A DNA stretch of 64,000 nt from Mesorhizobium huakuii. GTDB lineage: Bacteria > Pseudomonadota > Alphaproteobacteria > Rhizobiales > Rhizobiaceae. A program made the translations under genes and the position numbers. The notes under the pieces are model-generated. The model saw only the letters and a list, made by a program, of their open reading frames with translations, made no database searches and was not told the origin of the DNA. The stretch covers positions 4,398,001-4,462,000 of the forward strand of contig NZ_CP050296.1 in NCBI RefSeq assembly GCF_014189455.1, read 5' to 3'. This document shows, piece by piece, positions 1 to 64,000 of this stretch; positions within the stretch are counted from its first letter, which is position 1; every line of letters begins with the position of its first letter.

Positions 1-612
1 CGGCGCGCCTTTCCAGGCGAGGTATGTGCCGCCGGCGCCGGCGAGGAAGATGGCGCTGTAGACCTGGCCGTGGAAGGGATCGACGGGCCACGGCCAGCTG
101 CTGCTGACCACCCGGGGGAACAGCAACATGCCGACGCCGTAGAGCCCAAGGATCGCCGTTTCCGCCAGCATGTAGCCGCGCCATGCGGGATTCAGGGTCA
201 CGCCTTTTGCCGAAGGACGGGCCCTGGCCCACCACAGGAACAGCCCGGATACCGCGGCCGAGGCTAGATAGACCAGGAACCAAAGCCAGGCCGCTTTTCG
301 TTCGAAGTTGAAATAGCCGAGATTGATCAACGAAACCGCCGACACGATGACGGTGAAGATGAAGGCCATGACGAGCACCAGCCTGCCGGGCGACCAGCGA
401 TTCCAGAACAAGAGCGCCGCCATCACCGCCATTTCGGCGGTGTAGAAGCCGCCGAGGAAGCGGGCACTGAATGGCGTGACGGGCCAGGGCCAGCGCGGCT
501 TGACCAGCGCCGGCGCGAAAAACAGGCCGGCGCCCACGATCAGGACGATGATGACCCCAGCGGAGAAAATGCGCAGGGCTGCTGGAAATGGCGGGTTGTC
601 GGACGTCTGCAT
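1..612 (-). CDS. Multi-spanning membrane protein, function unknown (3' end outside window)
   Basis: An open frame starts with ATG at 612 and runs off the left edge without a stop, giving 204 visible codons. The product is very hydrophobic. A segment near residues 15-35 (IFSAGVIIVLIVGAGLFF) is followed by further aliphatic segments near 55-70, 78-98, 108-128 and 150-165, so at least five membrane spans are likely. A short pattern, roughly P-R-W-PWPV-x-PF, occurs near residue 40 and again near 175 (SSWPWPVDPFHG), suggesting two duplicated halves. I do not recognise a family. It is divergent from the cyclase at 805, and the 190 bases between them must carry both promoters. The frame is solid; the function is unknown. 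Confidence 0.6.
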   Translation of the reverse strand, partial: MQTSDNPPFPAALRIFSAGVIIVLIVGAGLFFAPALVKPRWPWPVTPFSARFLGGFYTAEMAVMAALLFWNRWSPGRLVLVMAFIFTVIVSAVSLINLGYFNFERKAAWLWFLVYLASAAVSGLFLWWARARPSAKGVTLNPAWRGYMLAETAILGLYGVGMLLFPRVVSSSWPWPVDPFHGQVYSAIFLAGAGGTYLAWKGAP

Positions 613-804
613 GGAAAGGGCCCCCAAAAGGTGAATACCCGTGGATCATCATAGTGCCGCTTGCGGTCGGATGGAAATCGAGCTGTCACCAGGTTTATCT
701 ATTCGAATGGCCGTACGGTCCGTTTCGACGTAAAATGGCAGACTCGGACCAAGGAGCGGTCCGGTCAACACGCCTCGGGAGGCACATTTTCCGGAGCCTG
801 CACG

Positions 805-2220
805 ATGAACGAAGCACAGGATCTGTTCTCGCTTCTGCGGCAATCGACCGATGTCGATCCACGGGCAATCGACGCGATCAAGCGAACCATCGCCGAGGGC
901 GAGGATCGCGAGCTTTGCCGCATCAATGTGCCGGCCTTCGCCGGCAAGCATGGCCTCGACGAGGAGCGCGCCATAGGCGCCTTTCTCCATGCGGCGCGGG
1001 TGGGCATCTTCGACATTTCCTGGAATGTTCTGTGCCCCGGCTGTGGCGGCGTGCTCGACACCAACGCCACGCTGAAAACCTTGCAGAAGGACGAATACAC
1101 CTGCGCGCTGTGCTCCGAGGGCTATTCGCCGACCCTCGACGAGATGGTCGAGGTGACATTCACCGTCAGTCCCCGCATGCGCAGGATTGCCGCCCATAAT
1201 CCACACGAACTGCCGTTGATGGAATATTTCCGGCAGATCTACTGGGCGTCCGGCGTCGATCTGCCGGATGAGGATTTCGCGAAAACGATCGAAGCGTTCT
1301 CGTTGGAGGATATCGAGCTTGCGCCCGGTGAAAAGGCGGTCCTGCCCATACAGCTTCCATCCGAATTCATCATTGTCTTCGAGCCGGTCACCCATTCAGC
1401 GCAGTTCATCGACGTGAAGGGCGAACCGACAAAGGAGCGCCGAAGCCTCTCTTTGGTCTTCGACCGCGACCATGTCCAGAACCAGACGCTGGAGATGCAA
1501 CCCGGCCCGTTGCGCATTTCGCTGGAAAACAGGACCGACACCCGCGTGCTGCCGACGGTCTTCATCGCCGGCCAGGCATTGCATGATCTCCTGGGCAAAC
1601 GCCGGCCCTTCCTCACCGCCAAGCGCCTGCTCACCAACCAGACGTTTCGCGATCTCTATCGCACGGATACGCTCGACATCAACCAGCGCCTGAAGATCAC
1701 CAGCCTGACCTTCCTGTTCACCGACCTGCGCGGATCGACCGCGCTTTACGAGCGGGTGGGCGACCTTTCGGCCTTCGATCTCGTACGCGCGCATTTTCAG
1801 GTTCTGCACGAGATCGTCGCGGCGGAGGCAGGCGCGGTGGTGAAGACGATCGGTGATGCGGTGATGGCGACTTTCGCGACGCCCGATCGTGCGATTGCTG
1901 CGGCCCTCAGGATGCGCGATGCCATGCGTGCGCTCAACGAAAAGAGCGGGCGCGAGGATCTGCTGCTCAAGATCGGAATCCATGCCGGCCCCTGCATTGC
2001 GGTGTCTATGAACGAGCGACAGGACTATTTCGGCCAGACGGTCAACATTGCTTCGCGGGTCCAGAACCTTGCCACTGCGCAGGCGATCTTCGCCACGCGT
2101 GCGGTGGTCGACGACGATCTCACCGCCGATCTGTTGCGCAGGAACGCGTTGACGCCGGTGCCCCACGAGGTCTCGCTGCGTGGCATTGAGCGAGAGATAG
2201 CCGTATATACGATCCCCTGA
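805..2220 (+). CDS. Adenylate/guanylate cyclase with N-terminal DUF5939-like zinc-ribbon region
   Basis: This is a 471-residue class III nucleotide cyclase, expected to make cAMP (or cGMP) from the triphosphate. The catalytic domain occupies about residues 300-470. The first metal-binding Asp lies in FLFTDLRGSTALYERVGD and the second in KTIGDAVMATF; the order and spacing are canonical. The N-terminal part has a CPGCGG...CALC pair spaced like a zinc ribbon, as in the DUF5939 domain often found ahead of such cyclases. No signal peptide or membrane span is seen, so it is probably cytosolic. The ATG at 805 is chosen over the in-frame ATG at 661 because GGAG sits 8 bases upstream and the extra 48 residues have no domain character. 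It is one of three cyclase-type genes in the first 13 kb. Confidence 0.9.
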   Translation: MNEAQDLFSLLRQSTDVDPRAIDAIKRTIAEGEDRELCRINVPAFAGKHGLDEERAIGAFLHAARVGIFDISWNVLCPGCGGVLDTNATLKTLQKDEYTCALCSEGYSPTLDEMVEVTFTVSPRMRRIAAHNPHELPLMEYFRQIYWASGVDLPDEDFAKTIEAFSLEDIELAPGEKAVLPIQLPSEFIIVFEPVTHSAQFIDVKGEPTKERRSLSLVFDRDHVQNQTLEMQPGPLRISLENRTDTRVLPTVFIAGQALHDLLGKRRPFLTAKRLLTNQTFRDLYRTDTLDINQRLKITSLTFLFTDLRGSTALYERVGDLSAFDLVRAHFQVLHEIVAAEAGAVVKTIGDAVMATFATPDRAIAAALRMRDAMRALNEKSGREDLLLKIGIHAGPCIAVSMNERQDYFGQTVNIASRVQNLATAQAIFATRAVVDDDLTADLLRRNALTPVPHEVSLRGIEREIAVYTIP

Positions 2221-2239
2221 AAACCGGGCCGTTAGGCCC

Positions 2240-2719
2240 TTACACGCGCCTGTAGATAAAATAACGATCGGCTGATACCGAAGGCGGCGGCGGGACGCGT
2301 TGCAACTGCGGGTGATCGAGCGGCGTGCCGCTGACCGCGATGCCGCCGACGCGAAGCAGGCGCGCGGTCAGATCGGGAAGCCAGGTAGAGGTCACGGCAT
2401 CGCGATCTTCATAGCCGGTGCCGATGTCGGCATGAACAAGAGCGGCGTCGATGCCAATGAACCTGCTCGCCGTCTCGTGTATTTCGCCGAGCACGAGGTT
2501 TTCAGCTTCGGGAATTGAGCTGGAGTGTGCGGCAAGTGCGCGGTCGAACGCCACGATCCGGCGTCCCGGCAGGCGCTCGCGCAGATGGTGGAACGTCCGG
2601 CCATTGCCGAGGCCGAGTTCGAGCACTGGGCCCTCGATCTTCGCCACCTCGGCGCAGACTTGATCGAGAATGTCGCGCTGTGCGGTCATCCTGCGGATGA
2701 AACTCTCGAGGCGACTCAT
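2240..2719 (-). CDS. Class I SAM-dependent methyltransferase
   Basis: This 159-residue protein has a SAM-binding motif I (VLELGLGNGRTFHHL, about residues 32-46) followed by an acidic end of strand 2 (IVAFDRAL), which is typical of the Rossmann-fold class I methyltransferases. An Asp-rich strand 4 region (AALVHADIGTG) follows. The protein is short for the class and lacks much of the substrate-specific C-terminal part, so the substrate cannot be named. It lies 207 bases downstream of the peptide-importer operon on the same strand and could be a distal member or a separate unit. The 207-base gap shows no strong hairpin. Confidence 0.8.
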   Translation of the reverse strand: MSRLESFIRRMTAQRDILDQVCAEVAKIEGPVLELGLGNGRTFHHLRERLPGRRIVAFDRALAAHSSSIPEAENLVLGEIHETASRFIGIDAALVHADIGTGYEDRDAVTSTWLPDLTARLLRVGGIAVSGTPLDHPQLQRVPPPPSVSADRYFIYRRV

Positions 2720-2925
2720 ATGCGTTTGTGTGTCCTGAACCAGCCCAAGAGATCGGCAATGCCCCCGACCGGAACGGGTCCGGGCGGAACCCGAGGGCGA
2801 CGTGTTAAAGCCCGATCAAGTCTCGCCGCATATAGAGGCGAACGATGAACACCGCAATAATCGAACAGGCCGCCGGCAAGGAGCATACAGGGGGCGGCGG
2901 CGCGGCGCACTGCGGAATGGCGGTG

Positions 2926-4107
2926 TCACTTGTAGGGGTCCGCGGCGTCCCGCAACCCGTCGCCGAAGAAGTTGAACGCCATGATGACGAGAATGACGGG
3001 GAGCATCGGCAACAGCAGCCATGGATAGAAGGCGATCACGCTGACGCTGCGCGCCTCGGTGAGCAGGATGCCCCAGCTGGTTGTCGGCGCCCTCAGGCCG
3101 AGCCCGAGGAAGCTCAGCGCCGTCTCGCCCAGGATCATGCCGGGTATGGAGATCGTCGCCGTTGCGATCAGATGCGACATGAAGCCGGGAATGAGATGCC
3201 GTCCGATGATGCGGCTGCTGCTGGCGCCCATCAATTGCGCGGCCAGAACGTAGTCCTCCTCGCGCAAGGCTAGAAGCTTAGAACGCACGGCCCGCGCCAG
3301 TCCGGTCCAGTGGATCAGCCCGAGGATGACGGTGATGCCGAAATAGATCAGGATCGGACTCCAGGTTATCGGCATGATCGCCGCCAGAGCCAGCCACAGC
3401 GGGATGCTGGGGATCGATTGCAGAACTTCGATTATCCGTTGAACGATCAGGTCGAAGATACCGCCGTGGTAGCCAGCCAGCCCGCCGATGACAATGCCGA
3501 GCAGGAAGCTGAAACTGATGCCGACGAGGCCGATTGTCAGTGAAATGCGTGCGCCATAGATGATGCGCGAGAGCACATCGCGCCCCAGCCTGTCGGTGCC
3601 TGCCAGAAAGAGCTGGCCGTTTTCGGCGGGGCAGACAAAATGCCTGTCACCTTCGATCAGGCCCCAGAACCGGTAACTGTCGCCCTTGCAGAAGAAACGG
3701 ATCCGCTGAACATCATCCTGTTTGTCTGTGTAGTTCCGCTTGAGCGTGTCCATATCCAGCGTCATCTGGCGGCCATAGACGAAAGGCCCGACGAACTGGC
3801 CGTTGTGGAACAGGTGCACGCGCTGCGGCGGCGAATAGATGTAGTCCATGTTGCGCGTATGCAGATTGTAGGGCGCCAGGAACTCGCAGATCAGTATCCC
3901 GAAATAAAGCACTGCCAGGAATATGCCGGATACAACGGCAAGCCGGTGCCTTCGGAATTTCCACCACATCAGCCTTAGCTGCGACGCCTGATAGACCTTC
4001 GATTGCTCCGGCGTCATCGCCTCGACCGACTGCAGGTCAAAGGGCGCGATGGAAACGTAGTGTTGCAGTGGAGCACCCGGAGCGGGCAGCGGCGATTGCG
4101 TGTTCAT
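2926..4107 (-). CDS. Peptide ABC transporter permease, YejE/OppC type
   Basis: This 393-residue inner-membrane permease belongs to the binding-protein-dependent importer family. One membrane span lies near residues 57-78, then a long periplasmic loop of about 120 residues follows. The core has the conserved entry sequence GTDRLGRDVLSRIIYGARIS and, near residues 285-310, an EAA loop (AAQLMGASSSRIIGRHLIPG) that docks the ATPase. A large periplasmic insert after the first span is a feature of YejE-like subunits. The ATG overlaps the stop of the upstream permease by four bases (ATGA), so the two are translationally coupled. It is the last transporter gene of the operon. The substrate is probably a peptide. 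Confidence 0.9.
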   Translation of the reverse strand: MNTQSPLPAPGAPLQHYVSIAPFDLQSVEAMTPEQSKVYQASQLRLMWWKFRRHRLAVVSGIFLAVLYFGILICEFLAPYNLHTRNMDYIYSPPQRVHLFHNGQFVGPFVYGRQMTLDMDTLKRNYTDKQDDVQRIRFFCKGDSYRFWGLIEGDRHFVCPAENGQLFLAGTDRLGRDVLSRIIYGARISLTIGLVGISFSFLLGIVIGGLAGYHGGIFDLIVQRIIEVLQSIPSIPLWLALAAIMPITWSPILIYFGITVILGLIHWTGLARAVRSKLLALREEDYVLAAQLMGASSSRIIGRHLIPGFMSHLIATATISIPGMILGETALSFLGLGLRAPTTSWGILLTEARSVSVIAFYPWLLLPMLPVILVIMAFNFFGDGLRDAADPYK

Positions 4108-5102
4108 TTGGTGCTGCCGCCCTGCAAACGAATTCTTGGATCAAGCAGCGCCAGCGCCAGGTCGGAAATCAGCACACCAATGACCGTCAGGAAGGCGAGG
4201 AACATCAGGAACGACCCTGCCAGATACATATCCTGGCTTTGCAGCGCTCTGATCAGCATCGGCCCGGTCGTTTCCAAGGACAGCACGATCGCGGTGATTT
4301 CGGCGCCGGAGATGATGGCCGGCAGGATAGAGCCGATGTCGGAAATGAAGAAATTGAGCGCCATGCGCAGCGGGTATTTGACCAGCGCCTTGAAGGGATG
4401 AAGGCCTTTGGCGCGCGCGGTCACGACATATTGCTTGTGCAACTCGTCGAGCAGATTGGCACGCAGTCGCCGGATCATGCTTGCCGTGCCCCCGGTGCCG
4501 ATGATCAAGACCGGGATCCAGAGATGGGCGAGGATCGACTGCGCCTTGGCCCAGCTCATCGGCTCGCCAAGATATTGCTGGTCCATGAGATGGCCGATGG
4601 ACGTGCCGAACCAGATGTTGGCGAAATACATCAGGATCAGCGCCAGCATGAAGTTCGGAATGGCAAGGCCGAGAAGGCCCAGGAACGTCAGGCCGTAGTC
4701 GCCCCAGCTGTATTGATGCGTGGCGGAGTACATGCCGATCGGAAAGGCGATGAGCCAGGTGACGATGATCGTGACGAAGGAAACCAGCACGGTCAGCCAC
4801 ATTCGGTCGCCGACGACGTCGCGAACCGGCAGCTCATACTCGAAGGAATAGCCGAAATCGCCGTGCAGCATCCCGCCGACCCAGTAGAAGTAGCGAATGA
4901 CCGGCGGCTGGTCGAAACCATATTCCTTGCGCATCATCTGGATGCGATCGGAATCCACCGCTTCGCCCTGAGCCCGAAGCTCGGCGACATAGCTGTCGAA
5001 ATAGTCGCCGGGCGGAAGTTCGATGATCGTGAACACCAGCGCCGATATGACCAGCAGCGTTGGAACCATCACGGCGATGCGCCAGACAATATATCGAAGC
5101 AC
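4104..5102 (-). CDS. Peptide ABC transporter permease, YejB/OppB type
   Basis: This 332-residue permease has an N-terminal span (IAVMVPTLLVISALVFTI) and then a periplasmic loop with YGFDQPPVIRYFYWVGGMLHGDFGYS, the usual OppB-type sequence before the transport core (quoted here as two adjoining pieces: YGFDQPPVIRYFYWVG and GMLHGDFGYS). Five further spans follow. The EAA loop is near residues 225-245 (YVVTARAKGLHPFKALVKY). It starts two bases downstream of the binding-protein stop at 5105 and overlaps the next permease by four bases. Gene order and spacing mark it as the partner of the 2926-4107 permease in a peptide importer. Confidence 0.9.
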   Translation of the reverse strand: MLRYIVWRIAVMVPTLLVISALVFTIIELPPGDYFDSYVAELRAQGEAVDSDRIQMMRKEYGFDQPPVIRYFYWVGGMLHGDFGYSFEYELPVRDVVGDRMWLTVLVSFVTIIVTWLIAFPIGMYSATHQYSWGDYGLTFLGLLGLAIPNFMLALILMYFANIWFGTSIGHLMDQQYLGEPMSWAKAQSILAHLWIPVLIIGTGGTASMIRRLRANLLDELHKQYVVTARAKGLHPFKALVKYPLRMALNFFISDIGSILPAIISGAEITAIVLSLETTGPMLIRALQSQDMYLAGSFLMFLAFLTVIGVLISDLALALLDPRIRLQGGSTK

Positions 5103-5104
5103 GC

Positions 5105-7003
5105 TCAGGTCTCTCCAAGCCAGAATGTATCCGGCATATAGACACCGAAATAGGCAGTCGGGTCGTAGCCGTAGAGCGCCTTGTCAGGCACGTTGCGCAG
5201 CCGCGAGGACGCCAGAACCGGCTGATGCGTTGCGTTCACCGTGCCGATCGAAAACACCTGATCGGTGTAGATCGACAGCATTGAATTCCAGATTTCGGCG
5301 CGCTCCGTGGCTTCGGTCGATGCGTTCCAGCGCTTGAGCAAAGCCATCAGCTCGACCACAGGCGGAAGGTCGGGCGCCTCACCGAGCGTGCCATGAGACA
5401 AATAGTGAGCACCCCAGAGCGGCCATTGCAGCTGATCGTCGACGGTGGGGGCCAACTGGTACGGGTTCATGTCGGCGGTCGGCACGCCATTGTCGATGCC
5501 CGACCACATCGACATCATGATCTCACCGCCAAGCGCGCGGCTGCGGAAGATGTCGCGCTGTGACGTCCTGATGAACAGGGCAATGCCGATCTTGCGCCAG
5601 TGATCGGTGATGAGTTCGAGCGCGTCGGTTTCCAGCGTGCTTTCGCCGGCCGTTTCCACGATGATCTGCGCCGGGCGACCGTCGGGAAGTATCCGCAGGC
5701 CATCATCGTCACGCGTCTGAAGCCCGACCTGGTCGAGCAGCGCATTGGCCTGGTCGGGATCATGGGCGACCCAGGCTTTCGCGAATTCCGGCCGGTAGAG
5801 CGGGCTGTCCGGCAGGACCGTATCGGCACTTTCCTGCGCCAATCCGTAGAACACAGCCAGATTGATCTCGCGCCTGTCCACAGCGAGCGAAAGTGCGCGG
5901 CGCACGCGTACGTCACGGAAAAGGCCACGCCACACCTGGTCGGCACAATTCAGATTGGGCAGCAGCGCCAGCCGCGAGCCCTGTGTGCGTTTCCAGAGAT
6001 GCATCTTCACCGGGTAGCGCTTCTCCGCGTCCTTCAGGAAGGAGTAGTCGGCAAAGTCGATTCCCATGCATTGCAGGTCGCTCTCGCCGGCACCGGTCTT
6101 GGCGGAAATGATTGCCGACGAGCTGACATTCATGACAATCCGGTCAACATAGGGCAGTTGCCGGCCATTCTCGTCTGTTCGATGAAAGAACGGGTTGCGC
6201 TCGAAGATGAACTGCTCAGCCGGCGGCTTGGTCCGGTTCTGCCAGGGATCGAGCGTCGGCAACTCCGGGTTCTCCGGGCGATACTGCCGCGACATGCGGA
6301 TATGCAGGAGCGTCCATTTCTTCGCCCGGTACTCCTTCATCAGGCCGGCTAGCCGGAAGGGATCCTGGTATTTCTTGTGGAACTGCTTGAGATAAGCGGC
6401 CGGCAGAACAAGCGGTAGCGGCGAGGCAGCTGCGAGCTTGGGCAGGAAATCGGGATTGGGCGCAGCCCAACTATAGCGGACCGTCAACGGATCGACGATC
6501 TCGAAGCGTGGTGGCTTGCCGTCCGCCAGCAGGGAAGGGGCGAGCCCGTCTTGCGAAAGTTCATCGTTCAGCCAGACATCTTCCCAGCAATAGCGAAAAT
6601 CCTCCGACGTCAGCAGGCTGCCGTCGGACCATTTATGTCCTTCCCGTATCTTGAACGTGAAGACGCGATCATCCGCTACGTCGAAACTTTCGAGAATGTC
6701 GGCTTGCAAGTTGAGCTTTTCGTCATAGCCGACCAGCCGAGCATACCCGTAGATCGTCATCATCCGGATATCTTTCTGGCTGCCGATGATCGTGCGCAGC
6801 GTGCCGCCATACTGGCCGGGCTGCCGGCCCATCGCAGCGAGATTCAACGCGCGCGGGCGCTTGGGCAGGCGTTCGGCGAGCGCCGGCAGCGCCCTGGCCT
6901 TCAGCTGCGGCTGAAGAAATTCCGGCTCCAGATCGGCGGCGCGCAACGTGCCCGGCAGAAATGCCGAAGCCATGAGACCAAGGACGGTGCGGCGGCTGAT
7001 CAA
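5105..7003 (-). CDS. Peptide-binding protein of the ABC importer (SBP family 5), TTG start, Tat-type signal
   Basis: This 632-residue family 5 solute-binding protein delivers substrate to the adjacent permeases in the periplasm. I place the start at a TTG at 7003, which overlaps the stop of the upstream ATPase as TTGA. From there the protein opens with [17 protein letters not shown], a twin-arginine signal followed by a hydrophobic stretch and an Ala-rich cleavage area. Longer in-frame starts upstream would bury the signal inside translated ATPase sequence and are rejected. The body has family 5 hallmarks: FKIREGHKWSDG, then TSEDFRYCWEDV, and later VRRALSLAVDRREIN. The length is normal for the Yej/Opp group, and the specificity is unknown. 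Confidence 0.87.
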   Translation of the reverse strand: MISRRTVLGLMASAFLPGTLRAADLEPEFLQPQLKARALPALAERLPKRPRALNLAAMGRQPGQYGGTLRTIIGSQKDIRMMTIYGYARLVGYDEKLNLQADILESFDVADDRVFTFKIREGHKWSDGSLLTSEDFRYCWEDVWLNDELSQDGLAPSLLADGKPPRFEIVDPLTVRYSWAAPNPDFLPKLAAASPLPLVLPAAYLKQFHKKYQDPFRLAGLMKEYRAKKWTLLHIRMSRQYRPENPELPTLDPWQNRTKPPAEQFIFERNPFFHRTDENGRQLPYVDRIVMNVSSSAIISAKTGAGESDLQCMGIDFADYSFLKDAEKRYPVKMHLWKRTQGSRLALLPNLNCADQVWRGLFRDVRVRRALSLAVDRREINLAVFYGLAQESADTVLPDSPLYRPEFAKAWVAHDPDQANALLDQVGLQTRDDDGLRILPDGRPAQIIVETAGESTLETDALELITDHWRKIGIALFIRTSQRDIFRSRALGGEIMMSMWSGIDNGVPTADMNPYQLAPTVDDQLQWPLWGAHYLSHGTLGEAPDLPPVVELMALLKRWNASTEATERAEIWNSMLSIYTDQVFSIGTVNATHQPVLASSRLRNVPDKALYGYDPTAYFGVYMPDTFWLGET

Positions 7004-8895
7004 TGGCGTAGGTCTCTGACATCGGCCGAACGTCGAGCCAGCACGAGGTGGCCGCCGCCAAGGTCGAGCGGCGACAGCATATCCTCGTCGCCCTCGTCGC
7101 GGAATTGCGGTCCCCATGCGCTGGTATCGGAAGCGCCCCCGAGCTTCAGCGTCTTGAAATCCATCGGCCTGTCGAGATCCGGGAAAGGTACCGCGGCGAC
7201 CAGTGAGCGCGTGTAGGGGTGGACCGGTTTCCTAAGCAGAATTTCGCGCGGCGCAAGCTCGACGATACGCCCGCCGCACATCACCGCGATGCGGTCTGCC
7301 ATGTAGTCCACCACAGCCAGGTTGTGGGATATGAACAGGTAGGTCAGGCCCAGTTCCTTCTGCAGGTCCTTCAGGAGGTTCAGGATCTGCGCCTGGACAG
7401 AGACATCGAGCGCCGAAACCGGCTCGTCGCAGATCAGAAGTTCAGGCCCCAGCGCCAATGCGCGAGCGATGCCGATACGCTGACGCTGCCCGCCGGAGAA
7501 ACTGTGCGGATAACGCTTGATGAAGCGCGGATCGAGCCCGATTGCCTGCATCAGGCTCTTGACGGTGGCCAGTCGGGACGCGGCATTGCCGCGCTGATGA
7601 ATTTCCAGCGGCTCGCTCAAGATGTTCTCCACCGTCATGCGCGGTGAAAGCGACGAAACCGGATCCTGGAAGACCATCTGGATTTTCGCGCGCAGCATGC
7701 GCAGGGTGTCTCCCTCGGCCTCCAAGACGTCGATCGATCTGTCGCGGCCGTTGAAGACCACGGAGCCGCCGCTAGGGGTGACTGCCCGCATCAGCATCTT
7801 GCTGACGGTGGTTTTGCCGGAGCCGCTTTCGCCGACCAGACCCAGGCACTCGCCCCGCCTGATATCGAAGCTCACGCCGTCCACGGCGCGAACAGTGGTT
7901 TGATGACTGCCGCCGAACCATCCGGACTTGCGGGTGGTGAAGACCTTTTTCAGATCCCTGACCGACAGCAGGATGTCGTCCGGCCCCGTCGATGCCGGCG
8001 CCGTCTGCTTGCCGAGCAGGTTCCCGACATTCACCGGCACCTCGCGGAGCGCCTTCAGCCTTTCGCCAGGCTTCAGGTCGAAATGCGGTACGGCTGCCAT
8101 CAGGCCCTTCAGGTAGGGGTGGCCCGGCCGGCGGAATATCGCCTCCACAGGTCCAGCTTCCATGATCTCGCCATGGTACATGACCACCACCTCGTCGGCG
8201 ACATTGGCGACAACGCCGAGGTCGTGCGTGATCAGCAGCATCGCCATGTTCAGCTTGGTCTGAAGCTCGCGCAGCAACTGCAGGATTTGCGCCTGGATGG
8301 TGACGTCCAACGCCGTCGTCGGCTCATCGGCGATCAGCAAAGCGGGCCGGCAGATAAGAGCCATGGCGATCATGGCGCGTTGACGCAATCCTCCCGAAAG
8401 TTCAAAGGGATACATGTCATAGGCGCGCTTGGGATTGGGAAAGCCGACAAGGCTGAGCATTTCCTCCGTCCGCGCCTTGCGCTCCACCCGAGCCATGGGC
8501 GTATGAATCTGCAGCGATTCGCTGACTTGGTTGCCGATCGTGTGCAGCGGTGACAGTGATGTCATCGGCTCCTGAAAGATCTTGCCGATGCGACTGCCTC
8601 TCAACGCCCGGATTTCGGGTCCATCGCGCGGCATCTGCAGGATATCCTGCGTCGTGCCGGGCTTTTCAGGATCGGAAAACAGGATACGGCCGCGAACATG
8701 GGCTGTGTTCGGCAAAATGCCCATCACGGCCTGGCTGAGAACCGATTTTCCGGAACCTGACTCGCCCACAAGCGCGGTAACCTTGCCGGGCAGGACGCGA
8801 AGACTTGCGCGCCTGACGGCATGCAACGGTCCCCCGATAATGGCAAAAGAGATGCCAACATCTTCGATCCGCAGCAGATCAAAACCCGAATTCAT
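7000..8895 (-). CDS. Dual ABC ATPase of the peptide importer (YejF/DppDF type)
   Basis: This 631-residue cytosolic protein holds two complete nucleotide-binding domains in one chain. Domain 1 has Walker A GESGSGKS near residue 44, signature LSGGLRQR and Walker [13 protein letters not shown]. Domain 2 has Walker A GESGSGKT near residue 355, signature FSGGQRQR and Walker [13 protein letters not shown]. Each is followed by an intact His switch (ITHD and ISHN). Each domain also ends with the oligopeptide-type tail ([12 protein letters not shown] and [12 protein letters not shown]). One gene for both ATPases is the YejF arrangement. It is the first gene of a four-gene operon reading towards 2926 and is coupled to the binding protein by a four-base overlap. 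Confidence 0.93.
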
Positions 8896-9037
8896 TCTCG
8901 CACCAGCCCCACTCTGGCAGTCCAGAAAGCGAGACTAGCGCATTGCCAGCCTAGAGCAACTTGGATTCGAAACGGTCGCCCTTGGCGGGACCGACGACCG
9001 GACTGCCCGCCACGGCGTTCGGACCGGATTGGTGCGG

Positions 9038-10378
9038 TTACTGGAGCTTGCTCGGGTCGCCCGCGGATATCCGCGCGGTATCGCGATGAAGCAGCATGAC
9101 CTGCTCGGCGTCCGATCTTCGGTCGTGAATCGGCTCCAGCGCAGCGTCTTCATCGAGTGCGAGAGCACCCGACAGATCGGGTGCAAGCACCGTCAGCTTC
9201 TGCTTGATGCCTCGCAGTTCCTCCTTGCCGAGCGTCAACCAGCTGTTGGTCCCGCAGTAGCTGGCGAAGTCTTCGCTGGCGAGAACGCTGTGCGGATATT
9301 TCTTGGTCAGGGTCTGGAGGCGCTGGACCTCGTTTACAGCCGAGCCGAAGGCGGAGAATGTGAGCCTGTCGGTAAGCCCGACATTGCCGAACATCACATT
9401 GCCGACATGCAGGCCGATGCCAAATTGTATATCGCCCAACCCCTGCTCCTTTCTGCGCAGATTGAGATCCATCATGCGCGCGGTGGCTTTGTGCGCGGCC
9501 GCAAGAGCAGCCTGGCAGGCGATTTCGGACTGCGAGCGGTGTCTTTCGCAAGGGTAGACGGCAATGAAGCCATCCCCGATGAAACTCATAATCTGTCCGC
9601 CTTTGCGATTGAAAGGTGCGGCAACGGCGTCGAAAAACTGGTTCAGCGTATCGATATAGATTTCGCGGCCGGAGGTTTCGGCAAGCCTCGACGATCCACG
9701 CATATCGCCCATGACCAGCGCGGCCCGGATTGTATCGCCCTCGCCGCGTTTGATCTGGCCGTCCAGCACGCGCCTGCCGGCGTCGCCGCCGAGATAGGTG
9801 GTCATCATGTTGTCGGCGAGCTTGGTGAGCACCGCCATCTTGGTTGCGATAGCGAGATGGCTCTGGATGCGCAGCAGCGCCGAAATCATGCTGTCGCTGA
9901 AGCCTGTAGCACTGTCGGTGGACCAGGACCCGATCATGCCCTGACTGGTGTTGCCGCTGAAGGGATGGACGAAAGCCATGTAATCGGTGACGCCGATAAG
10001 CCTGAGTTCCTCGAAAATAGGAAATTCCGGCGGCAATGACGGATCGATCCGGCGTCGCAGATGGTCGAGCTTGTTGCTGAGCAGATGGTAGTATGGGCTG
10101 GTCAGAAATCTGTCGGACGGCCCGCCGGGCTCGGCGCGGAAGCCTTCCACTTCTATGCCTTGGCCGCGAAACCAGGTGAAGCCAAGCGCGTCATAAAGCG
10201 GATGAAGCATCGAAAAGCTCAAATGCACCCGCTTCAGCGGCAGGCCGGCAGCAGCCAGCCGTTCGCAAAAGCCTTTTACCAATGTTTCCAGGTCGCTGCC
10301 CGCCAGCGCCGATTGGTTCAGCCAATCGGCAACCTTATCCATGAGAATGGTGGAAATTTCTGCTCGCGCTGTGCTCAT
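9038..10378 (-). CDS. Class III adenylate/guanylate cyclase
   Basis: This 446-residue cyclase has its catalytic domain at about residues 215-400. The two metal-binding Asp positions are in LVMGDMRGSSRLAET and MSFIGDGFIAVYP. The dimerisation and purine-binding part follows (GIGLHVGNVMFGNVG, then LTFSAFGSAVNEVQRL). The N-terminal 200 residues have no clear domain but contain HLSFSMLHPLYDALGFTW, a sequence style common in rhizobial cyclases. The start is set at ATG 10378, giving MSTARAEIS. The in-frame ATG 102 bases upstream would add an unrelated hydrophobic leader. It lies on the opposite strand to the first cyclase, downstream of the sugar dehydrogenase and upstream of the importer operon. 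Confidence 0.87.
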   Translation of the reverse strand: MSTARAEISTILMDKVADWLNQSALAGSDLETLVKGFCERLAAAGLPLKRVHLSFSMLHPLYDALGFTWFRGQGIEVEGFRAEPGGPSDRFLTSPYYHLLSNKLDHLRRRIDPSLPPEFPIFEELRLIGVTDYMAFVHPFSGNTSQGMIGSWSTDSATGFSDSMISALLRIQSHLAIATKMAVLTKLADNMMTTYLGGDAGRRVLDGQIKRGEGDTIRAALVMGDMRGSSRLAETSGREIYIDTLNQFFDAVAAPFNRKGGQIMSFIGDGFIAVYPCERHRSQSEIACQAALAAAHKATARMMDLNLRRKEQGLGDIQFGIGLHVGNVMFGNVGLTDRLTFSAFGSAVNEVQRLQTLTKKYPHSVLASEDFASYCGTNSWLTLGKEELRGIKQKLTVLAPDLSGALALDEDAALEPIHDRRSDAEQVMLLHRDTARISAGDPSKLQ

Positions 10379-10624
10379 GCTATCCCGAAACCTGTCCTTT
10401 GATCCGCCATAACACAGTCCGCCAACGACCCAAAGATAAAGCCCCGACGTCATGAGGCCGGCTTCGGCTGCATGCGTCAAGGAATTTCCCGGATGACTGT
10501 CCTTGCAACGAAAGGAGCGGGCGTAACTGCATCTATGTCCTGCGTCGCCTTATGTGGCGAGGCTGCCGGCGGAGTGCAATCACGATCCTGACATCCGGCA
10601 AAAAATTCGCCGGCTCAGACACCG

Positions 10625-11968
10625 TCAGGCCTTCACCACCGTGTCTCGGGCCAGCCCGAGGCGGCCAAAAACATTGCGTGTGTCGAGGATCAGAAGGGCG
10701 TGATCAGCGATGGTCTGGTAGTCGATCGCGTCGTGGTCGGTTGCAACGACCACAGCATCGAAACCCTTCAAGGCCGCCTCGGTCAATTCGACCGAGCGGC
10801 GCCCCTTGATCGCCATATGCTCCCGTGTGGTCGGGATCTCGGTAACATGCGGATCGTGGAATTCCGCCTTGCCGCCCCATTCCTCGATGAGCTCAATGAG
10901 CCGCAATGAGGGGCTTTCGCGGATGTCGGGCACATTCTTCTTGTAGGCCAGCCCGATGATGAGAATGCGCGAGCGGCTGAGCGCCTTGCCGCAGCGCCGG
11001 TCCAGCGCCTTCGCCAGTTCATCGACCACATGACGCGGCATGGCCGTGTTGATCTCTGCCGCCAGCTCGATGAAGCGGGTCGGCAGTTCGTATTCGCGCG
11101 CCTTCCACGTCAGGTAGAAGGGATCGATCGGAACGCAGTGCCCGCCAAGTCCGGGGCCAGGATAGAAAGGCATGTAGCCGAAGGGCTTGCTCTTTGCCGC
11201 CTCGATCACCTCCCAGATGTCGATGCCCATCGCCCCGAGCACGACCTTCAATTCGTTGACGAGGGCTATGTTGACCGAACGGAAGATGTTTTCCGTCAGC
11301 TTGACCGCCTCGGCAGTCGCGGTGGTGGAAACCGGAACGACGGTCTTGACCACGCTTTGGTAGAAAGCCTGCACGAGCGCCGCCGCTTCAATCCCGTCGC
11401 CTGCCACGACCTTGGGGATCGTCGCGACTTCAAAGCTGCGGTTGCCGGGATCCTCGCGTTCGGGCGAGAAGCCGAGGAAGAAGTCTATCTTCGACTGCAA
11501 GCCGGTTGCTTCCAGTATGGGCTTGATCACGTCGTCGGTGGTGCCGGGATAGGTGGTCGATTCCAGCACGACGAGCTGGCCGAGACGCAGATGTTTCGCG
11601 ATGGTGCCTGCCGTGTTCGTGACAAAGGAGAGATCCGGCTCACGGTGTTTCGTCAGCGGTGTCGGAACGCAGATGATGATGACATCGCAGACGGCCAGTT
11701 CGGCAAAATCCGCGGTGGCGCGGAACCGTCCGCTCGCCACCTGGCCGGCAAGGGCTGCCGACGTCACTGCCTCGATGTAGGATTGGCCCTTGTTCAGGCT
11801 CTCGACCTTCCGGGCTTCGATGTCGAAGCCGGAAACCGGGAAGCCGGCGCGTGCGACCGCAACCGCCAGCGGCAACCCGACATAGCCCAGTCCGATCACG
11901 CCGACCTGCGCGGCGCGCGTCGAAATCCGGTTCAGAAGACTGTCATATATCGATTGTGAGGCGTCCAA
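10625..11968 (-). CDS. Nucleotide-sugar 6-dehydrogenase (WbpA/TviB/WecC type)
   Basis: This 447-residue enzyme of the UDP-glucose/GDP-mannose dehydrogenase family oxidises the C6 hydroxyl of a UDP-sugar to the uronate using two NAD+. The N-terminal Rossmann motif is VGVIGLGYVGLPLAVAVA. The central domain has the conserved PGPGLGGHCVPIDPFY, with the active-site Cys, near residue 275. The C-terminal UDP-binding domain has LIIGLAYKKNVPDIRESPS. These versions match the UDP-HexNAc dehydrogenases better than UDP-glucose dehydrogenase, although the exact sugar is not certain. No ATG precedes the Rossmann fold, so the start is a TTG at 11968 with GGAAAG about 9 bases upstream. It would supply an acidic sugar to the nearby glycosyltransferases. 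Confidence 0.92.
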   Translation of the reverse strand: MDASQSIYDSLLNRISTRAAQVGVIGLGYVGLPLAVAVARAGFPVSGFDIEARKVESLNKGQSYIEAVTSAALAGQVASGRFRATADFAELAVCDVIIICVPTPLTKHREPDLSFVTNTAGTIAKHLRLGQLVVLESTTYPGTTDDVIKPILEATGLQSKIDFFLGFSPEREDPGNRSFEVATIPKVVAGDGIEAAALVQAFYQSVVKTVVPVSTTATAEAVKLTENIFRSVNIALVNELKVVLGAMGIDIWEVIEAAKSKPFGYMPFYPGPGLGGHCVPIDPFYLTWKAREYELPTRFIELAAEINTAMPRHVVDELAKALDRRCGKALSRSRILIIGLAYKKNVPDIRESPSLRLIELIEEWGGKAEFHDPHVTEIPTTREHMAIKGRRSVELTEAALKGFDAVVVATDHDAIDYQTIADHALLILDTRNVFGRLGLARDTVVKA

Positions 11969-12082
11969 AAATCTGCTTTCCAGTCAATTCGGACAGGCTG
12001 TCCGTTGTCATGGCGAGGCTCACCTTGTCCCCGGAACCATGGCCGAGGCATATTGCGGAAGATCAATTTCCGCAAGCCGTCC

Positions 12083-13261
12083 TCAAACCGGCGCCTTCGC
12101 CTTCAGGCTTGCGGCAGCCATCGCATAGCCGCCCGCGGCGCCATCGATGAAATGAACATGATCGCGTTGCAGCGGCGAGGCGACGAGGCATGTCATCAAG
12201 GCCGATTTCTGGCGGTGCAGGCCGTAGCTGCAGATGCCCGCCTCTTCCGCCTGTTTCAGCCGGCTCTCGATCCGTTGCAACACATCAGCGTCAACGTCGA
12301 TGGTCATCTTCAAGCCGTCGTCGAACTTCCGGAAATCCGAATTGCTGGCCACCTCGCGTTTGTAGACCTTCGGATCGAAACGACCGATGGTCCAGCCAAA
12401 TCTGTCGGTGACCGCCGTAAGCGTCATCAGGAATATCACCCACAGCTTCGCCAGCCACCGCCGCCCTGGCGGCGCCGTGGCCCGCGCCTCGACATCGAGG
12501 CCGGCGGGCAGCAGACTGTAGGCTGGCCCGTCCACCGGCACCGGGTGACCATCGCGCTCCTGCCGGCCGGCAAGGGCGATGATGTCGGAAGCCAGAAACT
12601 GAAAACCGCGCAAGTCGCGCGACACTCCCGGTATGGCTATGATCGAGACGATTTCGCCGTGCCGGGCTTCTATCGGGTTCCAACGGCAGGAGAGGCCGGT
12701 CAGATCCGGCCGCGCGCCGGCCGGCGCGGGATCGATGCGGTAGCGCCCGGCTTTCATCTCGGCTTCCGCCCAACTGCCGCCACCGCCGGCGAACATGGCA
12801 TAGAAGACCGCTTCGGAGGCCTGGAACCTCGCCACGCGAACGTCGAGGCCTTGCGCTCTAATATCCTTTATCGGCACGATTGCGGCACGCAAGGTCAGGT
12901 CCAGTTCGTCCGCCACCCATCTCTGGACAGCCGCAAGCGCGTTGCGGGTGACCTCCAGCGCCGAGCCGGGAAACGCCACGAGCGCGCCGTCGCCGCCGAA
13001 GACAAAGGGGAGATCTTGCCGACCCAGCGCATTGAGCAGCGCCGAAATGACGCTGGCGCCGGCCATGTTGACGGTTTTGTAGCGCCCGGCCTCGATCGCC
13101 TTGGTCGAGCCGACGATGTCGGCGGTGGCCAGCGCCCAGCCATCAGGGAGAGGCCGATAGTTGTCGATATCGGCAACGCTTTCGAACTTTGCGAAGACCG
13201 GCAGGGAAGCGACAAACGGGTCGGACGCGGCAGCTGTTTCCATGAGCATCAGATAGCACAT
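12083..13261 (-). CDS. DUF3095 protein, divergent class III cyclase homologue
   Basis: This 392-residue protein matches the DUF3095 family. Its N-terminal half reads like a class III cyclase core: WALATADIVGSTKAIEAG carries the first metal Asp and FVFGGDGALVAFPG the second. The rest of the cyclase transition-state region is not obvious, so activity is uncertain. A hydrophobic stretch near residue 280 (LAKLWVIFLMTLTAV) may be a membrane-contact or buried helix. The C-terminal part has no catalytic motif that I recognise. In-frame ATGs at 13261, 13249 and 13243 are all possible and none has a strong ribosome site. It sits between the sugar dehydrogenase and a divergent glycosyltransferase. Confidence 0.82.
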   Translation of the reverse strand: MCYLMLMETAAASDPFVASLPVFAKFESVADIDNYRPLPDGWALATADIVGSTKAIEAGRYKTVNMAGASVISALLNALGRQDLPFVFGGDGALVAFPGSALEVTRNALAAVQRWVADELDLTLRAAIVPIKDIRAQGLDVRVARFQASEAVFYAMFAGGGGSWAEAEMKAGRYRIDPAPAGARPDLTGLSCRWNPIEARHGEIVSIIAIPGVSRDLRGFQFLASDIIALAGRQERDGHPVPVDGPAYSLLPAGLDVEARATAPPGRRWLAKLWVIFLMTLTAVTDRFGWTIGRFDPKVYKREVASNSDFRKFDDGLKMTIDVDADVLQRIESRLKQAEEAGICSYGLHRQKSALMTCLVASPLQRDHVHFIDGAAGGYAMAAASLKAKAPV

Positions 13262-13334
13262 TCCACGGCTTGAAGGCGAAGGCGATCATGCTTTGAAATT
13301 GACTTGCCAAGGCTTTCTGGGGATAGGTCCGGCG

Positions 13335-14424
13335 ATGCGAATTGCCTTCTACGCGGCGCTGAAGTCGCCCAACCATCCCGTTGCCTCCGGCGACCGCCAG
13401 ATGGCACGGATGCTCATCAAGGCGCTGGAGCACGCAGGGCACAGCGTCGAACTGGCATCCGAATTACGCTTCTATCTACGCGATCCGGAATTGAAAAGTT
13501 TCGAAGCGCTCAAGATCGAGGCCCGAGAAGAAGCCGCGCGGCTGACCAAGCTTTGGGATCGTGACGGCAAGCCCGATCTTTGGTTCACCTACCATCCCTA
13601 TTACAAGGCGCCCGACCTGATCGGGCCCGAGTTGGCGTCGGCTTTTGCTGTCCCCTATGTGACAGCGGAAGCCTCCTATTCGAGGCGGCGCAACGCCGGC
13701 TTGTGGGCCGATGCGCAAGCGTTGGTGGCGCGAGCCGTCGCACAGGCGGCGCTGAACATCTGCTTCACGCAAAGGGATCGTCAGGGACTGGCAGATGCGA
13801 TACCCGACGCCGCTTTCGGCATGCTTTCGCCTTTCATCGACACATCGGTGTTCCGGGAAACGCCGGCATGGGGGGTGTCCGACGCGCCTCGTTACCGTCG
13901 CCATGATGCGCCCGGGCGACAAAGTCGAAAGCTATCGCATGCTGGCGCAAGCGCTCGATTCGATCCGCCACCTGCCCTGGACCATGTCGGTCGTCGGGGA
14001 CGGGCCTGCCCGTGACGAGGTCAAAGCGCAATTCGCCGGCTTGCCTGCCGACCGTATCGAATGGTTTGGCGCGATTGAGCCAGCCGCCGTGCCGGATATC
14101 CTGTGCAGTGGGGGAATTTACGTCTGGCCTGGTTACGGCGAGGCCTATGGTGTTGCCTATCTTGAAGCACAGGCCGCCGGCCTACCGGTGGTGGCTCAGG
14201 ACATCGCCGGCGTGCCGGAGGTCGTGCGGGATGGCCAGACCGGGTTTCTCACCCCGCCGGGCGATGTGGCGGCGTTCGCTTCCGCCATTGAAAGGCTGCT
14301 GGCCCGTAACGACGAAAGAACCATCATGGCCGCAGAAGCCAGACGGTTCGTCCTCGAAGAACGTTCCCTCGGTGGTGCAGCGGCGCGTCTGGCCGAACTT
14401 CTCGCGAAGATACCGGTTTCATGA
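13335..14424 (+). pseudogene. Glycosyltransferase family 4, split by a one-base shift
   Basis: The frame from ATG 13335 (MRIAFYAALKSPNHPVASGD, with AGG about 9 bases upstream) gives a GT4 N-terminal domain as far as FIDTSVFRETPAW. It then turns to unrelated sequence. The C-terminal GT4 domain continues in the next frame from about 13890: TVAMMRPGDKVESY, then VVGDGPARDEV, and the donor-site pattern GYGEAYGVAYLEAQAAGLPV ending in FLTPPGD. Removing one G from the six-G run at 13870-13875 gives AWGCPTRLVTVAMM and one continuous frame of about 362 codons. The stop at 14424 overlaps the deacetylase start (ATGA), which shows the operon was built for an intact gene. It is either a real mutation or a sequencing indel. 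Confidence 0.82.
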
Positions 14425-15185
14425 CATCCGATCAAATCTGGCAGCCTTTGGTTGAAGAACTGGCGCGCCGGCACCGGGCGGGCCGTAAGGCAGAGTTCTG
14501 GCTGCGCGACGATGACGCCGTGGATCCAACGCGTGCGCTTGATCGGCTGCTCGACCTCACGGCTGAATTCGCGGTTCCGGTCACTCTGGCCGTCATTCCG
14601 GCCGTGACTGATGAGAAGCTTGTCGTCCGGCTTGACCAGGCGCCGCATGCCACGGTCGCCATCCATGGCTGGGCGCACCGAAATCATGCGCCCGAGGACC
14701 AGAAAAAGCAGGAGCTCGGCCCGCATCGGCCACGCGAGGCGGTGCTTGATGATCTGGCACGCGGGCTGTCGCACGTAACCGGCCTGCACGGCGCACGTGC
14801 CGTTCCGATGCTGGTGCCACCCTGGAACAGGATCGACACCGGCTTGGTGTCCGACCTTGGATCGATAGGATTTGTGGCATTGTCGGTCTATGGGCCGCCG
14901 AAGCCGGCTTCGCTGGCGGTCATCAACAGCAATGTCGACATCATGGATTGGCATGGCACGCGCGGTTGCCGCGATCATGGCCTGTTGGTTCAGGCTATCA
15001 CCGCGCAATTGCAGCATACGTTCGACGGCGGCGAACCGGTCGGCCTGCTCACCCACCATCTCGTGCATGATGAATCGGCCTGGCTTTTCCTCGAAAGGCT
15101 GTTCACAGTCACCGCACAAACCGAGGCCTGCGCATGGCTTCCGATCAGGACATTGATCGAGCGCGGCGCCAGCTCAGGAAAATAG
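14421..15185 (+). CDS. Polysaccharide deacetylase-like protein
   Basis: This 254-residue protein of the carbohydrate esterase 4 / polysaccharide deacetylase superfamily should remove acetyl groups from an N-acetylated glycan. The opening FWLRDDDAVDPTRALDRLLD carries the catalytic-type Asp pair. Next come VTLAVIP and then AIHGWAHRNHAP with the metal-binding His residues. A later strand, PMLVPPWNRID, corresponds to the arginine/Trp active-site wall. GLLTHHLVHDESAW near the C-terminus supplies another conserved His. No signal peptide is seen, so the substrate is probably a cytosolic lipid-linked or nucleotide-linked sugar. The start overlaps the glycosyltransferase stop by four bases, implying one transcript and one pathway. 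Confidence 0.8.
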   Translation: MTSDQIWQPLVEELARRHRAGRKAEFWLRDDDAVDPTRALDRLLDLTAEFAVPVTLAVIPAVTDEKLVVRLDQAPHATVAIHGWAHRNHAPEDQKKQELGPHRPREAVLDDLARGLSHVTGLHGARAVPMLVPPWNRIDTGLVSDLGSIGFVALSVYGPPKPASLAVINSNVDIMDWHGTRGCRDHGLLVQAITAQLQHTFDGGEPVGLLTHHLVHDESAWLFLERLFTVTAQTEACAWLPIRTLIERGASSGK

Positions 15186-15186
15186 C

Positions 15187-16041
15187 TCAGCGCTTTTTGT
15201 CTAATGAGATCGGAAATTTGAGCGTTTGGCCATCCCGCGCGGCAAAAGCGCCGGCAAACCTGTCTTTGGCCAGTTTCTCCATCTCGTCCAATTCCCCGTC
15301 GGTGCGCGACGGTTCGTGGTGAAACAGCGCAAGCCCGCGCGCACCGGCGGCCTCACAGAGCTTGACGCCCTGTTGCCATGTCGAGTGCCCGTTGCCGCGG
15401 TAGCGCTCCATTTCCTCCTCGGTGTAGGTGCAATCGTAAATGACGAGGTCGGCATCTTCGATCAGCCGGAGCACCGCCTGATCGAGTTTGCCCGGTTCGT
15501 GCTCGGTGTCGGTGATCACCGCCACGACGCGGCCGCCCCATTCGACCCGGTAGCCTATGCAGCCGCCCGGATGGGTAAGACTGCCGGTTCGCACCACCAC
15601 CCCTTCGCGCGGCCGAAGCACGTCTCCGGATACGAAATCGCGGTAGTCGAGATTTGCCTTGCAGATGTCCAGTTTCACCGGAAACCACGGCGGCCGAATG
15701 AACTCATCGACCATCTCGCGGGTCGTCATGCGTCCAGCGAGATGCCCGGACCAAAGTGTAACCTTGAAGCCCCTTTCATAGATAGGCTTGAAGGCCGGCA
15801 GCCCGATGATGTGATCGTAGTGGCAATGGGTGAAAAACAGGTCGAAATCGGTCACGCCCGACGCCCGAAGCGCCCTGCCGGCAGGCCGCAGGCCAGAGCC
15901 CGCATCGAACAGAAGCGTATCCTTGCCGCACCGCATCTCGATGCAGCTTGTGTTGCCGCCGTAGCGAGCGAATTCTGGCCCAGATACCGAAATGCTGCCG
16001 CGCACGCCCCAAAACCTGACCAGGAAAACGTCGTCGTCCAT
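15187..16041 (-). CDS. MBL-fold metallo-hydrolase
   Basis: This 284-residue metallo-beta-lactamase-fold enzyme has the metal site motif THCHYDHIIGLPAF (HxHxDH) near residue 73. Further ligands follow in SLTHPGGCIGYRVE, ITDTEHEPG and a C-terminal FHHEPSRTD. The N-terminus (VRFWGVRGSISVSGPEFARYGGNTSC) is that of the RNase Z-like / phosphodiesterase branch that often acts on phosphodiesters; it is quoted here as VRFWGVRGSISVSG followed by PEFARYGGNTSC. Breakdown of a cyclic nucleotide would fit the neighbouring cyclases and cyclic-nucleotide-binding gene, but this is only inference from position. It is tail to tail with the deacetylase, with one base between the stop codons, and shares its strand with the binding protein at 16117. 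Confidence 0.83.
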   Translation of the reverse strand: MDDDVFLVRFWGVRGSISVSGPEFARYGGNTSCIEMRCGKDTLLFDAGSGLRPAGRALRASGVTDFDLFFTHCHYDHIIGLPAFKPIYERGFKVTLWSGHLAGRMTTREMVDEFIRPPWFPVKLDICKANLDYRDFVSGDVLRPREGVVVRTGSLTHPGGCIGYRVEWGGRVVAVITDTEHEPGKLDQAVLRLIEDADLVIYDCTYTEEEMERYRGNGHSTWQQGVKLCEAAGARGLALFHHEPSRTDGELDEMEKLAKDRFAGAFAARDGQTLKFPISLDKKR

Positions 16042-16116
16042 GCTACCCCTTCGCAGTCAAGTCGCCCATGGTAGCCGGTGCCATCACGGCGGCGAGGACT
16101 AAGCTCACGTCACGCG

Positions 16117-16566
16117 TCACTTGGCGCTTCGTGCGTCGATCAGATCCGCGGTCGTATGGCTTAGGCGATCGGCAAGAACCCGCACCATCTCGATGGTCAT
16201 TTCCGGGAACTCCTTCATAAGCCTCAGGAAATGATCCTTGCGGATTCTCAAGGCTTCCAGCTGACTTGCGGCTCTGACGGTGGCGGTGCGGGAGCTGTTG
16301 CACAATATGGCGATCTCGCCAACAATCGAATTCGGCACCAGTTCGGCAACTTTTATCGGTCCGCTGTCGGAATCGACCAGAATATCCGCCCTGCCTGAAA
16401 GGATGACATAAGCGGCGTCCCCCTCGTCTCCCTGTCGGAAAAGGATTTCGCCGGCGCTGTAGCTCACGCGATCGGATGTGAACGCAAGCAGCTTGAGCTT
16501 TGCCGGCTCTATGCCGGAGAACAAGGGAACGCGTTGCAGCATTCCAACCTCATCCTTGAGCAGCAT
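16117..16566 (-). CDS. Stand-alone cyclic nucleotide-binding domain protein
   Basis: This 149-residue protein is essentially one CRP-type cNMP-binding fold with no helix-turn-helix. LFSGIEPAKLKLLAFTSD leads into the beta roll (AGEILFRQGDEGDAAYVILS), and the phosphate-binding cassette region reads NSIVGEIAILCNSSRTATVRA. The usual PBC is FGExALL..xxRxATV; here GE and the R-TATVRA part are kept, so cAMP binding is plausible. A C-terminal helix follows the roll. The start is ATG 16566, with GGAAGG 9 bases upstream. A TTG six codons earlier is rejected because it falls inside that ribosome site. It lies directly downstream of the large ABC-like gene on the same strand and could be its regulatory partner. 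Confidence 0.88.
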   Translation of the reverse strand: MLLKDEVGMLQRVPLFSGIEPAKLKLLAFTSDRVSYSAGEILFRQGDEGDAAYVILSGRADILVDSDSGPIKVAELVPNSIVGEIAILCNSSRTATVRAASQLEALRIRKDHFLRLMKEFPEMTIEMVRVLADRLSHTTADLIDARSAK

Positions 16567-16867
16567 TGTCGCAAACCTTCCCAAAAATTCGCGTTTGCCA
16601 GACTAGAGCAACGGCCGCCCGGATGGAATCAATTCTGTTTTCCGGAACGGCGAGACGATCCTCGCGAGAGGTGGCGAGCCTGATGTCGTGCGATCGAGCG
16701 ATGCCACCTGAAAAAATGGGCGTCCGCCAGCCGAAAAGCCGGATGAAGCTGCGGCAAATCCTTCCTGTTTTCGGCGCGGATGTATTCTCGCTACGCCTTT
16801 CGCCAAATCCCTTGACCTTGCAGCAAATTCTCACCGGCGAAATGATCCCATCTGAATGTCCGTTGCT
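16567..16867. other. 301-base gap between the ABC-like gene and the cNMP-binding gene
   Basis: No coding region is supported here. The gap holds the Shine-Dalgarno of the 16566 start and a tract near 16610-16660 (AGAGCAACGGCCGCCCGGAT) that looks like the edge of a degenerate dispersed repeat, though this could not be verified. It probably contains a promoter for the binding protein, but no clear -35/-10 pair could be assigned. Confidence 0.3.
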
Positions 16868-19582
16868 CTATGACAGCAGTTCTTTAAAGATACCGCTCTC
16901 TGCCAGAAGTGTCTCGTGTGTTCCGTCTTCCACCAATTGACCCGAGTCGAAGACGATAACGCGATCGAACATCATCGCCATTGCCGGGTTCGTCACGGCC
17001 CACACGATTGCCGGTGAATGGCCGTCGCGTCTGGCTTCCTCGAGCACGTTTCGCAGCACCTTATCCTGCATGCGCTGGTCGAGCGCCGACAGCGGCCGGT
17101 TGAGAATGAGAAAATCAGGACGCTTGAGCAGGGCCCGGGCAACATCGAGCTTCTGTCGCTGTCCACCGGTCAGCCGCCTGCCGCCGGCGCCGACGTTGAA
17201 GTCCAGGCCGACATCCAGAAGCTCGGCATAAAGCCCCAGTTCGTCGAGAATGTCATAGACGATGGAGCGTATGCGGTCCGGCGCGTCGGGATGGTTGTTG
17301 CCCACACGCCCGAACAGGACATTGTCCATGACGGTGGCCGCGGCAATGTATTTGGCAGGATCATACCGTTCGACCGCATTCTGCAGCTCGGACGGCAGGT
17401 TTTCATAGAACCGGTTGCGTGCAGCGACGATCTGGCTCATCAACTCGTCGCTCAAAAGGCCGAAGCGGTGCCGGGGCTCGATATAGGCAAAGCTCAAGGT
17501 GACGATCATGGCTCGGTCGTTCTCCGAAACCGCCTCGTAGGGACGGTTCTTGAGCCGTTGCAGCAAGGTTTCGTAGGCAGGTATCTCCTCGGCGCTCATG
17601 AAGGCGAGCTGCTGGAAGAACTGGTGATCGGGCGGCAGGTCGGCAAACAGCTCGATCGCCTGTTCGGCGATCTCCATGCCCATTTCGTAGAACGTGCGGT
17701 CGAGGCCGGCTTGCCTCAGCACAGAAGCAAAATAGGGATTGGCCGCCAGGGCCCTGTCGGCGAGTTCGGGACCGGCGGCAGCGCCGAAGAGCAGGTTTTG
17801 GCCGATCGTTGCTTCTTTGTTGTAGGCGCCCGGTTCGAAAGGAGCCACCAGTCCGCTCAACCCTTCTTGTTCCAGCCGGGTTCGCAGCGCCACACGCAGT
17901 TCGACGATCCGTCTGGGAAGCTCCGTGTGGCGCGTGAGATCGGCCGAAGAGCGCAAGCCAAGATCCAGAATGTCGCGCGACAGAACAACCGCGTCGAGCA
18001 CCCGGCGCACGGCTTCAAAGAGGTCATGCGGGCCAGTGGCACCGGCGGAAGCATAGTCGATCCAGTCGCTGTGGATATCGAGATCCGTGTTGCCGGACCG
18101 GCGCGCCTCGTTGATGTTCCAGCGGCGCTGGTCTGCCGCGGCACCGTCATAAGTCACCGACGTCCGCGGCGCATGCTTCAACCCGTAGAGCAGGTTATCG
18201 CGGAGGCTTGCCTGGAACAGGAAAACGTCCGACGAGGCATAGGACATGCGCCGGCCGGTGACGGCTTCAGGGAGTTCAAGCAGGTCGTCGGGGCCTGAAG
18301 CGACCCTTCCGCTGTCCGGCCAGTTCAGGCGCGCGAAGGCTTCCGCAAGCGCCTCCGCTCCACCTGTTGCGGTGCTGACCAGCGCCACCGTCTCACCCGG
18401 CTTGATCTGCAGGGAGATACGGTCGAGGAGCATTGCACCGCCATCGTCTGCTATGGACAGACTGATCGCCGACAGCGGGTTGGTCATCGGTTCGGGATCG
18501 TCGACCGTCAGGGCTCCGATTCTCGGCGCAATGAGATCCTCAACGGTAAATTGTTCAACGACCTGCTGATATTTGACCTGGACATCTTGCCGTGCCTGAT
18601 CCCAATCGATCAGTTCCTTCATCGGTCCCGGCAGGTCCTTGTAGGCGCTGATCACGGCCACGAGCTGGCCGACGTCAAGCCGCCCCTGGATAACCAGATA
18701 GCCGCCGATCATGTAGAACAGGAAGGGCGTGACCTGCGCCAGAAAATTGTTGAGGAACTTTACCATGAATTTCCATTGGTAAAGATCGAAGCGGATCTTG
18801 AAGATGAGCCCGAGCCGGGCAGCTATGTCGGCGCGCTCGTAGTTTGATGTATCGTGGACGTGAACCGTGCCGATGCCGTCGACGATTTCGCCGACCCGGC
18901 CCGAAAGCGCGCGCGCCGTCAGCTGCCGTTCGCGCCCGAGCACGATCAACCGGCGCCGCATTCGCGGGATGAGCACGATCTGGATCGCCACGATGACGAG
19001 CGCTATCATCCCGAGCCAGACGTTCTGAACCATGATGAACAGCATCGCCGTCAGCGCCTGGCCGCCGAGCAGCACTGGCTGAAGGAAGGCATCGCCGATG
19101 AAGCCGCCCAGCGGCTCGACCTCGTCCTTCACCATGGTCGCCACTTCGGCGGATTTCACTCGCGTGAAGTAACTCGGCGGAAACCGCAGCACACGATCGA
19201 CCAGATCGAAGCGGATACGCCGCAGCATGCGCTCGCCGAGGCGGCCCTTGTAGGTGTTGATGTAGAGTTTGAACAGGCCGTTGATAACGACCAGCAACAG
19301 GAACACAAAGCTGAGGGCAAACAGCGTCTCCTTGCGGTCGAGCTGAAAACCGGAAAAGAACTGGACCTCTCCAACGAACGGAAGGTCATAGTGCAGCTTC
19401 AGGAATGGCCGGGTCGCGTCCGCTTGCTCGAAGCCGCGACCTTGGATCGGGCCGTTGACGATCAGCTTCGGCAGGTCGAAGGACATGAAATACGGGATCA
19501 TCGACAGCAAGACGATCAACACTATCCCGACCTGCTGCCTCTTGGTGTGTGTCCAGATATAGCGGGCTAGGCTGGGTTCCAT
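16868..19582 (-). CDS. ABC exporter-like protein with degenerate, expanded nucleotide-binding domain
   Basis: This 904-residue membrane protein starts with an exporter-type transmembrane domain of about 320 residues. It has a cytoplasmic coupling-type stretch (RFPPSYFTRVKSAEVATMV), as in HlyB/MsbA-like proteins. The nucleotide domain follows but is unusual. The Walker A position reads ALVSTATGGAEALAEAF with no GKS/T. The Walker B region reads FLILNRPLSALD, with Asn and Arg where Asp and Glu are expected. The His-switch area reads AIVWAVTNPAMA with no His. The signature LTGGQRQK and the D-loop survive. Between the Q-loop area and the signature lie about 350 extra residues. Within the domain, the motif near FLFQASLRDNLLYGL recurs as ATIGQNLLFGAA and ATVMDNVLFGRV. 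ATP hydrolysis is therefore unlikely by the classical mechanism. It is probably a sensor, scaffold or cNMP-linked regulator. Confidence 0.85.
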   Translation of the reverse strand: MEPSLARYIWTHTKRQQVGIVLIVLLSMIPYFMSFDLPKLIVNGPIQGRGFEQADATRPFLKLHYDLPFVGEVQFFSGFQLDRKETLFALSFVFLLLVVINGLFKLYINTYKGRLGERMLRRIRFDLVDRVLRFPPSYFTRVKSAEVATMVKDEVEPLGGFIGDAFLQPVLLGGQALTAMLFIMVQNVWLGMIALVIVAIQIVLIPRMRRRLIVLGRERQLTARALSGRVGEIVDGIGTVHVHDTSNYERADIAARLGLIFKIRFDLYQWKFMVKFLNNFLAQVTPFLFYMIGGYLVIQGRLDVGQLVAVISAYKDLPGPMKELIDWDQARQDVQVKYQQVVEQFTVEDLIAPRIGALTVDDPEPMTNPLSAISLSIADDGGAMLLDRISLQIKPGETVALVSTATGGAEALAEAFARLNWPDSGRVASGPDDLLELPEAVTGRRMSYASSDVFLFQASLRDNLLYGLKHAPRTSVTYDGAAADQRRWNINEARRSGNTDLDIHSDWIDYASAGATGPHDLFEAVRRVLDAVVLSRDILDLGLRSSADLTRHTELPRRIVELRVALRTRLEQEGLSGLVAPFEPGAYNKEATIGQNLLFGAAAGPELADRALAANPYFASVLRQAGLDRTFYEMGMEIAEQAIELFADLPPDHQFFQQLAFMSAEEIPAYETLLQRLKNRPYEAVSENDRAMIVTLSFAYIEPRHRFGLLSDELMSQIVAARNRFYENLPSELQNAVERYDPAKYIAAATVMDNVLFGRVGNNHPDAPDRIRSIVYDILDELGLYAELLDVGLDFNVGAGGRRLTGGQRQKLDVARALLKRPDFLILNRPLSALDQRMQDKVLRNVLEEARRDGHSPAIVWAVTNPAMAMMFDRVIVFDSGQLVEDGTHETLLAESGIFKELLS

Positions 19583-19741
19583 ATGCGACTGTGGGCCTTC
19601 AGTTTAAAGAACAAAAGTAAAAGCGCCGGCTGGCGAACGGCGCATCGGCAATCATCGCCGGCGACACGCTCGAAGCCTGCGAGGCGGCTTTGCGGGCAAG
19701 ATTGCGTTGTGTCGCCCGAAATCCCAACATACAAGGCGAAT

Positions 19742-20416
19742 ATGATGGATGTCACGCAACCACGCAATGTCGGCACGGACGGGCACGAGCAGGCCCTGGA
19801 CCTCACGCGGGGAATTGCCGCCTATGTCAACCATCCTCTCGTGGCAGGGCTGGCGCGCGTCATCGCCAAGCATCCAGAGGCCGATATCGCCAACGCCTTC
19901 AACCACAAGCAGGTCGCCTGCAAGATGTGGGCGCTCGACAAGCTGTTCGAAAGCAGCGGCGGCCGGTTCACGCGCATATGGGTCCTGGGTGGATGGTACG
20001 GCGTATTGCCGGCAATGCTTTTCAACGACGCCCGCTTCGACATCGCGGCGGTCGATAGCATCGATATCGATCCCGAAGTCGCGGCGGTCGCCCGGACCCT
20101 CAACCGGCAAGCCGGAGATCGCTTCCAGGCGCTGACGGCAGATATGTACGCGCTCGACTATGCGGCCGGCGGGGCTGACCTGATCGTCAATACGAGCTGC
20201 GAACATATAGCCGATCTCCCCGCCTGGCTTGCCCTGCTTCCGCGAGGCACGAATGTGCTGCTGCAATCGAACGATTATTTCAGCGAGCCGACGCACATCA
20301 ATTGCGTGGCTTCACTTGCAGCCTTCGAAGCCATGGCGGCGCTCCGCGAGGTGCGGTTCTCCGGCGAGCTGCCGACAAAAAAATATACGCGCTTCATGCT
20401 GATCGGGACTGTTTGA
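19742..20416 (+). CDS. SAM methyltransferase-like protein
   Basis: This 224-residue protein has the SAM-dependent Rossmann pattern: RIWVLGGWYGVLPAMLF takes the place of motif I, IAAVDSIDIDPEVAAVAR gives an acidic strand 2, LTADMYALDY fits motif II, and LIVNTSCEHIADL fits motif III/IV. The motif I glycine spacing is loose, so this is a divergent member with unknown substrate. The start is the ATG at 19742 (or the adjacent ATG at 19745), with AAGGCGA just upstream. An in-frame ATG at 19583 would add 53 basic, low-complexity residues. It is divergent from the ABC-like gene and convergent with the glycosyltransferase run, so it forms its own small unit. Confidence 0.75.
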   Translation: MMDVTQPRNVGTDGHEQALDLTRGIAAYVNHPLVAGLARVIAKHPEADIANAFNHKQVACKMWALDKLFESSGGRFTRIWVLGGWYGVLPAMLFNDARFDIAAVDSIDIDPEVAAVARTLNRQAGDRFQALTADMYALDYAAGGADLIVNTSCEHIADLPAWLALLPRGTNVLLQSNDYFSEPTHINCVASLAAFEAMAALREVRFSGELPTKKYTRFMLIGTV

Positions 20417-20487
20417 TGCATTTCGCCCAAAAGTGCGCAGCGGTTTTGGGACAACGCCACAAACCAAGGATTTGAAGCGCGTCGCAC
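20417..20487. repeat. Rhizobial-type dispersed palindromic repeat, possible terminator
   Basis: Just after the methyltransferase stop, CCCAAAA (20426-20432) pairs perfectly with TTTTGGG (20444-20450) around GTGCGCAGCGG. About 25 bases further on lies AAGCGCGTCGCAC. This arrangement (palindrome around GCGCAGCGGTTTTGGG, then a CGACGCGC block on the other strand) matches from memory a very common Rhizobiales intergenic repeat. It lies between convergent genes and could end transcription from both sides. Family assignment is from recall and was not searched. Confidence 0.5.
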
Positions 20488-20523
20488 CTGCCGGACACGA
20501 TGTGCGTGAAAGCCGATGAACCG

Positions 20524-21717
20524 TTAGGAATCGCCTGTTTGATCCTGCGCCCGTCCCAAACCGGCCCCCATTTCCAGGGACCATGTTCGATACCGCTCGC
20601 GCAGGATTTGCGCCGAGTGATGCGCGCCTTCCAGGTCGAGACGATGCGCGGATGGCATCGGTCCCGCAAGCGCCTGTTCGATCGCTCGCGCCAAGCCCTC
20701 AGGCGTCAGGTCGTTTTCCGTCAGCACCGTTGCAAGACCGAGTTCTTCGAGCATCAGGGCGCGAACCGTCTGTTCGGTTTCGCCGCCGGCTGCGAATGGA
20801 ACGAGCAGCGAGCGACAACCCGCGCGCAGGACATCGCAGACCGTGTTGTAACCTGCCTGCGAGACCGACAGGCGGGCGCCGGTCAGCAGGCTGGCGAAAT
20901 CCTCGCGGAACCGGAAGATGGACAGGCCCGGCGTGGCATCGCGTGAGATCGCGTCAAACTCGTCTTTCGGCAGGTTTGGGCCGGTGATCAAACACCATTT
21001 CCAACCGTTGTCGGCCTTCCGCGCCGCAGTGATGGTGGCGTTGACAAGGCTCTTTCCGGCAGCCCCGCCGCCAACCGACACCAGAACGTCGAAGCGCTCG
21101 GAGGCCGCGGGCGGTGGCGGTGCGGCAACGAGCCCTGTGTAGATGACCTCGGCCCTGATCGCCCCAGCCAGTGGAAATGTCTTGTCGATGGTTGCGAAAG
21201 CCGGATCGCCGTGGACTATGACAAGGTCGAAATGCCTGTTGATGAGATCGACCGTTTCCTCGTTTCGGCCCGGCTTGACGCGCTCCTGAAGGATATCGCG
21301 GACCGACGTCGCCAGCAGCGGCCTGGGCGATGTCGCCTCGATGGCCTCGATCAGGGGCAAGAGTTCGAAACGCATCTGCCGGCGTCCAAATGGAAACGCC
21401 TCGATGATGACGATATCCGGCCTGCAATCGCGGAATGCCTGCAGCAGCATCCCTGAACGCAATGTCTTGAAATCATCGTCGACGGGTCTGCCCTTTAGGT
21501 CGACCAGTCCGGAAAATCCTTCATCGCCGGAGGTGACAGGCGGCAGGGCTACAGATTTTACCCCCGGTCCCGGAAACCCCGCGATCGGCGCTCCGCCGGT
21601 CACGACGGTGACGTCGAACCCGTTATCGACCAGAGCCGCCGCAACGCGGCTGGCGCGCGCGAGATGGCCGATGCCGAGCAGGTGCTGGACATAGAAGAAA
21701 GCGCGCAACTGCTTCAT
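20524..21717 (-). CDS. MurG-like glycosyltransferase (GT28-type)
   Basis: This 397-residue GT-B enzyme has an N-terminal glycine/His motif (FYVQHLLGIGHLARASRVAA) typical of the MurG/UDP-GlcNAc transferase group. The linker leads to a second Rossmann domain with VLVSVGGGAAGKSLV. The donor-site region reads SVSQAGYNTVCDVLRAGCRS and then LVPFAAGGETEQTVRA. It should transfer a sugar from a nucleotide donor to an acceptor on the inner membrane or in the cytosol; neither substrate can be named. The ATG at 21717 overlaps the stop of the preceding GT4 gene (ATGA); a GTG five codons upstream is less likely. It is the last gene of a three-gene glycosyltransferase operon. Confidence 0.87.
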   Translation of the reverse strand: MKQLRAFFYVQHLLGIGHLARASRVAAALVDNGFDVTVVTGGAPIAGFPGPGVKSVALPPVTSGDEGFSGLVDLKGRPVDDDFKTLRSGMLLQAFRDCRPDIVIIEAFPFGRRQMRFELLPLIEAIEATSPRPLLATSVRDILQERVKPGRNEETVDLINRHFDLVIVHGDPAFATIDKTFPLAGAIRAEVIYTGLVAAPPPPAASERFDVLVSVGGGAAGKSLVNATITAARKADNGWKWCLITGPNLPKDEFDAISRDATPGLSIFRFREDFASLLTGARLSVSQAGYNTVCDVLRAGCRSLLVPFAAGGETEQTVRALMLEELGLATVLTENDLTPEGLARAIEQALAGPMPSAHRLDLEGAHHSAQILRERYRTWSLEMGAGLGRAQDQTGDS

Positions 21718-22958
21718 TCGGCAGCCCGCCACTCCTGCTGGAACAGTTGCTTGAGCTGTCCAATGCTTGCCACATGATCGAAATTGCTTCGCACGCGCCG
21801 CTCCGCGGCATCGCCGAGGCGGGCGCGCAGCATGGGATCACGGATCAGGCGCTCCAGCGCCTGTGCGAGCGCAATCGGGTTTTCCGTCGGAACCAGCAGC
21901 CCGGTTTCCTCAGGCGACAAAAGCTCCGGCACGCCGGAAATATCGGTCGACACGCAGGCAAGCCGCTGGCTGGCCGCCTCCACCAGAACATTCGGCAGGC
22001 CGTCCCGGTCGCCATTGGCGGTGATTCTGCAGGCCAGGGCGAAAATGTCGGCGCCTCGGTAGTGCTCAAGCACCTCCTTTTGCGCAAGCGCGCCTTTCCA
22101 GGAGACGCGGCCATCCAGTCCGAGCTTTCGCGCCAGCGCCTTGAGCCGTTCCAGTTCCTCGCCGCCGCCGACATGCTCGAAACGCCACGCCAAATCACCA
22201 GGCAAGAGGGCAAGGGCCTCCAGCAACGTATCGTAGCCTTTCTTTGCAACGGCGCGCCCGACACTCAAAACGACAACCGGTTCGCCGGGCGCCGAGCCGT
22301 CATGCTGTTTTCGCGCCTCGCCAAAACTGCCGAAGCGATCAAGGTCGAGCCCATGATAGCTCAGATGCACAGGCGAATTGCCGTTGGCGAGTGCTTTCAG
22401 ACGGTCGAAGCCGGTTTTCGTGCAAGTGACCGTCCAGCGCGCCGAGGAAAGCTTGCCGGCCAGATCCCAGTCCGCCGAAGTCCAGATGTCCTTGGCATGG
22501 GCCGAGCAACTCCAGGGCAGGCCACGAAGCTGGCTGGCATAGCGCGTCACCGATGCCGGCGTGTGCGCGAAATGTGCATGCAACCATCCCGCGTCTTCAG
22601 GCCATTCGGCCGCCAGCACGAGCGCTTGCCCGAAGCGGCGCACGCGATTGCGCGTAAAGTCGCGGGGTAAATCGGCAGCCAGCGATCCGAGCGCGCGCCA
22701 GAAGCCCGGCCGCGGCAGACAAGCAAACAGCGAGCGAGCCACGCGCAGCGGCTCCTGATGCAGATATTCCGGCAGATAATGGACGGGCGCTTTGATCTCG
22801 TCATGCACGGGGTGGCGTTTTGCGTCGGTCGGCCGCCTGAGCGCGACGAGTATCAGGTCGAACCCCGCACGCTCCAGACCGAGCAGTTCCTGCGCGATGA
22901 AGGTTTCCGACAGCCGCGGATAGCCCTTCAGAACCACGACGATCTTGCGATGTTGCAA
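21714..22958 (-). CDS. Glycosyltransferase family 4 (WcaL/colanic-acid type)
   Basis: This 414-residue GT-B glycosyltransferase opens with VLKGYPRLSETFIAQEL, the motif of the colanic-acid/exopolysaccharide GT4 branch. The C-terminal domain has VVLSVGRAVAKKGYDTLLEA, then WKGALAQKEVLEHY, and a donor-site Glu region (GDRDGLPNVLVEAASQRLAC) ending in GLLVPTENP. The start appears to be a TTG at 22958, one base after the stop of the upstream MurG-like gene; no ATG lies between that stop and the first conserved motif. It is coupled to the following gene by a four-base overlap. It probably adds one sugar to the same glycan as its neighbours. Confidence 0.88.
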   Translation of the reverse strand: MQHRKIVVVLKGYPRLSETFIAQELLGLERAGFDLILVALRRPTDAKRHPVHDEIKAPVHYLPEYLHQEPLRVARSLFACLPRPGFWRALGSLAADLPRDFTRNRVRRFGQALVLAAEWPEDAGWLHAHFAHTPASVTRYASQLRGLPWSCSAHAKDIWTSADWDLAGKLSSARWTVTCTKTGFDRLKALANGNSPVHLSYHGLDLDRFGSFGEARKQHDGSAPGEPVVVLSVGRAVAKKGYDTLLEALALLPGDLAWRFEHVGGGEELERLKALARKLGLDGRVSWKGALAQKEVLEHYRGADIFALACRITANGDRDGLPNVLVEAASQRLACVSTDISGVPELLSPEETGLLVPTENPIALAQALERLIRDPMLRARLGDAAERRVRSNFDHVASIGQLKQLFQQEWRAAE

Positions 22959-22959
22959 C

Positions 22960-24174
22960 TCAGTTCATGCCTTCAATGACCGACAGGTGATGGCCGGCCC
23001 GCCGGTCGAGCAGTTCCGCGACGATTTCGGAAATATGAGGCAGCCCTTCCAGCGTCAGATGCGGATTGCTCTGCGATGGGCGGGGCCGGTCCGACAGCAC
23101 CTTCAGTGCATCGGCAAACCGCTGGGAATCCTTGGCTTCTTCCGGCAAAAGCATCTCGACGAGGCCGAGTTCGGCGGCGCGCCGAGCGCGGATCAGTTGT
23201 TCCTCGCGGGGCGTGACGCGCGGCACGATCAGCGCCGGCTTGTCGAAAGACAGTATCTCGCAATAGGTGTTGTAGCCGCCCATCGCCACCACCGCCTTGG
23301 CGCCGGCAATCAGGTCTTCCATGCGGTTGTCGAACTCGATGATCTTGACGTAGGGGATCTTGGCCCCCTTCTTGAGCAGCTTGTTGCGCTTGCGCGCCGG
23401 CATATAAGGCCCAAGCACGATCAGCGCCCTGTGCTGCAATTGCGGATCCTGCTGATAGGCGTCGATGACATCGTGGATGAGTTCGGCGCCGTCACCGCCA
23501 CCACCAGTGGTAACGAGGATATAGTCGCCCTCGGGCCGGTGGCCGGGCAACTCGTTCCGCTGCAGGCTCCGTTGCAGGAACCCGAGGAACCTCATCTTTG
23601 CCCTGACAGCCGGCGGCACATCCAGGCCGGTCAACGGATCGTAGAAATCCGGCGGGCCATAGACCCAGACCTTGTCGTAAAACAGGCCTATCTTGCGCAT
23701 CACATCCCTGCGTGCCCACTCTGCTTCGAGCAGATGCGGCGCGTCCATCACCTCGCGCAGGCCAAGCACGAGCGTGGTGCCCCGCGTCTTGAGGTAGGAC
23801 AGCGTGTCCTCAATCTCGCCGCGCAAGCCGAGCGGTTCCTTGTCGACGATGAAGATATCCGGGCGGAAGGTCTCGGCTGTGTGGCGGATGATCGACTGGC
23901 GCATCCTTAGCGTCTCATGCAGATCGATATCCTTTTCAAGCGAGGTGTATTCGCCGTTCCGCAACTTGATGACGCTGGGGATTTTCACGAAGTCGACACG
24001 GGCGCGGTAGTCGAAGGCGCCGGCGATGGTCGCACCCGAAATGATAAGCACCTGAAGTCCGCGGAAATCCTCGACCAGCGAATGCGCGATCGTCCGGCAG
24101 CGCTGCAAGTGGCCGAGCCCGAACGTGTCGTGGCTGTACATCAGAATTCGAGCGTCTTGTGCGTGCTGGGTCAT
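22960..24174 (-). CDS. MurG-like glycosyltransferase (GT28-type)
   Basis: This 404-residue GT-B protein is a paralogue in style of the 20524-21717 protein. MYSHDTFGLGHLQRCRTIAH is the N-terminal acceptor-side loop. The middle has YILVTTGGGGDGAELIHD, and the C-terminal donor site reads AVVAMGGYNTYCEILSFDKP followed by LIVPRVTPREEQLIRA. These motifs fit UDP-sugar transferases related to MurG, but the length and body differ from true MurG, so a role in peptidoglycan is unlikely. It is the first gene of the three-gene minus-strand operon ending at 20524. The 660-base region upstream should contain the operon promoter. Confidence 0.87.
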   Translation of the reverse strand: MTQHAQDARILMYSHDTFGLGHLQRCRTIAHSLVEDFRGLQVLIISGATIAGAFDYRARVDFVKIPSVIKLRNGEYTSLEKDIDLHETLRMRQSIIRHTAETFRPDIFIVDKEPLGLRGEIEDTLSYLKTRGTTLVLGLREVMDAPHLLEAEWARRDVMRKIGLFYDKVWVYGPPDFYDPLTGLDVPPAVRAKMRFLGFLQRSLQRNELPGHRPEGDYILVTTGGGGDGAELIHDVIDAYQQDPQLQHRALIVLGPYMPARKRNKLLKKGAKIPYVKIIEFDNRMEDLIAGAKAVVAMGGYNTYCEILSFDKPALIVPRVTPREEQLIRARRAAELGLVEMLLPEEAKDSQRFADALKVLSDRPRPSQSNPHLTLEGLPHISEIVAELLDRRAGHHLSVIEGMN

Positions 24175-24833
24175 TAGTGAACGTCTTTTAGAACTCTCGC
24201 TTTGAGGGTCGTGGGCGACCCCGCAGGCTTGGAAACCACCCTCGCGGGCCTACCGACCTGTTTTGAAACATCAGGCCGCAATTTCAAGTTGTACAACCAA
24301 ACGGTCCAAGGGTGACGCTCTTCCTGATAGTGCCTTCAAGCTGATCGTCGTCCGCTATACGACGTTCGACAATGTCGTCCAAGCTTATTAATCACTTCAA
24401 AGGTCAGGCTATTCGCGCCGCCGCGACAAAGCGCCTCGTTACTGAAAGTGGCGCCGGGCGTCGCACGGCGCATATTGCTTAGACCTCACTTCGCGCGCGA
24501 TTGCTCTCGGTCCTGGGAGACCAAAGGTGCTGCCCGTCAATCTCTTGACGGTCGGTCTGACTATGATTCACCCACCGGAACTGAGCCATCTATCGCCCAA
24601 GCTAGCCGGAAACTCGGCAGGAATCGAGAGGATGCCGGCGCTCACGACACACAGCCTGCGGCAGGTGTGTGTGCGACACCGGCTGCCTGTCGATCTCTAG
24701 GGCTTCTGACTGGCGCCTTGGCCGGGGCGGTGACGGTACTTTTCGAGAAGGCCTGAGCGCGTCATCACAATGTCGCGAGCCGCAAAAAATCGCTCGATTG
24801 GTCCCGACAGTTGGTGAAGCCGCCTGCGGCGGT
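24175..24833. other. 659-base stretch without a supported gene
   Basis: The left end should hold the promoter of the glycosyltransferase operon. A plus-strand frame at 24448-24756 exists, but its composition and lack of any motif or ribosome site make it unconvincing. The base composition is less GC-rich at 24240-24420 (for example AAGCTTATTAATCACTTCAA), unlike the flanking coding DNA. No tRNA, repeat or strong hairpin was found. It may be eroded coding DNA next to the decayed WD40 gene. Confidence 0.35.
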
Positions 24834-25007
24834 CTAGTTGGTCTTCAGCCTGCCGACGCGGTTTTCGGCGATCCAGCGGGCGGCCAGCACCAGTGCGCCC
24901 ATGCTGAAATCCTTGCCATGCTTGGCCACCATTTCTTCCGACAATTCGGCCAGCCGTTCGAAAATTTCGTCCTTGCTCTTGTCCTCTGGGGTGAGTTCGG
25001 TCTGCAT
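24834..25007 (-). CDS. Small conserved-looking protein, 57 residues, function unknown
   Basis: A 57-codon frame begins at ATG 25007 behind a perfect AGGAGGA Shine-Dalgarno with about 5 bases of spacing, which is the best argument that it is real. The protein is mostly helical: an acidic N-terminal half (TPEDKSKDEIFERLAELSEE), then VAKHGKDFSMGALVLAARWI and a short basic tail. No domain is recognised, and no signal or membrane span is present. It lies 31 bases after the stop of the decayed WD40 gene on the same strand and may once have been its operon partner. Confidence 0.65.
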   Translation of the reverse strand: MQTELTPEDKSKDEIFERLAELSEEMVAKHGKDFSMGALVLAARWIAENRVGRLKTN

Positions 25008-25038
25008 TTTATCCTCCTGTATCAGCGGACAGCGTCCG

Positions 25039-25663
25039 CTATTTGAACATCTGCGCGGGAAAAGTGACGATTGCGGCCGTGCCATCGACAGACCCCATCG
25101 CCAGGTGCCGTCCGTCGCCGGACCAGGCGAGAGCCGTGACCGCGCTGCCCAGGGGCCTGACCAGGAGTTCGTCCCGCGCGCCGATCTGGGCGATGGTGAT
25201 CCGGCCGTTGGCGTAGCCCGCGGCAATCAGCCTCTTTTCCGGGTGCGCCGCCACCGCCTCGACCAGAACCAGCCCGGCGCGGCCCGTCTCCAAGGCACCC
25301 GAGGTTTCGCCGTCAAATGGCGGGGCGGTCATCGACCAGCCGGCGATCCGGAAGGCGCCCGAGGCAAACAGCGCATTCGCCGGCTGGCTCCAGCACACGG
25401 TGCGGACCGGGCGATGGAAACCCGGCGACGATGTCGGCGCGGCCATCGGCGAGGCTGACCAGCGCAAAGCCGCCGGCTTCGAGCCCGCAGGCCAGCCACG
25501 TGCCGTCTCTACTCCAGCGGATCGACACCGGGCGGGCTGAAAGGGGGATGTCACGGATCAAGGCCGCGTCGTCGTCGACCGCCCAGACCGACAGCCCTTC
25601 ATCAAGACCGAAGGCAAGTCGCCGCCCGCCTGGCGCACGAGGCTGCCTGCCGTACCCTTCTGC
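25039..25663 (-). pseudogene. WD40-repeat protein remnant, N-terminally truncated and frameshifted
   Basis: Two overlapping minus-strand frames carry successive WD40-like blades. The first (25663 to about 25411) includes GGRRLAFGLDEGLSVWAVDD, then SIRWSRDGTWLACGLEAGGF. The second (about 25410 to 25039) includes VRTVCWSQPANALFASGAF, then VAAHPEKRLIAAGYANGRI and ALAWSGDGRHLAMGSVDGTA. Deleting one G from the GGG at 25409-25411 (plus strand) joins them. The upstream frame is closed by a stop at 25664-25666 with no start codon before the first blade, so roughly the first 100 or more residues of a normal WD40 protein are missing. The gene is therefore broken in two ways, and the missing 5' end may mark a rearrangement point. 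Confidence 0.7.
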
Positions 25664-25892
25664 TCAAAAAATTGTGCTTCGGAGCCGGACGCCGGGGCGG
25701 TTCGACACTCATTGCGGACGGTTCGGCTCTGAGGTAGTTTACACATCCGGATGAGGAAGGTGCCTGCTGCCGCGACGGTTTTTCGGTCTTTTTCCGTTCC
25801 TGTCGCGGCGGATTGTGAGTTCTTCAACAGACCTTGATACCGCAATCTGGGGAGCTTGTGGTCGTCAGGTCGCGGCGGTTGAGGCAGTTGCC

Positions 25893-28441
25893 ATGCTCCG
25901 ACTTTGCGGATTGATCGCGGTCTTCCTTGTAGCGGCCCTTGCGAGCTTCGATGCGTCGGCCGATCGAAGGGTCGCCCTGGTGATCGGCAATTCCGAGTAC
26001 CGGGAAATCCCCGCTCTCAAGAACCCCGACAAGGATGCCGAGGACGTATCCAAGACATTCCGGCTGGCCGGCTTCGAAGTGTTCGTTGCCAAGGATTTGA
26101 CGAAGCTGCAGTTCGAAGAGCAGTTCCGCAACTACCTCGCGGCGGCGGACGGCGCCGATCTTTCCGTTGTTTATTATTCCGGCCATGGCTTTCAGATCGG
26201 CGGCGAGAATTTCCTGATCCCCGTCGACGCCTCGCTGAAGAATGCGGCCGACATAGAGGTCCAGGCGGTCAAGCTGGACGACGTCCTGCAGCAATTGCGC
26301 GCCAAATCGAAGATCCAGGTGATCATCCTCGATGCCTGTCGCAACAATCCATTTCCCCGCAAGGATTATTGGCTGAGGGACCAGCTGATCACGGCGGGCA
26401 ACACCGGTCTGGCGCAAGTCAAAAGCTCGCTGAACACGCTGATTGCCTTTGCCACCGAGCCGGGGGCGGTCGCCTATGATGGCGCGGGAGACCTCAGCCC
26501 CTTCTCATCCGCATTCTCGCGTCGGGCGCTGGCGCCGAACCAGGAGATACGCTCGGTCATGGCCGCGGTGCGCCGCGATGTGGTCGAGGCGACCGACGGC
26601 AAGCAGGTTCCCTGGGAAAATTCCTCACTCATCGACGAAGTCGTCCTGATGCGCCGGGCCAACCGGCCGTCGCTGCCGCCGGTTCTGGAGAAGGTCGTCC
26701 CGTCGGGTGTCGGACCTGTTGCCCTGGACCTGCCGGAACCGGTCGACGTCGACGGCGGATCGATCACCGTCAGCATCGAAAGGCCGCCAGCACTTGGGCG
26801 CCTGCTGCTGGACGGCAAGGCTGTCGCGGTCGGCGAACCGATCGAAGGCAGGGACCTGCCGCGCCTTAAGATGGATGTGCCCAAGGGCGTCGGTGCGCCC
26901 GAGGAAGTCGACATGCTGGCCTACGCCACGCATGACAATTGGGGTGGCCAATCCCAGGGCATCATGGTGTTCCGTGTCAAGAACGGCCAGGGCGCCGAGG
27001 GCGAACAGATTGTGGCCTCGCTCGAGACCGAGCAGAAGCAGCAGGTGCTGGAGCGGGGCATCCATATCACCGGTGCCGCCGAGGCGATCGAAAACCGTCA
27101 GATCAGCGTTCCGGTCGGTGTCGGACCGGTTCCGCTGAAGCTGGATTTCCCGACAAACGATCCCGCGGTCAGCTTGAAACTCGCGAGCTATCCGGCAACG
27201 GGAACCCTGTCCCTGCCGGATCGTGCCCTGTCACCGGAGTCGAGCCTGATGGCCGATGAGGTCGACCAGCTGCGCTACGAACCCCAGATCGGTGCGGCCG
27301 CGCCGGTCGAGGTCGGCTTCGAGATCCGGGCCGACAGCAGCTCATCCAAGCCCGCCACGATGAAGCTGTCGCCAAGCGTCGATCCCTGTGACCAGGCCGC
27401 CGGCGAGCCTCTCGACCTGCAAGGCGTCGTCCCTGGCCTGCTGCCGAATGAGATCGGCACTGAAGCCGTGAAGGCCTGCGAGGCGGCGGTGAAGGCCTAT
27501 CCCGATGTCGCCCGCTTCCGCTACGAACTGGGCCGGGCGCTGCTTGCGGCCGGCAAGGTCGAGGAAGCGGAGAAGGCTGTCGAGGACGCTGCCAAAAAGG
27601 GACATGTGCGCGCCGTCTTCGAACTCGGCTACATGTATTTCACAGGAACTGGAGTTGCTGTCGACCGATCGCAAGCTAACGCCTTATACAGGGCGGCGTC
27701 GGACAAGGGCGATCCCTACGGAATGACAGCGTGGGGGCGTATCTTGTTCACCGGCAACGGAGTTGAGCGCGATACCGGCAAGGGCCTCGACCTGATGCTC
27801 AAGGCGGCGGCAATGGGACACACCTACGCCATGAACGCACTTGCCGCGATCTTCACCGAGGGGGCAACGGCGTGACCGCCGATCCGGCCCGCGCCGTGGC
27901 CTTCCTGCAGGCCGGTGTCCAGCGGCAGGACATGTATTCTATGAACCTGCTCGGTCGTAATTATCTCAGCGGCCAGGGCGTCGAGAAGGACCCAAAGGCG
28001 GCGCTGGCCCTTTTCCAGAAGGCCATCGATCTTGGCCAGCCCTACGCTCCGGCCAGCCTTGGACGAATGTATCGGGACGGAGTTGGCATAGAGCGGAATC
28101 TTGCGGAAGCACAAAGACTATTTGAACTCGGTACCGCACGCGGCGACCAGTCTGGTGCGTATGATCGTGCGGTCCTCGAAATGGACAAAGGTACCAACGC
28201 CGACCAGGCAGTTGCCGTGCGGTATCTCGCATTCGCAGCTGCGCTAGATTTTCGCAAGGAACTACCTGACGTTCCGAAGACCCTCGCAAAGTTTGGCGTG
28301 AAGGCGAAAACAACGGCATTGAGAGAGCTGCGCCAGCAGCTCAAGTCGAAGATTCCTGTGTCCGGTTCGCTGGAAACTCAACTGGTGAATGTTGCCAGAG
28401 CGGTCTGGGAAGAAGCCAATCCGCGTCGGGATGTGTTTTAA
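25893..28441 (+). pseudogene. Secreted caspase-like protein with SEL1 repeats, interrupted by a one-base shift
   Basis: ATG 25893 has GAGGCA about 8 bases upstream and starts a signal peptide (LCGLIAVFLVAALASFDASA). A caspase p20-type domain follows, with the catalytic His in YYSGHGFQIGGENFLIPVD and the Cys in IILDACRNNPF. Residues about 265-520 hold two tandem copies of an unrecognised beta-rich unit, each starting near VGVGPVxL. SEL1-like repeats follow (VFELGYMYFTGTGVAVDRSQ). The frame stops at 27875, but the SEL1 series carries on in the next frame from 27872 to 28441 (LGRNYLSGQGVEKDPKAAL). Adding one G to the G5 run at 27860-27864 gives FTEGGNGVTADPARA and one protein of about 849 residues. 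Either the chain is truly truncated or the base is a sequencing error. Confidence 0.85.
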
Positions 28442-28458
28442 GCAACGAGGAGGCAGTC

Positions 28459-28785
28459 GTGGGCAGGGCATTGAAGCAAGCATTCGTCGGAACGGTTTTG
28501 TCCGTCGGTTTGGCAGGGCTCATGGGCTGCACCTCGCTAGCACCCAAATTCGAGCCGACGCCACTGCCGACCAAGCATCGGAGGGTCATTCATGCGACGC
28601 CTCCGACAAAGGTGGTCAAGCCCAAGAAGATGATCGTCAAGAAAGAGATAAAGCCGGCTGAGGAAACCTCTCAAACGCTACCTGCCATCCCTGCCATGGG
28701 CGGAGGCGGAACTGGGGGCGGAAGTAATAGTGGCGGAGGCGGGAGTAGTAGCGGCGGAGGTGGAGGCAACTGGGGAGGAGGTTGA
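28459..28785 (+). CDS. Small glycine-rich lipoprotein
   Basis: A 108-residue protein starts at GTG 28459 with GAGGAGG 7 bases upstream. The N-terminus is a lipoprotein signal ending in the lipobox GLMGC near residue 23. The mature chain begins TSLAPKFEPTPLPTKHRR, continues with a Lys-rich stretch (VVKPKKMIVKKEIKPAEE) and ends in a Gly/Ser tail (GGSNSGGGGSSSGGGGGNW). The basic middle and flexible tail suggest an envelope tether, but no function is known. It is 17 bases downstream of the SEL1/caspase gene and probably cotranscribed with it. Confidence 0.7.
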   Translation: MGRALKQAFVGTVLSVGLAGLMGCTSLAPKFEPTPLPTKHRRVIHATPPTKVVKPKKMIVKKEIKPAEETSQTLPAIPAMGGGGTGGGSNSGGGGSSSGGGGGNWGGG

Positions 28786-28938
28786 GGCGAACGCCCATTT
28801 GGGCGCCGCGGGCTGCCGCCGCATTAGTTCCGCCAAGACGTACCTTGGAGCGGCTCGCCAATTAGGGCCAAGTACTCTATGTTCTGCGACATCCGCGTGG
28901 TGTCGTGTCGATACGGTAGTCCTGGGCAGGGGCGGTCC

Positions 28939-30039
28939 ATGTTCGAAGTCGTCGCATTCTGGTGGAAGACAACGTCGAAAGGCCCTGCTGCAAGGGCTTT
29001 TGGCCTGATCGTCGCGCTCTGCGGCCTGCTGCTACTCGGATCACAAGCCGCAAACGCCGCGCCGAACTGGACGCTCGATCCCACCGCTTCGGTGATCACC
29101 TACCAGTCGGTCAAGAAGAACACGATCGTCGAGACCAACAAGATCAGGAACATCACCGGCACGCTGAGCGCGGCGGGTGATGCCAAGGTCACGTTCGACC
29201 TCAATTCGGTCGATACCGGCGTCGACCTGCGCAACGTTCGCATGCGCTTCCTGTTCTTCGAGACATTCAAATACCCGACCGCCGAGTTGACGGCGAAGGT
29301 GGATCCCGCCGCATTCGCCGATCTCGCGACAAAGCGCAGGGTGAAGGCAACGCTGCCGTTCCGCCTCAATCTGCACGGCGTCGACAAGGATCTCGAGGCC
29401 AGCGTCGTCGTAACCATGATCAGCGACAACATGGTGTCGGTTGCTTCGGAGGCTCCGGTCGCTGTCCATGTCGAGGATTTCGGCCTGCTGCCGAACATCG
29501 ACAAGCTGCAGCAGGCCGCCAACGTCACCAACATCGTGCCCACCGCGTCGGTATCGTTCGATTTCGTCTTCACCGCCGACGGCAGCAAGCCGGCCGCCAC
29601 CCCGACCACCGCGGCGAGTTCGGCCGATGTCGGCCCGGTTGCCACCGATGCCGCCAAGGCGAATTTCAGCGACGAGGAATGCCTGAACAGGTTCGCCGTG
29701 CTGTCGCGCACCGGCGCCATCTACTTCCGGCCAGCCAGCGCGCGGCTCGATGCGAAAAGCCGCCCCTTGCTGACCGAGGTTGAAGGTGTCGTCGGAAAAT
29801 GCCCGAGCCTGAAGGTCGAGGTCTCCGGTTATACCGATTCCGACGGCTCACCGGAGGCGAACAAGCAATTGTCGGAGCGCCGGGCCCAGGCGGTTGCCGA
29901 TGCCCTCATTGCCGCGGGCATTCCGCGCAACCAGGTCAGTTCCGCGGGCTATGGCGAGGAGCGGCCGGTTGCCGCCAACGATACGCCCAAAAACAAGGCG
30001 CTCAACCGGCGGATCGAATTTTCCGCGACCAAGCTCTGA
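28939..30039 (+). CDS. YceI-like domain fused to OmpA peptidoglycan-binding domain
   Basis: This 366-residue exported protein starts at ATG 28939 and has a signal peptide (AFGLIVALCGLLLLGSQAANA). Residues about 42-220 resemble the YceI lipocalin-like fold: WTLDPTASVITYQSVKKNTI, then VTFDLNSVDTGVDLRNVRMR and FFETFKYPTAELTAKVD. A Pro/Ala linker leads to an OmpA C-terminal domain at about 245-366. This has IYFRPASARLDAKSRPLL, then VEVSGYTDSDGSPEANKQLS and NKALNRRIEF. YceI proteins bind isoprenoid or amphiphilic lipids, and OmpA domains bind peptidoglycan, so this may hold a lipid carrier at the cell wall. I know of this pairing only as uncommon. The next gene starts two bases after the stop. Confidence 0.82.
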   Translation: MFEVVAFWWKTTSKGPAARAFGLIVALCGLLLLGSQAANAAPNWTLDPTASVITYQSVKKNTIVETNKIRNITGTLSAAGDAKVTFDLNSVDTGVDLRNVRMRFLFFETFKYPTAELTAKVDPAAFADLATKRRVKATLPFRLNLHGVDKDLEASVVVTMISDNMVSVASEAPVAVHVEDFGLLPNIDKLQQAANVTNIVPTASVSFDFVFTADGSKPAATPTTAASSADVGPVATDAAKANFSDEECLNRFAVLSRTGAIYFRPASARLDAKSRPLLTEVEGVVGKCPSLKVEVSGYTDSDGSPEANKQLSERRAQAVADALIAAGIPRNQVSSAGYGEERPVAANDTPKNKALNRRIEFSATKL

Positions 30040-30040
30040 G

Positions 30041-31291
30041 GTGGCGGTGAGGTCCGATCCGATCGCCCGTTGCGGTGGCCTCTTTCGCGCCGCCGCTCTC
30101 GCGCTGCTCGCCTTGCTGTTGACGTTGACGGCCGCCAGCGCCGAGCGCCGCGTCGCCCTTGTCCTCGGCAACGCCCAATATCAGCACGCGGCACCCCTCG
30201 CCAATCCGGTGCGCGACGCCCAGGCCATGGCCGAACGCTTGAAGAAGCTCGATTTCGAGGTGGTTTCCGGCTTCGACCTGACCAAGCCGCAGACGCAGGC
30301 GACCATCGCCCAGTTCGCAAAACAGGTGCGCGGTGCCGATATCGCGCTGTTCTTCTACGCCGGCCACGGCTTGCAGGTTTCGGGCAAGAACTACCTGCTC
30401 CCGGTCGACGCCGCGCTGGAGGACGAGACCTCCCTCGACTTCGAGGCCGTGTCGGTTGATTTCGTTTTACGCCAGATGTCGCGGGAGACCAGTATCAGGC
30501 TGGTGTTTCTCGACGCTTGCCGCGACAATCCCCTCGCCGAGGTGCTGGCCAAGACGGCGGGCGTCCATGGCGCGAGCAGCGGCCTCGCCGAGATCCCGAT
30601 CGAGAATGGTGGCGCCGGCACGCTCGTCGCCTTCGCCGCCAGCCCCAATCAACTCGCCTATGACGGGTCGGGCGAACATTCGCCGTTCACCGCCGCACTG
30701 CTTCAGCACATCGGCGAATCCAACGTCTCCATCACCGAGGCGATGAACAGGGTGACCGGTGATGTCTTCAAGGCAACCGCCGGCAAGCAGCGCCCCTGGC
30801 TCAATGTATCGCTGACCACGGAGGTCGTCCTGCACAAGGTCGATCTCAATGCGCCATTGATCGTGGGCGAGGCGAGCACACCTCAGGCCGAAGGCGGCTC
30901 CGACGCGCGCAACACCGGCGCTGCCGGGGCGTCAGGCCAAAGCAACGATCAGCTGGCGCTCGACGTGCTGCGCCAGAAAATCCCCAAACTGGCGTCGGAT
31001 GCCCCGATCCTTTTCAACCATCCGGTCGATTTCGGCGACGCGGCAATCGACGGCAAGAGCATCGCCGAACTGATCAAGGGCAAGCCGCTGTTCAGCCCGG
31101 TGGAGGGGTTGGACAAATCGGTCTGGGAGGGCAAGCACTGCGACGGCTGCCATGAATGGAACGAGGCACGGCTGTGCGATCAGGCGAAAAATTTCGCCGC
31201 CAACGATGTCTCTGTCTTGCGCCTGCAACATCCGCTGGGAACACGCTTCAAAGTGGCGCTTGCCAAATGGGCGCAAGGCGGCTGCAAGTAG
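30041..31291 (+). CDS. Secreted caspase-like protein with C-terminal CXXCH motif
   Basis: No ATG fits, so the start is a GTG at 30041 or 30047. It is followed by a signal peptide (LFRAAALALLALLLTLTAASA). The caspase p20-type domain has its His in FFYAGHGLQVSGKNYLLPVD and its Cys in LVFLDACRDNPLAEVL, so the dyad is intact. After a Ser/Gly/Ala-rich linker comes a C-terminal region of about 90 residues ending with EGKHCDGCHEWNEARLCDQ. The CDGCH (codons from 31139 to 31153) is a formal c-type haem site in a protein predicted to be exported, where such haem attachment is possible. Two further Cys occur nearer the C-terminus. It begins two bases after the YceI-OmpA gene, indicating one transcription unit. 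Confidence 0.83.
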   Translation: MAVRSDPIARCGGLFRAAALALLALLLTLTAASAERRVALVLGNAQYQHAAPLANPVRDAQAMAERLKKLDFEVVSGFDLTKPQTQATIAQFAKQVRGADIALFFYAGHGLQVSGKNYLLPVDAALEDETSLDFEAVSVDFVLRQMSRETSIRLVFLDACRDNPLAEVLAKTAGVHGASSGLAEIPIENGGAGTLVAFAASPNQLAYDGSGEHSPFTAALLQHIGESNVSITEAMNRVTGDVFKATAGKQRPWLNVSLTTEVVLHKVDLNAPLIVGEASTPQAEGGSDARNTGAAGASGQSNDQLALDVLRQKIPKLASDAPILFNHPVDFGDAAIDGKSIAELIKGKPLFSPVEGLDKSVWEGKHCDGCHEWNEARLCDQAKNFAANDVSVLRLQHPLGTRFKVALAKWAQGGCK

Positions 31292-31336
31292 GCAGGAAGC
31301 AGCGGTTTCCATCCGATTTCTGTCGGGATGGCGGCT

Positions 31337-31912
31337 CTAATATGCATCCGCCGATTGGCGCAACGCCTCGATCTCGGCCATCTGGATGCCCATTTCGACA
31401 AATGCCGAAAGAACGGCAAACCGGTCCGCGAGCGCAACACGGGCCAGTCCGGCCAGAATCCCGGCATTGACCGCATGGGCGGCAGGAAATGGTTGCAAGG
31501 CCGGTGCCATCGTTGCGGCCGTAGCCGAACTGTCGCGCCATCCGGCAGCCAGCGCAATCCAGCCGACCGGCGTTGTCGGTGGTGTCACTGCCGCTGCGCT
31601 GACGGCTGCCCGATGGCGGGGATTGTCCGGTTCACCCACCCAGTCGCCAATATGCGCAAGCAATTCCTGATCGGTGCCATCGAACAGCTCGGTCAGATGG
31701 CTCAGGCATTCATGCGCCCACCAGACCGCGGCCCGCTCGGGAAGCAAATAGGCACAGAAGGTAATCGCTTCTTCGGGAACGCGTCCGGCGAGCAGGTCGC
31801 GGCAAAACGCGATCGAGCTTTGGTCGGTTGGAAGGGTTTTCATGTCCCGGGCAATAGCGGGGCAAGCCGTGAAAAGATCTCGTGCCGTCTTGAATCGGAG
31901 CCCATTGGCCAT
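31337..31912 (-). CDS. Protein of unknown function, possibly DUF6931-like
   Basis: This 191-residue protein carries no signal peptide or catalytic motif that I can identify. It begins MANGLRFKTARDLFTACPAI, is Trp/Ala-rich in the middle (YLLPERAAVWWAHECLSHL), and has a hydrophobic Ala-rich C-terminal third. The ATG at 31912 has AAGG 10 bases upstream; a GTG three codons earlier overlaps that site. The overall look recalls short helical proteins (DUF6931-type) seen in type VI loci, but that assignment is tentative. It is convergent with the caspase gene at 31291 and is the only minus-strand gene in this stretch before the third caspase. Confidence 0.6.
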   Translation of the reverse strand: MANGLRFKTARDLFTACPAIARDMKTLPTDQSSIAFCRDLLAGRVPEEAITFCAYLLPERAAVWWAHECLSHLTELFDGTDQELLAHIGDWVGEPDNPRHRAAVSAAAVTPPTTPVGWIALAAGWRDSSATAATMAPALQPFPAAHAVNAGILAGLARVALADRFAVLSAFVEMGIQMAEIEALRQSADAY

Positions 31913-32103
31913 GATCGCCACGCCTTCATCGAGAAGCCTTGGCCACTCAAGCCTTAGGCCGGGCGCTGGTCAAGTCTCAACCCGTGCCGCGGTAACACCC
32001 ATCGGCACGATCATGCCCACCAGCGTTTATCGACAGACAATTGCCATGAACTTTGGTATCGTCATGATCGTCGAAATCGGATGCTCAAACAGGAGTAACC
32101 GCT

Positions 32104-32640
32104 ATGCAGTGGGGCAGGTCAGCCTTTGTGTTGGCGGTGGTGTTTTTCTCGACCCACGCTTCCGCCGATCCCGTTCAGAAATCAGAAGACATCGTGAAGT
32201 TTTTCACTGGCGCCGCCGACCTCGGCAAGTCACGGGGAATTTGCGTCGGCACCGAGGAGGAGTGCAAAAGCAAGACCAAGGCAAAGGACGCGCCGGGCGA
32301 AAAATCCAGCCTCGATATGCTGATCAATTTCGGCTTGGATTCGGCCACGCTCGACACCACCGCGCGCGCTGAGCTCGATGAGTTCGCCAAGGCGCTGAAG
32401 GACAGCCGGCTGAGCACGTTCAGCTTCGTCGTCGAAGGCTATACCGACGCCACCGGCACGGTGCATTACAATGAAGGCCTGTCGCAACGGCGTGCGAAAT
32501 CGGTGGCAGCCTTCCTGACGGCCAGCGGTGTCGATCCCAGCCGCATCAACGCGATCGGCATGGGCGAGAAGAACCCCCGCAGCCCCAACCCGTACGATCC
32601 GGTCAACCGCCGCGTGGAAATGCGGATCAAGACGCAGTAG
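32104..32640 (+). CDS. Small exported OmpA-domain protein
   Basis: This 178-residue protein has a clear ribosome site (AGGAGTAA) before ATG 32104 and a signal peptide (FVLAVVFFSTHASA). The C-terminal 110 residues form an OmpA-type peptidoglycan-binding domain. It has LINFGLDSATLDTTARAELD, then FVVEGYTDATGTVHYNEGLS with the conserved Asp, and NPYDPVNRRVEMRI with the conserved Asp and Arg. The N-terminal mature part holds a Cys pair (GICVGTEEECKSK) that may form a disulphide. It probably sits on the cell wall in the periplasm. A 12-base inverted repeat follows 30 bases after the stop. Confidence 0.85.
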   Translation: MQWGRSAFVLAVVFFSTHASADPVQKSEDIVKFFTGAADLGKSRGICVGTEEECKSKTKAKDAPGEKSSLDMLINFGLDSATLDTTARAELDEFAKALKDSRLSTFSFVVEGYTDATGTVHYNEGLSQRRAKSVAAFLTASGVDPSRINAIGMGEKNPRSPNPYDPVNRRVEMRIKTQ

Positions 32641-32670
32641 CGCGCTAGAATTACGTCAAAACAAAGAGTT

Positions 32671-32709
32671 AGAGCAATTCACCGTTCCCGAGAAACAGTG
32701 AATTGCTCT
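32671..32709. terminator. Perfect 12-base inverted repeat between convergent genes
   Basis: AGAGCAATTCAC (32671-32682) is matched exactly in reverse complement by GTGAATTGCTCT (32698-32709) around a 15-base loop. It lies between the stop of the OmpA gene (32640) and the stop of the third caspase gene (32715), where a bidirectional terminator is expected. No T-run follows either arm, so it may instead be a copy of a dispersed rhizobial palindrome. Confidence 0.5.
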
Positions 32710-32714
32710 GGGTG

Positions 32715-34343
32715 TCAGTGTTTAAGCACGCCTCCAATCGCCACACCGGCGCCGAAGATCAGTGCCTTGGTCAGGAAGTCGTTGTCGCGCCGGCGTGGCG
32801 GAGGATCATCCAGCCGAACCATGGTCTCGCGGTTGCGCCACTTCGAAACGACCAGTTGTTGCTTGCGGGGCTTCTGTGCCACCGGCCTCATCGTGCGGGC
32901 CTTCTGCGCAACCGGCTTCTTCGGCTGCGCCGTACGGGCCTGATCGGCGGCATATCCGGCACGCACGGCTTCCATCATCGGATCCGACTGGATCACGAGG
33001 AACGCCAGTTGCTCGCGCGTCAGATAGGTGGTTTGCGGCAGTCCGTTATCGGCTTGCCAGATGCCGATCGCCTCACGGGTCTGAGGGCCCAGTGTTCCGT
33101 CGATGCGCCCAATCGCGTTGCCCAATGCTTCGAGCCGCAACTGCAGGTCGATGCGGCCCTGGCGGTCGAGGCCGATTGCACTTTCCGTCAACTCGGTGCC
33201 CGGCGTCTGCTTCATCTCGTCTGGAACGCTGACCGAGGTGCGCACGGCAGAGCCGGAACCGGCGTTCGCCTGGTTCGTATCGAGGGCCGCGACCTGCCGG
33301 TTTTGAGCGTTCGGGCCGTTCAATTCGTCGATGTTCAGCCGCGCCACGGTGGCGAAGCGACCGTTCGGAAACTGGTCGAGATAGGCTTGGTAGAACGGAC
33401 CGGAATTGTGCTTCACAGCCTCGTCCCAAAGACGTTGCTCGACCTCCCACGAAGGAGAATCGCCGGCGACAGGGGCGGGAGCGGATGTCGCTGCTGCGTT
33501 CGCTGCGTCGGCAACGGGATTTGCCGCCGGCGCCGCCGCCGCGACGGGTTTCCCAAGGAAAACCTCGCGTCCCAGCGATGCGTTGTGCCACGGCCGCTGG
33601 CGACCTTGCGTGGTTTCCGTCACTTCGCCGCGCACCCGCGTCAGCGCGCTCTGGATTTCGACGCCGGGTTCGGTCAGATGCCTGGCGAGCGCCGTGGAGT
33701 AAGGGCTGTCGGTTCCGTCGCCGTCGAAAGCGATGGCGCCAGGATCCGTTGCATAGGCAATCAGCAGGCCGCCAGTACCGACGCCGTCCGATCTCGCTTC
33801 GACCGGCGCCAGACCGGTGCCCAGCGAGGTGGAGCGGCTCTTCGGCAGCGAGGCCGCCAGCGTCCTTGCCAGCGGATTGTCGCGGCAGGCATCGAGGATG
33901 ATGACGCCAATCGCCGGGTCGGGCGGCAACGCGGCCATGAAATCGTCGATCTGGATGGTGCGGGTCTTGAGATAGGCTGGCGACGTCAAATCGGCGTCGA
34001 CCGGGATCAGGTAGTTCTTGCCGTCGACCTGCATGCCATGACCGGCATAGAAAATGACCGCGAGGTCGGCGTCATAGGCTTGCTCGGTAAATCGGCTGAT
34101 GAGGTTGTGCATGCCTGCATTGTCCTGGTCGACCCCTTCGATCACCTCGAAGCCGGCATTGCGAAGCGTCGATGCGATGAGGCGGGCATCGTTGGCGGGG
34201 TTGGGCAAGGTGACCGCATGGACATAGTCGCTGTTGCCGATCACCAGCGCGACGCGCTTGGCGTCAGGCGCGGCGGCCTCGACGCCGAAGGCGGCAAGGA
34301 AAACCAGGATAATCCCGCTCAGAAAGACCGTGATCGTTCTCAT
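32715..34343 (-). CDS. Secreted caspase-like protein with peptidoglycan-binding domain
   Basis: This 542-residue protein has a signal peptide (VFLSGIILVFLAAFGVEAAA). GAGGG lies upstream of ATG 34343. The caspase p20-type domain spans about residues 28-270, with its His in IFYAGHGMQVDGKNYLIPVD and its Cys in IILDACRDNPLARTL. A linker region (about 300-370) contains WDEAVKHNSGPFYQAYLDQF, a sequence often found after such domains. A peptidoglycan-binding type 1 domain follows near 405-465 (LGNAIGRIDGTLGPQTREAI). The tail is basic and ends with a Gly/Ala-rich hydrophobic stretch (LIFGAGVAIGGVL) that may contact the membrane. It is the third protein with an intact His-Cys dyad in 8.5 kb. Confidence 0.88.
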   Translation of the reverse strand: MRTITVFLSGIILVFLAAFGVEAAAPDAKRVALVIGNSDYVHAVTLPNPANDARLIASTLRNAGFEVIEGVDQDNAGMHNLISRFTEQAYDADLAVIFYAGHGMQVDGKNYLIPVDADLTSPAYLKTRTIQIDDFMAALPPDPAIGVIILDACRDNPLARTLAASLPKSRSTSLGTGLAPVEARSDGVGTGGLLIAYATDPGAIAFDGDGTDSPYSTALARHLTEPGVEIQSALTRVRGEVTETTQGRQRPWHNASLGREVFLGKPVAAAAPAANPVADAANAAATSAPAPVAGDSPSWEVEQRLWDEAVKHNSGPFYQAYLDQFPNGRFATVARLNIDELNGPNAQNRQVAALDTNQANAGSGSAVRTSVSVPDEMKQTPGTELTESAIGLDRQGRIDLQLRLEALGNAIGRIDGTLGPQTREAIGIWQADNGLPQTTYLTREQLAFLVIQSDPMMEAVRAGYAADQARTAQPKKPVAQKARTMRPVAQKPRKQQLVVSKWRNRETMVRLDDPPPRRRDNDFLTKALIFGAGVAIGGVLKH

Positions 34344-34507
34344 GGATCAGCCCTCTACCCATCAGGGTGCATTTCGTCGGCGACTGGGTCGCCTGTGCCA
34401 ACAATGGCTCCTGGACATGTGTGATCTTGACCACGGGTTTGGTTCACGGAGGGGCCTGAAAATAGTGGCGCCAATGGCCTGAGCGACCAATGCCGTGGCA
34501 GGGAGGT

Positions 34508-36922
34508 TCAAAGCGTATTCTGAATCGAGCCGATGAGGGCGGTGACGGCCTGCTTGTATTTTTCGAACTCCGGCGATGTCTGGCGGATCTCCGTGGTCGT
34601 CGGCGGCGGGGTGGCGTCGGTGGCCACCCGGCTCAGCTTCTGGCCCATCTTCCTTTCCGCCCAGTCCACCACATAGCTGGCTGTCTTGCCGGTGAGAAAC
34701 GGGTTGGCCTGGATGACGGCCGCCCCAAGCACTGCGCTCAGTTGCGCCGAACCCGGCGCCGACAGCACCTGGTGCGCGCCTTCCATGCCGAGGAAATGGC
34801 AGAGATAGAGCCGGCCGGCTGTGATCTGGTGGCCGCGCGCCCGCAGATAGGCCTCGCCTTCGCGTGCCAGATTGCGCACCATCTCACGCGAAATGGTGGC
34901 GTCGTAGCGCAAGGCCAAGAGGTCGGCGGTCGACAGTGTGCGCGCAAGTTCCGGGCGATAGGTGTTCATCATCCGGATCCAGGTCTTGGTTATGAACTGG
35001 CCGGCGCCGGTCGCCGACGAATTCGGGTTCTTGGCGCGGGCGCTGCCGCCGCTTTCGACATGAACGATCCGCTCGGTCAGCGTTTCGACGGCAACATCGC
35101 CGGAATTACCGGAATTGCCAGTGTCATAGGTGGCGACCGTGGGGGCCGTCCCCAGCGGATCGATTGCCTCGCCGTTCTGGTAGAGCTCGAAATGCAGGTG
35201 CGGGCCGGTCGAAAGCCCGGTGGTGCCGATATAGCCGATGACGTCGCCGGCCTTCACCTTGGTGCCGACGCCGCTCGCAATGGCGAATTTTTGCATATGC
35301 GCGTAGCGCGTCTCGCGGCCGTTTGGGTGCGAAATCTTCACCAGATTGCCATAGCTGCCGCCATCGCCTTGAAAGCTGATCTCGCCGTCGAAGGCCGCCA
35401 TGATCGGCGTGCCGACAGGGGCTGCCCAATCGACACCCTTGTGGATACGAACGACGCCGAGGATCGGGTGCTTGCGCGGGCCGAAGGTCGAGGTCATCAC
35501 CCCGTTCACCGGCGTGACCATGCCGTTGGCGACGTTGAGCGAGCGCACTTCGTCATTGCCGGTGACGCAGGCGAACTGGCCGTCGCTCTGTTGGAAGACG
35601 AAACAGTCGATGGTCTTCTCACCGCCCTGGACGCCGACATAAAGCACCCGCCCGGACGTCTCGTCCTTGCCGCGCGGCGTCTGCGAGTAGATCAGCACCA
35701 GGCGCTGGTCCTCGCTGGCGAAGGCGTCGAGGTCCTGTCCTCGCGACAGATACATGATCGCCTCGCCGATGACGCCGGTTGGAACCTTGTTGCGCGCGGC
35801 CGTCGAATAGATCGCGTCGAGGAGGCGATATTGCCGCTTGGGCCCGCCTTGATCGGTACCGGAATAGTTGAACAGGTCCTCGCGCACCCAGGGGTCGACA
35901 CCCGACACGAAGGCGCCCGCGGCATTGCGCGTCAGCGTGCCGACAAAGACATTCTTGGCGTAGATCGAAACCTGCATGAGCGACATCGTCGTCGTCTCGC
36001 GGTTCGGCCGGAATCCGCGCATGGCAACGACATAACCCGGCTCCAGGCTGTCGCGGTTGAACAGGCTCTTCAGCGCCTCGCCTGCGAGCTTGGCGTCGTC
36101 GGCGGAAAAATGTGCATCGAGCGCAACACTGTCCAGGCTGCGGTCGTTGAGGATCTTCACGAACGTGTCTTCGGTCGCCTCGAAGCGCTGGTACTCGCTG
36201 GTCACGGTTGCGACGGTCGTATTGTTCTCGATCTGGGTCTTCTTGAAGGCGGGCAGCGCTGCCTCGCCCTGATCGATGGTCTCTCCCCAGCCGGCCTCCG
36301 GGTCGTCGGCATCCGCCTTGGGCGCCGAACCGGCCGGGGCCTCGCTCGCTTCGGGTGCCGCCTGAAGGTCATTGTCCAGGTCGCCCTGCTGGTCGTCCGG
36401 TGCCGCCGGGGCAGGCGGAGCGGCCTGCTCGGCGGGTGCGGCAGCCGGAGATGTCGGGGCGGTCCGCCGCTGTGCCTGGAAGAAGGCGAAGTCCTCCTGC
36501 GTCGACGGGATCGTCGTCATGAACTTTTCGCTGGCGCTCAGCATCACGTCGGAGAGGATCTCGATCTGCGGCGAGGCGCCGGAACTGTCGAGCTCGGCCG
36601 GGCGCGCCACCGTATGGCCCTTGCTTGCCGTGTCGGCATCGGGCGCTAGCGTGATCCACATCGGATCTCCCGCCAGGTCGATGATGGCGGGCACATAGAC
36701 GGATGCATCGGCAGGCACATCATCCGCACCTTCGACCGCGTGCAACTCCTCGTCTTCGTCACCGAACGACCAATAGTCCGCGGTGAAGTAGAAACCGGCG
36801 GCGATGGACAGCAGGATCACTACGGCGAAACCGGCAAGGAGCCTGCGCCAAAGCGTGCGCCTGCGCAGCGCGGCGCGCGCCTGCTTTTTCTCTCTGAAGC
36901 TGGTGTCGATACTGTGCGTCAC
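34508..36922 (-). CDS. Membrane-anchored M23 endopeptidase fused to an SLT-type lytic transglycosylase
   Basis: This 804-residue protein has a short basic cytoplasmic end and one membrane span at about residues 28-46 (LLAGFAVVILLSIAAGFYF), so the body faces the periplasm. A long linker with a Pro/Ala-rich part precedes an M23 domain at about 475-590. The zinc ligands lie in IHKGVDWAAPVGTPI and the catalytic pair in GPHLHFELY. A second domain at about 615-740 looks like an SLT/lysozyme-like fold (VESGGSARAKNPNSSATGAG, then FITKTWI). The start is a GTG at 36922 overlapping the DUF1036 stop as GTGA. Cutting both peptide and glycan bonds, and lying in the PpkA-PppA operon, it could open the wall for secretion-system assembly. 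A secreted effector role is less likely given the anchor. Confidence 0.85.
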   Translation of the reverse strand: MTHSIDTSFREKKQARAALRRRTLWRRLLAGFAVVILLSIAAGFYFTADYWSFGDEDEELHAVEGADDVPADASVYVPAIIDLAGDPMWITLAPDADTASKGHTVARPAELDSSGASPQIEILSDVMLSASEKFMTTIPSTQEDFAFFQAQRRTAPTSPAAAPAEQAAPPAPAAPDDQQGDLDNDLQAAPEASEAPAGSAPKADADDPEAGWGETIDQGEAALPAFKKTQIENNTTVATVTSEYQRFEATEDTFVKILNDRSLDSVALDAHFSADDAKLAGEALKSLFNRDSLEPGYVVAMRGFRPNRETTTMSLMQVSIYAKNVFVGTLTRNAAGAFVSGVDPWVREDLFNYSGTDQGGPKRQYRLLDAIYSTAARNKVPTGVIGEAIMYLSRGQDLDAFASEDQRLVLIYSQTPRGKDETSGRVLYVGVQGGEKTIDCFVFQQSDGQFACVTGNDEVRSLNVANGMVTPVNGVMTSTFGPRKHPILGVVRIHKGVDWAAPVGTPIMAAFDGEISFQGDGGSYGNLVKISHPNGRETRYAHMQKFAIASGVGTKVKAGDVIGYIGTTGLSTGPHLHFELYQNGEAIDPLGTAPTVATYDTGNSGNSGDVAVETLTERIVHVESGGSARAKNPNSSATGAGQFITKTWIRMMNTYRPELARTLSTADLLALRYDATISREMVRNLAREGEAYLRARGHQITAGRLYLCHFLGMEGAHQVLSAPGSAQLSAVLGAAVIQANPFLTGKTASYVVDWAERKMGQKLSRVATDATPPPTTTEIRQTSPEFEKYKQAVTALIGSIQNTL

Positions 36923-37329
36923 GGATTGCTTCCGGTCAGGAAGAAGGTCCACCGCACCTGCTCGAGCGTATCGACTTCGAGAAATTGCGCCGCGATATGG
37001 CCGCGCTGCCAGCATTCGTCGATGCCGCGGATCGAAAACCGCCGCCGCTCGATGCACATCTCGGTCGATCCGGTCAGGATCGCATGGCCGAACACATCCG
37101 TGGCATAGATGTAGATGTAGCGGTTCGTCAGTTCCTCGCGGATGACGTTCACGCATTGGTTGGCGCCGATGGTCCACCAGCCGTCGGTCTGGTCCGCATT
37201 GTCGACCTTCTGGCCGACCGCCAGATTGACGACGTCGAGTGTCTGGTTGCAGACCGTGAATTCGGCGCGCGCTTCGCCGGACGCCAACACGGCCAGCAAT
37301 GCCGCTCCAGCCATGATCGCGAGCCTCAT
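36919..37329 (-). CDS. DUF1036 family exported protein
   Basis: The product is 136 residues from the chosen ATG at 37329, which places a signal peptide (LAIMAGAALLAVLASGEARA) at the N-terminus. The in-frame ATG at 37419 would put 30 non-hydrophobic residues before it. The mature part has the DUF1036 pattern: FTVCNQTLDVVNLAVGQKVD, then DGWWTIGANQCVNVIREEL and YIYIYATDVFG. Several Cys suggest disulphides in the periplasm. The molecular role of the family is unknown. It lies 100 bases downstream of the kinase gene and is coupled by a four-base overlap to the M23/SLT gene. Confidence 0.75.
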   Translation of the reverse strand: MRLAIMAGAALLAVLASGEARAEFTVCNQTLDVVNLAVGQKVDNADQTDGWWTIGANQCVNVIREELTNRYIYIYATDVFGHAILTGSTEMCIERRRFSIRGIDECWQRGHIAAQFLEVDTLEQVRWTFFLTGSNP

Positions 37330-37431
37330 GCGGCCGGTCAGGGCAAGCAGGGCTCGAGCCGGATCACGCTGCTCTATCGGCAGGTCGGCAGGAGGCAAAC
37401 ACGCGCGGCGGAGTTCCATCGGGCGTCCATG

Positions 37432-40005
37432 CTATCCGCCGAGCCGGAAATACTTGGCAGTGGCTGAAAATTGCGATCCGTCGGTCTCGATCTCCTCGAG
37501 AATTTTCGGCAGCACCACCGAGGCCGGCATCGGCGTGGAGATGGCCGCCGCCTGGATATCCTGCGGGCCGGTGATCACCATGATGATCTGCGGCACGGCC
37601 TTCCCAGTGGCCTTATCGGCGGCGCCGAGGCCAATCGGAATGCTGAAGGTAGCCTTGTCCGATTGCGCGACGATGCGGTCGTCGAGATTGAACACCATGC
37701 CCTTGTGATCGATCAGCAGCACGCTGGAAATGAGCCCGCCGCGCGTCACCAGCGTGCCGCTGATCGGCGTACCATCAGGCACCGATGTCCGGTCGAGAAC
37801 AAGCTGCGGCTTGTCGGCCGCGGTCTGCCCGAGGAAGCGCAGAAAGTTGGTGACTTCGCATTGGCTCGGCTCGATGAGGCGGACGCTGATGTCGGGTTCG
37901 ACATGGAATTTTGCCTGGAAGTCGCCGAGCATCCGTTCGAATGGCTGCACCGCCGTGCCAAAACCTTCGATCGCGGCGGCCTTGTCGGTTGACGATGTCA
38001 TGGTCGCATAGAAACAGTCGCCGCCGCCGAAGTCGCGAACCCAAGAGACACGTTGCGCGAGGTCGTCGACGACCGGAGGGATCGCTGGTTTGGGCACATT
38101 CAACGCGACGACAGCCTGGTCCGGCTGTTTGGCCGGCGGTGGCGAGGCGTTTTGGCTCTCAGCGTTCGCGGTATCCGTCTGGCTCGCAGTGGGCTTAGGC
38201 GCCGGCACGGTCGCCTTGGGCGCTGCCGGCGGGCTGATCTGAGGCCTGGGCTTCGGGGGCTCCACGGCCTCTGGCTGGGCCGGCGGCGGCGTTGAGACCT
38301 TCGCGGCTGGCGGGGCTGGAGCGGTTGTGACAGGCGGCGGAGCTGTCGTTTGACTGCCGCTGGCCATCTTGTCCGGCTGGATTGCCGGCGGTGCCTTTTC
38401 GGGCGGCTGCTGCGCTTCGGTTGCGGATGGCTTCAGGGGTGTCTCCGTTTTCGGGGCAACAACGGGCTTCGCGGGCTCCGGCGTCTGCACGGTCTTGGTA
38501 TCTGCCTGGCTTGCAGCCGATGGCGCACTCGGCTCCGTTTGCGGTTGCGCTGCCATCATCGGCGGCTTCGGGGGTTGCTCGGCAGGCGAGGGGGCTTCGG
38601 CAGGCTTGGCCGGCTGCGGCTTTTGAGCCGCCTCTGGCTGATTTTCAGCCGGCTGTGCGCTGGCCTCCGGTTGCGCGGGCGGAATTGGCTTTGCCGGCTC
38701 GGGCGGGCTTGCGACTTTGTCCGTCGGGATCGGCTTCGATGGTTCTGGCGCAGGCTTTGGTGGTTCGGGTGAAAGCGATGTCTTGCCGACAGTCGGCGTC
38801 GCCGGCGTCATGAAGCCGCCCAGGTACAGGCCGGCGCCTGTAGCGACAGCCAGCGTCGCCAGGGCAGCGATTGCGATGGTTCGGGTTCTTGCGGGTTTTG
38901 CGGGGACATTGCTTGCGGCCATGCGTGGCGGGCTGGGGGCTGCCGGAGGCCGCGGTTCGGACAGATGCGCGGGCCGGACATGCGGGACGAAGCGCTGCTC
39001 ACCCGGACCCGTTGCCGTCGCCGCGCTGTGCCCCGCGACATTGGATGGCTGGGGCTGTGCCTTGGGATCAGGGATAAGGGTATGCCCCGCCGCTGGCAGA
39101 GCCGGACGGTCGCGGGGCGTCCGGGATGGCGGCGGTGTTGTCGCTTCGTCTTCGTCGCGCGTCATCCTGGCGATATCAGCCATGCTGTCCGGCCGGTCCT
39201 GCGGATCCGGTTGCAGCATGGCTTCGACAATGCCACGGAAATCCTCGTCGATGTCGGAGAGATCGGGCACGGTCCGGCGCTTTTCGATGATCTCGAACTG
39301 TGATCCGCTCATGTCGATCGGCTTGCCGCGCAGCGCGGCCGCCAGCACCAGCCCAAGGCTGTAGATGTCGGACTGCTCGCTGACGTCGCCGCTGTACAGC
39401 CCGAGCTGTTCGGGTGAAACGTAGTTGTACTTTCCCGCGAACTTTCCGCCGATCAGCGTCTCCCCGCCCACCGTCGCCGATCGCGCTATGCCGAAATCGA
39501 TGATCTTCGCGCGGTCGACCCGGCCTCCCGGCAGGATGATGTTGTCGGGCGAGAGGTCGCGATGGATCGCGCCCGCCTGATGCACGGCACTCAGGCCGGA
39601 TGCGAGGCGATGGCAGAGCTTGCGCACCTCTTCCGTCGGCATCGGCCCACGTCGCATGATGTCGAACAGCGACTCGCCGTCGACGAATTCCATGGCGAGA
39701 TAGGGACGGCCGATCCCGGGATCGATGGTGAAGACGTGGTATCGCACGACCGCGTCATGCGACAGATGGTTGAGGATCGAGGCCTCCTTGCGGAACAAGG
39801 ACAGGATGGTCTGGTCACGGGCAAACTCGGGCAGCACGATCTTGATCGCGACGTGGTCTCCGGTCTGGATGTTGTGGCCACGGTAGACCTCGCCCATGCC
39901 GCCGAATGCGATCCGCTCGTCCAATTCGTAGATGCCGCTGAGCTGTGTGCCGACGGCGGTGTTGGCCACCTGCGGCGATATTCGCGTCTTGTCGTCGGCG
40001 CTCAT
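37432..40005 (-). CDS. ppkA: Serine/threonine protein kinase, PpkA type
   Basis: This 857-residue transmembrane kinase belongs to the type VI threonine-phosphorylation pathway. The kinase domain spans about residues 25-285, with IAFGGMGEVYRG (glycine loop), VAIK (ATP Lys), IHRDLSPDNII (catalytic loop) and IIDFGIAR (metal loop). The catalytic loop has Ser where HRDLKxxN has Lys. A membrane span lies near 375-396 (IAIAALATLAVATGAGLYL). It is followed by a long Pro/Ala/Lys-rich region to about 640 and a C-terminal periplasmic domain with no recognised fold. Known partners are PppA, which reverses the reaction, and FHA proteins, which read it; both are encoded here. Its ATG overlaps the PppA stop by one base (TGATG). 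Confidence 0.9.
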   Translation of the reverse strand: MSADDKTRISPQVANTAVGTQLSGIYELDERIAFGGMGEVYRGHNIQTGDHVAIKIVLPEFARDQTILSLFRKEASILNHLSHDAVVRYHVFTIDPGIGRPYLAMEFVDGESLFDIMRRGPMPTEEVRKLCHRLASGLSAVHQAGAIHRDLSPDNIILPGGRVDRAKIIDFGIARSATVGGETLIGGKFAGKYNYVSPEQLGLYSGDVSEQSDIYSLGLVLAAALRGKPIDMSGSQFEIIEKRRTVPDLSDIDEDFRGIVEAMLQPDPQDRPDSMADIARMTRDEDEATTPPPSRTPRDRPALPAAGHTLIPDPKAQPQPSNVAGHSAATATGPGEQRFVPHVRPAHLSEPRPPAAPSPPRMAASNVPAKPARTRTIAIAALATLAVATGAGLYLGGFMTPATPTVGKTSLSPEPPKPAPEPSKPIPTDKVASPPEPAKPIPPAQPEASAQPAENQPEAAQKPQPAKPAEAPSPAEQPPKPPMMAAQPQTEPSAPSAASQADTKTVQTPEPAKPVVAPKTETPLKPSATEAQQPPEKAPPAIQPDKMASGSQTTAPPPVTTAPAPPAAKVSTPPPAQPEAVEPPKPRPQISPPAAPKATVPAPKPTASQTDTANAESQNASPPPAKQPDQAVVALNVPKPAIPPVVDDLAQRVSWVRDFGGGDCFYATMTSSTDKAAAIEGFGTAVQPFERMLGDFQAKFHVEPDISVRLIEPSQCEVTNFLRFLGQTAADKPQLVLDRTSVPDGTPISGTLVTRGGLISSVLLIDHKGMVFNLDDRIVAQSDKATFSIPIGLGAADKATGKAVPQIIMVITGPQDIQAAAISTPMPASVVLPKILEEIETDGSQFSATAKYFRLGG

Positions 40006-40784
40006 CAGCCTCGGCCCTCCGCTCTGGACAGATCAGGGTGGAGCGATTGTCCATTGCGCTCGTTTGCGATCTTCACCAGTACAATGGTGACATTGTCGGT
40101 TCCGCCCCGCGCCAGCACCGTTTCCAAAAGATTTTCGCAGGCCGCTTGAGGCGTTGCCGACACCACCGCTGCCTCGATCTCCGCGTCGGTGACATGGGCC
40201 GTCAGCCCATCGGTGGCCAGCACAAAAATGTCCCCCGGCATCAGTTCGCCCTGCTGGAAGTCGATGACGAAGTCGTCGCTGACGCCGACCGCATGCGTGA
40301 TGACATTGCGGCGTGGCCAGGTGAGCGCCTCGGCCGCGCTGATCATGCCTCGGTCCAAGAGTTCCTGCACCTCGGTATGGTCCTTCGAAATCTGCGAGAT
40401 CGCGGCGTTGCGGATCAGGTAGACCCGGCTGTCGCCCGCCCACAGGCAGGCAAACCGTCCGTCCATCGCCAACAGGGCGGCGACCGTGGAGCCGATGGTT
40501 ATGCCGCGCGATTCCGATATGCCGCGGATTTCAGCATTGGCCCGGCTCAGCCTGTCCTCGAAGCGCGCCCGCAGATCCGGAGCCGAGCTTGCGATGCCGA
40601 TCGTGGCGAGATGGTCGACAATGCTGGCCGACGCGACTTCTCCGGCGTCATGCCCGCCCATTCCGTCGGCCACCACCCAAAGCCCGGTTCGTGGCTCAAG
40701 CAGATAATTGTCTTCGTTAACCTCGCGGACACAGCCCTTATGGCTCACGCCAAAGCTGTCAAAGGGAAGGGCGACATCGCTCAC
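40005..40784 (-). CDS. pppA: PP2C-family protein phosphatase, PppA type
   Basis: This 259-residue PPM/PP2C phosphatase removes phosphate from Ser/Thr using two metal ions. Motifs in order are GCVREVNEDNYLLE, LWVVADGMGGHDAGEVAS, ACLWAGDSRVYLIR, FVLATDGLTAHVTDAEI and GGTDNVTIVLVKI. The metal-binding Asp residues are in ADGMGG, ATDG and TDN. It is the first gene of the phosphatase-kinase-DUF1036-M23/SLT run and is coupled to the kinase. Its expected job is to reverse PpkA phosphorylation of the FHA-linked assembly switch. About 160 bases separate it from TssM1 upstream. Confidence 0.92.
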   Translation of the reverse strand: MSDVALPFDSFGVSHKGCVREVNEDNYLLEPRTGLWVVADGMGGHDAGEVASASIVDHLATIGIASSAPDLRARFEDRLSRANAEIRGISESRGITIGSTVAALLAMDGRFACLWAGDSRVYLIRNAAISQISKDHTEVQELLDRGMISAAEALTWPRRNVITHAVGVSDDFVIDFQQGELMPGDIFVLATDGLTAHVTDAEIEAAVVSATPQAACENLLETVLARGGTDNVTIVLVKIANERNGQSLHPDLSRAEGRG

Positions 40785-40943
40785 CTTGCCACCAAACGCG
40801 TCTCAAGCGTCCTCTGCGGCGCACTCCTGGGCGCCCGCTCACGGCAGTCTGCCACAGGCTCGACCATTAAAGTATCGAAATTAAGGTCCGGGCGCCTGCG
40901 GCTCATGCCGGGCGTCGACGCGTTGAAAAGCATCGAGCCCATC

Positions 40944-43900
40944 TCAAAACGCCTTCGGGCAGCTGAAATCGGAAAGTGCCGGAAGCAGGAAGGGGCTGGG
41001 GCCGGAGCCGGTCTGGATCGTATAGGTGACGTCGCGCCCGCCGATCACGAAGCGCGCCTGGACATTGCTGTCGGTGCCGGTGATGGTCGCCTTGTCCATG
41101 AGCCGCTTCAGCGCCCATGGCCCTTTGAACTTGATGCTGGATTCACGGCCCGGCAGCTCCGGCGTCAGGCTTAGACTGGCGGATCCTGAGGCCGCTCCGC
41201 TCGGCCAGGTCACTATGCTTGGCGCATTGCTCGCCTGGTTGCTCTGGACCGTCTGACCATCGACATCGAGCACCGCCGCATCGGCATCGCCATGCAGAGA
41301 GAACGGCGTGAAGGTGATGCTGACCGAGGGCGCCGAACCACCCTGGGGAAAGAAGGCGCTGCGGATTTCGGCCGCCAGCTGGAAGTCTTTCAGCGTCGAT
41401 TTCGACAGGTCGCGGCCGAAGCGGGCATCCTGCTTCCAGCTCCAGTCCTGACCGCTCATGTCGATCAGCGATGCGAGATTTTGCGCGAAGAACCGGTCCA
41501 GCAGCCCGCCCGGGGCGAACAGCTTCGCGAAATCCGCCATCGCCATGTCCTCGGTGCCATTGCCGGCGAACGGATAACGGCCGTTGACGGCCGCCTCGCA
41601 GGCAGCCGTGACCGCCTGGTCAAGCATCTGGTTCAAATTCGCCACCGAGGTTTCGGTGACGTTGCCTTCGAACTCGTTCGCCGTCGCATTGATCATTCTG
41701 GCGAGTTGCTTGGGCAGTCGCGAGGCATTGGCGCGAAGCGTGGCGATCTGCAGCTGCAGATTGGCGTTGACGCGCTCCGTCTGCGAGGGAACGTCGGTCG
41801 CCAGTTGCAGGCTCTGGTAGATGTCGCGGAAATTCTGGGTCAAGGCATCGATCGGGCGGTGTCCTGCAGGACCGCTCACCAGGGCCTGGAACGATTTGAA
41901 CTGCGCTTCGATGTTGGCCCCGGGATTCTGGTTCTGCGCTGCCGCGGATCCTGTGCCGGCGCGGCTTTGCGATTTTCCGGTGGCGATTTGTATGCCGATG
42001 CGAGCCAGCCCCTTGGCCATCTTTGCCGCGTCTTGCGACTGGACTTGAACCGTGCCGGCCTCACCCCCTGTGCCTGAATCCTTGCCGGAAGCAGCATCGC
42101 GCGTCAGGGCGGTTTCGTCGGCGATCGCCGTAAACAGCTGTTCGATCGGCGAGCTGGGCGAGGCGACGGCGGAAAGCACGACATAGTGCGGCTTGTCCTT
42201 CAGCATCGCCTTGAACTTCAACCCGTCGAGAACGCTGTTCCACGCCGTTGCGAACTCCTTCCCATAACGATCGAGAAGTTCGGGGCCGAGCTTGAGCAAT
42301 TCCTGGTCGATGCCGCCTTGCTCACCACCGCCGCCGAGCACCCACTGGTCGTCGACCAGCATCTGCGCAATATGCGAGAGCTGTCCGAGATAGAAATGGT
42401 TGAAGCCGTTCCAACTGTAGAGGCCGGGAACGCGCAGACCTGACAGATCGCCGCCGTCGACACGTTCGAACAGCAGTTGCGCCTCCGATCCGCCTTTGAC
42501 GGAAACCGAAAAATCCTCCAGCGCTGCCGAATAGACCGCCGACTTGATCAATGCGGAGGCGCGGTCGGCAAGGCTCATGCGCCCGAGCGAGCGTTGAGCG
42601 GCTTCGACGAGCGGCTGGTTGAGTTCGAAAACCGGATCATAGGCGTCGTCCAGGGCAAGCATGGCGCGCAAATGCTTTTCGAGCTGCTCGCGTCCGGCGC
42701 GGTTGTTTTCGCCTGGATAGCGGTTCTGCTCCCAATCCTGCTTCATCCACGAAACGATCAACGCGTCGTCGACCTTCGGCGCCTTGCCGCCGAGCATCAG
42801 ATAGATTTTCAACGGCTCGTAGAGCGCGGCGGGATCGGCCATCTTGGCCTGGATCGTCCGTTCGGCCTGGATCAGCAGGCGTGACCGGAACATGCGTTCC
42901 AGCGCTTGCCGGTAGGCCGTCTTGGACGCCGAAAGCAGTCGCTCCCGCTGGCTGAGGCCGAACGTCTCCTCGATCGGTGTCGGCATGTCGGCGGTTTCGA
43001 ACCCGGCCGGCAGATCACGCAACTGGTCGAGCGGGCCGATGACGTTTTCGAGGTCGACATCGGTCACCTCGGTGCTTTTGAGCAGTGTGTCCGCCGTCGT
43101 GCGATACTGGCCCATGGCCTGCGTGGTGGAGGCGATCAGCGACCGGTTGGCCGTGAAGCTCAGGGCGAGCGTTCCGAGCGCCGCCGCGGCGATCAATGCT
43201 ATGGCGCAAAACCCCGCAAATCTGGCGACCGCCGCCCGCCTTGCCGCCGATTTGTCATACGAGACCCAACCGGATTCGGCAAAGATGACGCCCGTCAACA
43301 GATCATGCAGAAAGAAGCTTTTGCCGGTTCCGGAAAGATGGGCGCGGGAATTGCTGCCGAAGCTGCGGCCGATCGCGCCCAACACCTGGTCGATTGGCGT
43401 TCCCTCTTGCGTACCTGACGAAAAGTAGAGTCCTCGCAGGCTGGCATTCACCTGGCTGCGGCCCGGATCGAACAGGCCGGCGATAAAACTCGCAATTCGG
43501 CCCTTCAGCGCCCCGAACTGCGCCGGAAAGCCAAAGATGGATATGCGCGCGGCCGGGTCAGCCTCTTCCTGGAGGCGGTCGGGCATCTCCTCGACCAGCC
43601 GTCTTGCCAGCGCATCGAATTCGGCCGGGGCCTCGGCCGCCATGTTCCTGGTGCGATCGGCGGTCTGGAATGTCGCGCCCCAGACCTTGCGCCGGCGGGG
43701 CTCGTCGAAACCGCCGAAGTAGTCCATGAAGCCGACAACAAGATCGGCCTTGGTGAACAGCAGATAGACTGGAAACTGGATTTTCAGCGTCTCGTGGATT
43801 TCCCGCAGACGGCTGCGGATCTCGACGACGTGGGCGTCAAGCTGTTGATCGTCGAGGCCGATGAGATCGGCAAGGCTGATCGCCAGGATGACGCCGTTTA

Positions 43901-44507
43901 TCGGTTGCCGTGGGCGATATTTCTTGAGCAGCGACAGGAAGGCGAGCCAGCTCTTACTGTCGCTCTGAGCATTGGAATCCTGCGTCGTGTAGCGTCCGGC
44001 GGTGTCGATCAGCACGGCCTCGTCGGTAAACCACCAGTCGCAGGCGCGTGTTCCGCCAACACCGGCGACCGGCTGGGCATCGCCTGAACCGGCCAGCGGA
44101 AAATTCAGGCCCGAATTGACGAGCGCCGTTGTCTTGCCCGCGCCGGGCGGACCGATGATGATGTACCAGGGGATCTCATAGAGGAAATTGCGCTTGCCGC
44201 TCGACCGTTTGAGCGCGGCGATCGCCTCGTTCATCCGCGCCTCGAGCACCTGCGAGTCGCTATCCCCGTCGTCATTGCGGGCAACGGCGATCTCCAATGC
44301 CTTTTGCGCCTTGCGCATCCGCCAGAAACGCAATCCGTAGAAGAGCGTCACGGCCGCCACGATCACACCGATGATTGCCGAACGCAGCCAGGTAGGTTCG
44401 AGAGGACGGCTGTCGGCGAAGCGGACCAAAGGTCCGGCAAACCACACTGCCGCCGCAAAACCGGCCAGCGCGATCATGCTGAATATCCGCAGCAGCCAAC
44501 GCGTCAT
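40944..44507 (-). CDS. tssM: Type VI secretion membrane protein TssM (IcmF), copy 1
   Basis: This 1187-residue inner-membrane protein links TssL to the outer-membrane lipoprotein TssJ. Two membrane spans lie near residues 5-25 and 38-60. A cytoplasmic GTPase-like domain carries Walker A GPPGAGKTT near residue 122 and LIDTAGRY. A third span near 430-455 starts the large periplasmic part, and the C-terminus has the beta-rich IcmF tail. The start is ATG 44507 with GGAAG 8 bases upstream; a TTG four codons before is rejected. It follows TssL1 with a short gap. It is a paralogue of TssM2 at 55975-59511 with similar G-domain and tail (FSCPKAF against FSCPPQI). Confidence 0.93.
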   Translation of the reverse strand: MTRWLLRIFSMIALAGFAAAVWFAGPLVRFADSRPLEPTWLRSAIIGVIVAAVTLFYGLRFWRMRKAQKALEIAVARNDDGDSDSQVLEARMNEAIAALKRSSGKRNFLYEIPWYIIIGPPGAGKTTALVNSGLNFPLAGSGDAQPVAGVGGTRACDWWFTDEAVLIDTAGRYTTQDSNAQSDSKSWLAFLSLLKKYRPRQPINGVILAISLADLIGLDDQQLDAHVVEIRSRLREIHETLKIQFPVYLLFTKADLVVGFMDYFGGFDEPRRRKVWGATFQTADRTRNMAAEAPAEFDALARRLVEEMPDRLQEEADPAARISIFGFPAQFGALKGRIASFIAGLFDPGRSQVNASLRGLYFSSGTQEGTPIDQVLGAIGRSFGSNSRAHLSGTGKSFFLHDLLTGVIFAESGWVSYDKSAARRAAVARFAGFCAIALIAAAALGTLALSFTANRSLIASTTQAMGQYRTTADTLLKSTEVTDVDLENVIGPLDQLRDLPAGFETADMPTPIEETFGLSQRERLLSASKTAYRQALERMFRSRLLIQAERTIQAKMADPAALYEPLKIYLMLGGKAPKVDDALIVSWMKQDWEQNRYPGENNRAGREQLEKHLRAMLALDDAYDPVFELNQPLVEAAQRSLGRMSLADRASALIKSAVYSAALEDFSVSVKGGSEAQLLFERVDGGDLSGLRVPGLYSWNGFNHFYLGQLSHIAQMLVDDQWVLGGGGEQGGIDQELLKLGPELLDRYGKEFATAWNSVLDGLKFKAMLKDKPHYVVLSAVASPSSPIEQLFTAIADETALTRDAASGKDSGTGGEAGTVQVQSQDAAKMAKGLARIGIQIATGKSQSRAGTGSAAAQNQNPGANIEAQFKSFQALVSGPAGHRPIDALTQNFRDIYQSLQLATDVPSQTERVNANLQLQIATLRANASRLPKQLARMINATANEFEGNVTETSVANLNQMLDQAVTAACEAAVNGRYPFAGNGTEDMAMADFAKLFAPGGLLDRFFAQNLASLIDMSGQDWSWKQDARFGRDLSKSTLKDFQLAAEIRSAFFPQGGSAPSVSITFTPFSLHGDADAAVLDVDGQTVQSNQASNAPSIVTWPSGAASGSASLSLTPELPGRESSIKFKGPWALKRLMDKATITGTDSNVQARFVIGGRDVTYTIQTGSGPSPFLLPALSDFSCPKAF

Positions 44508-44529
44508 GGCCGCTTCCAACCGGCCCTGC

Positions 44530-46020
44530 TCACAACTTTTCCTCCTTGGCGATCATCACATCGACACGGCGGTTCTTGGCGCGGCCTTCCGCTGTTGCAT
44601 TGTCGGCGATTGGCTCGTCCTCGCCCTTGCCGTCCACCGTCAGCCTGGAAGGATCGCTGAACTTCGGCGCCATCATGGTCTCGACGGCCTTCGCCCGGGC
44701 GACGGAAAGGTCGAAGTTGGACTTGAACGGGCTCGATTTTCGCGGCTTCACATTGTCCGTGTGGCCGACGATCCTGATGGGGCCGCGCTCGGGTTCCAGG
44801 GCGGCTGCGATATCGGCGGCTATCGGCTGGAACTCTGGTTTCGCATCGGCCCTGCCGGACTGGAACAGCAGGACATTGCTGATTTCCACCACGATGAAGT
44901 CGCCCTTCGTGCCGACGGTCAGCCCGCCGGCGTCGACGTCCTTGGCCAGTGCCGAGCGGATGCGATCGATCTGCGTGGTGGTGGCTGCGGGAGGGGTGAC
45001 GACTTTCGCCGGCTCGGCCAACGGTGCCACGCTGGCGCGCTCGATGGCGATCGGCGTCGATGGGTTGAGTGCCAGCAATTCACCAGCGGTAGCGTCGCCT
45101 TCATTGGTGATGAAGACCCGCAGTGCGAAAAATGCCGCCGTCAGCAGTGCCGACGCCGCTGCCGCCACGGCCCACAGCGGCAGGCGTGTCCACGACTGCG
45201 TCATCGTCGTCGCCAGGCCCTGCCAGCGAGGCGAGATGTCTTCGTCCGCGCGAGGCTTGAAATAGCGAAGCGTTTCGTAGACGTCGCGCCGAACGCGTTC
45301 GAGGTTGCTGTCCTCGCGTGTCAGGCCGCGATACTGGCCCTCATACCCCAGCGACAGGCAGACATGCATCAGTTCGAGCAGGTCGTAATGGGCCTCCGGG
45401 CTGGCCAGGACCTTGTTCAGCGCTTCGAAAAAGCCCGTGCCGTCGGGCTCGACGTGGAAGAACTGCGACAACATGCTGTGCTGTGCCCAGGCGTCCTTGC
45501 GTGGCCAGGGCAGATTCCCGATGAGATCGTCGGCGGTTTCGCACAGGACAAATTTCGCAATCCGCGCATCCTCTTCGGCAACGCCTGCTTTCTCCAGTAC
45601 CCGGTCGAACTTGTCGATCGCCTCCGTGACATGTTCGGCCAACGGCTCCGCCTGTCTCTCGACCGGGATAAGCCTGAGCTGGCCGAACAGCATCAGCAAC
45701 GGTGCGGCCGCGGCAAGGATCGGGTTTGCCGCGGAATATCGGACACTGTCGGTGACATTGAGCAGGGTCTCCTGCCGCAGAGCCGACGTCGGCGCCGTTA
45801 CTGGAGGTGTTCCTTGATAGATCACGGTCCCCGACGTCCAGCCCGGCGGTGTATGTCGGCCGACGCCGGGATCGAACACGGTCGATTCCTTGACCGGCGA
45901 GGGATGCCCGCCATCCGCGACGGGCTCCTGAGCGACCGGCGCCGGCTTTCGCTCCCGCCGTGGCGTGGCGCGAATGACGGTCTTGCCCGCCGGGCCGAAA
46001 GGATCGTCTTTCGAGTTCAT
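44530..46020 (-). CDS. tssL: Type VI secretion protein TssL (DotU) with OmpA-like domain, copy 1
   Basis: This 496-residue protein starts at ATG 46020 (MNSKDDPFGPAGKTVIR). The cytoplasmic DotU domain spans about residues 75-260 and includes FVLCETADDLIGNLPWP, then LLELMHVCLSLGYEGQYRGL. A single C-terminal membrane span at about 278-300 (LPLWAVAAAASALLTAAFF) is followed by an OmpA/MotB peptidoglycan-binding domain at about 385-496 (IRIVGHTDNVKPRKSS, then EGRAKNRRVDVMI). This evolved TssL form fixes the membrane complex to the wall. It is the second gene after FHA1, with 249 bases between them, and precedes TssM1. A frameshifted paralogue lies at 59513-60837. Confidence 0.92.
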   Translation of the reverse strand: MNSKDDPFGPAGKTVIRATPRRERKPAPVAQEPVADGGHPSPVKESTVFDPGVGRHTPPGWTSGTVIYQGTPPVTAPTSALRQETLLNVTDSVRYSAANPILAAAAPLLMLFGQLRLIPVERQAEPLAEHVTEAIDKFDRVLEKAGVAEEDARIAKFVLCETADDLIGNLPWPRKDAWAQHSMLSQFFHVEPDGTGFFEALNKVLASPEAHYDLLELMHVCLSLGYEGQYRGLTREDSNLERVRRDVYETLRYFKPRADEDISPRWQGLATTMTQSWTRLPLWAVAAAASALLTAAFFALRVFITNEGDATAGELLALNPSTPIAIERASVAPLAEPAKVVTPPAATTTQIDRIRSALAKDVDAGGLTVGTKGDFIVVEISNVLLFQSGRADAKPEFQPIAADIAAALEPERGPIRIVGHTDNVKPRKSSPFKSNFDLSVARAKAVETMMAPKFSDPSRLTVDGKGEDEPIADNATAEGRAKNRRVDVMIAKEEKL

Positions 46021-46269
46021 GGCCGATCGTCCGTCCACGCCCGGCACCCGCGCTCTTGCCGGACAGGCGCAAGGCCGCTCGCGATCGGGTAAAACAAAGG
46101 CAGGCCCTGACGACCAGGGCAGTGTCTTGAGGACGGTCGGCTACACCTTACTATCCCGCCGTATGATGACATTTGCCGCAGACCCCCAGGTCGATAAGCC
46201 TTACCCGCTTGGCGAATTGTCGTATGCGATCGTAATCTCAGAAACTCTCGATTGGAACCGAATGCCGGC

Positions 46270-47322
46270 CTATTTCTGCTTGTCGGCCTTGGCGTAGGCT
46301 TCGCTGAAATAGGCCAGGAATATGTCCAGCATGCCGTTCTCGTGCGCTTCCTCCATGGTTCGCCAGGTCGCGACAAAAGCGTCCCAGGCCTGGCTCTTCT
46401 TCGACGAGAACGACGTCGGCGGAAGCTTTCTTCCGATCGCTTCGGGAGACAGGTCGTCGAGCAGCCGCGACAGCGCGGCCTGCATGGCGGCATAGGTGGC
46501 GAATTCGTGCGTCTTCAGATCTCGGAATGCATCTTCGATGCTGCGCCTGGCATCAAGATAGCCGGCCCGGCGCCGTGCGAACATGATTTCGAGGATGTCG
46601 TCGGTTGCAGGAACGAATTTCAGGGGATTGTTGTCGGCGGCGCTGATCATCGTTCGCTGCGTGCTCTTGGCCAGCATTTTCGCCGCCGCGCGCGCTTTCA
46701 GCAGCAAGGTCAGTTCCTCGACCACCGTGCGCAGCACCGTACCGATTTCGGCGGCAACTTCATGCGGGTCGCGCGCTTGCAGCAGTTCCGGCGAGATGCC
46801 GGCCGCGATCGCGATTTCCCGCAGCACTTCGTCCCTGGTCGAGGGCAAAAGCGGTTGCGACGGGAACGTTGACGCCGCACCCCGCTGCCCGGACCGTTGC
46901 CCCGCGGGATCGAAGAACGGCCCATCTCCGAATTCCGCCGGCCGGCCTGCCGCGACGGACATTTCGCGCTGCGTCGCACCGTGGCCGGGATGACCTGTCG
47001 CGGCGCGCTCCTCGTCGATCGAGACGAAGATGACATAGCGGCCGATCAGCATCCGGTCGCCATTGCCCAGCCGATGCGGGCCGGTCATGCGCTGGTTTGA
47101 TCCGTTGATGTAGGTTCCGTTGCGCGAGATGTCGTGCAGCCAGAACGCGCCTGCCTCGTAGCGGACCTCGCAATGCCGTCCCGAGATGAACTTGTCGGGG
47201 TCCGACAAGGTCCAGTCGCAGGCATCGCGTCCGATTTCGAAGCTGCGATCCCGCGCCGCGTAGCCGGTCGAGAGGCCAGGCGGCAAGGCGTCGACATTGT
47301 TGATTTGCAGGCTGATATACAT
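46270..47322 (-). CDS. tagH: FHA-domain type VI secretion protein TagH, copy 1
   Basis: This 350-residue protein has an N-terminal FHA domain (about residues 25-95) that recognises phosphothreonine. SFEIGRDACDWTLSDPD precedes the SGRHCEVRYEAGAFWLHDIS strand pair, and RNGTYINGSNQRM supplies the SxxH/NG motif residues. A linker follows. The C-terminal region carries the TagH pattern VNPLK-like NNPLKFVPATDDILEIMFAR, shared with FHA2. It is probably the target-sensing partner of PpkA. The start chosen is ATG 47322 (MYISLQINNVDAL), because longer frames add about 100 residues lacking FHA homology. It is divergent from VgrG, with 250 bases between the starts. Confidence 0.85.
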   Translation of the reverse strand: MYISLQINNVDALPPGLSTGYAARDRSFEIGRDACDWTLSDPDKFISGRHCEVRYEAGAFWLHDISRNGTYINGSNQRMTGPHRLGNGDRMLIGRYVIFVSIDEERAATGHPGHGATQREMSVAAGRPAEFGDGPFFDPAGQRSGQRGAASTFPSQPLLPSTRDEVLREIAIAAGISPELLQARDPHEVAAEIGTVLRTVVEELTLLLKARAAAKMLAKSTQRTMISAADNNPLKFVPATDDILEIMFARRRAGYLDARRSIEDAFRDLKTHEFATYAAMQAALSRLLDDLSPEAIGRKLPPTSFSSKKSQAWDAFVATWRTMEEAHENGMLDIFLAYFSEAYAKADKQK

Positions 47323-47572
47323 CCAGGATCGCCACCGAATGCTGACCGATACTCCACATTCTAGCAGTTTGCACATCCAACAGGACAGCGGCGTTTCGAG
47401 CCGATGCATCGACATGGTAAGGTTTTGCTGTCGTGCATGCTCTTTGGTAGGCGCGACAACATGTGGTAGGCTCAACATGGCCTGGTGCGGCGGGCCCTGA
47501 AAAGTTCCCGATGAGCTGGCGGGAACTTCAAATCCACCGCGCCGGCGGCCGCGTCCAGGAGGGGCACGACCC

Positions 47573-49897
47573 ATGCCGAACGAACGTGCCACGGTTGTGC
47601 AGACGCCGGCCGGCGCCGACCTGACCTTCACGCATCTTGTCGGGCGCGACGAGATCAGCCGCTGCTTCGCCTATACGGTCGGCTTCGTCAGCCCCAAGGC
47701 GGATATCGATCCGCTGAAGATGCTGGGCGGCGTGGTTTCGGTTGAAGGCGAATCCGATCCGAAACGCTGGTTCAGCGGCCTGGTGTCCGAGTTTCGCCTG
47801 ACCCGCATCGAGGACCGGCTGGCCTACTACGAAGCGGTCGTCAGGCCGTGGCTCTGGTTTCTCGGCAACGCCACCGATTGCCGGATTTTTCAGAACATGA
47901 CCGCCGTCGAGATCGTCGAAAAGATCTTCTCGAAATACGGTACGGCGAAATTCGAGAAGCGGCTGCAAGGGTCGTACCCCTCGCGCGAATATTGCGTGCA
48001 GTTCGACGAGAGCGACCTGGATTTCGTGCAGCGCCTGCTCGAGCACGAAGGCATCTTCTATTTCTTCGAGCATGACGAGGGCAAGCACACGCTCGTTCTG
48101 TGCGATACGATGAGCAAGCTGAAGCCGGCGCCGGGCTACGAGAAGATACTCTATAATTTCGAGGGGCAGGGTTCGCGGCGCGACGTCGAATACATCACCG
48201 AATGGATTCCGGGCAGTTCGGTGCGGCCGGGGGCTTATGCCCATACCGACTATGATTTCAAGAAGCCTGGCGCCGATCTGATGGCGAAGTCCGCCCAGCC
48301 GTTCAGCCACAAGGAAGCCTCCGGCGAGAATTATCGCCAGCCCGGGGCGCATCTCGATGTTGGGCGCGGCGACACCCTGGCCGGTATCCGGCGCGAGGAA
48401 CTCCAGGCCGTGCACCAGCGCATCACCGCGGTCGGAACCGTGCGCGGCCTCCATTCCGGCTGTACATTCAAGCTGGAAAGCTTTCCGCGCGATGACCAGA
48501 ACCAGGAGTATCTGGTGATCAGCGCCGAATACAGGCTGTTCGATCCGGGCTACAGGACCCAGAACGAGGCCCACAGCGAGAATTACAAGATCGTGCTGGG
48601 TGTCGCGCCGACTGCCTTGCCCTACCGCGCTCCGCGGATCACGGCGCGGCCGATCATGCGCGGGCCGCAGACGGCGACGGTGGTCGGTCCTTCCGGCGAG
48701 GAGATATTCACCGACAAATATGCCCGTGTGAAGGTGCAGTTCCACTGGGACCGCCTCGGCAAGAAGAACGAGAACAGTTCCTGCTTCGTGCGTGTCTCGC
48801 AGACCTGGGCCGGCAGCGGCTGGGGCTTCATCCAGATACCGCGCATCGGCCAAGAGGTGATCGTCGACTTCCTCGAAGGCGATCCTGACCTGCCGATCAT
48901 CACTGGCAGGGTCTACAACGCCTCGCAGATGCCGCCGTATGGCTTGCCCGGCAACGCAACGCAATCGGGCTGGAAATCCAACTCCTCGAAAGGCGGCGGC
49001 GGTTACAACGAGCTGATGTTCGAGGACAAGGCCGGCTCGGAACTGGTCAATTTTCAGGCGCAGAAGGACCACAACCTTCTGATCAAGCACGACCGCACCA
49101 AGCTCGTCCAGCACGACCAGTCCGACCGCATCGACCACGATGCCAAGCATTCCGTCGGCCACAACCTCGACGAGGACGTCGGCAACAACAAGACGGTCAA
49201 GGTCGGCGTCGACCAGACCACGAATATCGGCAACAACGACACCGAGACGGTGGGCAAGAACCGCTCGCTGACGGTGGGGGCGAATGAGACGATAGGTATC
49301 GGTTCGAACTCGACGGAGACGATCGGCTCCAACCACTCGCAGACGGTGGGGATTGTCCAGACCGTCACCGTGGGCGCTGCCCGCATCGACACGGTCGGTG
49401 CATCCGAGACGCGAAGCGTTGGCGGGCCGCAGACAAACACCATCGGCGCGACACGGTCGGTCACTGTAGGGTCAGCGCAGAGCCACGACATCGGGGCGGC
49501 CGACAGCTGGAATATTGCGGCGGCGCAAAGCGTCAATGTCGGCGCCGATCAGAGTTTCGCTGTCGGCGGGGCGCAATCGTCCGAGATAGGCAAGGCACGA
49601 ACGGCCAAGATCGGCGCCGACGACGCCACCGATGTCGGCGGAGCGCATGCTCTCAAGGTCGGCAAGGGCAGCGGTATCCAGATTGCCGAAGACAGTTCGA
49701 TCAATGTTGGCAAGAATCTGGTGATCGAAGCTGGCGACTCCATCACGCTCAAATGCGGTGACGCGACGATCACGATGAAAAAGGACGGCACCATTGTCGC
49801 CGACGGCAAGGACATTACACTCAAGGGCAGCGGCAAGATCACCGTCAAGGCCGACGGCGACGTGATCGTCAAGGGAAGCACGATCAACAACAATTGA
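47573..49897 (+). CDS. vgrG: Type VI secretion spike protein VgrG (TssI) with repetitive C-terminal extension
   Basis: This 774-residue spike protein trimerises at the tip of the Hcp tube. The gp27-like part spans about residues 1-370, with YYEAVVRPWLWFLGNATDCR and EHEGIFYFFEHDEGKH. It is followed by the gp5-like OB fold, with KVQFHWDRLGKKNENSSCFV, then WAGSGWGFIQIPRIGQEVIV. Beyond the normal needle start, residues about 530-700 form a long repeat with a period near 8, patterned VGxNxT.TVG (for example NIGNNDTETVGKN), predicted to extend the triple beta-helix. The end has a DUF2345-like tail (ITMKKDGTIVADGKDITLKG). It is the first gene of a plus-strand trio with DUF6484 and TIGR02270 proteins, divergent from FHA1. 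Confidence 0.95.
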   Translation: MPNERATVVQTPAGADLTFTHLVGRDEISRCFAYTVGFVSPKADIDPLKMLGGVVSVEGESDPKRWFSGLVSEFRLTRIEDRLAYYEAVVRPWLWFLGNATDCRIFQNMTAVEIVEKIFSKYGTAKFEKRLQGSYPSREYCVQFDESDLDFVQRLLEHEGIFYFFEHDEGKHTLVLCDTMSKLKPAPGYEKILYNFEGQGSRRDVEYITEWIPGSSVRPGAYAHTDYDFKKPGADLMAKSAQPFSHKEASGENYRQPGAHLDVGRGDTLAGIRREELQAVHQRITAVGTVRGLHSGCTFKLESFPRDDQNQEYLVISAEYRLFDPGYRTQNEAHSENYKIVLGVAPTALPYRAPRITARPIMRGPQTATVVGPSGEEIFTDKYARVKVQFHWDRLGKKNENSSCFVRVSQTWAGSGWGFIQIPRIGQEVIVDFLEGDPDLPIITGRVYNASQMPPYGLPGNATQSGWKSNSSKGGGGYNELMFEDKAGSELVNFQAQKDHNLLIKHDRTKLVQHDQSDRIDHDAKHSVGHNLDEDVGNNKTVKVGVDQTTNIGNNDTETVGKNRSLTVGANETIGIGSNSTETIGSNHSQTVGIVQTVTVGAARIDTVGASETRSVGGPQTNTIGATRSVTVGSAQSHDIGAADSWNIAAAQSVNVGADQSFAVGGAQSSEIGKARTAKIGADDATDVGGAHALKVGKGSGIQIAEDSSINVGKNLVIEAGDSITLKCGDATITMKKDGTIVADGKDITLKGSGKITVKADGDVIVKGSTINNN

Positions 49898-49907
49898 GGG
49901 CGTCATC

Positions 49908-50330
49908 ATGAAAGTGCTGGATCGCATCGACGGCGTCGTAATCGGCCTGCTCATCGGTTTTGAGGGCGGAGCGCCGCTGGTGGTCTTCGTCGGCAATCCG
50001 CGCGAGACGGCGATTGCCGCGCGCAGCCTGACCGAACTGGATGTTTCGGCGATCGGTTCGGAGCTGGCGCTCCTGTTCGAGGAGGGGGATCCGACGCGAC
50101 CGCTGGTCGTCGGACGCATCGTCGATCCGGCGCACAAGGAGAGGAAACTGTCGGTTGTGCGCGAAGGCGATCGTATCGTCATCAGCGGCGAAGAACGCAT
50201 AGAACTGCGCTGCGGTCTGGCGTCGATCATTCTGGAGAAGGACGGCCGCGTGACCATTCGCGGTACCCAGTTGACCAGCCAGGCGAGTGGGACCAACCGT
50301 ATTCGCGGCGGGGCCGTGCACCTCAACTGA
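49908..50330 (+). CDS. DUF6484 domain protein, VgrG-associated
   Basis: This 140-residue protein begins 11 bases after VgrG with ATG 49908 and GAGGG upstream. The sequence fits DUF6484: VVIGLLIGFEGGAPLVVFVG near the start, then LLFEEGDPTRPLVVGRIVD and a late beta-rich tail (IELRCGLASIILEKDGRVTI). The tail resembles the VgrG/DUF2345 needle tail in its KDG-TI pattern, suggesting it packs against or caps the spike extension. Cytosolic before firing and probably loaded with the spike; function otherwise unknown. It is the second gene of the plus-strand VgrG unit. Confidence 0.8.
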   Translation: MKVLDRIDGVVIGLLIGFEGGAPLVVFVGNPRETAIAARSLTELDVSAIGSELALLFEEGDPTRPLVVGRIVDPAHKERKLSVVREGDRIVISGEERIELRCGLASIILEKDGRVTIRGTQLTSQASGTNRIRGGAVHLN

Positions 50331-50340
50331 GGCATTGCCG

Positions 50341-51504
50341 ATGCATCGGGTCGCGACGATCGCCGCCATCGTGGATCAGCACGCCGAAGATGCGGCTTTC
50401 CTCTGGCTTCGCCGTCGCCGGGAGATCGATGGCCCTATCCTTGATGAGACGGATATCGGCCGGATCGACCAGCGTCTCGAAGCCAATCTCGAAGGGCTCA
50501 TGGCTGCCGGCAAAGCCGGCTGGGAAGCTGCCCAAGCCAGGTTCACGGACTATGCCGAACCGGGTGAGCTTTTCGTGATTGGCGCACTGGCATTGCGTTG
50601 GGGGGATGCCGATCTGATCGAAGTCGCTCTCAACAGTGCCGCGACGCTGGGCGAGCATGGTTTGTCGAGCCTTTCCGCCGCGATCGCGCGCACGCCGCGT
50701 GAAAACCTGCGGCCGCTGGTGGCGAAATGGCTGGACAGCCGGGATGCACTGCAGTGCTGCCTCGGCCTATCGGCGCTCTGGCACCATCGCGTGGATCCGG
50801 GGCCGCGTCTTCCCGACCTGGCGAACCATTCCGACGCAAAGGTACGCAGCCGCGCTGTCAGGCTCGCCGGCGCCATCAAGCGCCGCGACGTCCTGCCGTC
50901 CGTGCTGACCGGCCTTGACGGAGAGACGCCGAAGGAACGCTTGACGGCGGCCTTGGCCGCTTGCCTGCTTGGCGAAACGCGGTCCGCCCATCCCGTCATC
51001 GACAAGATCGTGCTGACGGAACCGGGGCTTGCGGCGGCGGCGATCGAAATCCGCCTGCTGACGAGTGCGGCGAAGGCCGGCAAGGGCTGGCTGCAGAAGC
51101 ACCTGGAGCAGCCCGCGCTTCGCGGCGTGGCGACAGCGTCGGTAGGCCTGTTTGGCGATCGCGCGGTGATGCCCTGGCTGATCGAAAAAATGCGCGAGCC
51201 GGAACTTGTCGTTGCCGCCGGTGCGGCATTTCGCGACCTGTTCGAGGTTGATTTCGGCGACACTGACCTTTTTGTCGTCGACCCGGCTTTGCTCGGCAAG
51301 GATTTCGCCCATCTGGACGACGCCGCGCTCCCGGTGGCCGACAAGGTCAAGGCATGGTGGGACGAGGGACGCGGTGGGCGCGATCATCGACCTTTCCGGT
51401 CGATGCGCCTGTTGCGGCTCAACGCGTTGCGCGCGGCACTGGCCACAGCTGACACGCCGCTTGCCGATTGGCGCGTCACCCGCCGCTTTCCAGCCTGGAT
51501 GTGA
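50341..51504 (+). CDS. TIGR02270 family protein, type VI-associated
   Basis: This 387-residue soluble protein matches the TIGR02270 family found near vgrG genes. It begins MHRVATIAAIVDQHAEDAAF, then LDETDIGRIDQRLEANLEGL. Much of the body is helical with HEAT-like repeats (for example LANHSDAKVRSRAVRLAGAI, then LTAALAACLLGE). This kind of repeat array usually binds protein partners, so it may be an adaptor or chaperone for cargo loading, but no activity is known for the family. The start is ATG 50341, 11 bases past the DUF6484 stop. It ends 3 bases from the stop of the convergent pseudo-ketosynthase gene. Confidence 0.83.
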   Translation: MHRVATIAAIVDQHAEDAAFLWLRRRREIDGPILDETDIGRIDQRLEANLEGLMAAGKAGWEAAQARFTDYAEPGELFVIGALALRWGDADLIEVALNSAATLGEHGLSSLSAAIARTPRENLRPLVAKWLDSRDALQCCLGLSALWHHRVDPGPRLPDLANHSDAKVRSRAVRLAGAIKRRDVLPSVLTGLDGETPKERLTAALAACLLGETRSAHPVIDKIVLTEPGLAAAAIEIRLLTSAAKAGKGWLQKHLEQPALRGVATASVGLFGDRAVMPWLIEKMREPELVVAAGAAFRDLFEVDFGDTDLFVVDPALLGKDFAHLDDAALPVADKVKAWWDEGRGGRDHRPFRSMRLLRLNALRAALATADTPLADWRVTRRFPAWM

Positions 51505-51507
51505 GTT

Positions 51508-52551
51508 TCAGCGCCGGGTCATCCGGGCCATCACCGCCGCGGCGCGCAGGCCGTTCTCCGAGGCGAGTTCGCAGACGGCGGTCTTTCCGGCCGCGTAGTC
51601 ATTGAGGAAACTGTCGGCAGCCAGCATCAGCGCAAGCGCCCCGCCGGCAGCGCCGATGTCGCCGATGGTCATGGCGGGGAAAGCGGTGGGCAGCGTCTCG
51701 CGGCGCGTGCGGTAGAAGCGTGGCCGCGTGATCAACTGCTCCCAACCGCTGTAGCGCTCGCCATTGCTGTTGCTGATGACAAAATCGATGTCGGGCTCTG
51801 ATGGGCCCGATCCGGTCACGGCATCGCGCAAGGCGCCGAGCAAGGCGCGACCCTGACTGTAGCGTTCGGAAAGAACGCTGTCTGTTTCTTGGGCCAGGCC
51901 CACGCCGTGGATGGCGGCATGGACGGGCGCATTTCCTTCCGGGCTGCGCGTCAGCCGGACGAAGGCCGCCGCCTCGCCCGGAACAAGGCCTTGTGCGTTG
52001 TCTTCTCCCTTGAGACGCCCAGCCTGCCCCAGTCGAGCGAAATCCGTGTCGTTGACGAGACTGTCGACCCCACCGAGCAGAACCTGCTCGACGCCTTGCT
52101 GCTCCATCATTTCCAATGCGCGTTCGAGCAGGCCAATGCTTGCGGCCGCGCCGCCGTCGGTTGCCCGTGATGCCGGGTGGAATTTATGTCCGGTCGCCGA
52201 CATCACCGCCGCCAAGAAAGCCGACGGGGCAATGTCACCATAGGCCGGGTGATTGCGAAAGCTTTCGGGTGGTGTCAGCAAAATAGCGGTCCCCTCGGAT
52301 GCGATCTTGCCGCTTTGCAACGCTTCGCCGATGGCTCTTGCGGCCATATTGACCAGCCAGACGCCATTGCTTGGACGCAAGCGCCGGTGGGAGGGAATGC
52401 GTGCGACGATCTGAGTGGCGCCGAGCGGGTCGGCTAGCACCGTCTCCTCGAAGGCGGAGAGGCTCGCGCGAATTGCTGCAATGGTCTGCCGCGCGTTTAA
52501 CCCTGCCGCGGTGACCGCACCGGCGCCTGCGACATAGAGCGGCCGCTTCAT
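51508..52551 (-). CDS. Thiolase-fold (beta-ketoacyl synthase-like) protein lacking catalytic residues
   Basis: This 347-residue protein has the overall layout of a ketosynthase: YVAGAGAVTAAGLNARQTIA at the start, VLLGGVDSLVNDTDFARL in the middle, and TIGDIGAAGGALALMLAADS near the end. The active-site Cys segment, normally TACSSG-like, reads SRATDGGAAASIG with no Cys. The last conserved His segment, normally GHTxGAAG, reads GDIGAAGG with no His. It should therefore not condense acyl chains and may instead bind a protein or ligand. Its ATG overlaps the DUF2169 stop by four bases, so it is part of the effector-loading module. Similar thiolase-like proteins are known near DUF2169 genes. Confidence 0.8.
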   Translation of the reverse strand: MKRPLYVAGAGAVTAAGLNARQTIAAIRASLSAFEETVLADPLGATQIVARIPSHRRLRPSNGVWLVNMAARAIGEALQSGKIASEGTAILLTPPESFRNHPAYGDIAPSAFLAAVMSATGHKFHPASRATDGGAAASIGLLERALEMMEQQGVEQVLLGGVDSLVNDTDFARLGQAGRLKGEDNAQGLVPGEAAAFVRLTRSPEGNAPVHAAIHGVGLAQETDSVLSERYSQGRALLGALRDAVTGSGPSEPDIDFVISNSNGERYSGWEQLITRPRFYRTRRETLPTAFPAMTIGDIGAAGGALALMLAADSFLNDYAAGKTAVCELASENGLRAAAVMARMTRR

Positions 52552-53636
52552 GGCTGCCAGACCGGCTGATCGCGCAGCGTGCCGTCGCCGCCGAGGGGAG
52601 AAAGATACTCTTTGCGCTTACGTCGTGCCAAAAGCAGTGCTGGCGTGACATGGCCGAAAACAATCTCACGCAACGCCGGGGCGTTGCGGCGCGTCACGAA
52701 GGACAGGCGTGCCTTCAGCGTCACGCGCCAAAGGTCCGGCTCGATGATTACAGTGTCCGGCGCAAAGGCGTGTACCACTACCCTGTCGTCATAAATCAAC
52801 CTCACCGGTGCCGTGATCCGCGGCAGTCGGAAGCTCCAGCGTCCCGTCGGTGTGAGGCCGACGAGCGACACTTCCTCACCACCGGTAAGCCGCGGCAACT
52901 GTTGATCTGCCGGTGCGCAAAGGTGGTGTCGCGGATCGAAATCCTTTGGCGGCAACGGCCATTGCGTGTCGACCCAGTTCTGATCATAGGTGCCCGCAAA
53001 GCCGAGCCGCGGCTGCCAGCCACGGCCCAGTGCTGCAAATCCTGCCGGCCTTGGCCGGTCGGCAGGGCTCAACACCGGCTCGCCTGGATAAGTGATGTTC
53101 GGCGCCTGTGTCCTGACGGCAGGATCCGCCGAAGCGGCATGATGGAACCCGACGCCGACCGGATTGCGTGGTTCGACTCTCCCATCCTGCGTCGTGCCGC
53201 CATAGGCGCGCTCGTAGACGATCGGCATCGTCCTGAAAGGATGCGGCGCGCTGTAGCTGCCGGCATCGTAGATGCGATCGCCGGCGACGTTCAGCACTTT
53301 GCGCACATTGCCTATGCTCAGACCCACTTGCATCTCGCGCACCGGTCTGCCGTTTGTGGCATAGGCCGTTGCGTTGACGATCACTTCCGCGGCGGGCTTC
53401 ACCGGGGCGATGTCTGCCTCGTATCTGTTGGAGGACAGGGTCGGGTTGCCGAACGGAACGTCACCGAACGTGACCGGCAACTGCTCGTCGGCCGGTCGCA
53501 GTGCGCCGTTTGACTCTGGCGACTCGAAGCTCGCCGAGAGCATGGCCACAAGCACTTCCTGACCGTCCGCATTCAACTGCACGTGGGTCGCGGCAGCAAA
53601 GGGTGTGCGGTTTTCGAGCCAGACGTCAAAGGCCAT
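52548..53636 (-). CDS. DUF2169 type VI adaptor/chaperone
   Basis: This 362-residue soluble protein has the DUF2169 pattern: VWLENRTPFAAATHVQLNAD at the N-terminus, then IVYERAYGGTTQDGRVEPRN, and WQPRLGFAGTYDQNWVDTQW with PLPPKDFDPRHHLCAPADQQ. Family members act as adaptors that help load PAAR-like effectors on their cognate VgrG. The same module here holds a PAAR-like toxin gene and a VgrG. It overlaps the ketosynthase-like gene downstream by four bases and starts three bases after the stop of the 53640-54131 gene. No signal peptide is seen. Confidence 0.87.
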   Translation of the reverse strand: MAFDVWLENRTPFAAATHVQLNADGQEVLVAMLSASFESPESNGALRPADEQLPVTFGDVPFGNPTLSSNRYEADIAPVKPAAEVIVNATAYATNGRPVREMQVGLSIGNVRKVLNVAGDRIYDAGSYSAPHPFRTMPIVYERAYGGTTQDGRVEPRNPVGVGFHHAASADPAVRTQAPNITYPGEPVLSPADRPRPAGFAALGRGWQPRLGFAGTYDQNWVDTQWPLPPKDFDPRHHLCAPADQQLPRLTGGEEVSLVGLTPTGRWSFRLPRITAPVRLIYDDRVVVHAFAPDTVIIEPDLWRVTLKARLSFVTRRNAPALREIVFGHVTPALLLARRKRKEYLSPLGGDGTLRDQPVWQP

Positions 53637-53639
53637 GAC

Positions 53640-54131
53640 TCAGCTCCAGTTACCGTTCTCGTCGAGCCCGATCGGCCAGTACGGCATGCAGGTGAGCAGG
53701 CGTACATAGTCCTTGAGGCCTCCTTCGACCAGCCAGCCCAGCATGGCGACTTGCGGTGGAACGCGGTCGCCCGGCGGAAGGGTTCGGTTCAGTTCGTCGA
53801 ACGACAGCCAGTACGTGCGAAAGAACCAGACAACCTCGGACGCGGAGGCGGGTCCGGCAAGTCGCTTGTCATAGGCCAGATCAATCGCTTCCGATCTTTT
53901 GTAGCCGTCCGAGACGAAGGCTTCGACGCAATCTTGCCACCACGCATCGCCAATCTCGTATGTCGTCGCAAAGTCCGCGACATATTGGGCATAGAGGCGT
54001 TTGTGCGCGTCGGTTGCATCGGCGAGCGGTCTTTCCCGGCCTTGATCGGGAATTTCTCCGTAAAGATCGGTTGGCGCACCCAGCAATTGGCGCACGGCTT
54101 TCTCGACATTGTGCACGATCTTGAAGGCCAT
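53640..54131 (-). CDS. Unknown protein of the effector module (candidate immunity or accessory)
   Basis: This 163-residue protein begins MAFKIVHNVEKAVRQLLGAP at ATG 54131, one base after the stop of the 54133 gene. An in-frame ATG 147 bases upstream would run through that gene and is rejected. It is rich in aromatic and acidic residues (WWQDCVEAFVSDGYKRSEAI, then WFFRTYWLSFDELNRTLPPG) and looks soluble. No family is recognised. Its place between the toxin/immunity pair and the DUF2169 adaptor makes it either a second immunity protein or a loading factor. Confidence 0.68.
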   Translation of the reverse strand: MAFKIVHNVEKAVRQLLGAPTDLYGEIPDQGRERPLADATDAHKRLYAQYVADFATTYEIGDAWWQDCVEAFVSDGYKRSEAIDLAYDKRLAGPASASEVVWFFRTYWLSFDELNRTLPPGDRVPPQVAMLGWLVEGGLKDYVRLLTCMPYWPIGLDENGNWS

Positions 54132-54132
54132 C

Positions 54133-54576
54133 TCAGCAGAACTCCTCGTCGGGAGATTGACCGATGGGTACGAAAACAAGGCCCCTGACCAGTTCATAGA
54201 CATCGGGTGCGACGTTGGGCAGATCATCGACCAGCAGGTCAATCGGAAGCTGGAAATCGACCTCCTCGGTCTCTCCATCCGTCCCCCAGTCGCTTTCCTT
54301 TGTCTCGCCGCCGCGGGGGGGCTCGCGGCTTTCGTTATCGAGATTCAGGGTATCGATCTCGAGGAAGTACTTGCGAAAGACATGGAGAACCCGAGGGTGA
54401 GCAGTCGGTCCGGCCGGCCACCGAGCTTCGAAATCATTCTGTGGAACCGAACCGACAAGCTCGGACGGATCACGAACAGCGTGGGCCTTCCACCAGGCCA
54501 TGACCGCGGGCAGGATCGTACGCATTTCAGCGAGGTATCGCGCCTGAATCTCCTTGTAGCGTTTATCCATCTCCAT
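54133..54576 (-). CDS. Candidate immunity protein, acidic
   Basis: This 147-residue protein starts at ATG 54576, six bases after the toxin stop, or possibly at the second Met two codons later. It opens MEMDKRYKEIQARYLAEMRT and has a strongly acidic C-terminal half (ESREPPRGGETKESDWGTDG, then ETEEVDFQLPIDLLVDDLP). An acidic surface is common in inhibitors of nucleases. Immunity genes usually lie directly next to their toxin, as here. No domain is recognised, so the role is inferred from position and charge only. Confidence 0.68.
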   Translation of the reverse strand: MEMDKRYKEIQARYLAEMRTILPAVMAWWKAHAVRDPSELVGSVPQNDFEARWPAGPTAHPRVLHVFRKYFLEIDTLNLDNESREPPRGGETKESDWGTDGETEEVDFQLPIDLLVDDLPNVAPDVYELVRGLVFVPIGQSPDEEFC

Positions 54577-54582
54577 TCCCCT

Positions 54583-55449
54583 CTAGGAGCGCCCGGCTCT
54601 GATGCTGGCGCCAATCTTGGAGACCTTTGTGCCTTGTGTGTTGGAGTGCGCGCGACAATGCGGCCTCACCATCTCAGGCTTGCTCATGAGTTCCTTGAAC
54701 GCGTCAGGCGACGGTTTGAGATGGCAGCCGCCGAGTTCCCATGCACGGTTCAGAGGCGGCTGATGATCCGGTGTCATTTTCTTTCGATCACGGTTTTTGT
54801 AGCGTTTTTTCCCACCGGAATCGGCCTTGCCGTAGTCCTCCTCGCGCATCCATTTGCCGCCTGGTGTCTTGGCCCGCTTTCCTGCACGGATCTGTTTTGC
54901 GCACTCCCAGCACTGCTTGCCGTAAACCTCGTCCTTCTGGGGTTGTTTGATGCTCGGGCGGTGCTTGTCGCTGTCGTAGGGCGTCTTGCATTTGCTCTTG
55001 CGATAATCGCTGCCAAGCGCCGCTTTCAGGATCACAAGCGCGCCGGGTGCGGTGCAGTTCGGCGGTCTGCTGGCTTCATTCTGGAGTAGCGGATCGCCAT
55101 GGCGACAGACGCCCTTGCCTTCGACTTTCACCGTGAAAGACCAGAGCGTGAAGTTGCCCTTGCCCTTGGTCTTGTGCGTTATGACCCCACCGCCTTGCGT
55201 GCCTGGCTCATTGCCCGTGCTTGTCGCGATCTCCGAAACGTCCTCCAGGCACGTCGGATTGCCGTCGGCCTTGACGCTCTTGCTGCCCTTTGTCAGATCG
55301 CTGGCGAACAGCATATTGACATAGGGGACGGGCAGGGGGCCTGCCGGGGGTGGCGGCGGTGTCAAACAAACGTCACCCGGCGCGATGCCCTTGCCGTCAC
55401 TGCCCTTGTGGAACCATCCCATTTTCTCGGCGAATACGGTGCATCCCAT
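54583..55449 (-). CDS. Type VI effector: PAAR-like (DUF4150) domain with C-terminal HNH-type nuclease-like domain
   Basis: This 288-residue protein starts at ATG 55449, four bases after the TagF stop. Residues 1-125 fit the PAAR-like DUF4150 domain, which caps the VgrG spike: MGCTVFAEKMGWFHKGSDGK, then CLTPPPPPAGPLPVPYVNML. A basic C-terminal part follows. It has a CxxC (KQCWECAKQIRAGKRAK), then KKMTPDHQPPLNRAWELGGC and VRPHCRAHSNTQGTK. The Asp-His near residue 235 and the late His/Asn residues resemble the His-Me finger (HNH) nucleases used as polymorphic toxins. DNA or RNA cleavage in a target cell is a reasonable inference, not shown. Adaptor, immunity candidates and structural genes share its operon. 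Confidence 0.8.
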   Translation of the reverse strand: MGCTVFAEKMGWFHKGSDGKGIAPGDVCLTPPPPPAGPLPVPYVNMLFASDLTKGSKSVKADGNPTCLEDVSEIATSTGNEPGTQGGGVITHKTKGKGNFTLWSFTVKVEGKGVCRHGDPLLQNEASRPPNCTAPGALVILKAALGSDYRKSKCKTPYDSDKHRPSIKQPQKDEVYGKQCWECAKQIRAGKRAKTPGGKWMREEDYGKADSGGKKRYKNRDRKKMTPDHQPPLNRAWELGGCHLKPSPDAFKELMSKPEMVRPHCRAHSNTQGTKVSKIGASIRAGRS

Positions 55450-55453
55450 TGGC

Positions 55454-55978
55454 TTAGAATTCCACCGTTTCGGCCGGTGCCGCGCGCATCGCCGGCAAGG
55501 CATTGGCAGCGAGATCCTGGATGTCGGCGAAACTGAACTCTTTGACCTGCCAATCATCACTCCAGAATGCAATTCGTTGCGGATCACCAGCCGAGCCGGG
55601 AGGAGGTAAATCCTGCAGTTGCTCGGCCAATCTTGTTTGCGGCCAATAGTCGCCGACACAACTCTGGATGAGCGCCACGACGGCGTCGAACCACGGATCG
55701 AGGGGCTCCGGCGGTGGGCCCAACCGCACGATGGCGAATGGATAGCGCCGGCCGACGCGATCCTCGCTCATCCGCCACACGCCGGCGCAGGGCTGGTCGC
55801 CGAAAATGCCAGCCTGGATGATGAAGCGCCATGCGCGGGTGTCGAGGTCTCCCTCGTCGGGCCGCGCCAGCAATTCCATCGACATCCAGCGGTCCCAGCG
55901 GTCGATGAAAGTCCGCGGCAGGTTGGCGGCGACGAAATCTCCGGTCGCCGGGATCTTGCCGAAGAATCCGGTGTTCAT
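55454..55978 (-). CDS. tagF: Type VI secretion-associated protein TagF (SciT)
   Basis: This 174-residue protein has the family start NTGFFGKIPATGDFVAANLP, then RTFIDRWDRWMSMELLARPD and FGDQPCAGVWRMSEDRVGRR. TagF acts in the cytosol as a post-translational repressor of assembly and is a partner of the PpkA-PppA-FHA pathway in known systems. The ATG at 55978 overlaps the TssM2 stop as ATGA; an ATG five codons upstream (55993) is an alternative. It lies between TssM2 and the toxin gene on the same strand. Confidence 0.9.
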   Translation of the reverse strand: MNTGFFGKIPATGDFVAANLPRTFIDRWDRWMSMELLARPDEGDLDTRAWRFIIQAGIFGDQPCAGVWRMSEDRVGRRYPFAIVRLGPPPEPLDPWFDAVVALIQSCVGDYWPQTRLAEQLQDLPPPGSAGDPQRIAFWSDDWQVKEFSFADIQDLAANALPAMRAAPAETVEF

Positions 55979-58900
55979 ATCTGCGGCGGACATGAGAATT
56001 TCTTGAACATCTCCAGATTGTAGGGGTTCTCGACGCTGGCCGCCTTGAGCTCGAAATCGGCATACATGCCTTTCGTGCCCAGGCGCAGGCTGTAGACATC
56101 GGAGAGCGACGTGCCGGCGAAACGGCCGCTGCGCAGCATCCTCAGCCAGGCCCAGCTGCCGGTCTCGTTGAGCATGATTTCGGGCGATCCGTCGATGGGC
56201 TGGAACGCGAGCGAGATGACACCGGTGCCGTCCTTGCCGGGCCAGGTCATCGGTTGCGGCCGCGTCGCGTTGTTGTAGTAGACCAGCGTCTGGCCATCGA
56301 GATTGAGCGTCACGCGCGTGACGTTGGGAGACAGGTCCTTCGGTTCGAGCGTGAAGCTCATCACCGGTCCGGTGCCTCCGGGAAAGAGATCGTCGCGGAT
56401 ATGCCTGGCCTGCTCGAACGCCGCCAGTGCCGAAGGATCGAGGCCGAAATCGGCGCGCCATTTCCACGGCTGGCTGGTGGTGTCGACATAGTTGATCAGG
56501 TGGTCGTTGATGAAGCCGTCGATCAGCCCGGCCGGTCCGAACAGGCGGGCGAAATCACGCACATTGACGTCCACCGCGCTGTCGGCGCTGAACGGATAGC
56601 GGTCGTTCAGCGCGGCCTGGCAGAACGGCAGTATGTCCGCCCGCCAGATGGCGTTGAGCTCCGAAGTGACCGCTTTCTGGGTCAAATTGCTGGTGTCGCC
56701 GGCAATGCCGCCGAGCCAGGCGTTGATAGGGTCGGGCAGGATCTGCGCCTGCCTGGCGACCGCACCGGTCAGTTCGGCAAGGCCGCCCTGCTTCTTGATG
56801 GCATCCTGCGGATTGGGGTTGGCGGTGACCGTCTGCAGCACATTCGACAGCGCGGTCAGCGCGACAACGGCGGCATCCAGCGCCGGCGGCTGGCCGTCGA
56901 CCTCGGCGATGGTGCTTTTCAGCGGCTTGAAATGCGCGGCCACCAGATTGCCGGTCAGGTCCACCTCTGTGGCGGACCCGGCACGGGGCAGCAGCTTCGC
57001 CCCGCTTGTCGCCAGCTTGCCGAGTTTTCCCAGCTTGCCGAGCAGTTTGGAGGCGCCCTTGGCTGCCGCCTTGTCGTCAACAGGTGCCTCGTCGGAACGC
57101 GTCAGTTCGGTCTCCTGGACGATCGCCGTCAGCAGCCGCTTCAGGGCTGAATCGGCACTCGAGAGATCCTTCAGGTTTTCGCTGGCGACATTGAGATCGG
57201 TCAATGGCGCGAGCCGCATGTCGCGCAGGAAGCTGTCCCATTGCGCGATGTAGTCGTCATAGTAGAGCTTCAGAATATCCTCGGACAGCGCCGAGACCGA
57301 GGTCTCGGAATTTTCCGAGCAGCCGCCGGCGAAAACCGCACGATCGAGCGCCGCCTGGGCGGCGACGTCGTCGACGCGGTCGAGAATGGCATCGTGGAAG
57401 CCGGCATAGGTGAAGGCTCCGGCAATGCCGACGCGAAGTGTCTTGTCGGAGCGCCGCGCAAACACCTTGCCGCCATTGGGACCGGCGAAATTGGCCGGGA
57501 TCCACTCCTTGAGCCCGGCCACCTCCGGATCGGCCAGCAACTGCTTGTAGGCACGCGCCGGCAACGAGATCGTGCACACCGTTTTCAGCGCTTCGGCAAC
57601 CAGCGCCTGGTCGGGCGCGACATAGCTTTCATCGACCGCCATGCGGCGAATGGCGGCAAGCTGATGCTCTTCGGCATCGGCGGTCGGGAATGGTGCCGCG
57701 GCCGCGAATTCGGGCAGGCTGTTCACCCACCAGTTCTGGGCGAAATCGGGATCCATCTGCGACAGGCCCGTCATCATGCGATAGGTCTTGAGCGCGCCGA
57801 GCATGAAATCCGGATCGCGGATCTGCCGCCACATGGTCGCCTCGAGCAGCGCGACCATACGCGGCTCGAGCACGTTGCGCAGGGCGTGGTCGTACGTGTC
57901 GGTCTGCGCCCGCACCAGTTCCGCCGAGGCCGATGGGCCCAGCAGATCCTGGGCGCTGCCCGGCGGTGCTGTGCGGGCGTTTGCGACGGTGTCCATTGCC
58001 TCGAGCGCACTGTCGATGGCGGGCTGCTGCACCGATGCCGGGTTTGCGGCAACGGAAGTCAGCGGCGTCTGCAGCGCCTCGAACTGGCTTGCCTGGGCCG
58101 TGATCGCGTTGCGGTTGTCGAAATAGGACCAGGTGAACAGCCCGCCGGCCAGCAGGGCGGCCGCTGCACATGCGGTCGCTGCACCGCGCCAGATCCACGC
58201 GCGGCGGCGCTGCGCCAGCGGATCGAACGTGCCGAGGCCGGCCTCTTTGAAGATGACGTCGGTGAGCAGGTTCTTCAGGAAGAAGCTGCGCTTCTCGACC
58301 CTTGGCGCTGGCAGGACCCGCCGTGGCGGCAGGCCGAAGGACGACGACAGTGCTGCGGTCAGCCGGTCGATGGGCGCCCCTTCCTGCGTCGCCGATGTCA
58401 GATAGAGGCCGCGCAGCCATGCGGCCTCTTCATAGCGGCTCTCGCCGAACATCGCCTCGACCAGAACCTGGATCGGTTCGGACAGGCTGGACAGCTGGGC
58501 GGGGAACCTGAAGATATCGGCACGGGCGGCGAGCTTGTCCTCATCCTCCAGGCGCGGCACCAGCCGCCGCTCCAGTTCCGTCGCCAGTGTCGAAATCTCG
58601 CGTTCGATGGTCTTGGCATCGACGCGCGCATCCAGCGCGAAGGTCGTTCCCCAGACCTGCTCGCGCGAGGCGGTCGACAGGCCGCCGAAGAACGCTTCGA
58701 AACCCTTGATCAGGTCGGCCTTGGTCAGCATCAGATAGACCGGGAGGCGGATTTCCAGCCGGTCGTTGAGCTCGGCCAGCCGGCGGCGGATCTTGCGGCC
58801 GTGCGCCTTGATCGCTTCGTCGCCCTCCGAAAGCACGTCGATCGACAGCGCGACGATCACGCCGTTGAGCGCGCGCCGGCCGCGATGCTTCTTCAGAAGG

Positions 58901-59511
58901 TCGAGGAAGCCCAGCCATTCCGCCGCGTCGACATCGGGCTGGCTCTCCTGCTGGACATAGCGGCCGGCGGTGTCGATCAGAACCGCGTTCTCGGAAAAGA
59001 ACCAGTCGCAGTTGCGCGTGCCGCCGACCCCTTGCAGATCGTCGGTGAGGTCGATCGGAAAATTCAGTCCGGACTGCCGCAAGGCCGTGGTCTTGCCGGT
59101 GGCCGGCGGCCCGACGATCACATACCATGGCATCTCACGCAGGAATTTGCGTCCGCCGAGTTTGCGGCGTTTCAGTTCGGCCATCACCTCGGCGAATTTG
59201 GCGCCCACGGCGGCGACGTTCTCTTCGCCGGGCCCGAGGGGCTTCTCCGCAACCGGCGCGGCGATCTCGGCGACGAACATGCGGTTGGCGCGGATGGCCC
59301 GGCGCTGCGCGACGATCAGCCAGATCAACCACAGGATGATCAGCCCCGCGATCATGGCAATGCGCACATTGTCGGAATCGAAAGGCGAATAGGGACCGAC
59401 CCTGACGATCGGACCGAATACCCAGATGACCAGGGAAAGCAGCGTGATGCCGATCAGCGTCCACAGCCAGCGCGATGTCAGGACCGCCCAGAGGAAGCGC
59501 AGGATGAACAT
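55975..59511 (-). CDS. tssM: Type VI secretion membrane protein TssM (IcmF), copy 2
   Basis: This 1178-residue IcmF protein has two N-terminal spans (about residues 5-32 and 50-68). The cytoplasmic G-domain has VGPPATGKTTALRQSGLNF near residue 135, then LIDTAGRYVQQES and the switch-like LMLTKADLIKGFEAFF. A third span near 450-470 (ATACAAAALLAGGLFTW) leads to the periplasmic helical and beta-rich regions, ending EMFKKFSCPPQI. It starts one base after TssL2 and overlaps TagF by four bases. The Walker A has Ala-Thr where TssM1 has Gly-Ala. Two TssM genes in one locus are unusual. Confidence 0.94.
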   Translation of the reverse strand: MFILRFLWAVLTSRWLWTLIGITLLSLVIWVFGPIVRVGPYSPFDSDNVRIAMIAGLIILWLIWLIVAQRRAIRANRMFVAEIAAPVAEKPLGPGEENVAAVGAKFAEVMAELKRRKLGGRKFLREMPWYVIVGPPATGKTTALRQSGLNFPIDLTDDLQGVGGTRNCDWFFSENAVLIDTAGRYVQQESQPDVDAAEWLGFLDLLKKHRGRRALNGVIVALSIDVLSEGDEAIKAHGRKIRRRLAELNDRLEIRLPVYLMLTKADLIKGFEAFFGGLSTASREQVWGTTFALDARVDAKTIEREISTLATELERRLVPRLEDEDKLAARADIFRFPAQLSSLSEPIQVLVEAMFGESRYEEAAWLRGLYLTSATQEGAPIDRLTAALSSSFGLPPRRVLPAPRVEKRSFFLKNLLTDVIFKEAGLGTFDPLAQRRRAWIWRGAATACAAAALLAGGLFTWSYFDNRNAITAQASQFEALQTPLTSVAANPASVQQPAIDSALEAMDTVANARTAPPGSAQDLLGPSASAELVRAQTDTYDHALRNVLEPRMVALLEATMWRQIRDPDFMLGALKTYRMMTGLSQMDPDFAQNWWVNSLPEFAAAAPFPTADAEEHQLAAIRRMAVDESYVAPDQALVAEALKTVCTISLPARAYKQLLADPEVAGLKEWIPANFAGPNGGKVFARRSDKTLRVGIAGAFTYAGFHDAILDRVDDVAAQAALDRAVFAGGCSENSETSVSALSEDILKLYYDDYIAQWDSFLRDMRLAPLTDLNVASENLKDLSSADSALKRLLTAIVQETELTRSDEAPVDDKAAAKGASKLLGKLGKLGKLATSGAKLLPRAGSATEVDLTGNLVAAHFKPLKSTIAEVDGQPPALDAAVVALTALSNVLQTVTANPNPQDAIKKQGGLAELTGAVARQAQILPDPINAWLGGIAGDTSNLTQKAVTSELNAIWRADILPFCQAALNDRYPFSADSAVDVNVRDFARLFGPAGLIDGFINDHLINYVDTTSQPWKWRADFGLDPSALAAFEQARHIRDDLFPGGTGPVMSFTLEPKDLSPNVTRVTLNLDGQTLVYYNNATRPQPMTWPGKDGTGVISLAFQPIDGSPEIMLNETGSWAWLRMLRSGRFAGTSLSDVYSLRLGTKGMYADFELKAASVENPYNLEMFKKFSCPPQI

Positions 59512-59512
59512 C

Positions 59513-60837
59513 TCACAGCCTCTTTTCGACGAGCACCTCGACGCGGCGGTTCAAGGCTCGCCCCTCGCGCGTGCTGTCGCTGGCCACTGGATCGGTGGCC
59601 GCGCGGCCCTCGGAATGAACGCGGTCCTGCGGCACCCCGTTCTGGACCAGCATGTCGGCGATCGTCTGCGCGCGCGCCTCCGACAGCCGCTGGTTGGTCG
59701 ACAGCGGATTGGTCTTTTGCAGGGGAACGCCGTCCGTATGACCGATCACCGTGATGTTGCCGATCAGCTCCTGATTGGCGAGGATCACCTTGGCGATCGA
59801 AGCGATCAGCGGCTCGAAGCCGTCGGTCAGTTGTGGCCGCGACGACTGGAACAGTTCGGGGTTGGAGGCCTGGATGACCAGCTTGGCCAGCGAAACGCTC
59901 TCGGTGCCGCTGAGCGCGGATTTGAGGCCGGCGGGCGCACCAGCCTGGAATTCGGGCAACAGCGCAAAATCCACTTTCTCCGGCGGCGGGGCGTCGACCT
60001 TGGGCGACGTCCGGCTGATATCGCCGCGTTCAGCCGGCGGCAGTGCGCGCACAAGGGCTGATAGTTCGACCGCCTGGCTGCTCAGCCCCATCGACAGCCC
60101 GACATGGATGGCGGTGGCGATGACCGCCGCACCGAGCGCCATGACCCAGATCGGCACGATGAAGCGCTGCGGCTCGTCGGAGGCGATCACGCCCTTCCAG
60201 TTGGGCGACAGCGGCGCGCCTTCTGCGTCGGCATCGCGCAGGAAGCGTGCCGCCGCCACGCGAACGGCGTTGAGCGACCGGTCGCCCGACCGGCCGGGCA
60301 CGCGGTATTTGCCGCGGAAGCCGAGCGCCATGCAATCATACTGCAACTCCAGCAATTCGCGGTCGCGGTTGGGATGGCGTTCCAACTCGTCGAGACGCGT
60401 GAAGAACTGCGTGCCGGCATCGACATCGCCGCGCAGCATGACCACCAGCGGCTGCCGCGCCAGGCGCTGGCCCCGCCCCAAGGCGTGTTCAGGGCGAGGT
60501 CGTCGAGCAACGCCGCCACCACCCAGGCCGCCTGGTCGGCCCGCTCCATCGAGGATCCCGTCGCCATTGCCGTGTCGCGTGCCCGAACCAGTTCTTCGAG
60601 CAGACGGGTGCGCAGGGCTTCCGGGTTCTCCGGCGCCAGCGCGCTTTCAAGCTCGGGCGCGAACTCGAGCAGGGGCGCGAATGCGTTGACGAGCGCGTTC
60701 GGGTGCGTGCGCGACCGCTTGACCGCCGCGCCCGGCAGGAGCGGCGCCATCGGGCGCGGCGTCGGCGCGCCGGTCAATCGTATGCGGGTGCGTTCGCGAT
60801 CCTCCGACAGCCCGAAAGGATCATCGCGGCTCATCAT
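59513..60837 (-). pseudogene. tssL: Type VI secretion protein TssL (DotU/OmpA), copy 2, split by a one-base shift
   Basis: The frame from ATG 60837 encodes the front of DotU (DDPFGLSEDRERTRIRL, then WVVAALLDDLALNTPWGG) and then goes out of register. The next frame resumes the DotU domain (GQRLARQPLVVMLRGDVDAG, then LQYDCMALGFRGKYRV). It continues through a membrane span (VMALGAAVIATAIHVGLSMG) to an OmpA domain (ITVIGHTDGVPLQKTN, then EGRALNRRVEVLVEK). Adding one base to the C4 run at 60471-60474 on the plus strand gives NTPWGGGQRLARQ and one frame of about 442 codons. The strong conservation on both sides and the tight packing with TssK and TssM2 suggest a sequencing indel or a very recent mutation. 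Confidence 0.88.
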
Positions 60838-60838
60838 C

Positions 60839-62173
60839 TCACCTGTTCACCGAGTAGCAGTCCACCTGCGGCTCGCTTGGCAACACGCCCGAAACGCCGA
60901 TGACGAAGCCGGGGGCATCGAGCAGCGACGCCCAGTGCTCGCTTTTCTGGTCCAGTTCGAGGCACAGCCGATCGCCGTCGTAAGGGATCTCGCGCGGCTG
61001 GGAATGAAGCGGTTTCAGCGGAATGCCCGGCAGACGCGATTTCCACAGGCCCTCGAACTGGTCGGCCGAACCGACAGTCGCCTGGTTGACGAAGATCTTG
61101 CGCAGCGCGTCTTCCGACAGCTCCGAACCGACCCGGATGACGATGCGGCTGGCGACCAGCAGCTTCGGATTGTCGATGCGGATCTTCCAGACATTGGTCG
61201 AATGCCGCATGACCGGCAGCGCCCGCGATTTCGGTTCGATGTAGCGCAGGCTGAGGATGAGCGAGCGCAGCGCATCCGCCAGCGCCATGTAGGCAGGCCC
61301 GGGCGCCATGTGATCGTAAGCCGGCAACTCGCCCAGCCGTCGCGCGCTCGATCCATAGGTTGCCATCGAACCGGCGAGCCCGGCAAGTTCCAGGTAAAGC
61401 TCGGCCGGATGGAAGACATCCTGCGCCAGCATATGGGCCAGCCGCGGCCGCGCCGCATTGGCGAGATTGAGCATCAGCAGGTCTTCGACGCTGCGCCCAG
61501 GTCCGCCCATGACCATCTTGCCGTGCGCCTCGGCGATCTGGTCGAGGCCGGTGACAACTTCCTGGAGCAATTGCCGGTACCAGGCCACCGCGCCGGTCAC
61601 CAGTGTCGGCGGCAGGAAGGCCTCGTCCAGCGAGACGCCGCCATCGGCTCGAATCCCCTTGAGGTCGGCGATCGGCAAGGCCGTGTAGCCGCCGACCGAC
61701 CTGCCGGGCGCAAGCAGCAGCGCCTGCGGACGGGCAATTTCGATTTCTTCAGGATCCGAGCCGCCCTGGACGGCGTCACGCACCGAAACGATCCGCCCAT
61801 GATAGCGTGCTCCCGAGGCGGCGGCGTGTGCCGGATCGAAGCCGACACCACCGGGAGGTTCCAGCGGCAACGCGACCAGCACCGGTCCGGCACCCGTGTC
61901 CGGGGTGACCGGCAATGGTCGCGGCGCGTCCATCATGTCGGGAATGGAGAAGGGCGTTCCGTCCGGAAAAATGCCCCGTGCCGACAGGATCGAAATCTGG
62001 CCGGCCTCCAGCAACGCCTGGTCCAGCGTCAGCTGTTGAAAGCCGAACGTATGCAACTGCCCGGCCTGCAACGCGCCGCGCACTGTCGCTTCGAAAAAGC
62101 GATCCTGCTGCTGGAAATGCTGGGTCCGCAGGAAAAGGCCTTCGGACCACAGCACCCTGTTTGCTTCGCTCAT
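60839..62173 (-). CDS. tssK: Type VI secretion baseplate protein TssK
   Basis: This 444-residue baseplate-to-membrane-complex connector has the normal length. It starts at ATG 62173 with NRVLWSEGLFLRTQHFQQQD, the typical TssK opening. Later come LLMLNLANAARPRLAHMLAQ and HMAPGPAYMALADALRSLIL. Longer in-frame starts run through TssJ and are shadows. The stop is one base before the TssL2 ATG. Upstream TssJ ends 38 bases before it. TssK binds TssL/TssM cytoplasmic parts, so its packing next to the second set suggests that set is the main partner. Confidence 0.94.
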   Translation of the reverse strand: MSEANRVLWSEGLFLRTQHFQQQDRFFEATVRGALQAGQLHTFGFQQLTLDQALLEAGQISILSARGIFPDGTPFSIPDMMDAPRPLPVTPDTGAGPVLVALPLEPPGGVGFDPAHAAASGARYHGRIVSVRDAVQGGSDPEEIEIARPQALLLAPGRSVGGYTALPIADLKGIRADGGVSLDEAFLPPTLVTGAVAWYRQLLQEVVTGLDQIAEAHGKMVMGGPGRSVEDLLMLNLANAARPRLAHMLAQDVFHPAELYLELAGLAGSMATYGSSARRLGELPAYDHMAPGPAYMALADALRSLILSLRYIEPKSRALPVMRHSTNVWKIRIDNPKLLVASRIVIRVGSELSEDALRKIFVNQATVGSADQFEGLWKSRLPGIPLKPLHSQPREIPYDGDRLCLELDQKSEHWASLLDAPGFVIGVSGVLPSEPQVDCYSVNR

Positions 62174-62211
62174 GCCGCTACTCTCTGCATCGAGCTCCCT
62201 TGCTTTGGCCG

Positions 62212-62664
62212 CTAGGCGGAAATGCCACCGCTGCCAACCGTGACGTTGATCGTGAATTTCGATCCCGCCGACACCGACTTGGTCGTCCGCCAGTTCTTGC
62301 CGGTAGGCTCGCGGATCAGGGCCACGAAGCCCAGCGCCGTCGCGTCCGGCTCGACGGTGATGGTCTTGGACGCGGATTTTCCCGGCCCGACAGCGATCTG
62401 GTCGGATCCGATGAGATCGCCGCCCAGCGCGGAGCCGGCATCGCCCTGCAGCGCGAAGTAGTCGGCGGAATTGAATTTGCCGGTACTGCGCAGCCGCATG
62501 ACGAGAACTGTCACCGGCCGGTCGCCGCCGCCCGGTCCCGGGTTCATGCCGGCCCCGCCGGTCACGTTGACGGTGATCACCGAAGGTTTCGGCGGGCCGC
62601 TCTGGCAAGCCGCAAGCAGCCCGGTCGCGCCCAGGGCAACGATGAATTCGCGTCGGTCGATCAT
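62212..62664 (-). CDS. tssJ: Type VI secretion outer-membrane lipoprotein TssJ
   Basis: This 150-residue protein has a lipoprotein signal (REFIVALGATGLLAAC, the lipobox Cys near residue 20). A beta-sandwich follows, with ITVNVTGGAGMNPGPGGG, then VTVLVMRLRSTGKFNSADYF and FVALIREPTGKNWRTTK, matching the TssJ pattern. It anchors the membrane complex to the outer membrane by binding TssM. It starts three bases after the FHA2 stop. It is the only TssJ gene in view, although two TssM genes are present. Confidence 0.92.
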   Translation of the reverse strand: MIDRREFIVALGATGLLAACQSGPPKPSVITVNVTGGAGMNPGPGGGDRPVTVLVMRLRSTGKFNSADYFALQGDAGSALGGDLIGSDQIAVGPGKSASKTITVEPDATALGFVALIREPTGKNWRTTKSVSAGSKFTINVTVGSGGISA

Positions 62665-62667
62665 GTT

Positions 62668-64000
62668 TCACTCCTCCTCATATGCGTCCCGAAAATCGGC
62701 GCCGATCTCGCCAAGGAAGCTTTTCTCGGCACTCTCGGCGATTTCACGATGGCGTTTCTGGTAGAGCTCCCACAGCTTGGCGCCGCGCCCGCCCGAAAGC
62801 AGGGTGCCGATCGCCGAATTCGATTTCAGCTCTTCCTCGATCGCTGCCGGGTCAAAACGGTCGACCATCCGGCGCAAGGCGGCCTGCACGCCGCGCCAGG
62901 CGCGCACGTGATGCTGCGCAAGATCGCGAACCGCGTCGGCGATAGCCGCCTCGCCGGTGAGAAATCCGGGGCTGCGCTCGGCGAGAAGCGTGACGATGGC
63001 GTCGTCGACCGTCGGCAGAAACTTGAGCGGATTGACTTCGGAAGCCCCGACCACGGTCTGGGCGACGCGGGCATTTCCCTTTTCCTCGGCCCGCTTGCGC
63101 AGAAGCTGCATCAGGCCTTCCATCATCAACCGGTATTCGCGGCCGAACTTCTCCATTTCCGCGACGCTGTCGCGCCCCGGGAAATCGGCTTCCTCGACGC
63201 CCATGCCACGCAGGAATGCGGAGCGAAGCGCCATGTCGCCCGGCTGCGGTGCTACCGGCGGGCGGGCTGGCGTGGCTGCGGCACCTGTGCGGACTGGAGG
63301 AGGGGCGTCAGCTGCCTGCACAGGCGGATCCCAGGGATTGGCGGGTCGTTGGGCGACGCGCTCACGCTGTCCGGCCTGGCCGACACCGTTTGCCGAACCG
63401 GCTGTGGCGGCTGGCCCGAAAGCAAAATCATCACTGAAATCGGACGGCTTTCCCGGAGCGAGTTGGGCACCGCGGCCGAGGGACGGCGCAGGGTCGAGGC
63501 TGAATGGGTCCGTCTGGCTCGCCGCGCCGCCGGGTTCGCGGTAAGCGGCGGCGTCTTTCGACACAGGCGTCGAAACCGGGTCGAGGCTGAACGGGTCATC
63601 GAAGGCAGGCGAGCTGCGCTGGCTGGAGGCGGCACGTTCGAACGCGCCCGCAACCGGCTGCTCGAACGGGTTCGGCAGATCGGCCGGCCGTGGCCGTCGC
63701 GGCTCTTCCTCGATCTTGGCGGAAAAGAAGTCGTCACTGCCGATGTTCAGCGGCGCCCGCGATCCCGGCGGCAGGCGTTCCGGAACCGGCTGGCTGGCTG
63801 GCTGTGCCTGGGCGGTTGGCGTCTGCAGGTCGACATGGACGACATAGTCGCCAAGCCTCAGCCGCATGCCGCTTTGAAGGCGCGTCGACTGGCCGGCACC
63901 AAGCGGGCTGTCGGAGTCGTTTATGTACAGCCCGCTGCTCGACGTGTCGGTGACGAAATAGCCGTCTCGCCCGCCCGTGATCCTGCAATGGGCGCGGGAA
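62668..64000 (-). CDS. tagH: FHA-domain type VI secretion protein TagH, copy 2 (5' end outside window)
   Basis: The frame is open to the right edge and has no start in view. The visible N-terminal part is the end of an FHA domain: SRAHCRITGGRDGYFVTDTS, then SSGLYINDSDSPLGAGQST and MRLRLGDYVVHVDL. A Pro/Ala/Ser-rich linker of about 200 residues contains three copies of a DPFSLDP-like motif. The C-terminal TagH region reads SEVNPLKFLPTVDDAIVTLL and ends DFRDAYEEE. It resembles the C-terminal region of FHA1 (46270-47322). It heads the minus-strand run FHA2-TssJ-TssK-TssL2-TssM2-TagF within the window; its phosphothreonine partner is unknown. Confidence 0.88.
   Translation of the reverse strand, partial: SRAHCRITGGRDGYFVTDTSSSGLYINDSDSPLGAGQSTRLQSGMRLRLGDYVVHVDLQTPTAQAQPASQPVPERLPPGSRAPLNIGSDDFFSAKIEEEPRRPRPADLPNPFEQPVAGAFERAASSQRSSPAFDDPFSLDPVSTPVSKDAAAYREPGGAASQTDPFSLDPAPSLGRGAQLAPGKPSDFSDDFAFGPAATAGSANGVGQAGQRERVAQRPANPWDPPVQAADAPPPVRTGAAATPARPPVAPQPGDMALRSAFLRGMGVEEADFPGRDSVAEMEKFGREYRLMMEGLMQLLRKRAEEKGNARVAQTVVGASEVNPLKFLPTVDDAIVTLLAERSPGFLTGEAAIADAVRDLAQHHVRAWRGVQAALRRMVDRFDPAAIEEELKSNSAIGTLLSGGRGAKLWELYQKRHREIAESAEKSFLGEIGADFRDAYEEE

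Follow-up and report, generated by a model that had tools for sequence, protein, structure and literature searches.

What do three exported-looking proteins with a caspase fold do at the edge of a type VI secretion system (T6SS) locus in Mesorhizobium huakuii? To our knowledge, few bacterial caspases have an established native role, and the way in which a T6SS safely opens the producer's own wall has been worked out in few species. The window analysed here is a 64,000-nt stretch of M. huakuii DNA (contig NZ_CP050296.1, positions 4,398,001 to 4,462,000). Within it, a block at 25893-34343 adjoins the T6SS locus and encodes three Peptidase_C14 proteins, here called CasSel, CasCxx and CasPGB. A preliminary description had assigned intact His-Cys dyads to all three. 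Pfam recovers the C14 domain in each (E 3e-42, 2.2e-43 and 5.4e-44, respectively), and the dyads were located in the sequence. The genome carries 13 C14 genes, 11 of them scattered over the largest contig; three of these 11 fall inside 8.3 kb, which has a chance of about 6e-4 if placement is uniform.

The three caspases differ in what is attached to the catalytic domain. The first part of CasSel (25893..27875, + strand; 660 aa from the ATG at 25893) comprises a signal peptide, the C14 domain with its dyad motifs (SGHG at 26184, DACRNNP at 26337), an unassigned middle region and TPR/Sel1 repeats (Sel1 by Pfam). The remaining Sel1 repeats (E 1.9e-14) are read in another frame at 27872..28441 (+), overlapping the stop of the first part by 4 nt. 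This split is due to a frameshift found in this genome alone among 45 orthologues; in the other 44 the Sel1 part is in frame with the caspase as a single ORF, one running off the end of its contig. CasCxx (30047..31291, +), for which the GTG start was picked by likeness to homologues, has a signal peptide, a caspase domain (AGHG at 30365, DACRDNP at 30518) and a C-terminal domain of about 100 aa with a CXXCH motif at 31139-31153. The motif was present in 120/120 CasCxx homologues among the matches listed, and the domain was kept in 10 homologues whose caspase is dead. A c-type cytochrome is a candidate identity for this C-terminus, which no Pfam family matched at E≤5; the domain modelled alone gave a pLDDT of 50.6. 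CasPGB (32715..34343, −) combines a signal peptide, a caspase domain (AGHG at 34040, DACRDNP at 33887), a PG_binding_1 domain (E 7.8e-10) and a glycine-rich hydrophobic C-terminus.

By fold and active site all three proteins are orthocaspases (C14B-like), with a C14 p20 fold and a His-Cys dyad. The dyad is retained in 45/45 CasSel, 42/43 CasCxx and 38/39 CasPGB orthologues, the two exceptions being shortened ORFs, and caspases of the window type are under purifying selection (median dN/dS 0.12-0.20). A tree of the C14 domain, which took in 54 of 64 sequences (10 were dropped when the crop motif failed), placed the three in three separate lineages, and tandem duplication was rejected as their origin. 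The nearest solved structure to CasCxx, by sequence (E 4.1e-18) as well as by fold, is the paracaspase MALT1, a eukaryotic cytosolic protein that carries neither a signal peptide nor any CXXCH or wall-binding region. The two share acidic positions in the aligned xDLT and LDxCR motifs, which we take to have a role in the substrate pocket. The caspase domain is read as paracaspase-like and would probably cut after basic residues.

Four further genes lie within the block: a small glycine-rich protein (28459..28785, +), poorly conserved, with no credible Pfam match and a lipobox-like LMGC, read by eye, that makes it a predicted lipoprotein; an exported-looking YceI-OmpA fusion (28879..30039, +; YceI E 2.5e-13, OmpA E 1.6e-22); a DUF6931 protein in which no signal peptide was seen (31337..31921, −; Pfam E 9.5e-36), antisense inside the block; and a second exported-looking OmpA-domain protein, OmpA2 (32104..32640, +; OmpA E 1.7e-22). 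The attachments and neighbours given in the preliminary description (Sel1, CXXCH and PG_binding_1; lipoprotein, YceI-OmpA and OmpA protein) thus all stand. It needs correction in that CasSel is two ORFs here, and it named neither the DUF6931 gene inside the block nor two genes just outside. The N-termini of all three caspases were read by eye as Sec signal peptides, and the envelope location that had been claimed is supported by sequence.

The two genes just outside encode an M23 peptidase (34508..36922, −; M23 E 1.5e-33; GTG start at 36922) and a DUF1036 protein (36919..37419, −; Pfam E 5.1e-32), which overlap by 4 nt. The M23 protein carries a TM-like segment, and its C-terminal region resembles lytic transglycosylases; this SLT match is below the cut-off and was seen only in the relatives from genomes G497 and G114 (E 0.004-0.005). 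We refer to it as M23/SLT, a predicted T6SS peptidoglycan hydrolase. Next come a PpkA-type Ser/Thr kinase with a TM segment (by eye) and a C-terminal region past it (37432..40005, −; Pkinase E 3.5e-42) and a PppA-like PP2C phosphatase (40005..40784, −; E 2e-11). The T6SS genes follow: a first TssM with IcmF domains (40944..44519, −), TssL with an OmpA domain (44530..46047, −; DotU E 9.7e-54, OmpA E 3.2e-13), the FHA protein TagH (46270..47631, −; T6SS_FHA_C E 3.8e-47), VgrG (47573..49897, +), whose hub/PAAR module runs on to 55659, and at 55975..63867 (−) a second TssM, a second TssL (two overlapping ORFs, 59513-60837), TssK, TssJ and a second TagH. The window thus confirms a T6SS core beside the caspase block (two each of TssM, TssL and TagH, with TssK, TssJ, VgrG and PAAR); TssF/E/C/B/A and Hcp were found beyond its end.

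Does the block belong to this T6SS or merely border on it? The DUF6931 gene, present in 65/81 genomes of the genus, is a marker of this T6SS type within Mesorhizobium, and we used it to choose loci, 53 of them complete, for comparison. M23, PpkA, PP2C, TssM and OmpA2 were each found in 53/53 complete loci, and DUF1036 in 63/64 loci. CasSel was present in 40 of the 53, CasCxx in 36 and CasPGB in 33, with CasPGB therefore absent from 20. Presence of the YceI-OmpA fusion matched that of CasCxx in 53/53 loci. Every complete locus had at least one of the three caspases, a pattern that is not significant by itself (1.6 empty loci expected if independent), and all seven non-empty combinations occurred; in M. 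ciceri WSM1271 the caspase position holds only an OmpA gene. No orthologue of the three caspases was detected in 13 TssM-negative Mesorhizobium genomes (best score 212 bits, versus at least 489 for orthologues). T6SS neighbours were present at 56 of 62 public loci holding a CasPGB relative; in the six others identity was ≤51% and some lay on short contigs. The proposed link to type VI genes is therefore upheld for the three orthologue groups: the outcome that would have told against it, a block widespread apart from such genes, was not seen. On this comparative evidence, the caspase block belongs regularly to a single type of T6SS in Mesorhizobium. It does not extend to the C14 family at large, which is common without T6SS: among 111 order-level genomes, C14 at E≤1e-25 occurred in 53 and TssM in 16. 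Among the matches listed, G233 was the only order-level TssM genome outside the genus with C14 on the same stretch as TssM, a comparison affected by fragmentation of several of these genomes.

The M23/SLT relative sat among annotated tss genes in 10/10 plasmid records examined, of 15 matching. It occurred in 1/20 genomes of the family of G233 (G233 itself) and in 4/120 of the family of G497 (G497 included); a class-level search at 1e-30 gave hits in 253/337 genomes, mostly generic M23, from which G497 alone stood out among the matches listed. In Phyllobacterium T1293, G114 and G643 the gene adjacent to M23 encodes a caspase that is intact. Its counterpart in G497 is degenerate, with the His missing and a C14 match of E 1.2e-8, and those of three Paracoccus and G660 have no caspase domain. 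In four Sagittula proteins and that of P. aminophilus, for which no C14 match was obtained at E 0.5, the caspase is probably degenerate. The C-terminal ends of these proteins are homologous over the intact, degenerate and absent states (hhalign E 7e-13, 5e-13 and 1e-42), and the exported M23-adjacent protein of Phyllobacterium, Sagittula, Paracoccus and relatives is probably wall-binding, the match being above the Pfam cut-off in G114 only (PG_binding_2) and at E 0.003-0.04 or absent in the others. In G114 the M23 cassette lies about 23 kb away from TssM. CasPGB and the protein of G114/G643 belong to different C14 lineages, and CasPGB does not have the tail of the latter; the likeness between them is therefore convergent.

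By sequence, these comparisons show an M23/SLT protein with a TM-like segment travelling with T6SS, DUF1036 and PpkA/PP2C, often next to a neighbour that looks exported and pairs a caspase fold with a predicted wall-binding domain. The preliminary reading centred on catalysis and is borne out in part only: the dyads are intact here, but in homologues the dyad or the whole domain is lost while the CXXCH or wall-binding region persists. We read proteolysis as an optional layer. With moderate confidence, we propose that the cluster serves one type of alphaproteobacterial T6SS as an accessory module in the envelope, its members acting as wall-bound partners of the peptidoglycan hydrolase. A wall-binding protein on the producer's own peptidoglycan would place or gate M23/SLT, confining the opening of the wall to the site where TssJLM crosses it. 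An active caspase domain may add a proteolytic licence by cutting M23/SLT or a partner, and a protein with a decayed domain could still act as scaffold or inhibitor. CasSel, and CasCxx with its YceI-OmpA partner, would have been recruited separately into the same locus in Mesorhizobium, where they probably provide additional inputs to the wall-opening step or to the PpkA switch. The relatives without a protease part hint at a role in crossing the cell's own wall and not in cell killing. Points against the proposal are the absence of CasPGB from 20 of the 53 loci, the WSM1271 locus, the scarcity outside the genus of listed C14 matches on the stretch that carries TssM, the convergent origin of the CasPGB likeness, the 23-kb distance in G114, and the weak wall-binding matches together with the lack of C14 matches in Sagittula and P. 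aminophilus.

A more specific version, which we offer only tentatively, is that the wall-bound periplasmic caspase activates M23/SLT under the assembling membrane complex, the pseudo-caspase restrains it, and a redox or heme input comes from the CXXCH caspase together with YceI-OmpA. No basic residue of the M23 protein co-varied with CasPGB presence in 61 sequences; the sole associated column lay upstream of the likely M23 start, and this test for M23 cleavage, which bears on the main proposal as well, was negative. If this version is true, licensing by wall-bound caspases would amount to a protease cascade that does not end in cell death.

The block could instead sense threats or envelope damage in the periplasm, with the caspases, OmpA, YceI-OmpA and the lipoprotein signalling to the outer region of PpkA. 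TagQ-T detect incoming attack in other species (PMC7614798), and a TagQRST-like job here would fit the constant proximity of PpkA and PP2C (53/53 loci) and the Sel1 and CXXCH add-ons, which suit sensing. We consider this fairly unlikely: in Sagittula and Paracoccus, DUF1036 and M23 flank the counterpart gene and the stretch displayed contains no kinase, and Pfam found no domain common to the caspases and PpkA. That the caspases are passengers, genes of unrelated duties gathered at the accessory end of the locus, is unlikely. The number and scatter of C14 genes in this genome, the free combination of the three caspases among loci and the shortened CasPGB ORFs in L058 and L113 (both among its 33 loci) and in L114 would agree with it, but passengers would not be expected to be missing from TssM-negative congeners, to be under purifying selection or to have caspase-fold counterparts in other families that again adjoin the M23/DUF1036 genes.

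The remaining alternatives make the caspases protective or lethal. Processing of incoming toxins, suggested in the preliminary description, received no positive evidence, and destruction of T6SS effectors arriving in the periplasm of the producer is improbable; exported-looking, T6SS-linked proteases would suit such a task, but over 13 kb separate the block from the VgrG/PAAR module, and in other genera the position next to M23 is held by versions that lack an active caspase. Programmed cell death or anti-phage defence seems very improbable given the signal peptides (by eye) and the constant T6SS context, despite partial matches of all three caspases to the PADLOC caspase profile (E 1.9e-13 to 9.5e-6). 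Six block proteins scanned with PADLOC included no caspase-type defence partner, the only match being of ZorB/OmpA type (YceI-OmpA), and assignment to a PADLOC caspase defence system was set aside on this ground.

No description of a T6SS-linked caspase/M23 cluster was found in the literature searched. Caspases that are probably exported, and others that carry wall-binding domains, are already in print (PMC3501461). Prokaryotic orthocaspases and metacaspases share the fold, the His-Cys dyad, Sel1 and peptidoglycan-binding add-ons and OmpA in operons (PMC3501461 and PMC6426788, in part), and pseudo-versions are frequent in Rhizobiales, with 561/582 in Alphaproteobacteria (PMC6426788, in part). 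That literature makes no T6SS link in the text covered ('type VI' has 0 matches in that of PMC3501461), whereas here a conserved T6SS cassette includes an M23 enzyme. A precedent is TagX of the Acinetobacter T6SS, like the predicted M23/SLT enzyme a T6SS-encoded inner-membrane peptidoglycan hydrolase, of which, according to the sections of PMC5061870 seen, the full-length form appears inactive and a C-terminal proteolytic fragment active. The comparison is one of working principle only: TagX, a relative of phage Ply500, is an L,D-endopeptidase, whereas Pfam gives M23 for the present protein, which is also SLT-like and adjoins a caspase or pseudo-caspase. Wall-binding accessories in T6SS clusters also include TagV and other Tag proteins that bind peptidoglycan (PMC7614798, in part), but TagV is an SH3b lipoprotein, and here the part is taken by a caspase with PG_binding or by the C-terminal end alone with its G-x-(F/Y)-R tail.

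The recurring cassette joins two questions, what bacterial caspases do and how a T6SS opens the wall. Because it occurs in nature with an active caspase, with a pseudo-caspase and with none, it offers a direct route to what the fold does and whether protease activity matters, and simple gene removals in plant symbionts would address the question of the caspase fold.

The block at 25893–34343 encodes three C14 caspases, a predicted lipoprotein, a YceI-OmpA protein and an OmpA protein (OmpA2), with an antisense DUF6931 gene. The caspases carry Sel1 repeats (CasSel), a CXXCH domain (CasCxx) or PG_binding_1 (CasPGB), and all three retain intact His-Cys dyads, as the preliminary description had claimed. 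Each has a signal peptide as predicted by eye, a reading helped by conservation that starts at the hydrophobic stretch. The window belongs to a 7.1-Mb contig of an 8.45-Mb genome, and three of the contig's 11 C14 genes are packed into 8.3 kb (chance ~6e-4 by simulation). Adjoining the block is a T6SS cluster with genes for M23 (a predicted T6SS peptidoglycan hydrolase), DUF1036, PpkA, PP2C, TssM, TssL-OmpA, TagH, VgrG and a DUF2169/PAAR module, together with a second TssM, a second TssL, TssK, TssJ and a second TagH; TssF, E, Hcp, C, B and A lie outside the window, past its T6SS part. At 40944–63867, one T6SS cluster carries TssM, TagH and TssL in two copies each, and two TssM matches likewise occur in most TssM-positive congeners. 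Just outside the block, a WD40-type fragment (25039–25554, minus strand) was matched in the window genome only, among 70 fetched loci. In the window genome alone, CasSel is split by a frameshift (27866–27881; stop/start overlap of 4 nt); each of the remaining 44 of its 45 orthologues is a single ORF (838–1022 aa measured stop to stop), and the shortest of them reaches a contig end. A CasSel paralogue far from the T6SS (L244, 9095–11062) has a C-terminus that looks like a fusion with the small, glycine-rich type of lipoprotein.

Among 81 genomes of the genus, the window's own included, DUF6931 was found in 65, TssM in 68 and C14 in at least 76. In each of the 65 positive genomes we compared the surroundings of DUF6931 (up to 20 kb), together with five such stretches from other genera in a family-level sample. 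One of the 65 loci (L051, genome G132) is another T6SS type and lacks the block. With it set aside, M23, PpkA, PP2C or TssM was on the stretch in 63/64 loci, and DUF1036 in 63/64. OmpA2, M23, PpkA, PP2C and TssM were each present in all 53 loci complete on both sides, while CasSel, CasCxx and CasPGB, called by score, were present in 40, 36 and 33; YceI-OmpA presence matched that of CasCxx in 53/53. No caspase-free locus was observed among the 53, against 1.6 expected under independence. In locus L108, ~7 kb of other DNA separates DUF6931 from OmpA2, a distance of a few hundred bases in most other loci.

The five stretches of other genera gave no match to the caspases or to window-type M23, PpkA, PP2C or TssM, and say nothing on T6SS linkage. 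The 13 TssM-negative congeners contain 34 C14 matches (of 41 scored in these and four further genomes), none of which is a CasSel, CasCxx or CasPGB orthologue (at most 212 bits vs at least 489 for orthologues). G128, a fragmented genome with TssM in which DUF6931 was not found, has CasSel and CasPGB, the latter adjoining M23 and PpkA. Public loci that encode a CasPGB relative number 62, of which 56 have T6SS neighbours; at the other six, without such neighbours, the relatives are at 51% identity or less. Given the orthologue-free congeners and these 56 loci, the block was not seen to be common without type VI genes, which supports the type VI link of the preliminary view. The C14 family as a whole is not tied to T6SS: among 111 order-level genomes, 53 have C14 (E≤1e-25) and 16 have TssM.

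Tandem duplication as the source of the three caspases was ruled out by their placement in a FastTree of 54 C14 domains (10 of 64 sequences dropped). CasCxx and CasSel each group with a different paralogue without a window-type T6SS gene nearby (support 0.925 and 1.0), and CasPGB groups with an alphaproteobacterial MAG protein whose 12.7-kb stretch has no window-type T6SS neighbours (0.998). Since each has separate partners, each caspase was recruited independently rather than by local duplication. Median dN/dS values for the window-type caspases were 0.115, 0.147 and 0.195 (8, 6 and 8 non-independent pairs). On an alphaproteobacterial MAG stretch without window-type T6SS neighbours (L223, 633–2776), an OmpA gene adjoins a CasPGB relative of 50% identity.

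An M23 relative is encoded by 15 plasmid records (Mesorhizobium 5, Paracoccus 5, Sagittula 3, Phyllobacterium 2), and in all 10 examined it lies among annotated tss genes with DUF1036. The window order is DUF1036, M23, CasPGB, with M23 in the middle. Elsewhere the gene next to M23, here termed the counterpart, stands between DUF1036 and M23 (Sagittula, Paracoccus, G643, G660) or before M23 with DUF1036 further on (Phyllobacterium, G114); the G114 cassette is ~23 kb from TssM and adjoins an FHA gene. Beside M23, all loci compared except that of M. ciceri have a gene for an exported-looking protein; M. ciceri strain WSM1271 lacks CasPGB and has CasCxx and another caspase nearby, and an autotransporter gene occupies the usual CasSel site (L246, 15527–18706). 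In G233, a Sel1-type caspase lies ~1.1 kb past M23, with one other gene in between. The caspase and M23 genes of Phyllobacterium sp. 628 (L255, 4925–8596) both appear frameshifted. In the T6SS loci of Sagittula and Paracoccus (L247, L248, L250–L254), ExbB/ExbD-type genes adjoin the DUF1036-M23 cassette.

The counterpart C-terminal end is homologous across the compared genera, resembles peptidoglycan-binding domains (exceeding the Pfam cut-off in G114 only) and finishes in G-x-(F/Y)-R, or G-I-G-R in one Sagittula copy per strain examined. The G-x-(F/Y)-R tail was seen on M23 neighbours at L249 6899–8299, L251 7652–8467 and L161 18190–19803, and on a second small protein at L241 10649–11197 (minus strand). 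Phyllobacterium T1293, G114 and G643 retain an intact caspase domain. In G497, C14 is still matched (1.2e-8) and the catalytic His is lost. For Sagittula (MA-2 and E-37, two copies each) and P. aminophilus, the signs of a decayed caspase are limited to alignment with G497 and leftover motifs. The domain is absent from P. alcaliphilus, P. sp. TOH, P. aminovorans and G660. hhalign gave no alignment of the degenerate N-termini to an intact caspase, so the step from intact to degenerate is one that we infer. CasPGB matches the active-caspase counterparts over the caspase domain, with a different wall-binding end that lacks the G-x-(F/Y)-R tail, and the G114 and G643 caspases form a fourth line in the C14 tree (0.996). 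CasPGB and the outside counterparts share a common plan and have separate origins.

CasCxx is a parallel case, in that its C-terminal domain outlives the caspase dyad. The domain was found in 122 homologues, with C14 in all of the best 120, and CXXCH (31139–31153) was kept in 120/120 of the homologues listed. Ten of these have lost the nucleophile (P0087, P0104, P0108, P0109, P0111, P0112, P0115, P0116, P0118 and P0119), three of them the His as well. C365, C368, H369, W371, C377, H395 and C413 are invariant in a 55-row alignment. The domain has no Pfam match at E≤5; our guess would be a heme or metal binder. YceI proteins are lipid or quinone binders.

In the literature searched, which included few subscription papers, we found no description of caspase homologues as part of the producer's T6SS apparatus. 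The available portion of a polymorphic-toxin survey describes caspase domains either as toxins or as domains that process toxins (PMC3482391). The Mesorhizobium T6SS locus type is mentioned in PMC8546570, the accessible text of which has no match to caspase, nor has that of a Rhizobium etli T6SS paper (PMC10215855). The nearest solved structure is MALT1, in line with cleavage after basic residues. Two observations speak against a direct cut in M23: no basic site in M23 co-varies with CasPGB presence, and M23 is retained in loci without CasPGB. The accessible part of a TagX study gives an example of a T6SS hydrolase whose full-length form appears inactive and whose fragment appears active (PMC5061870). 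From this precedent, the likeness to MALT1 and the adjacency to M23, we propose that a wall-bound, caspase-fold partner may gate M23, and that proteolysis would be an optional layer on this gating.
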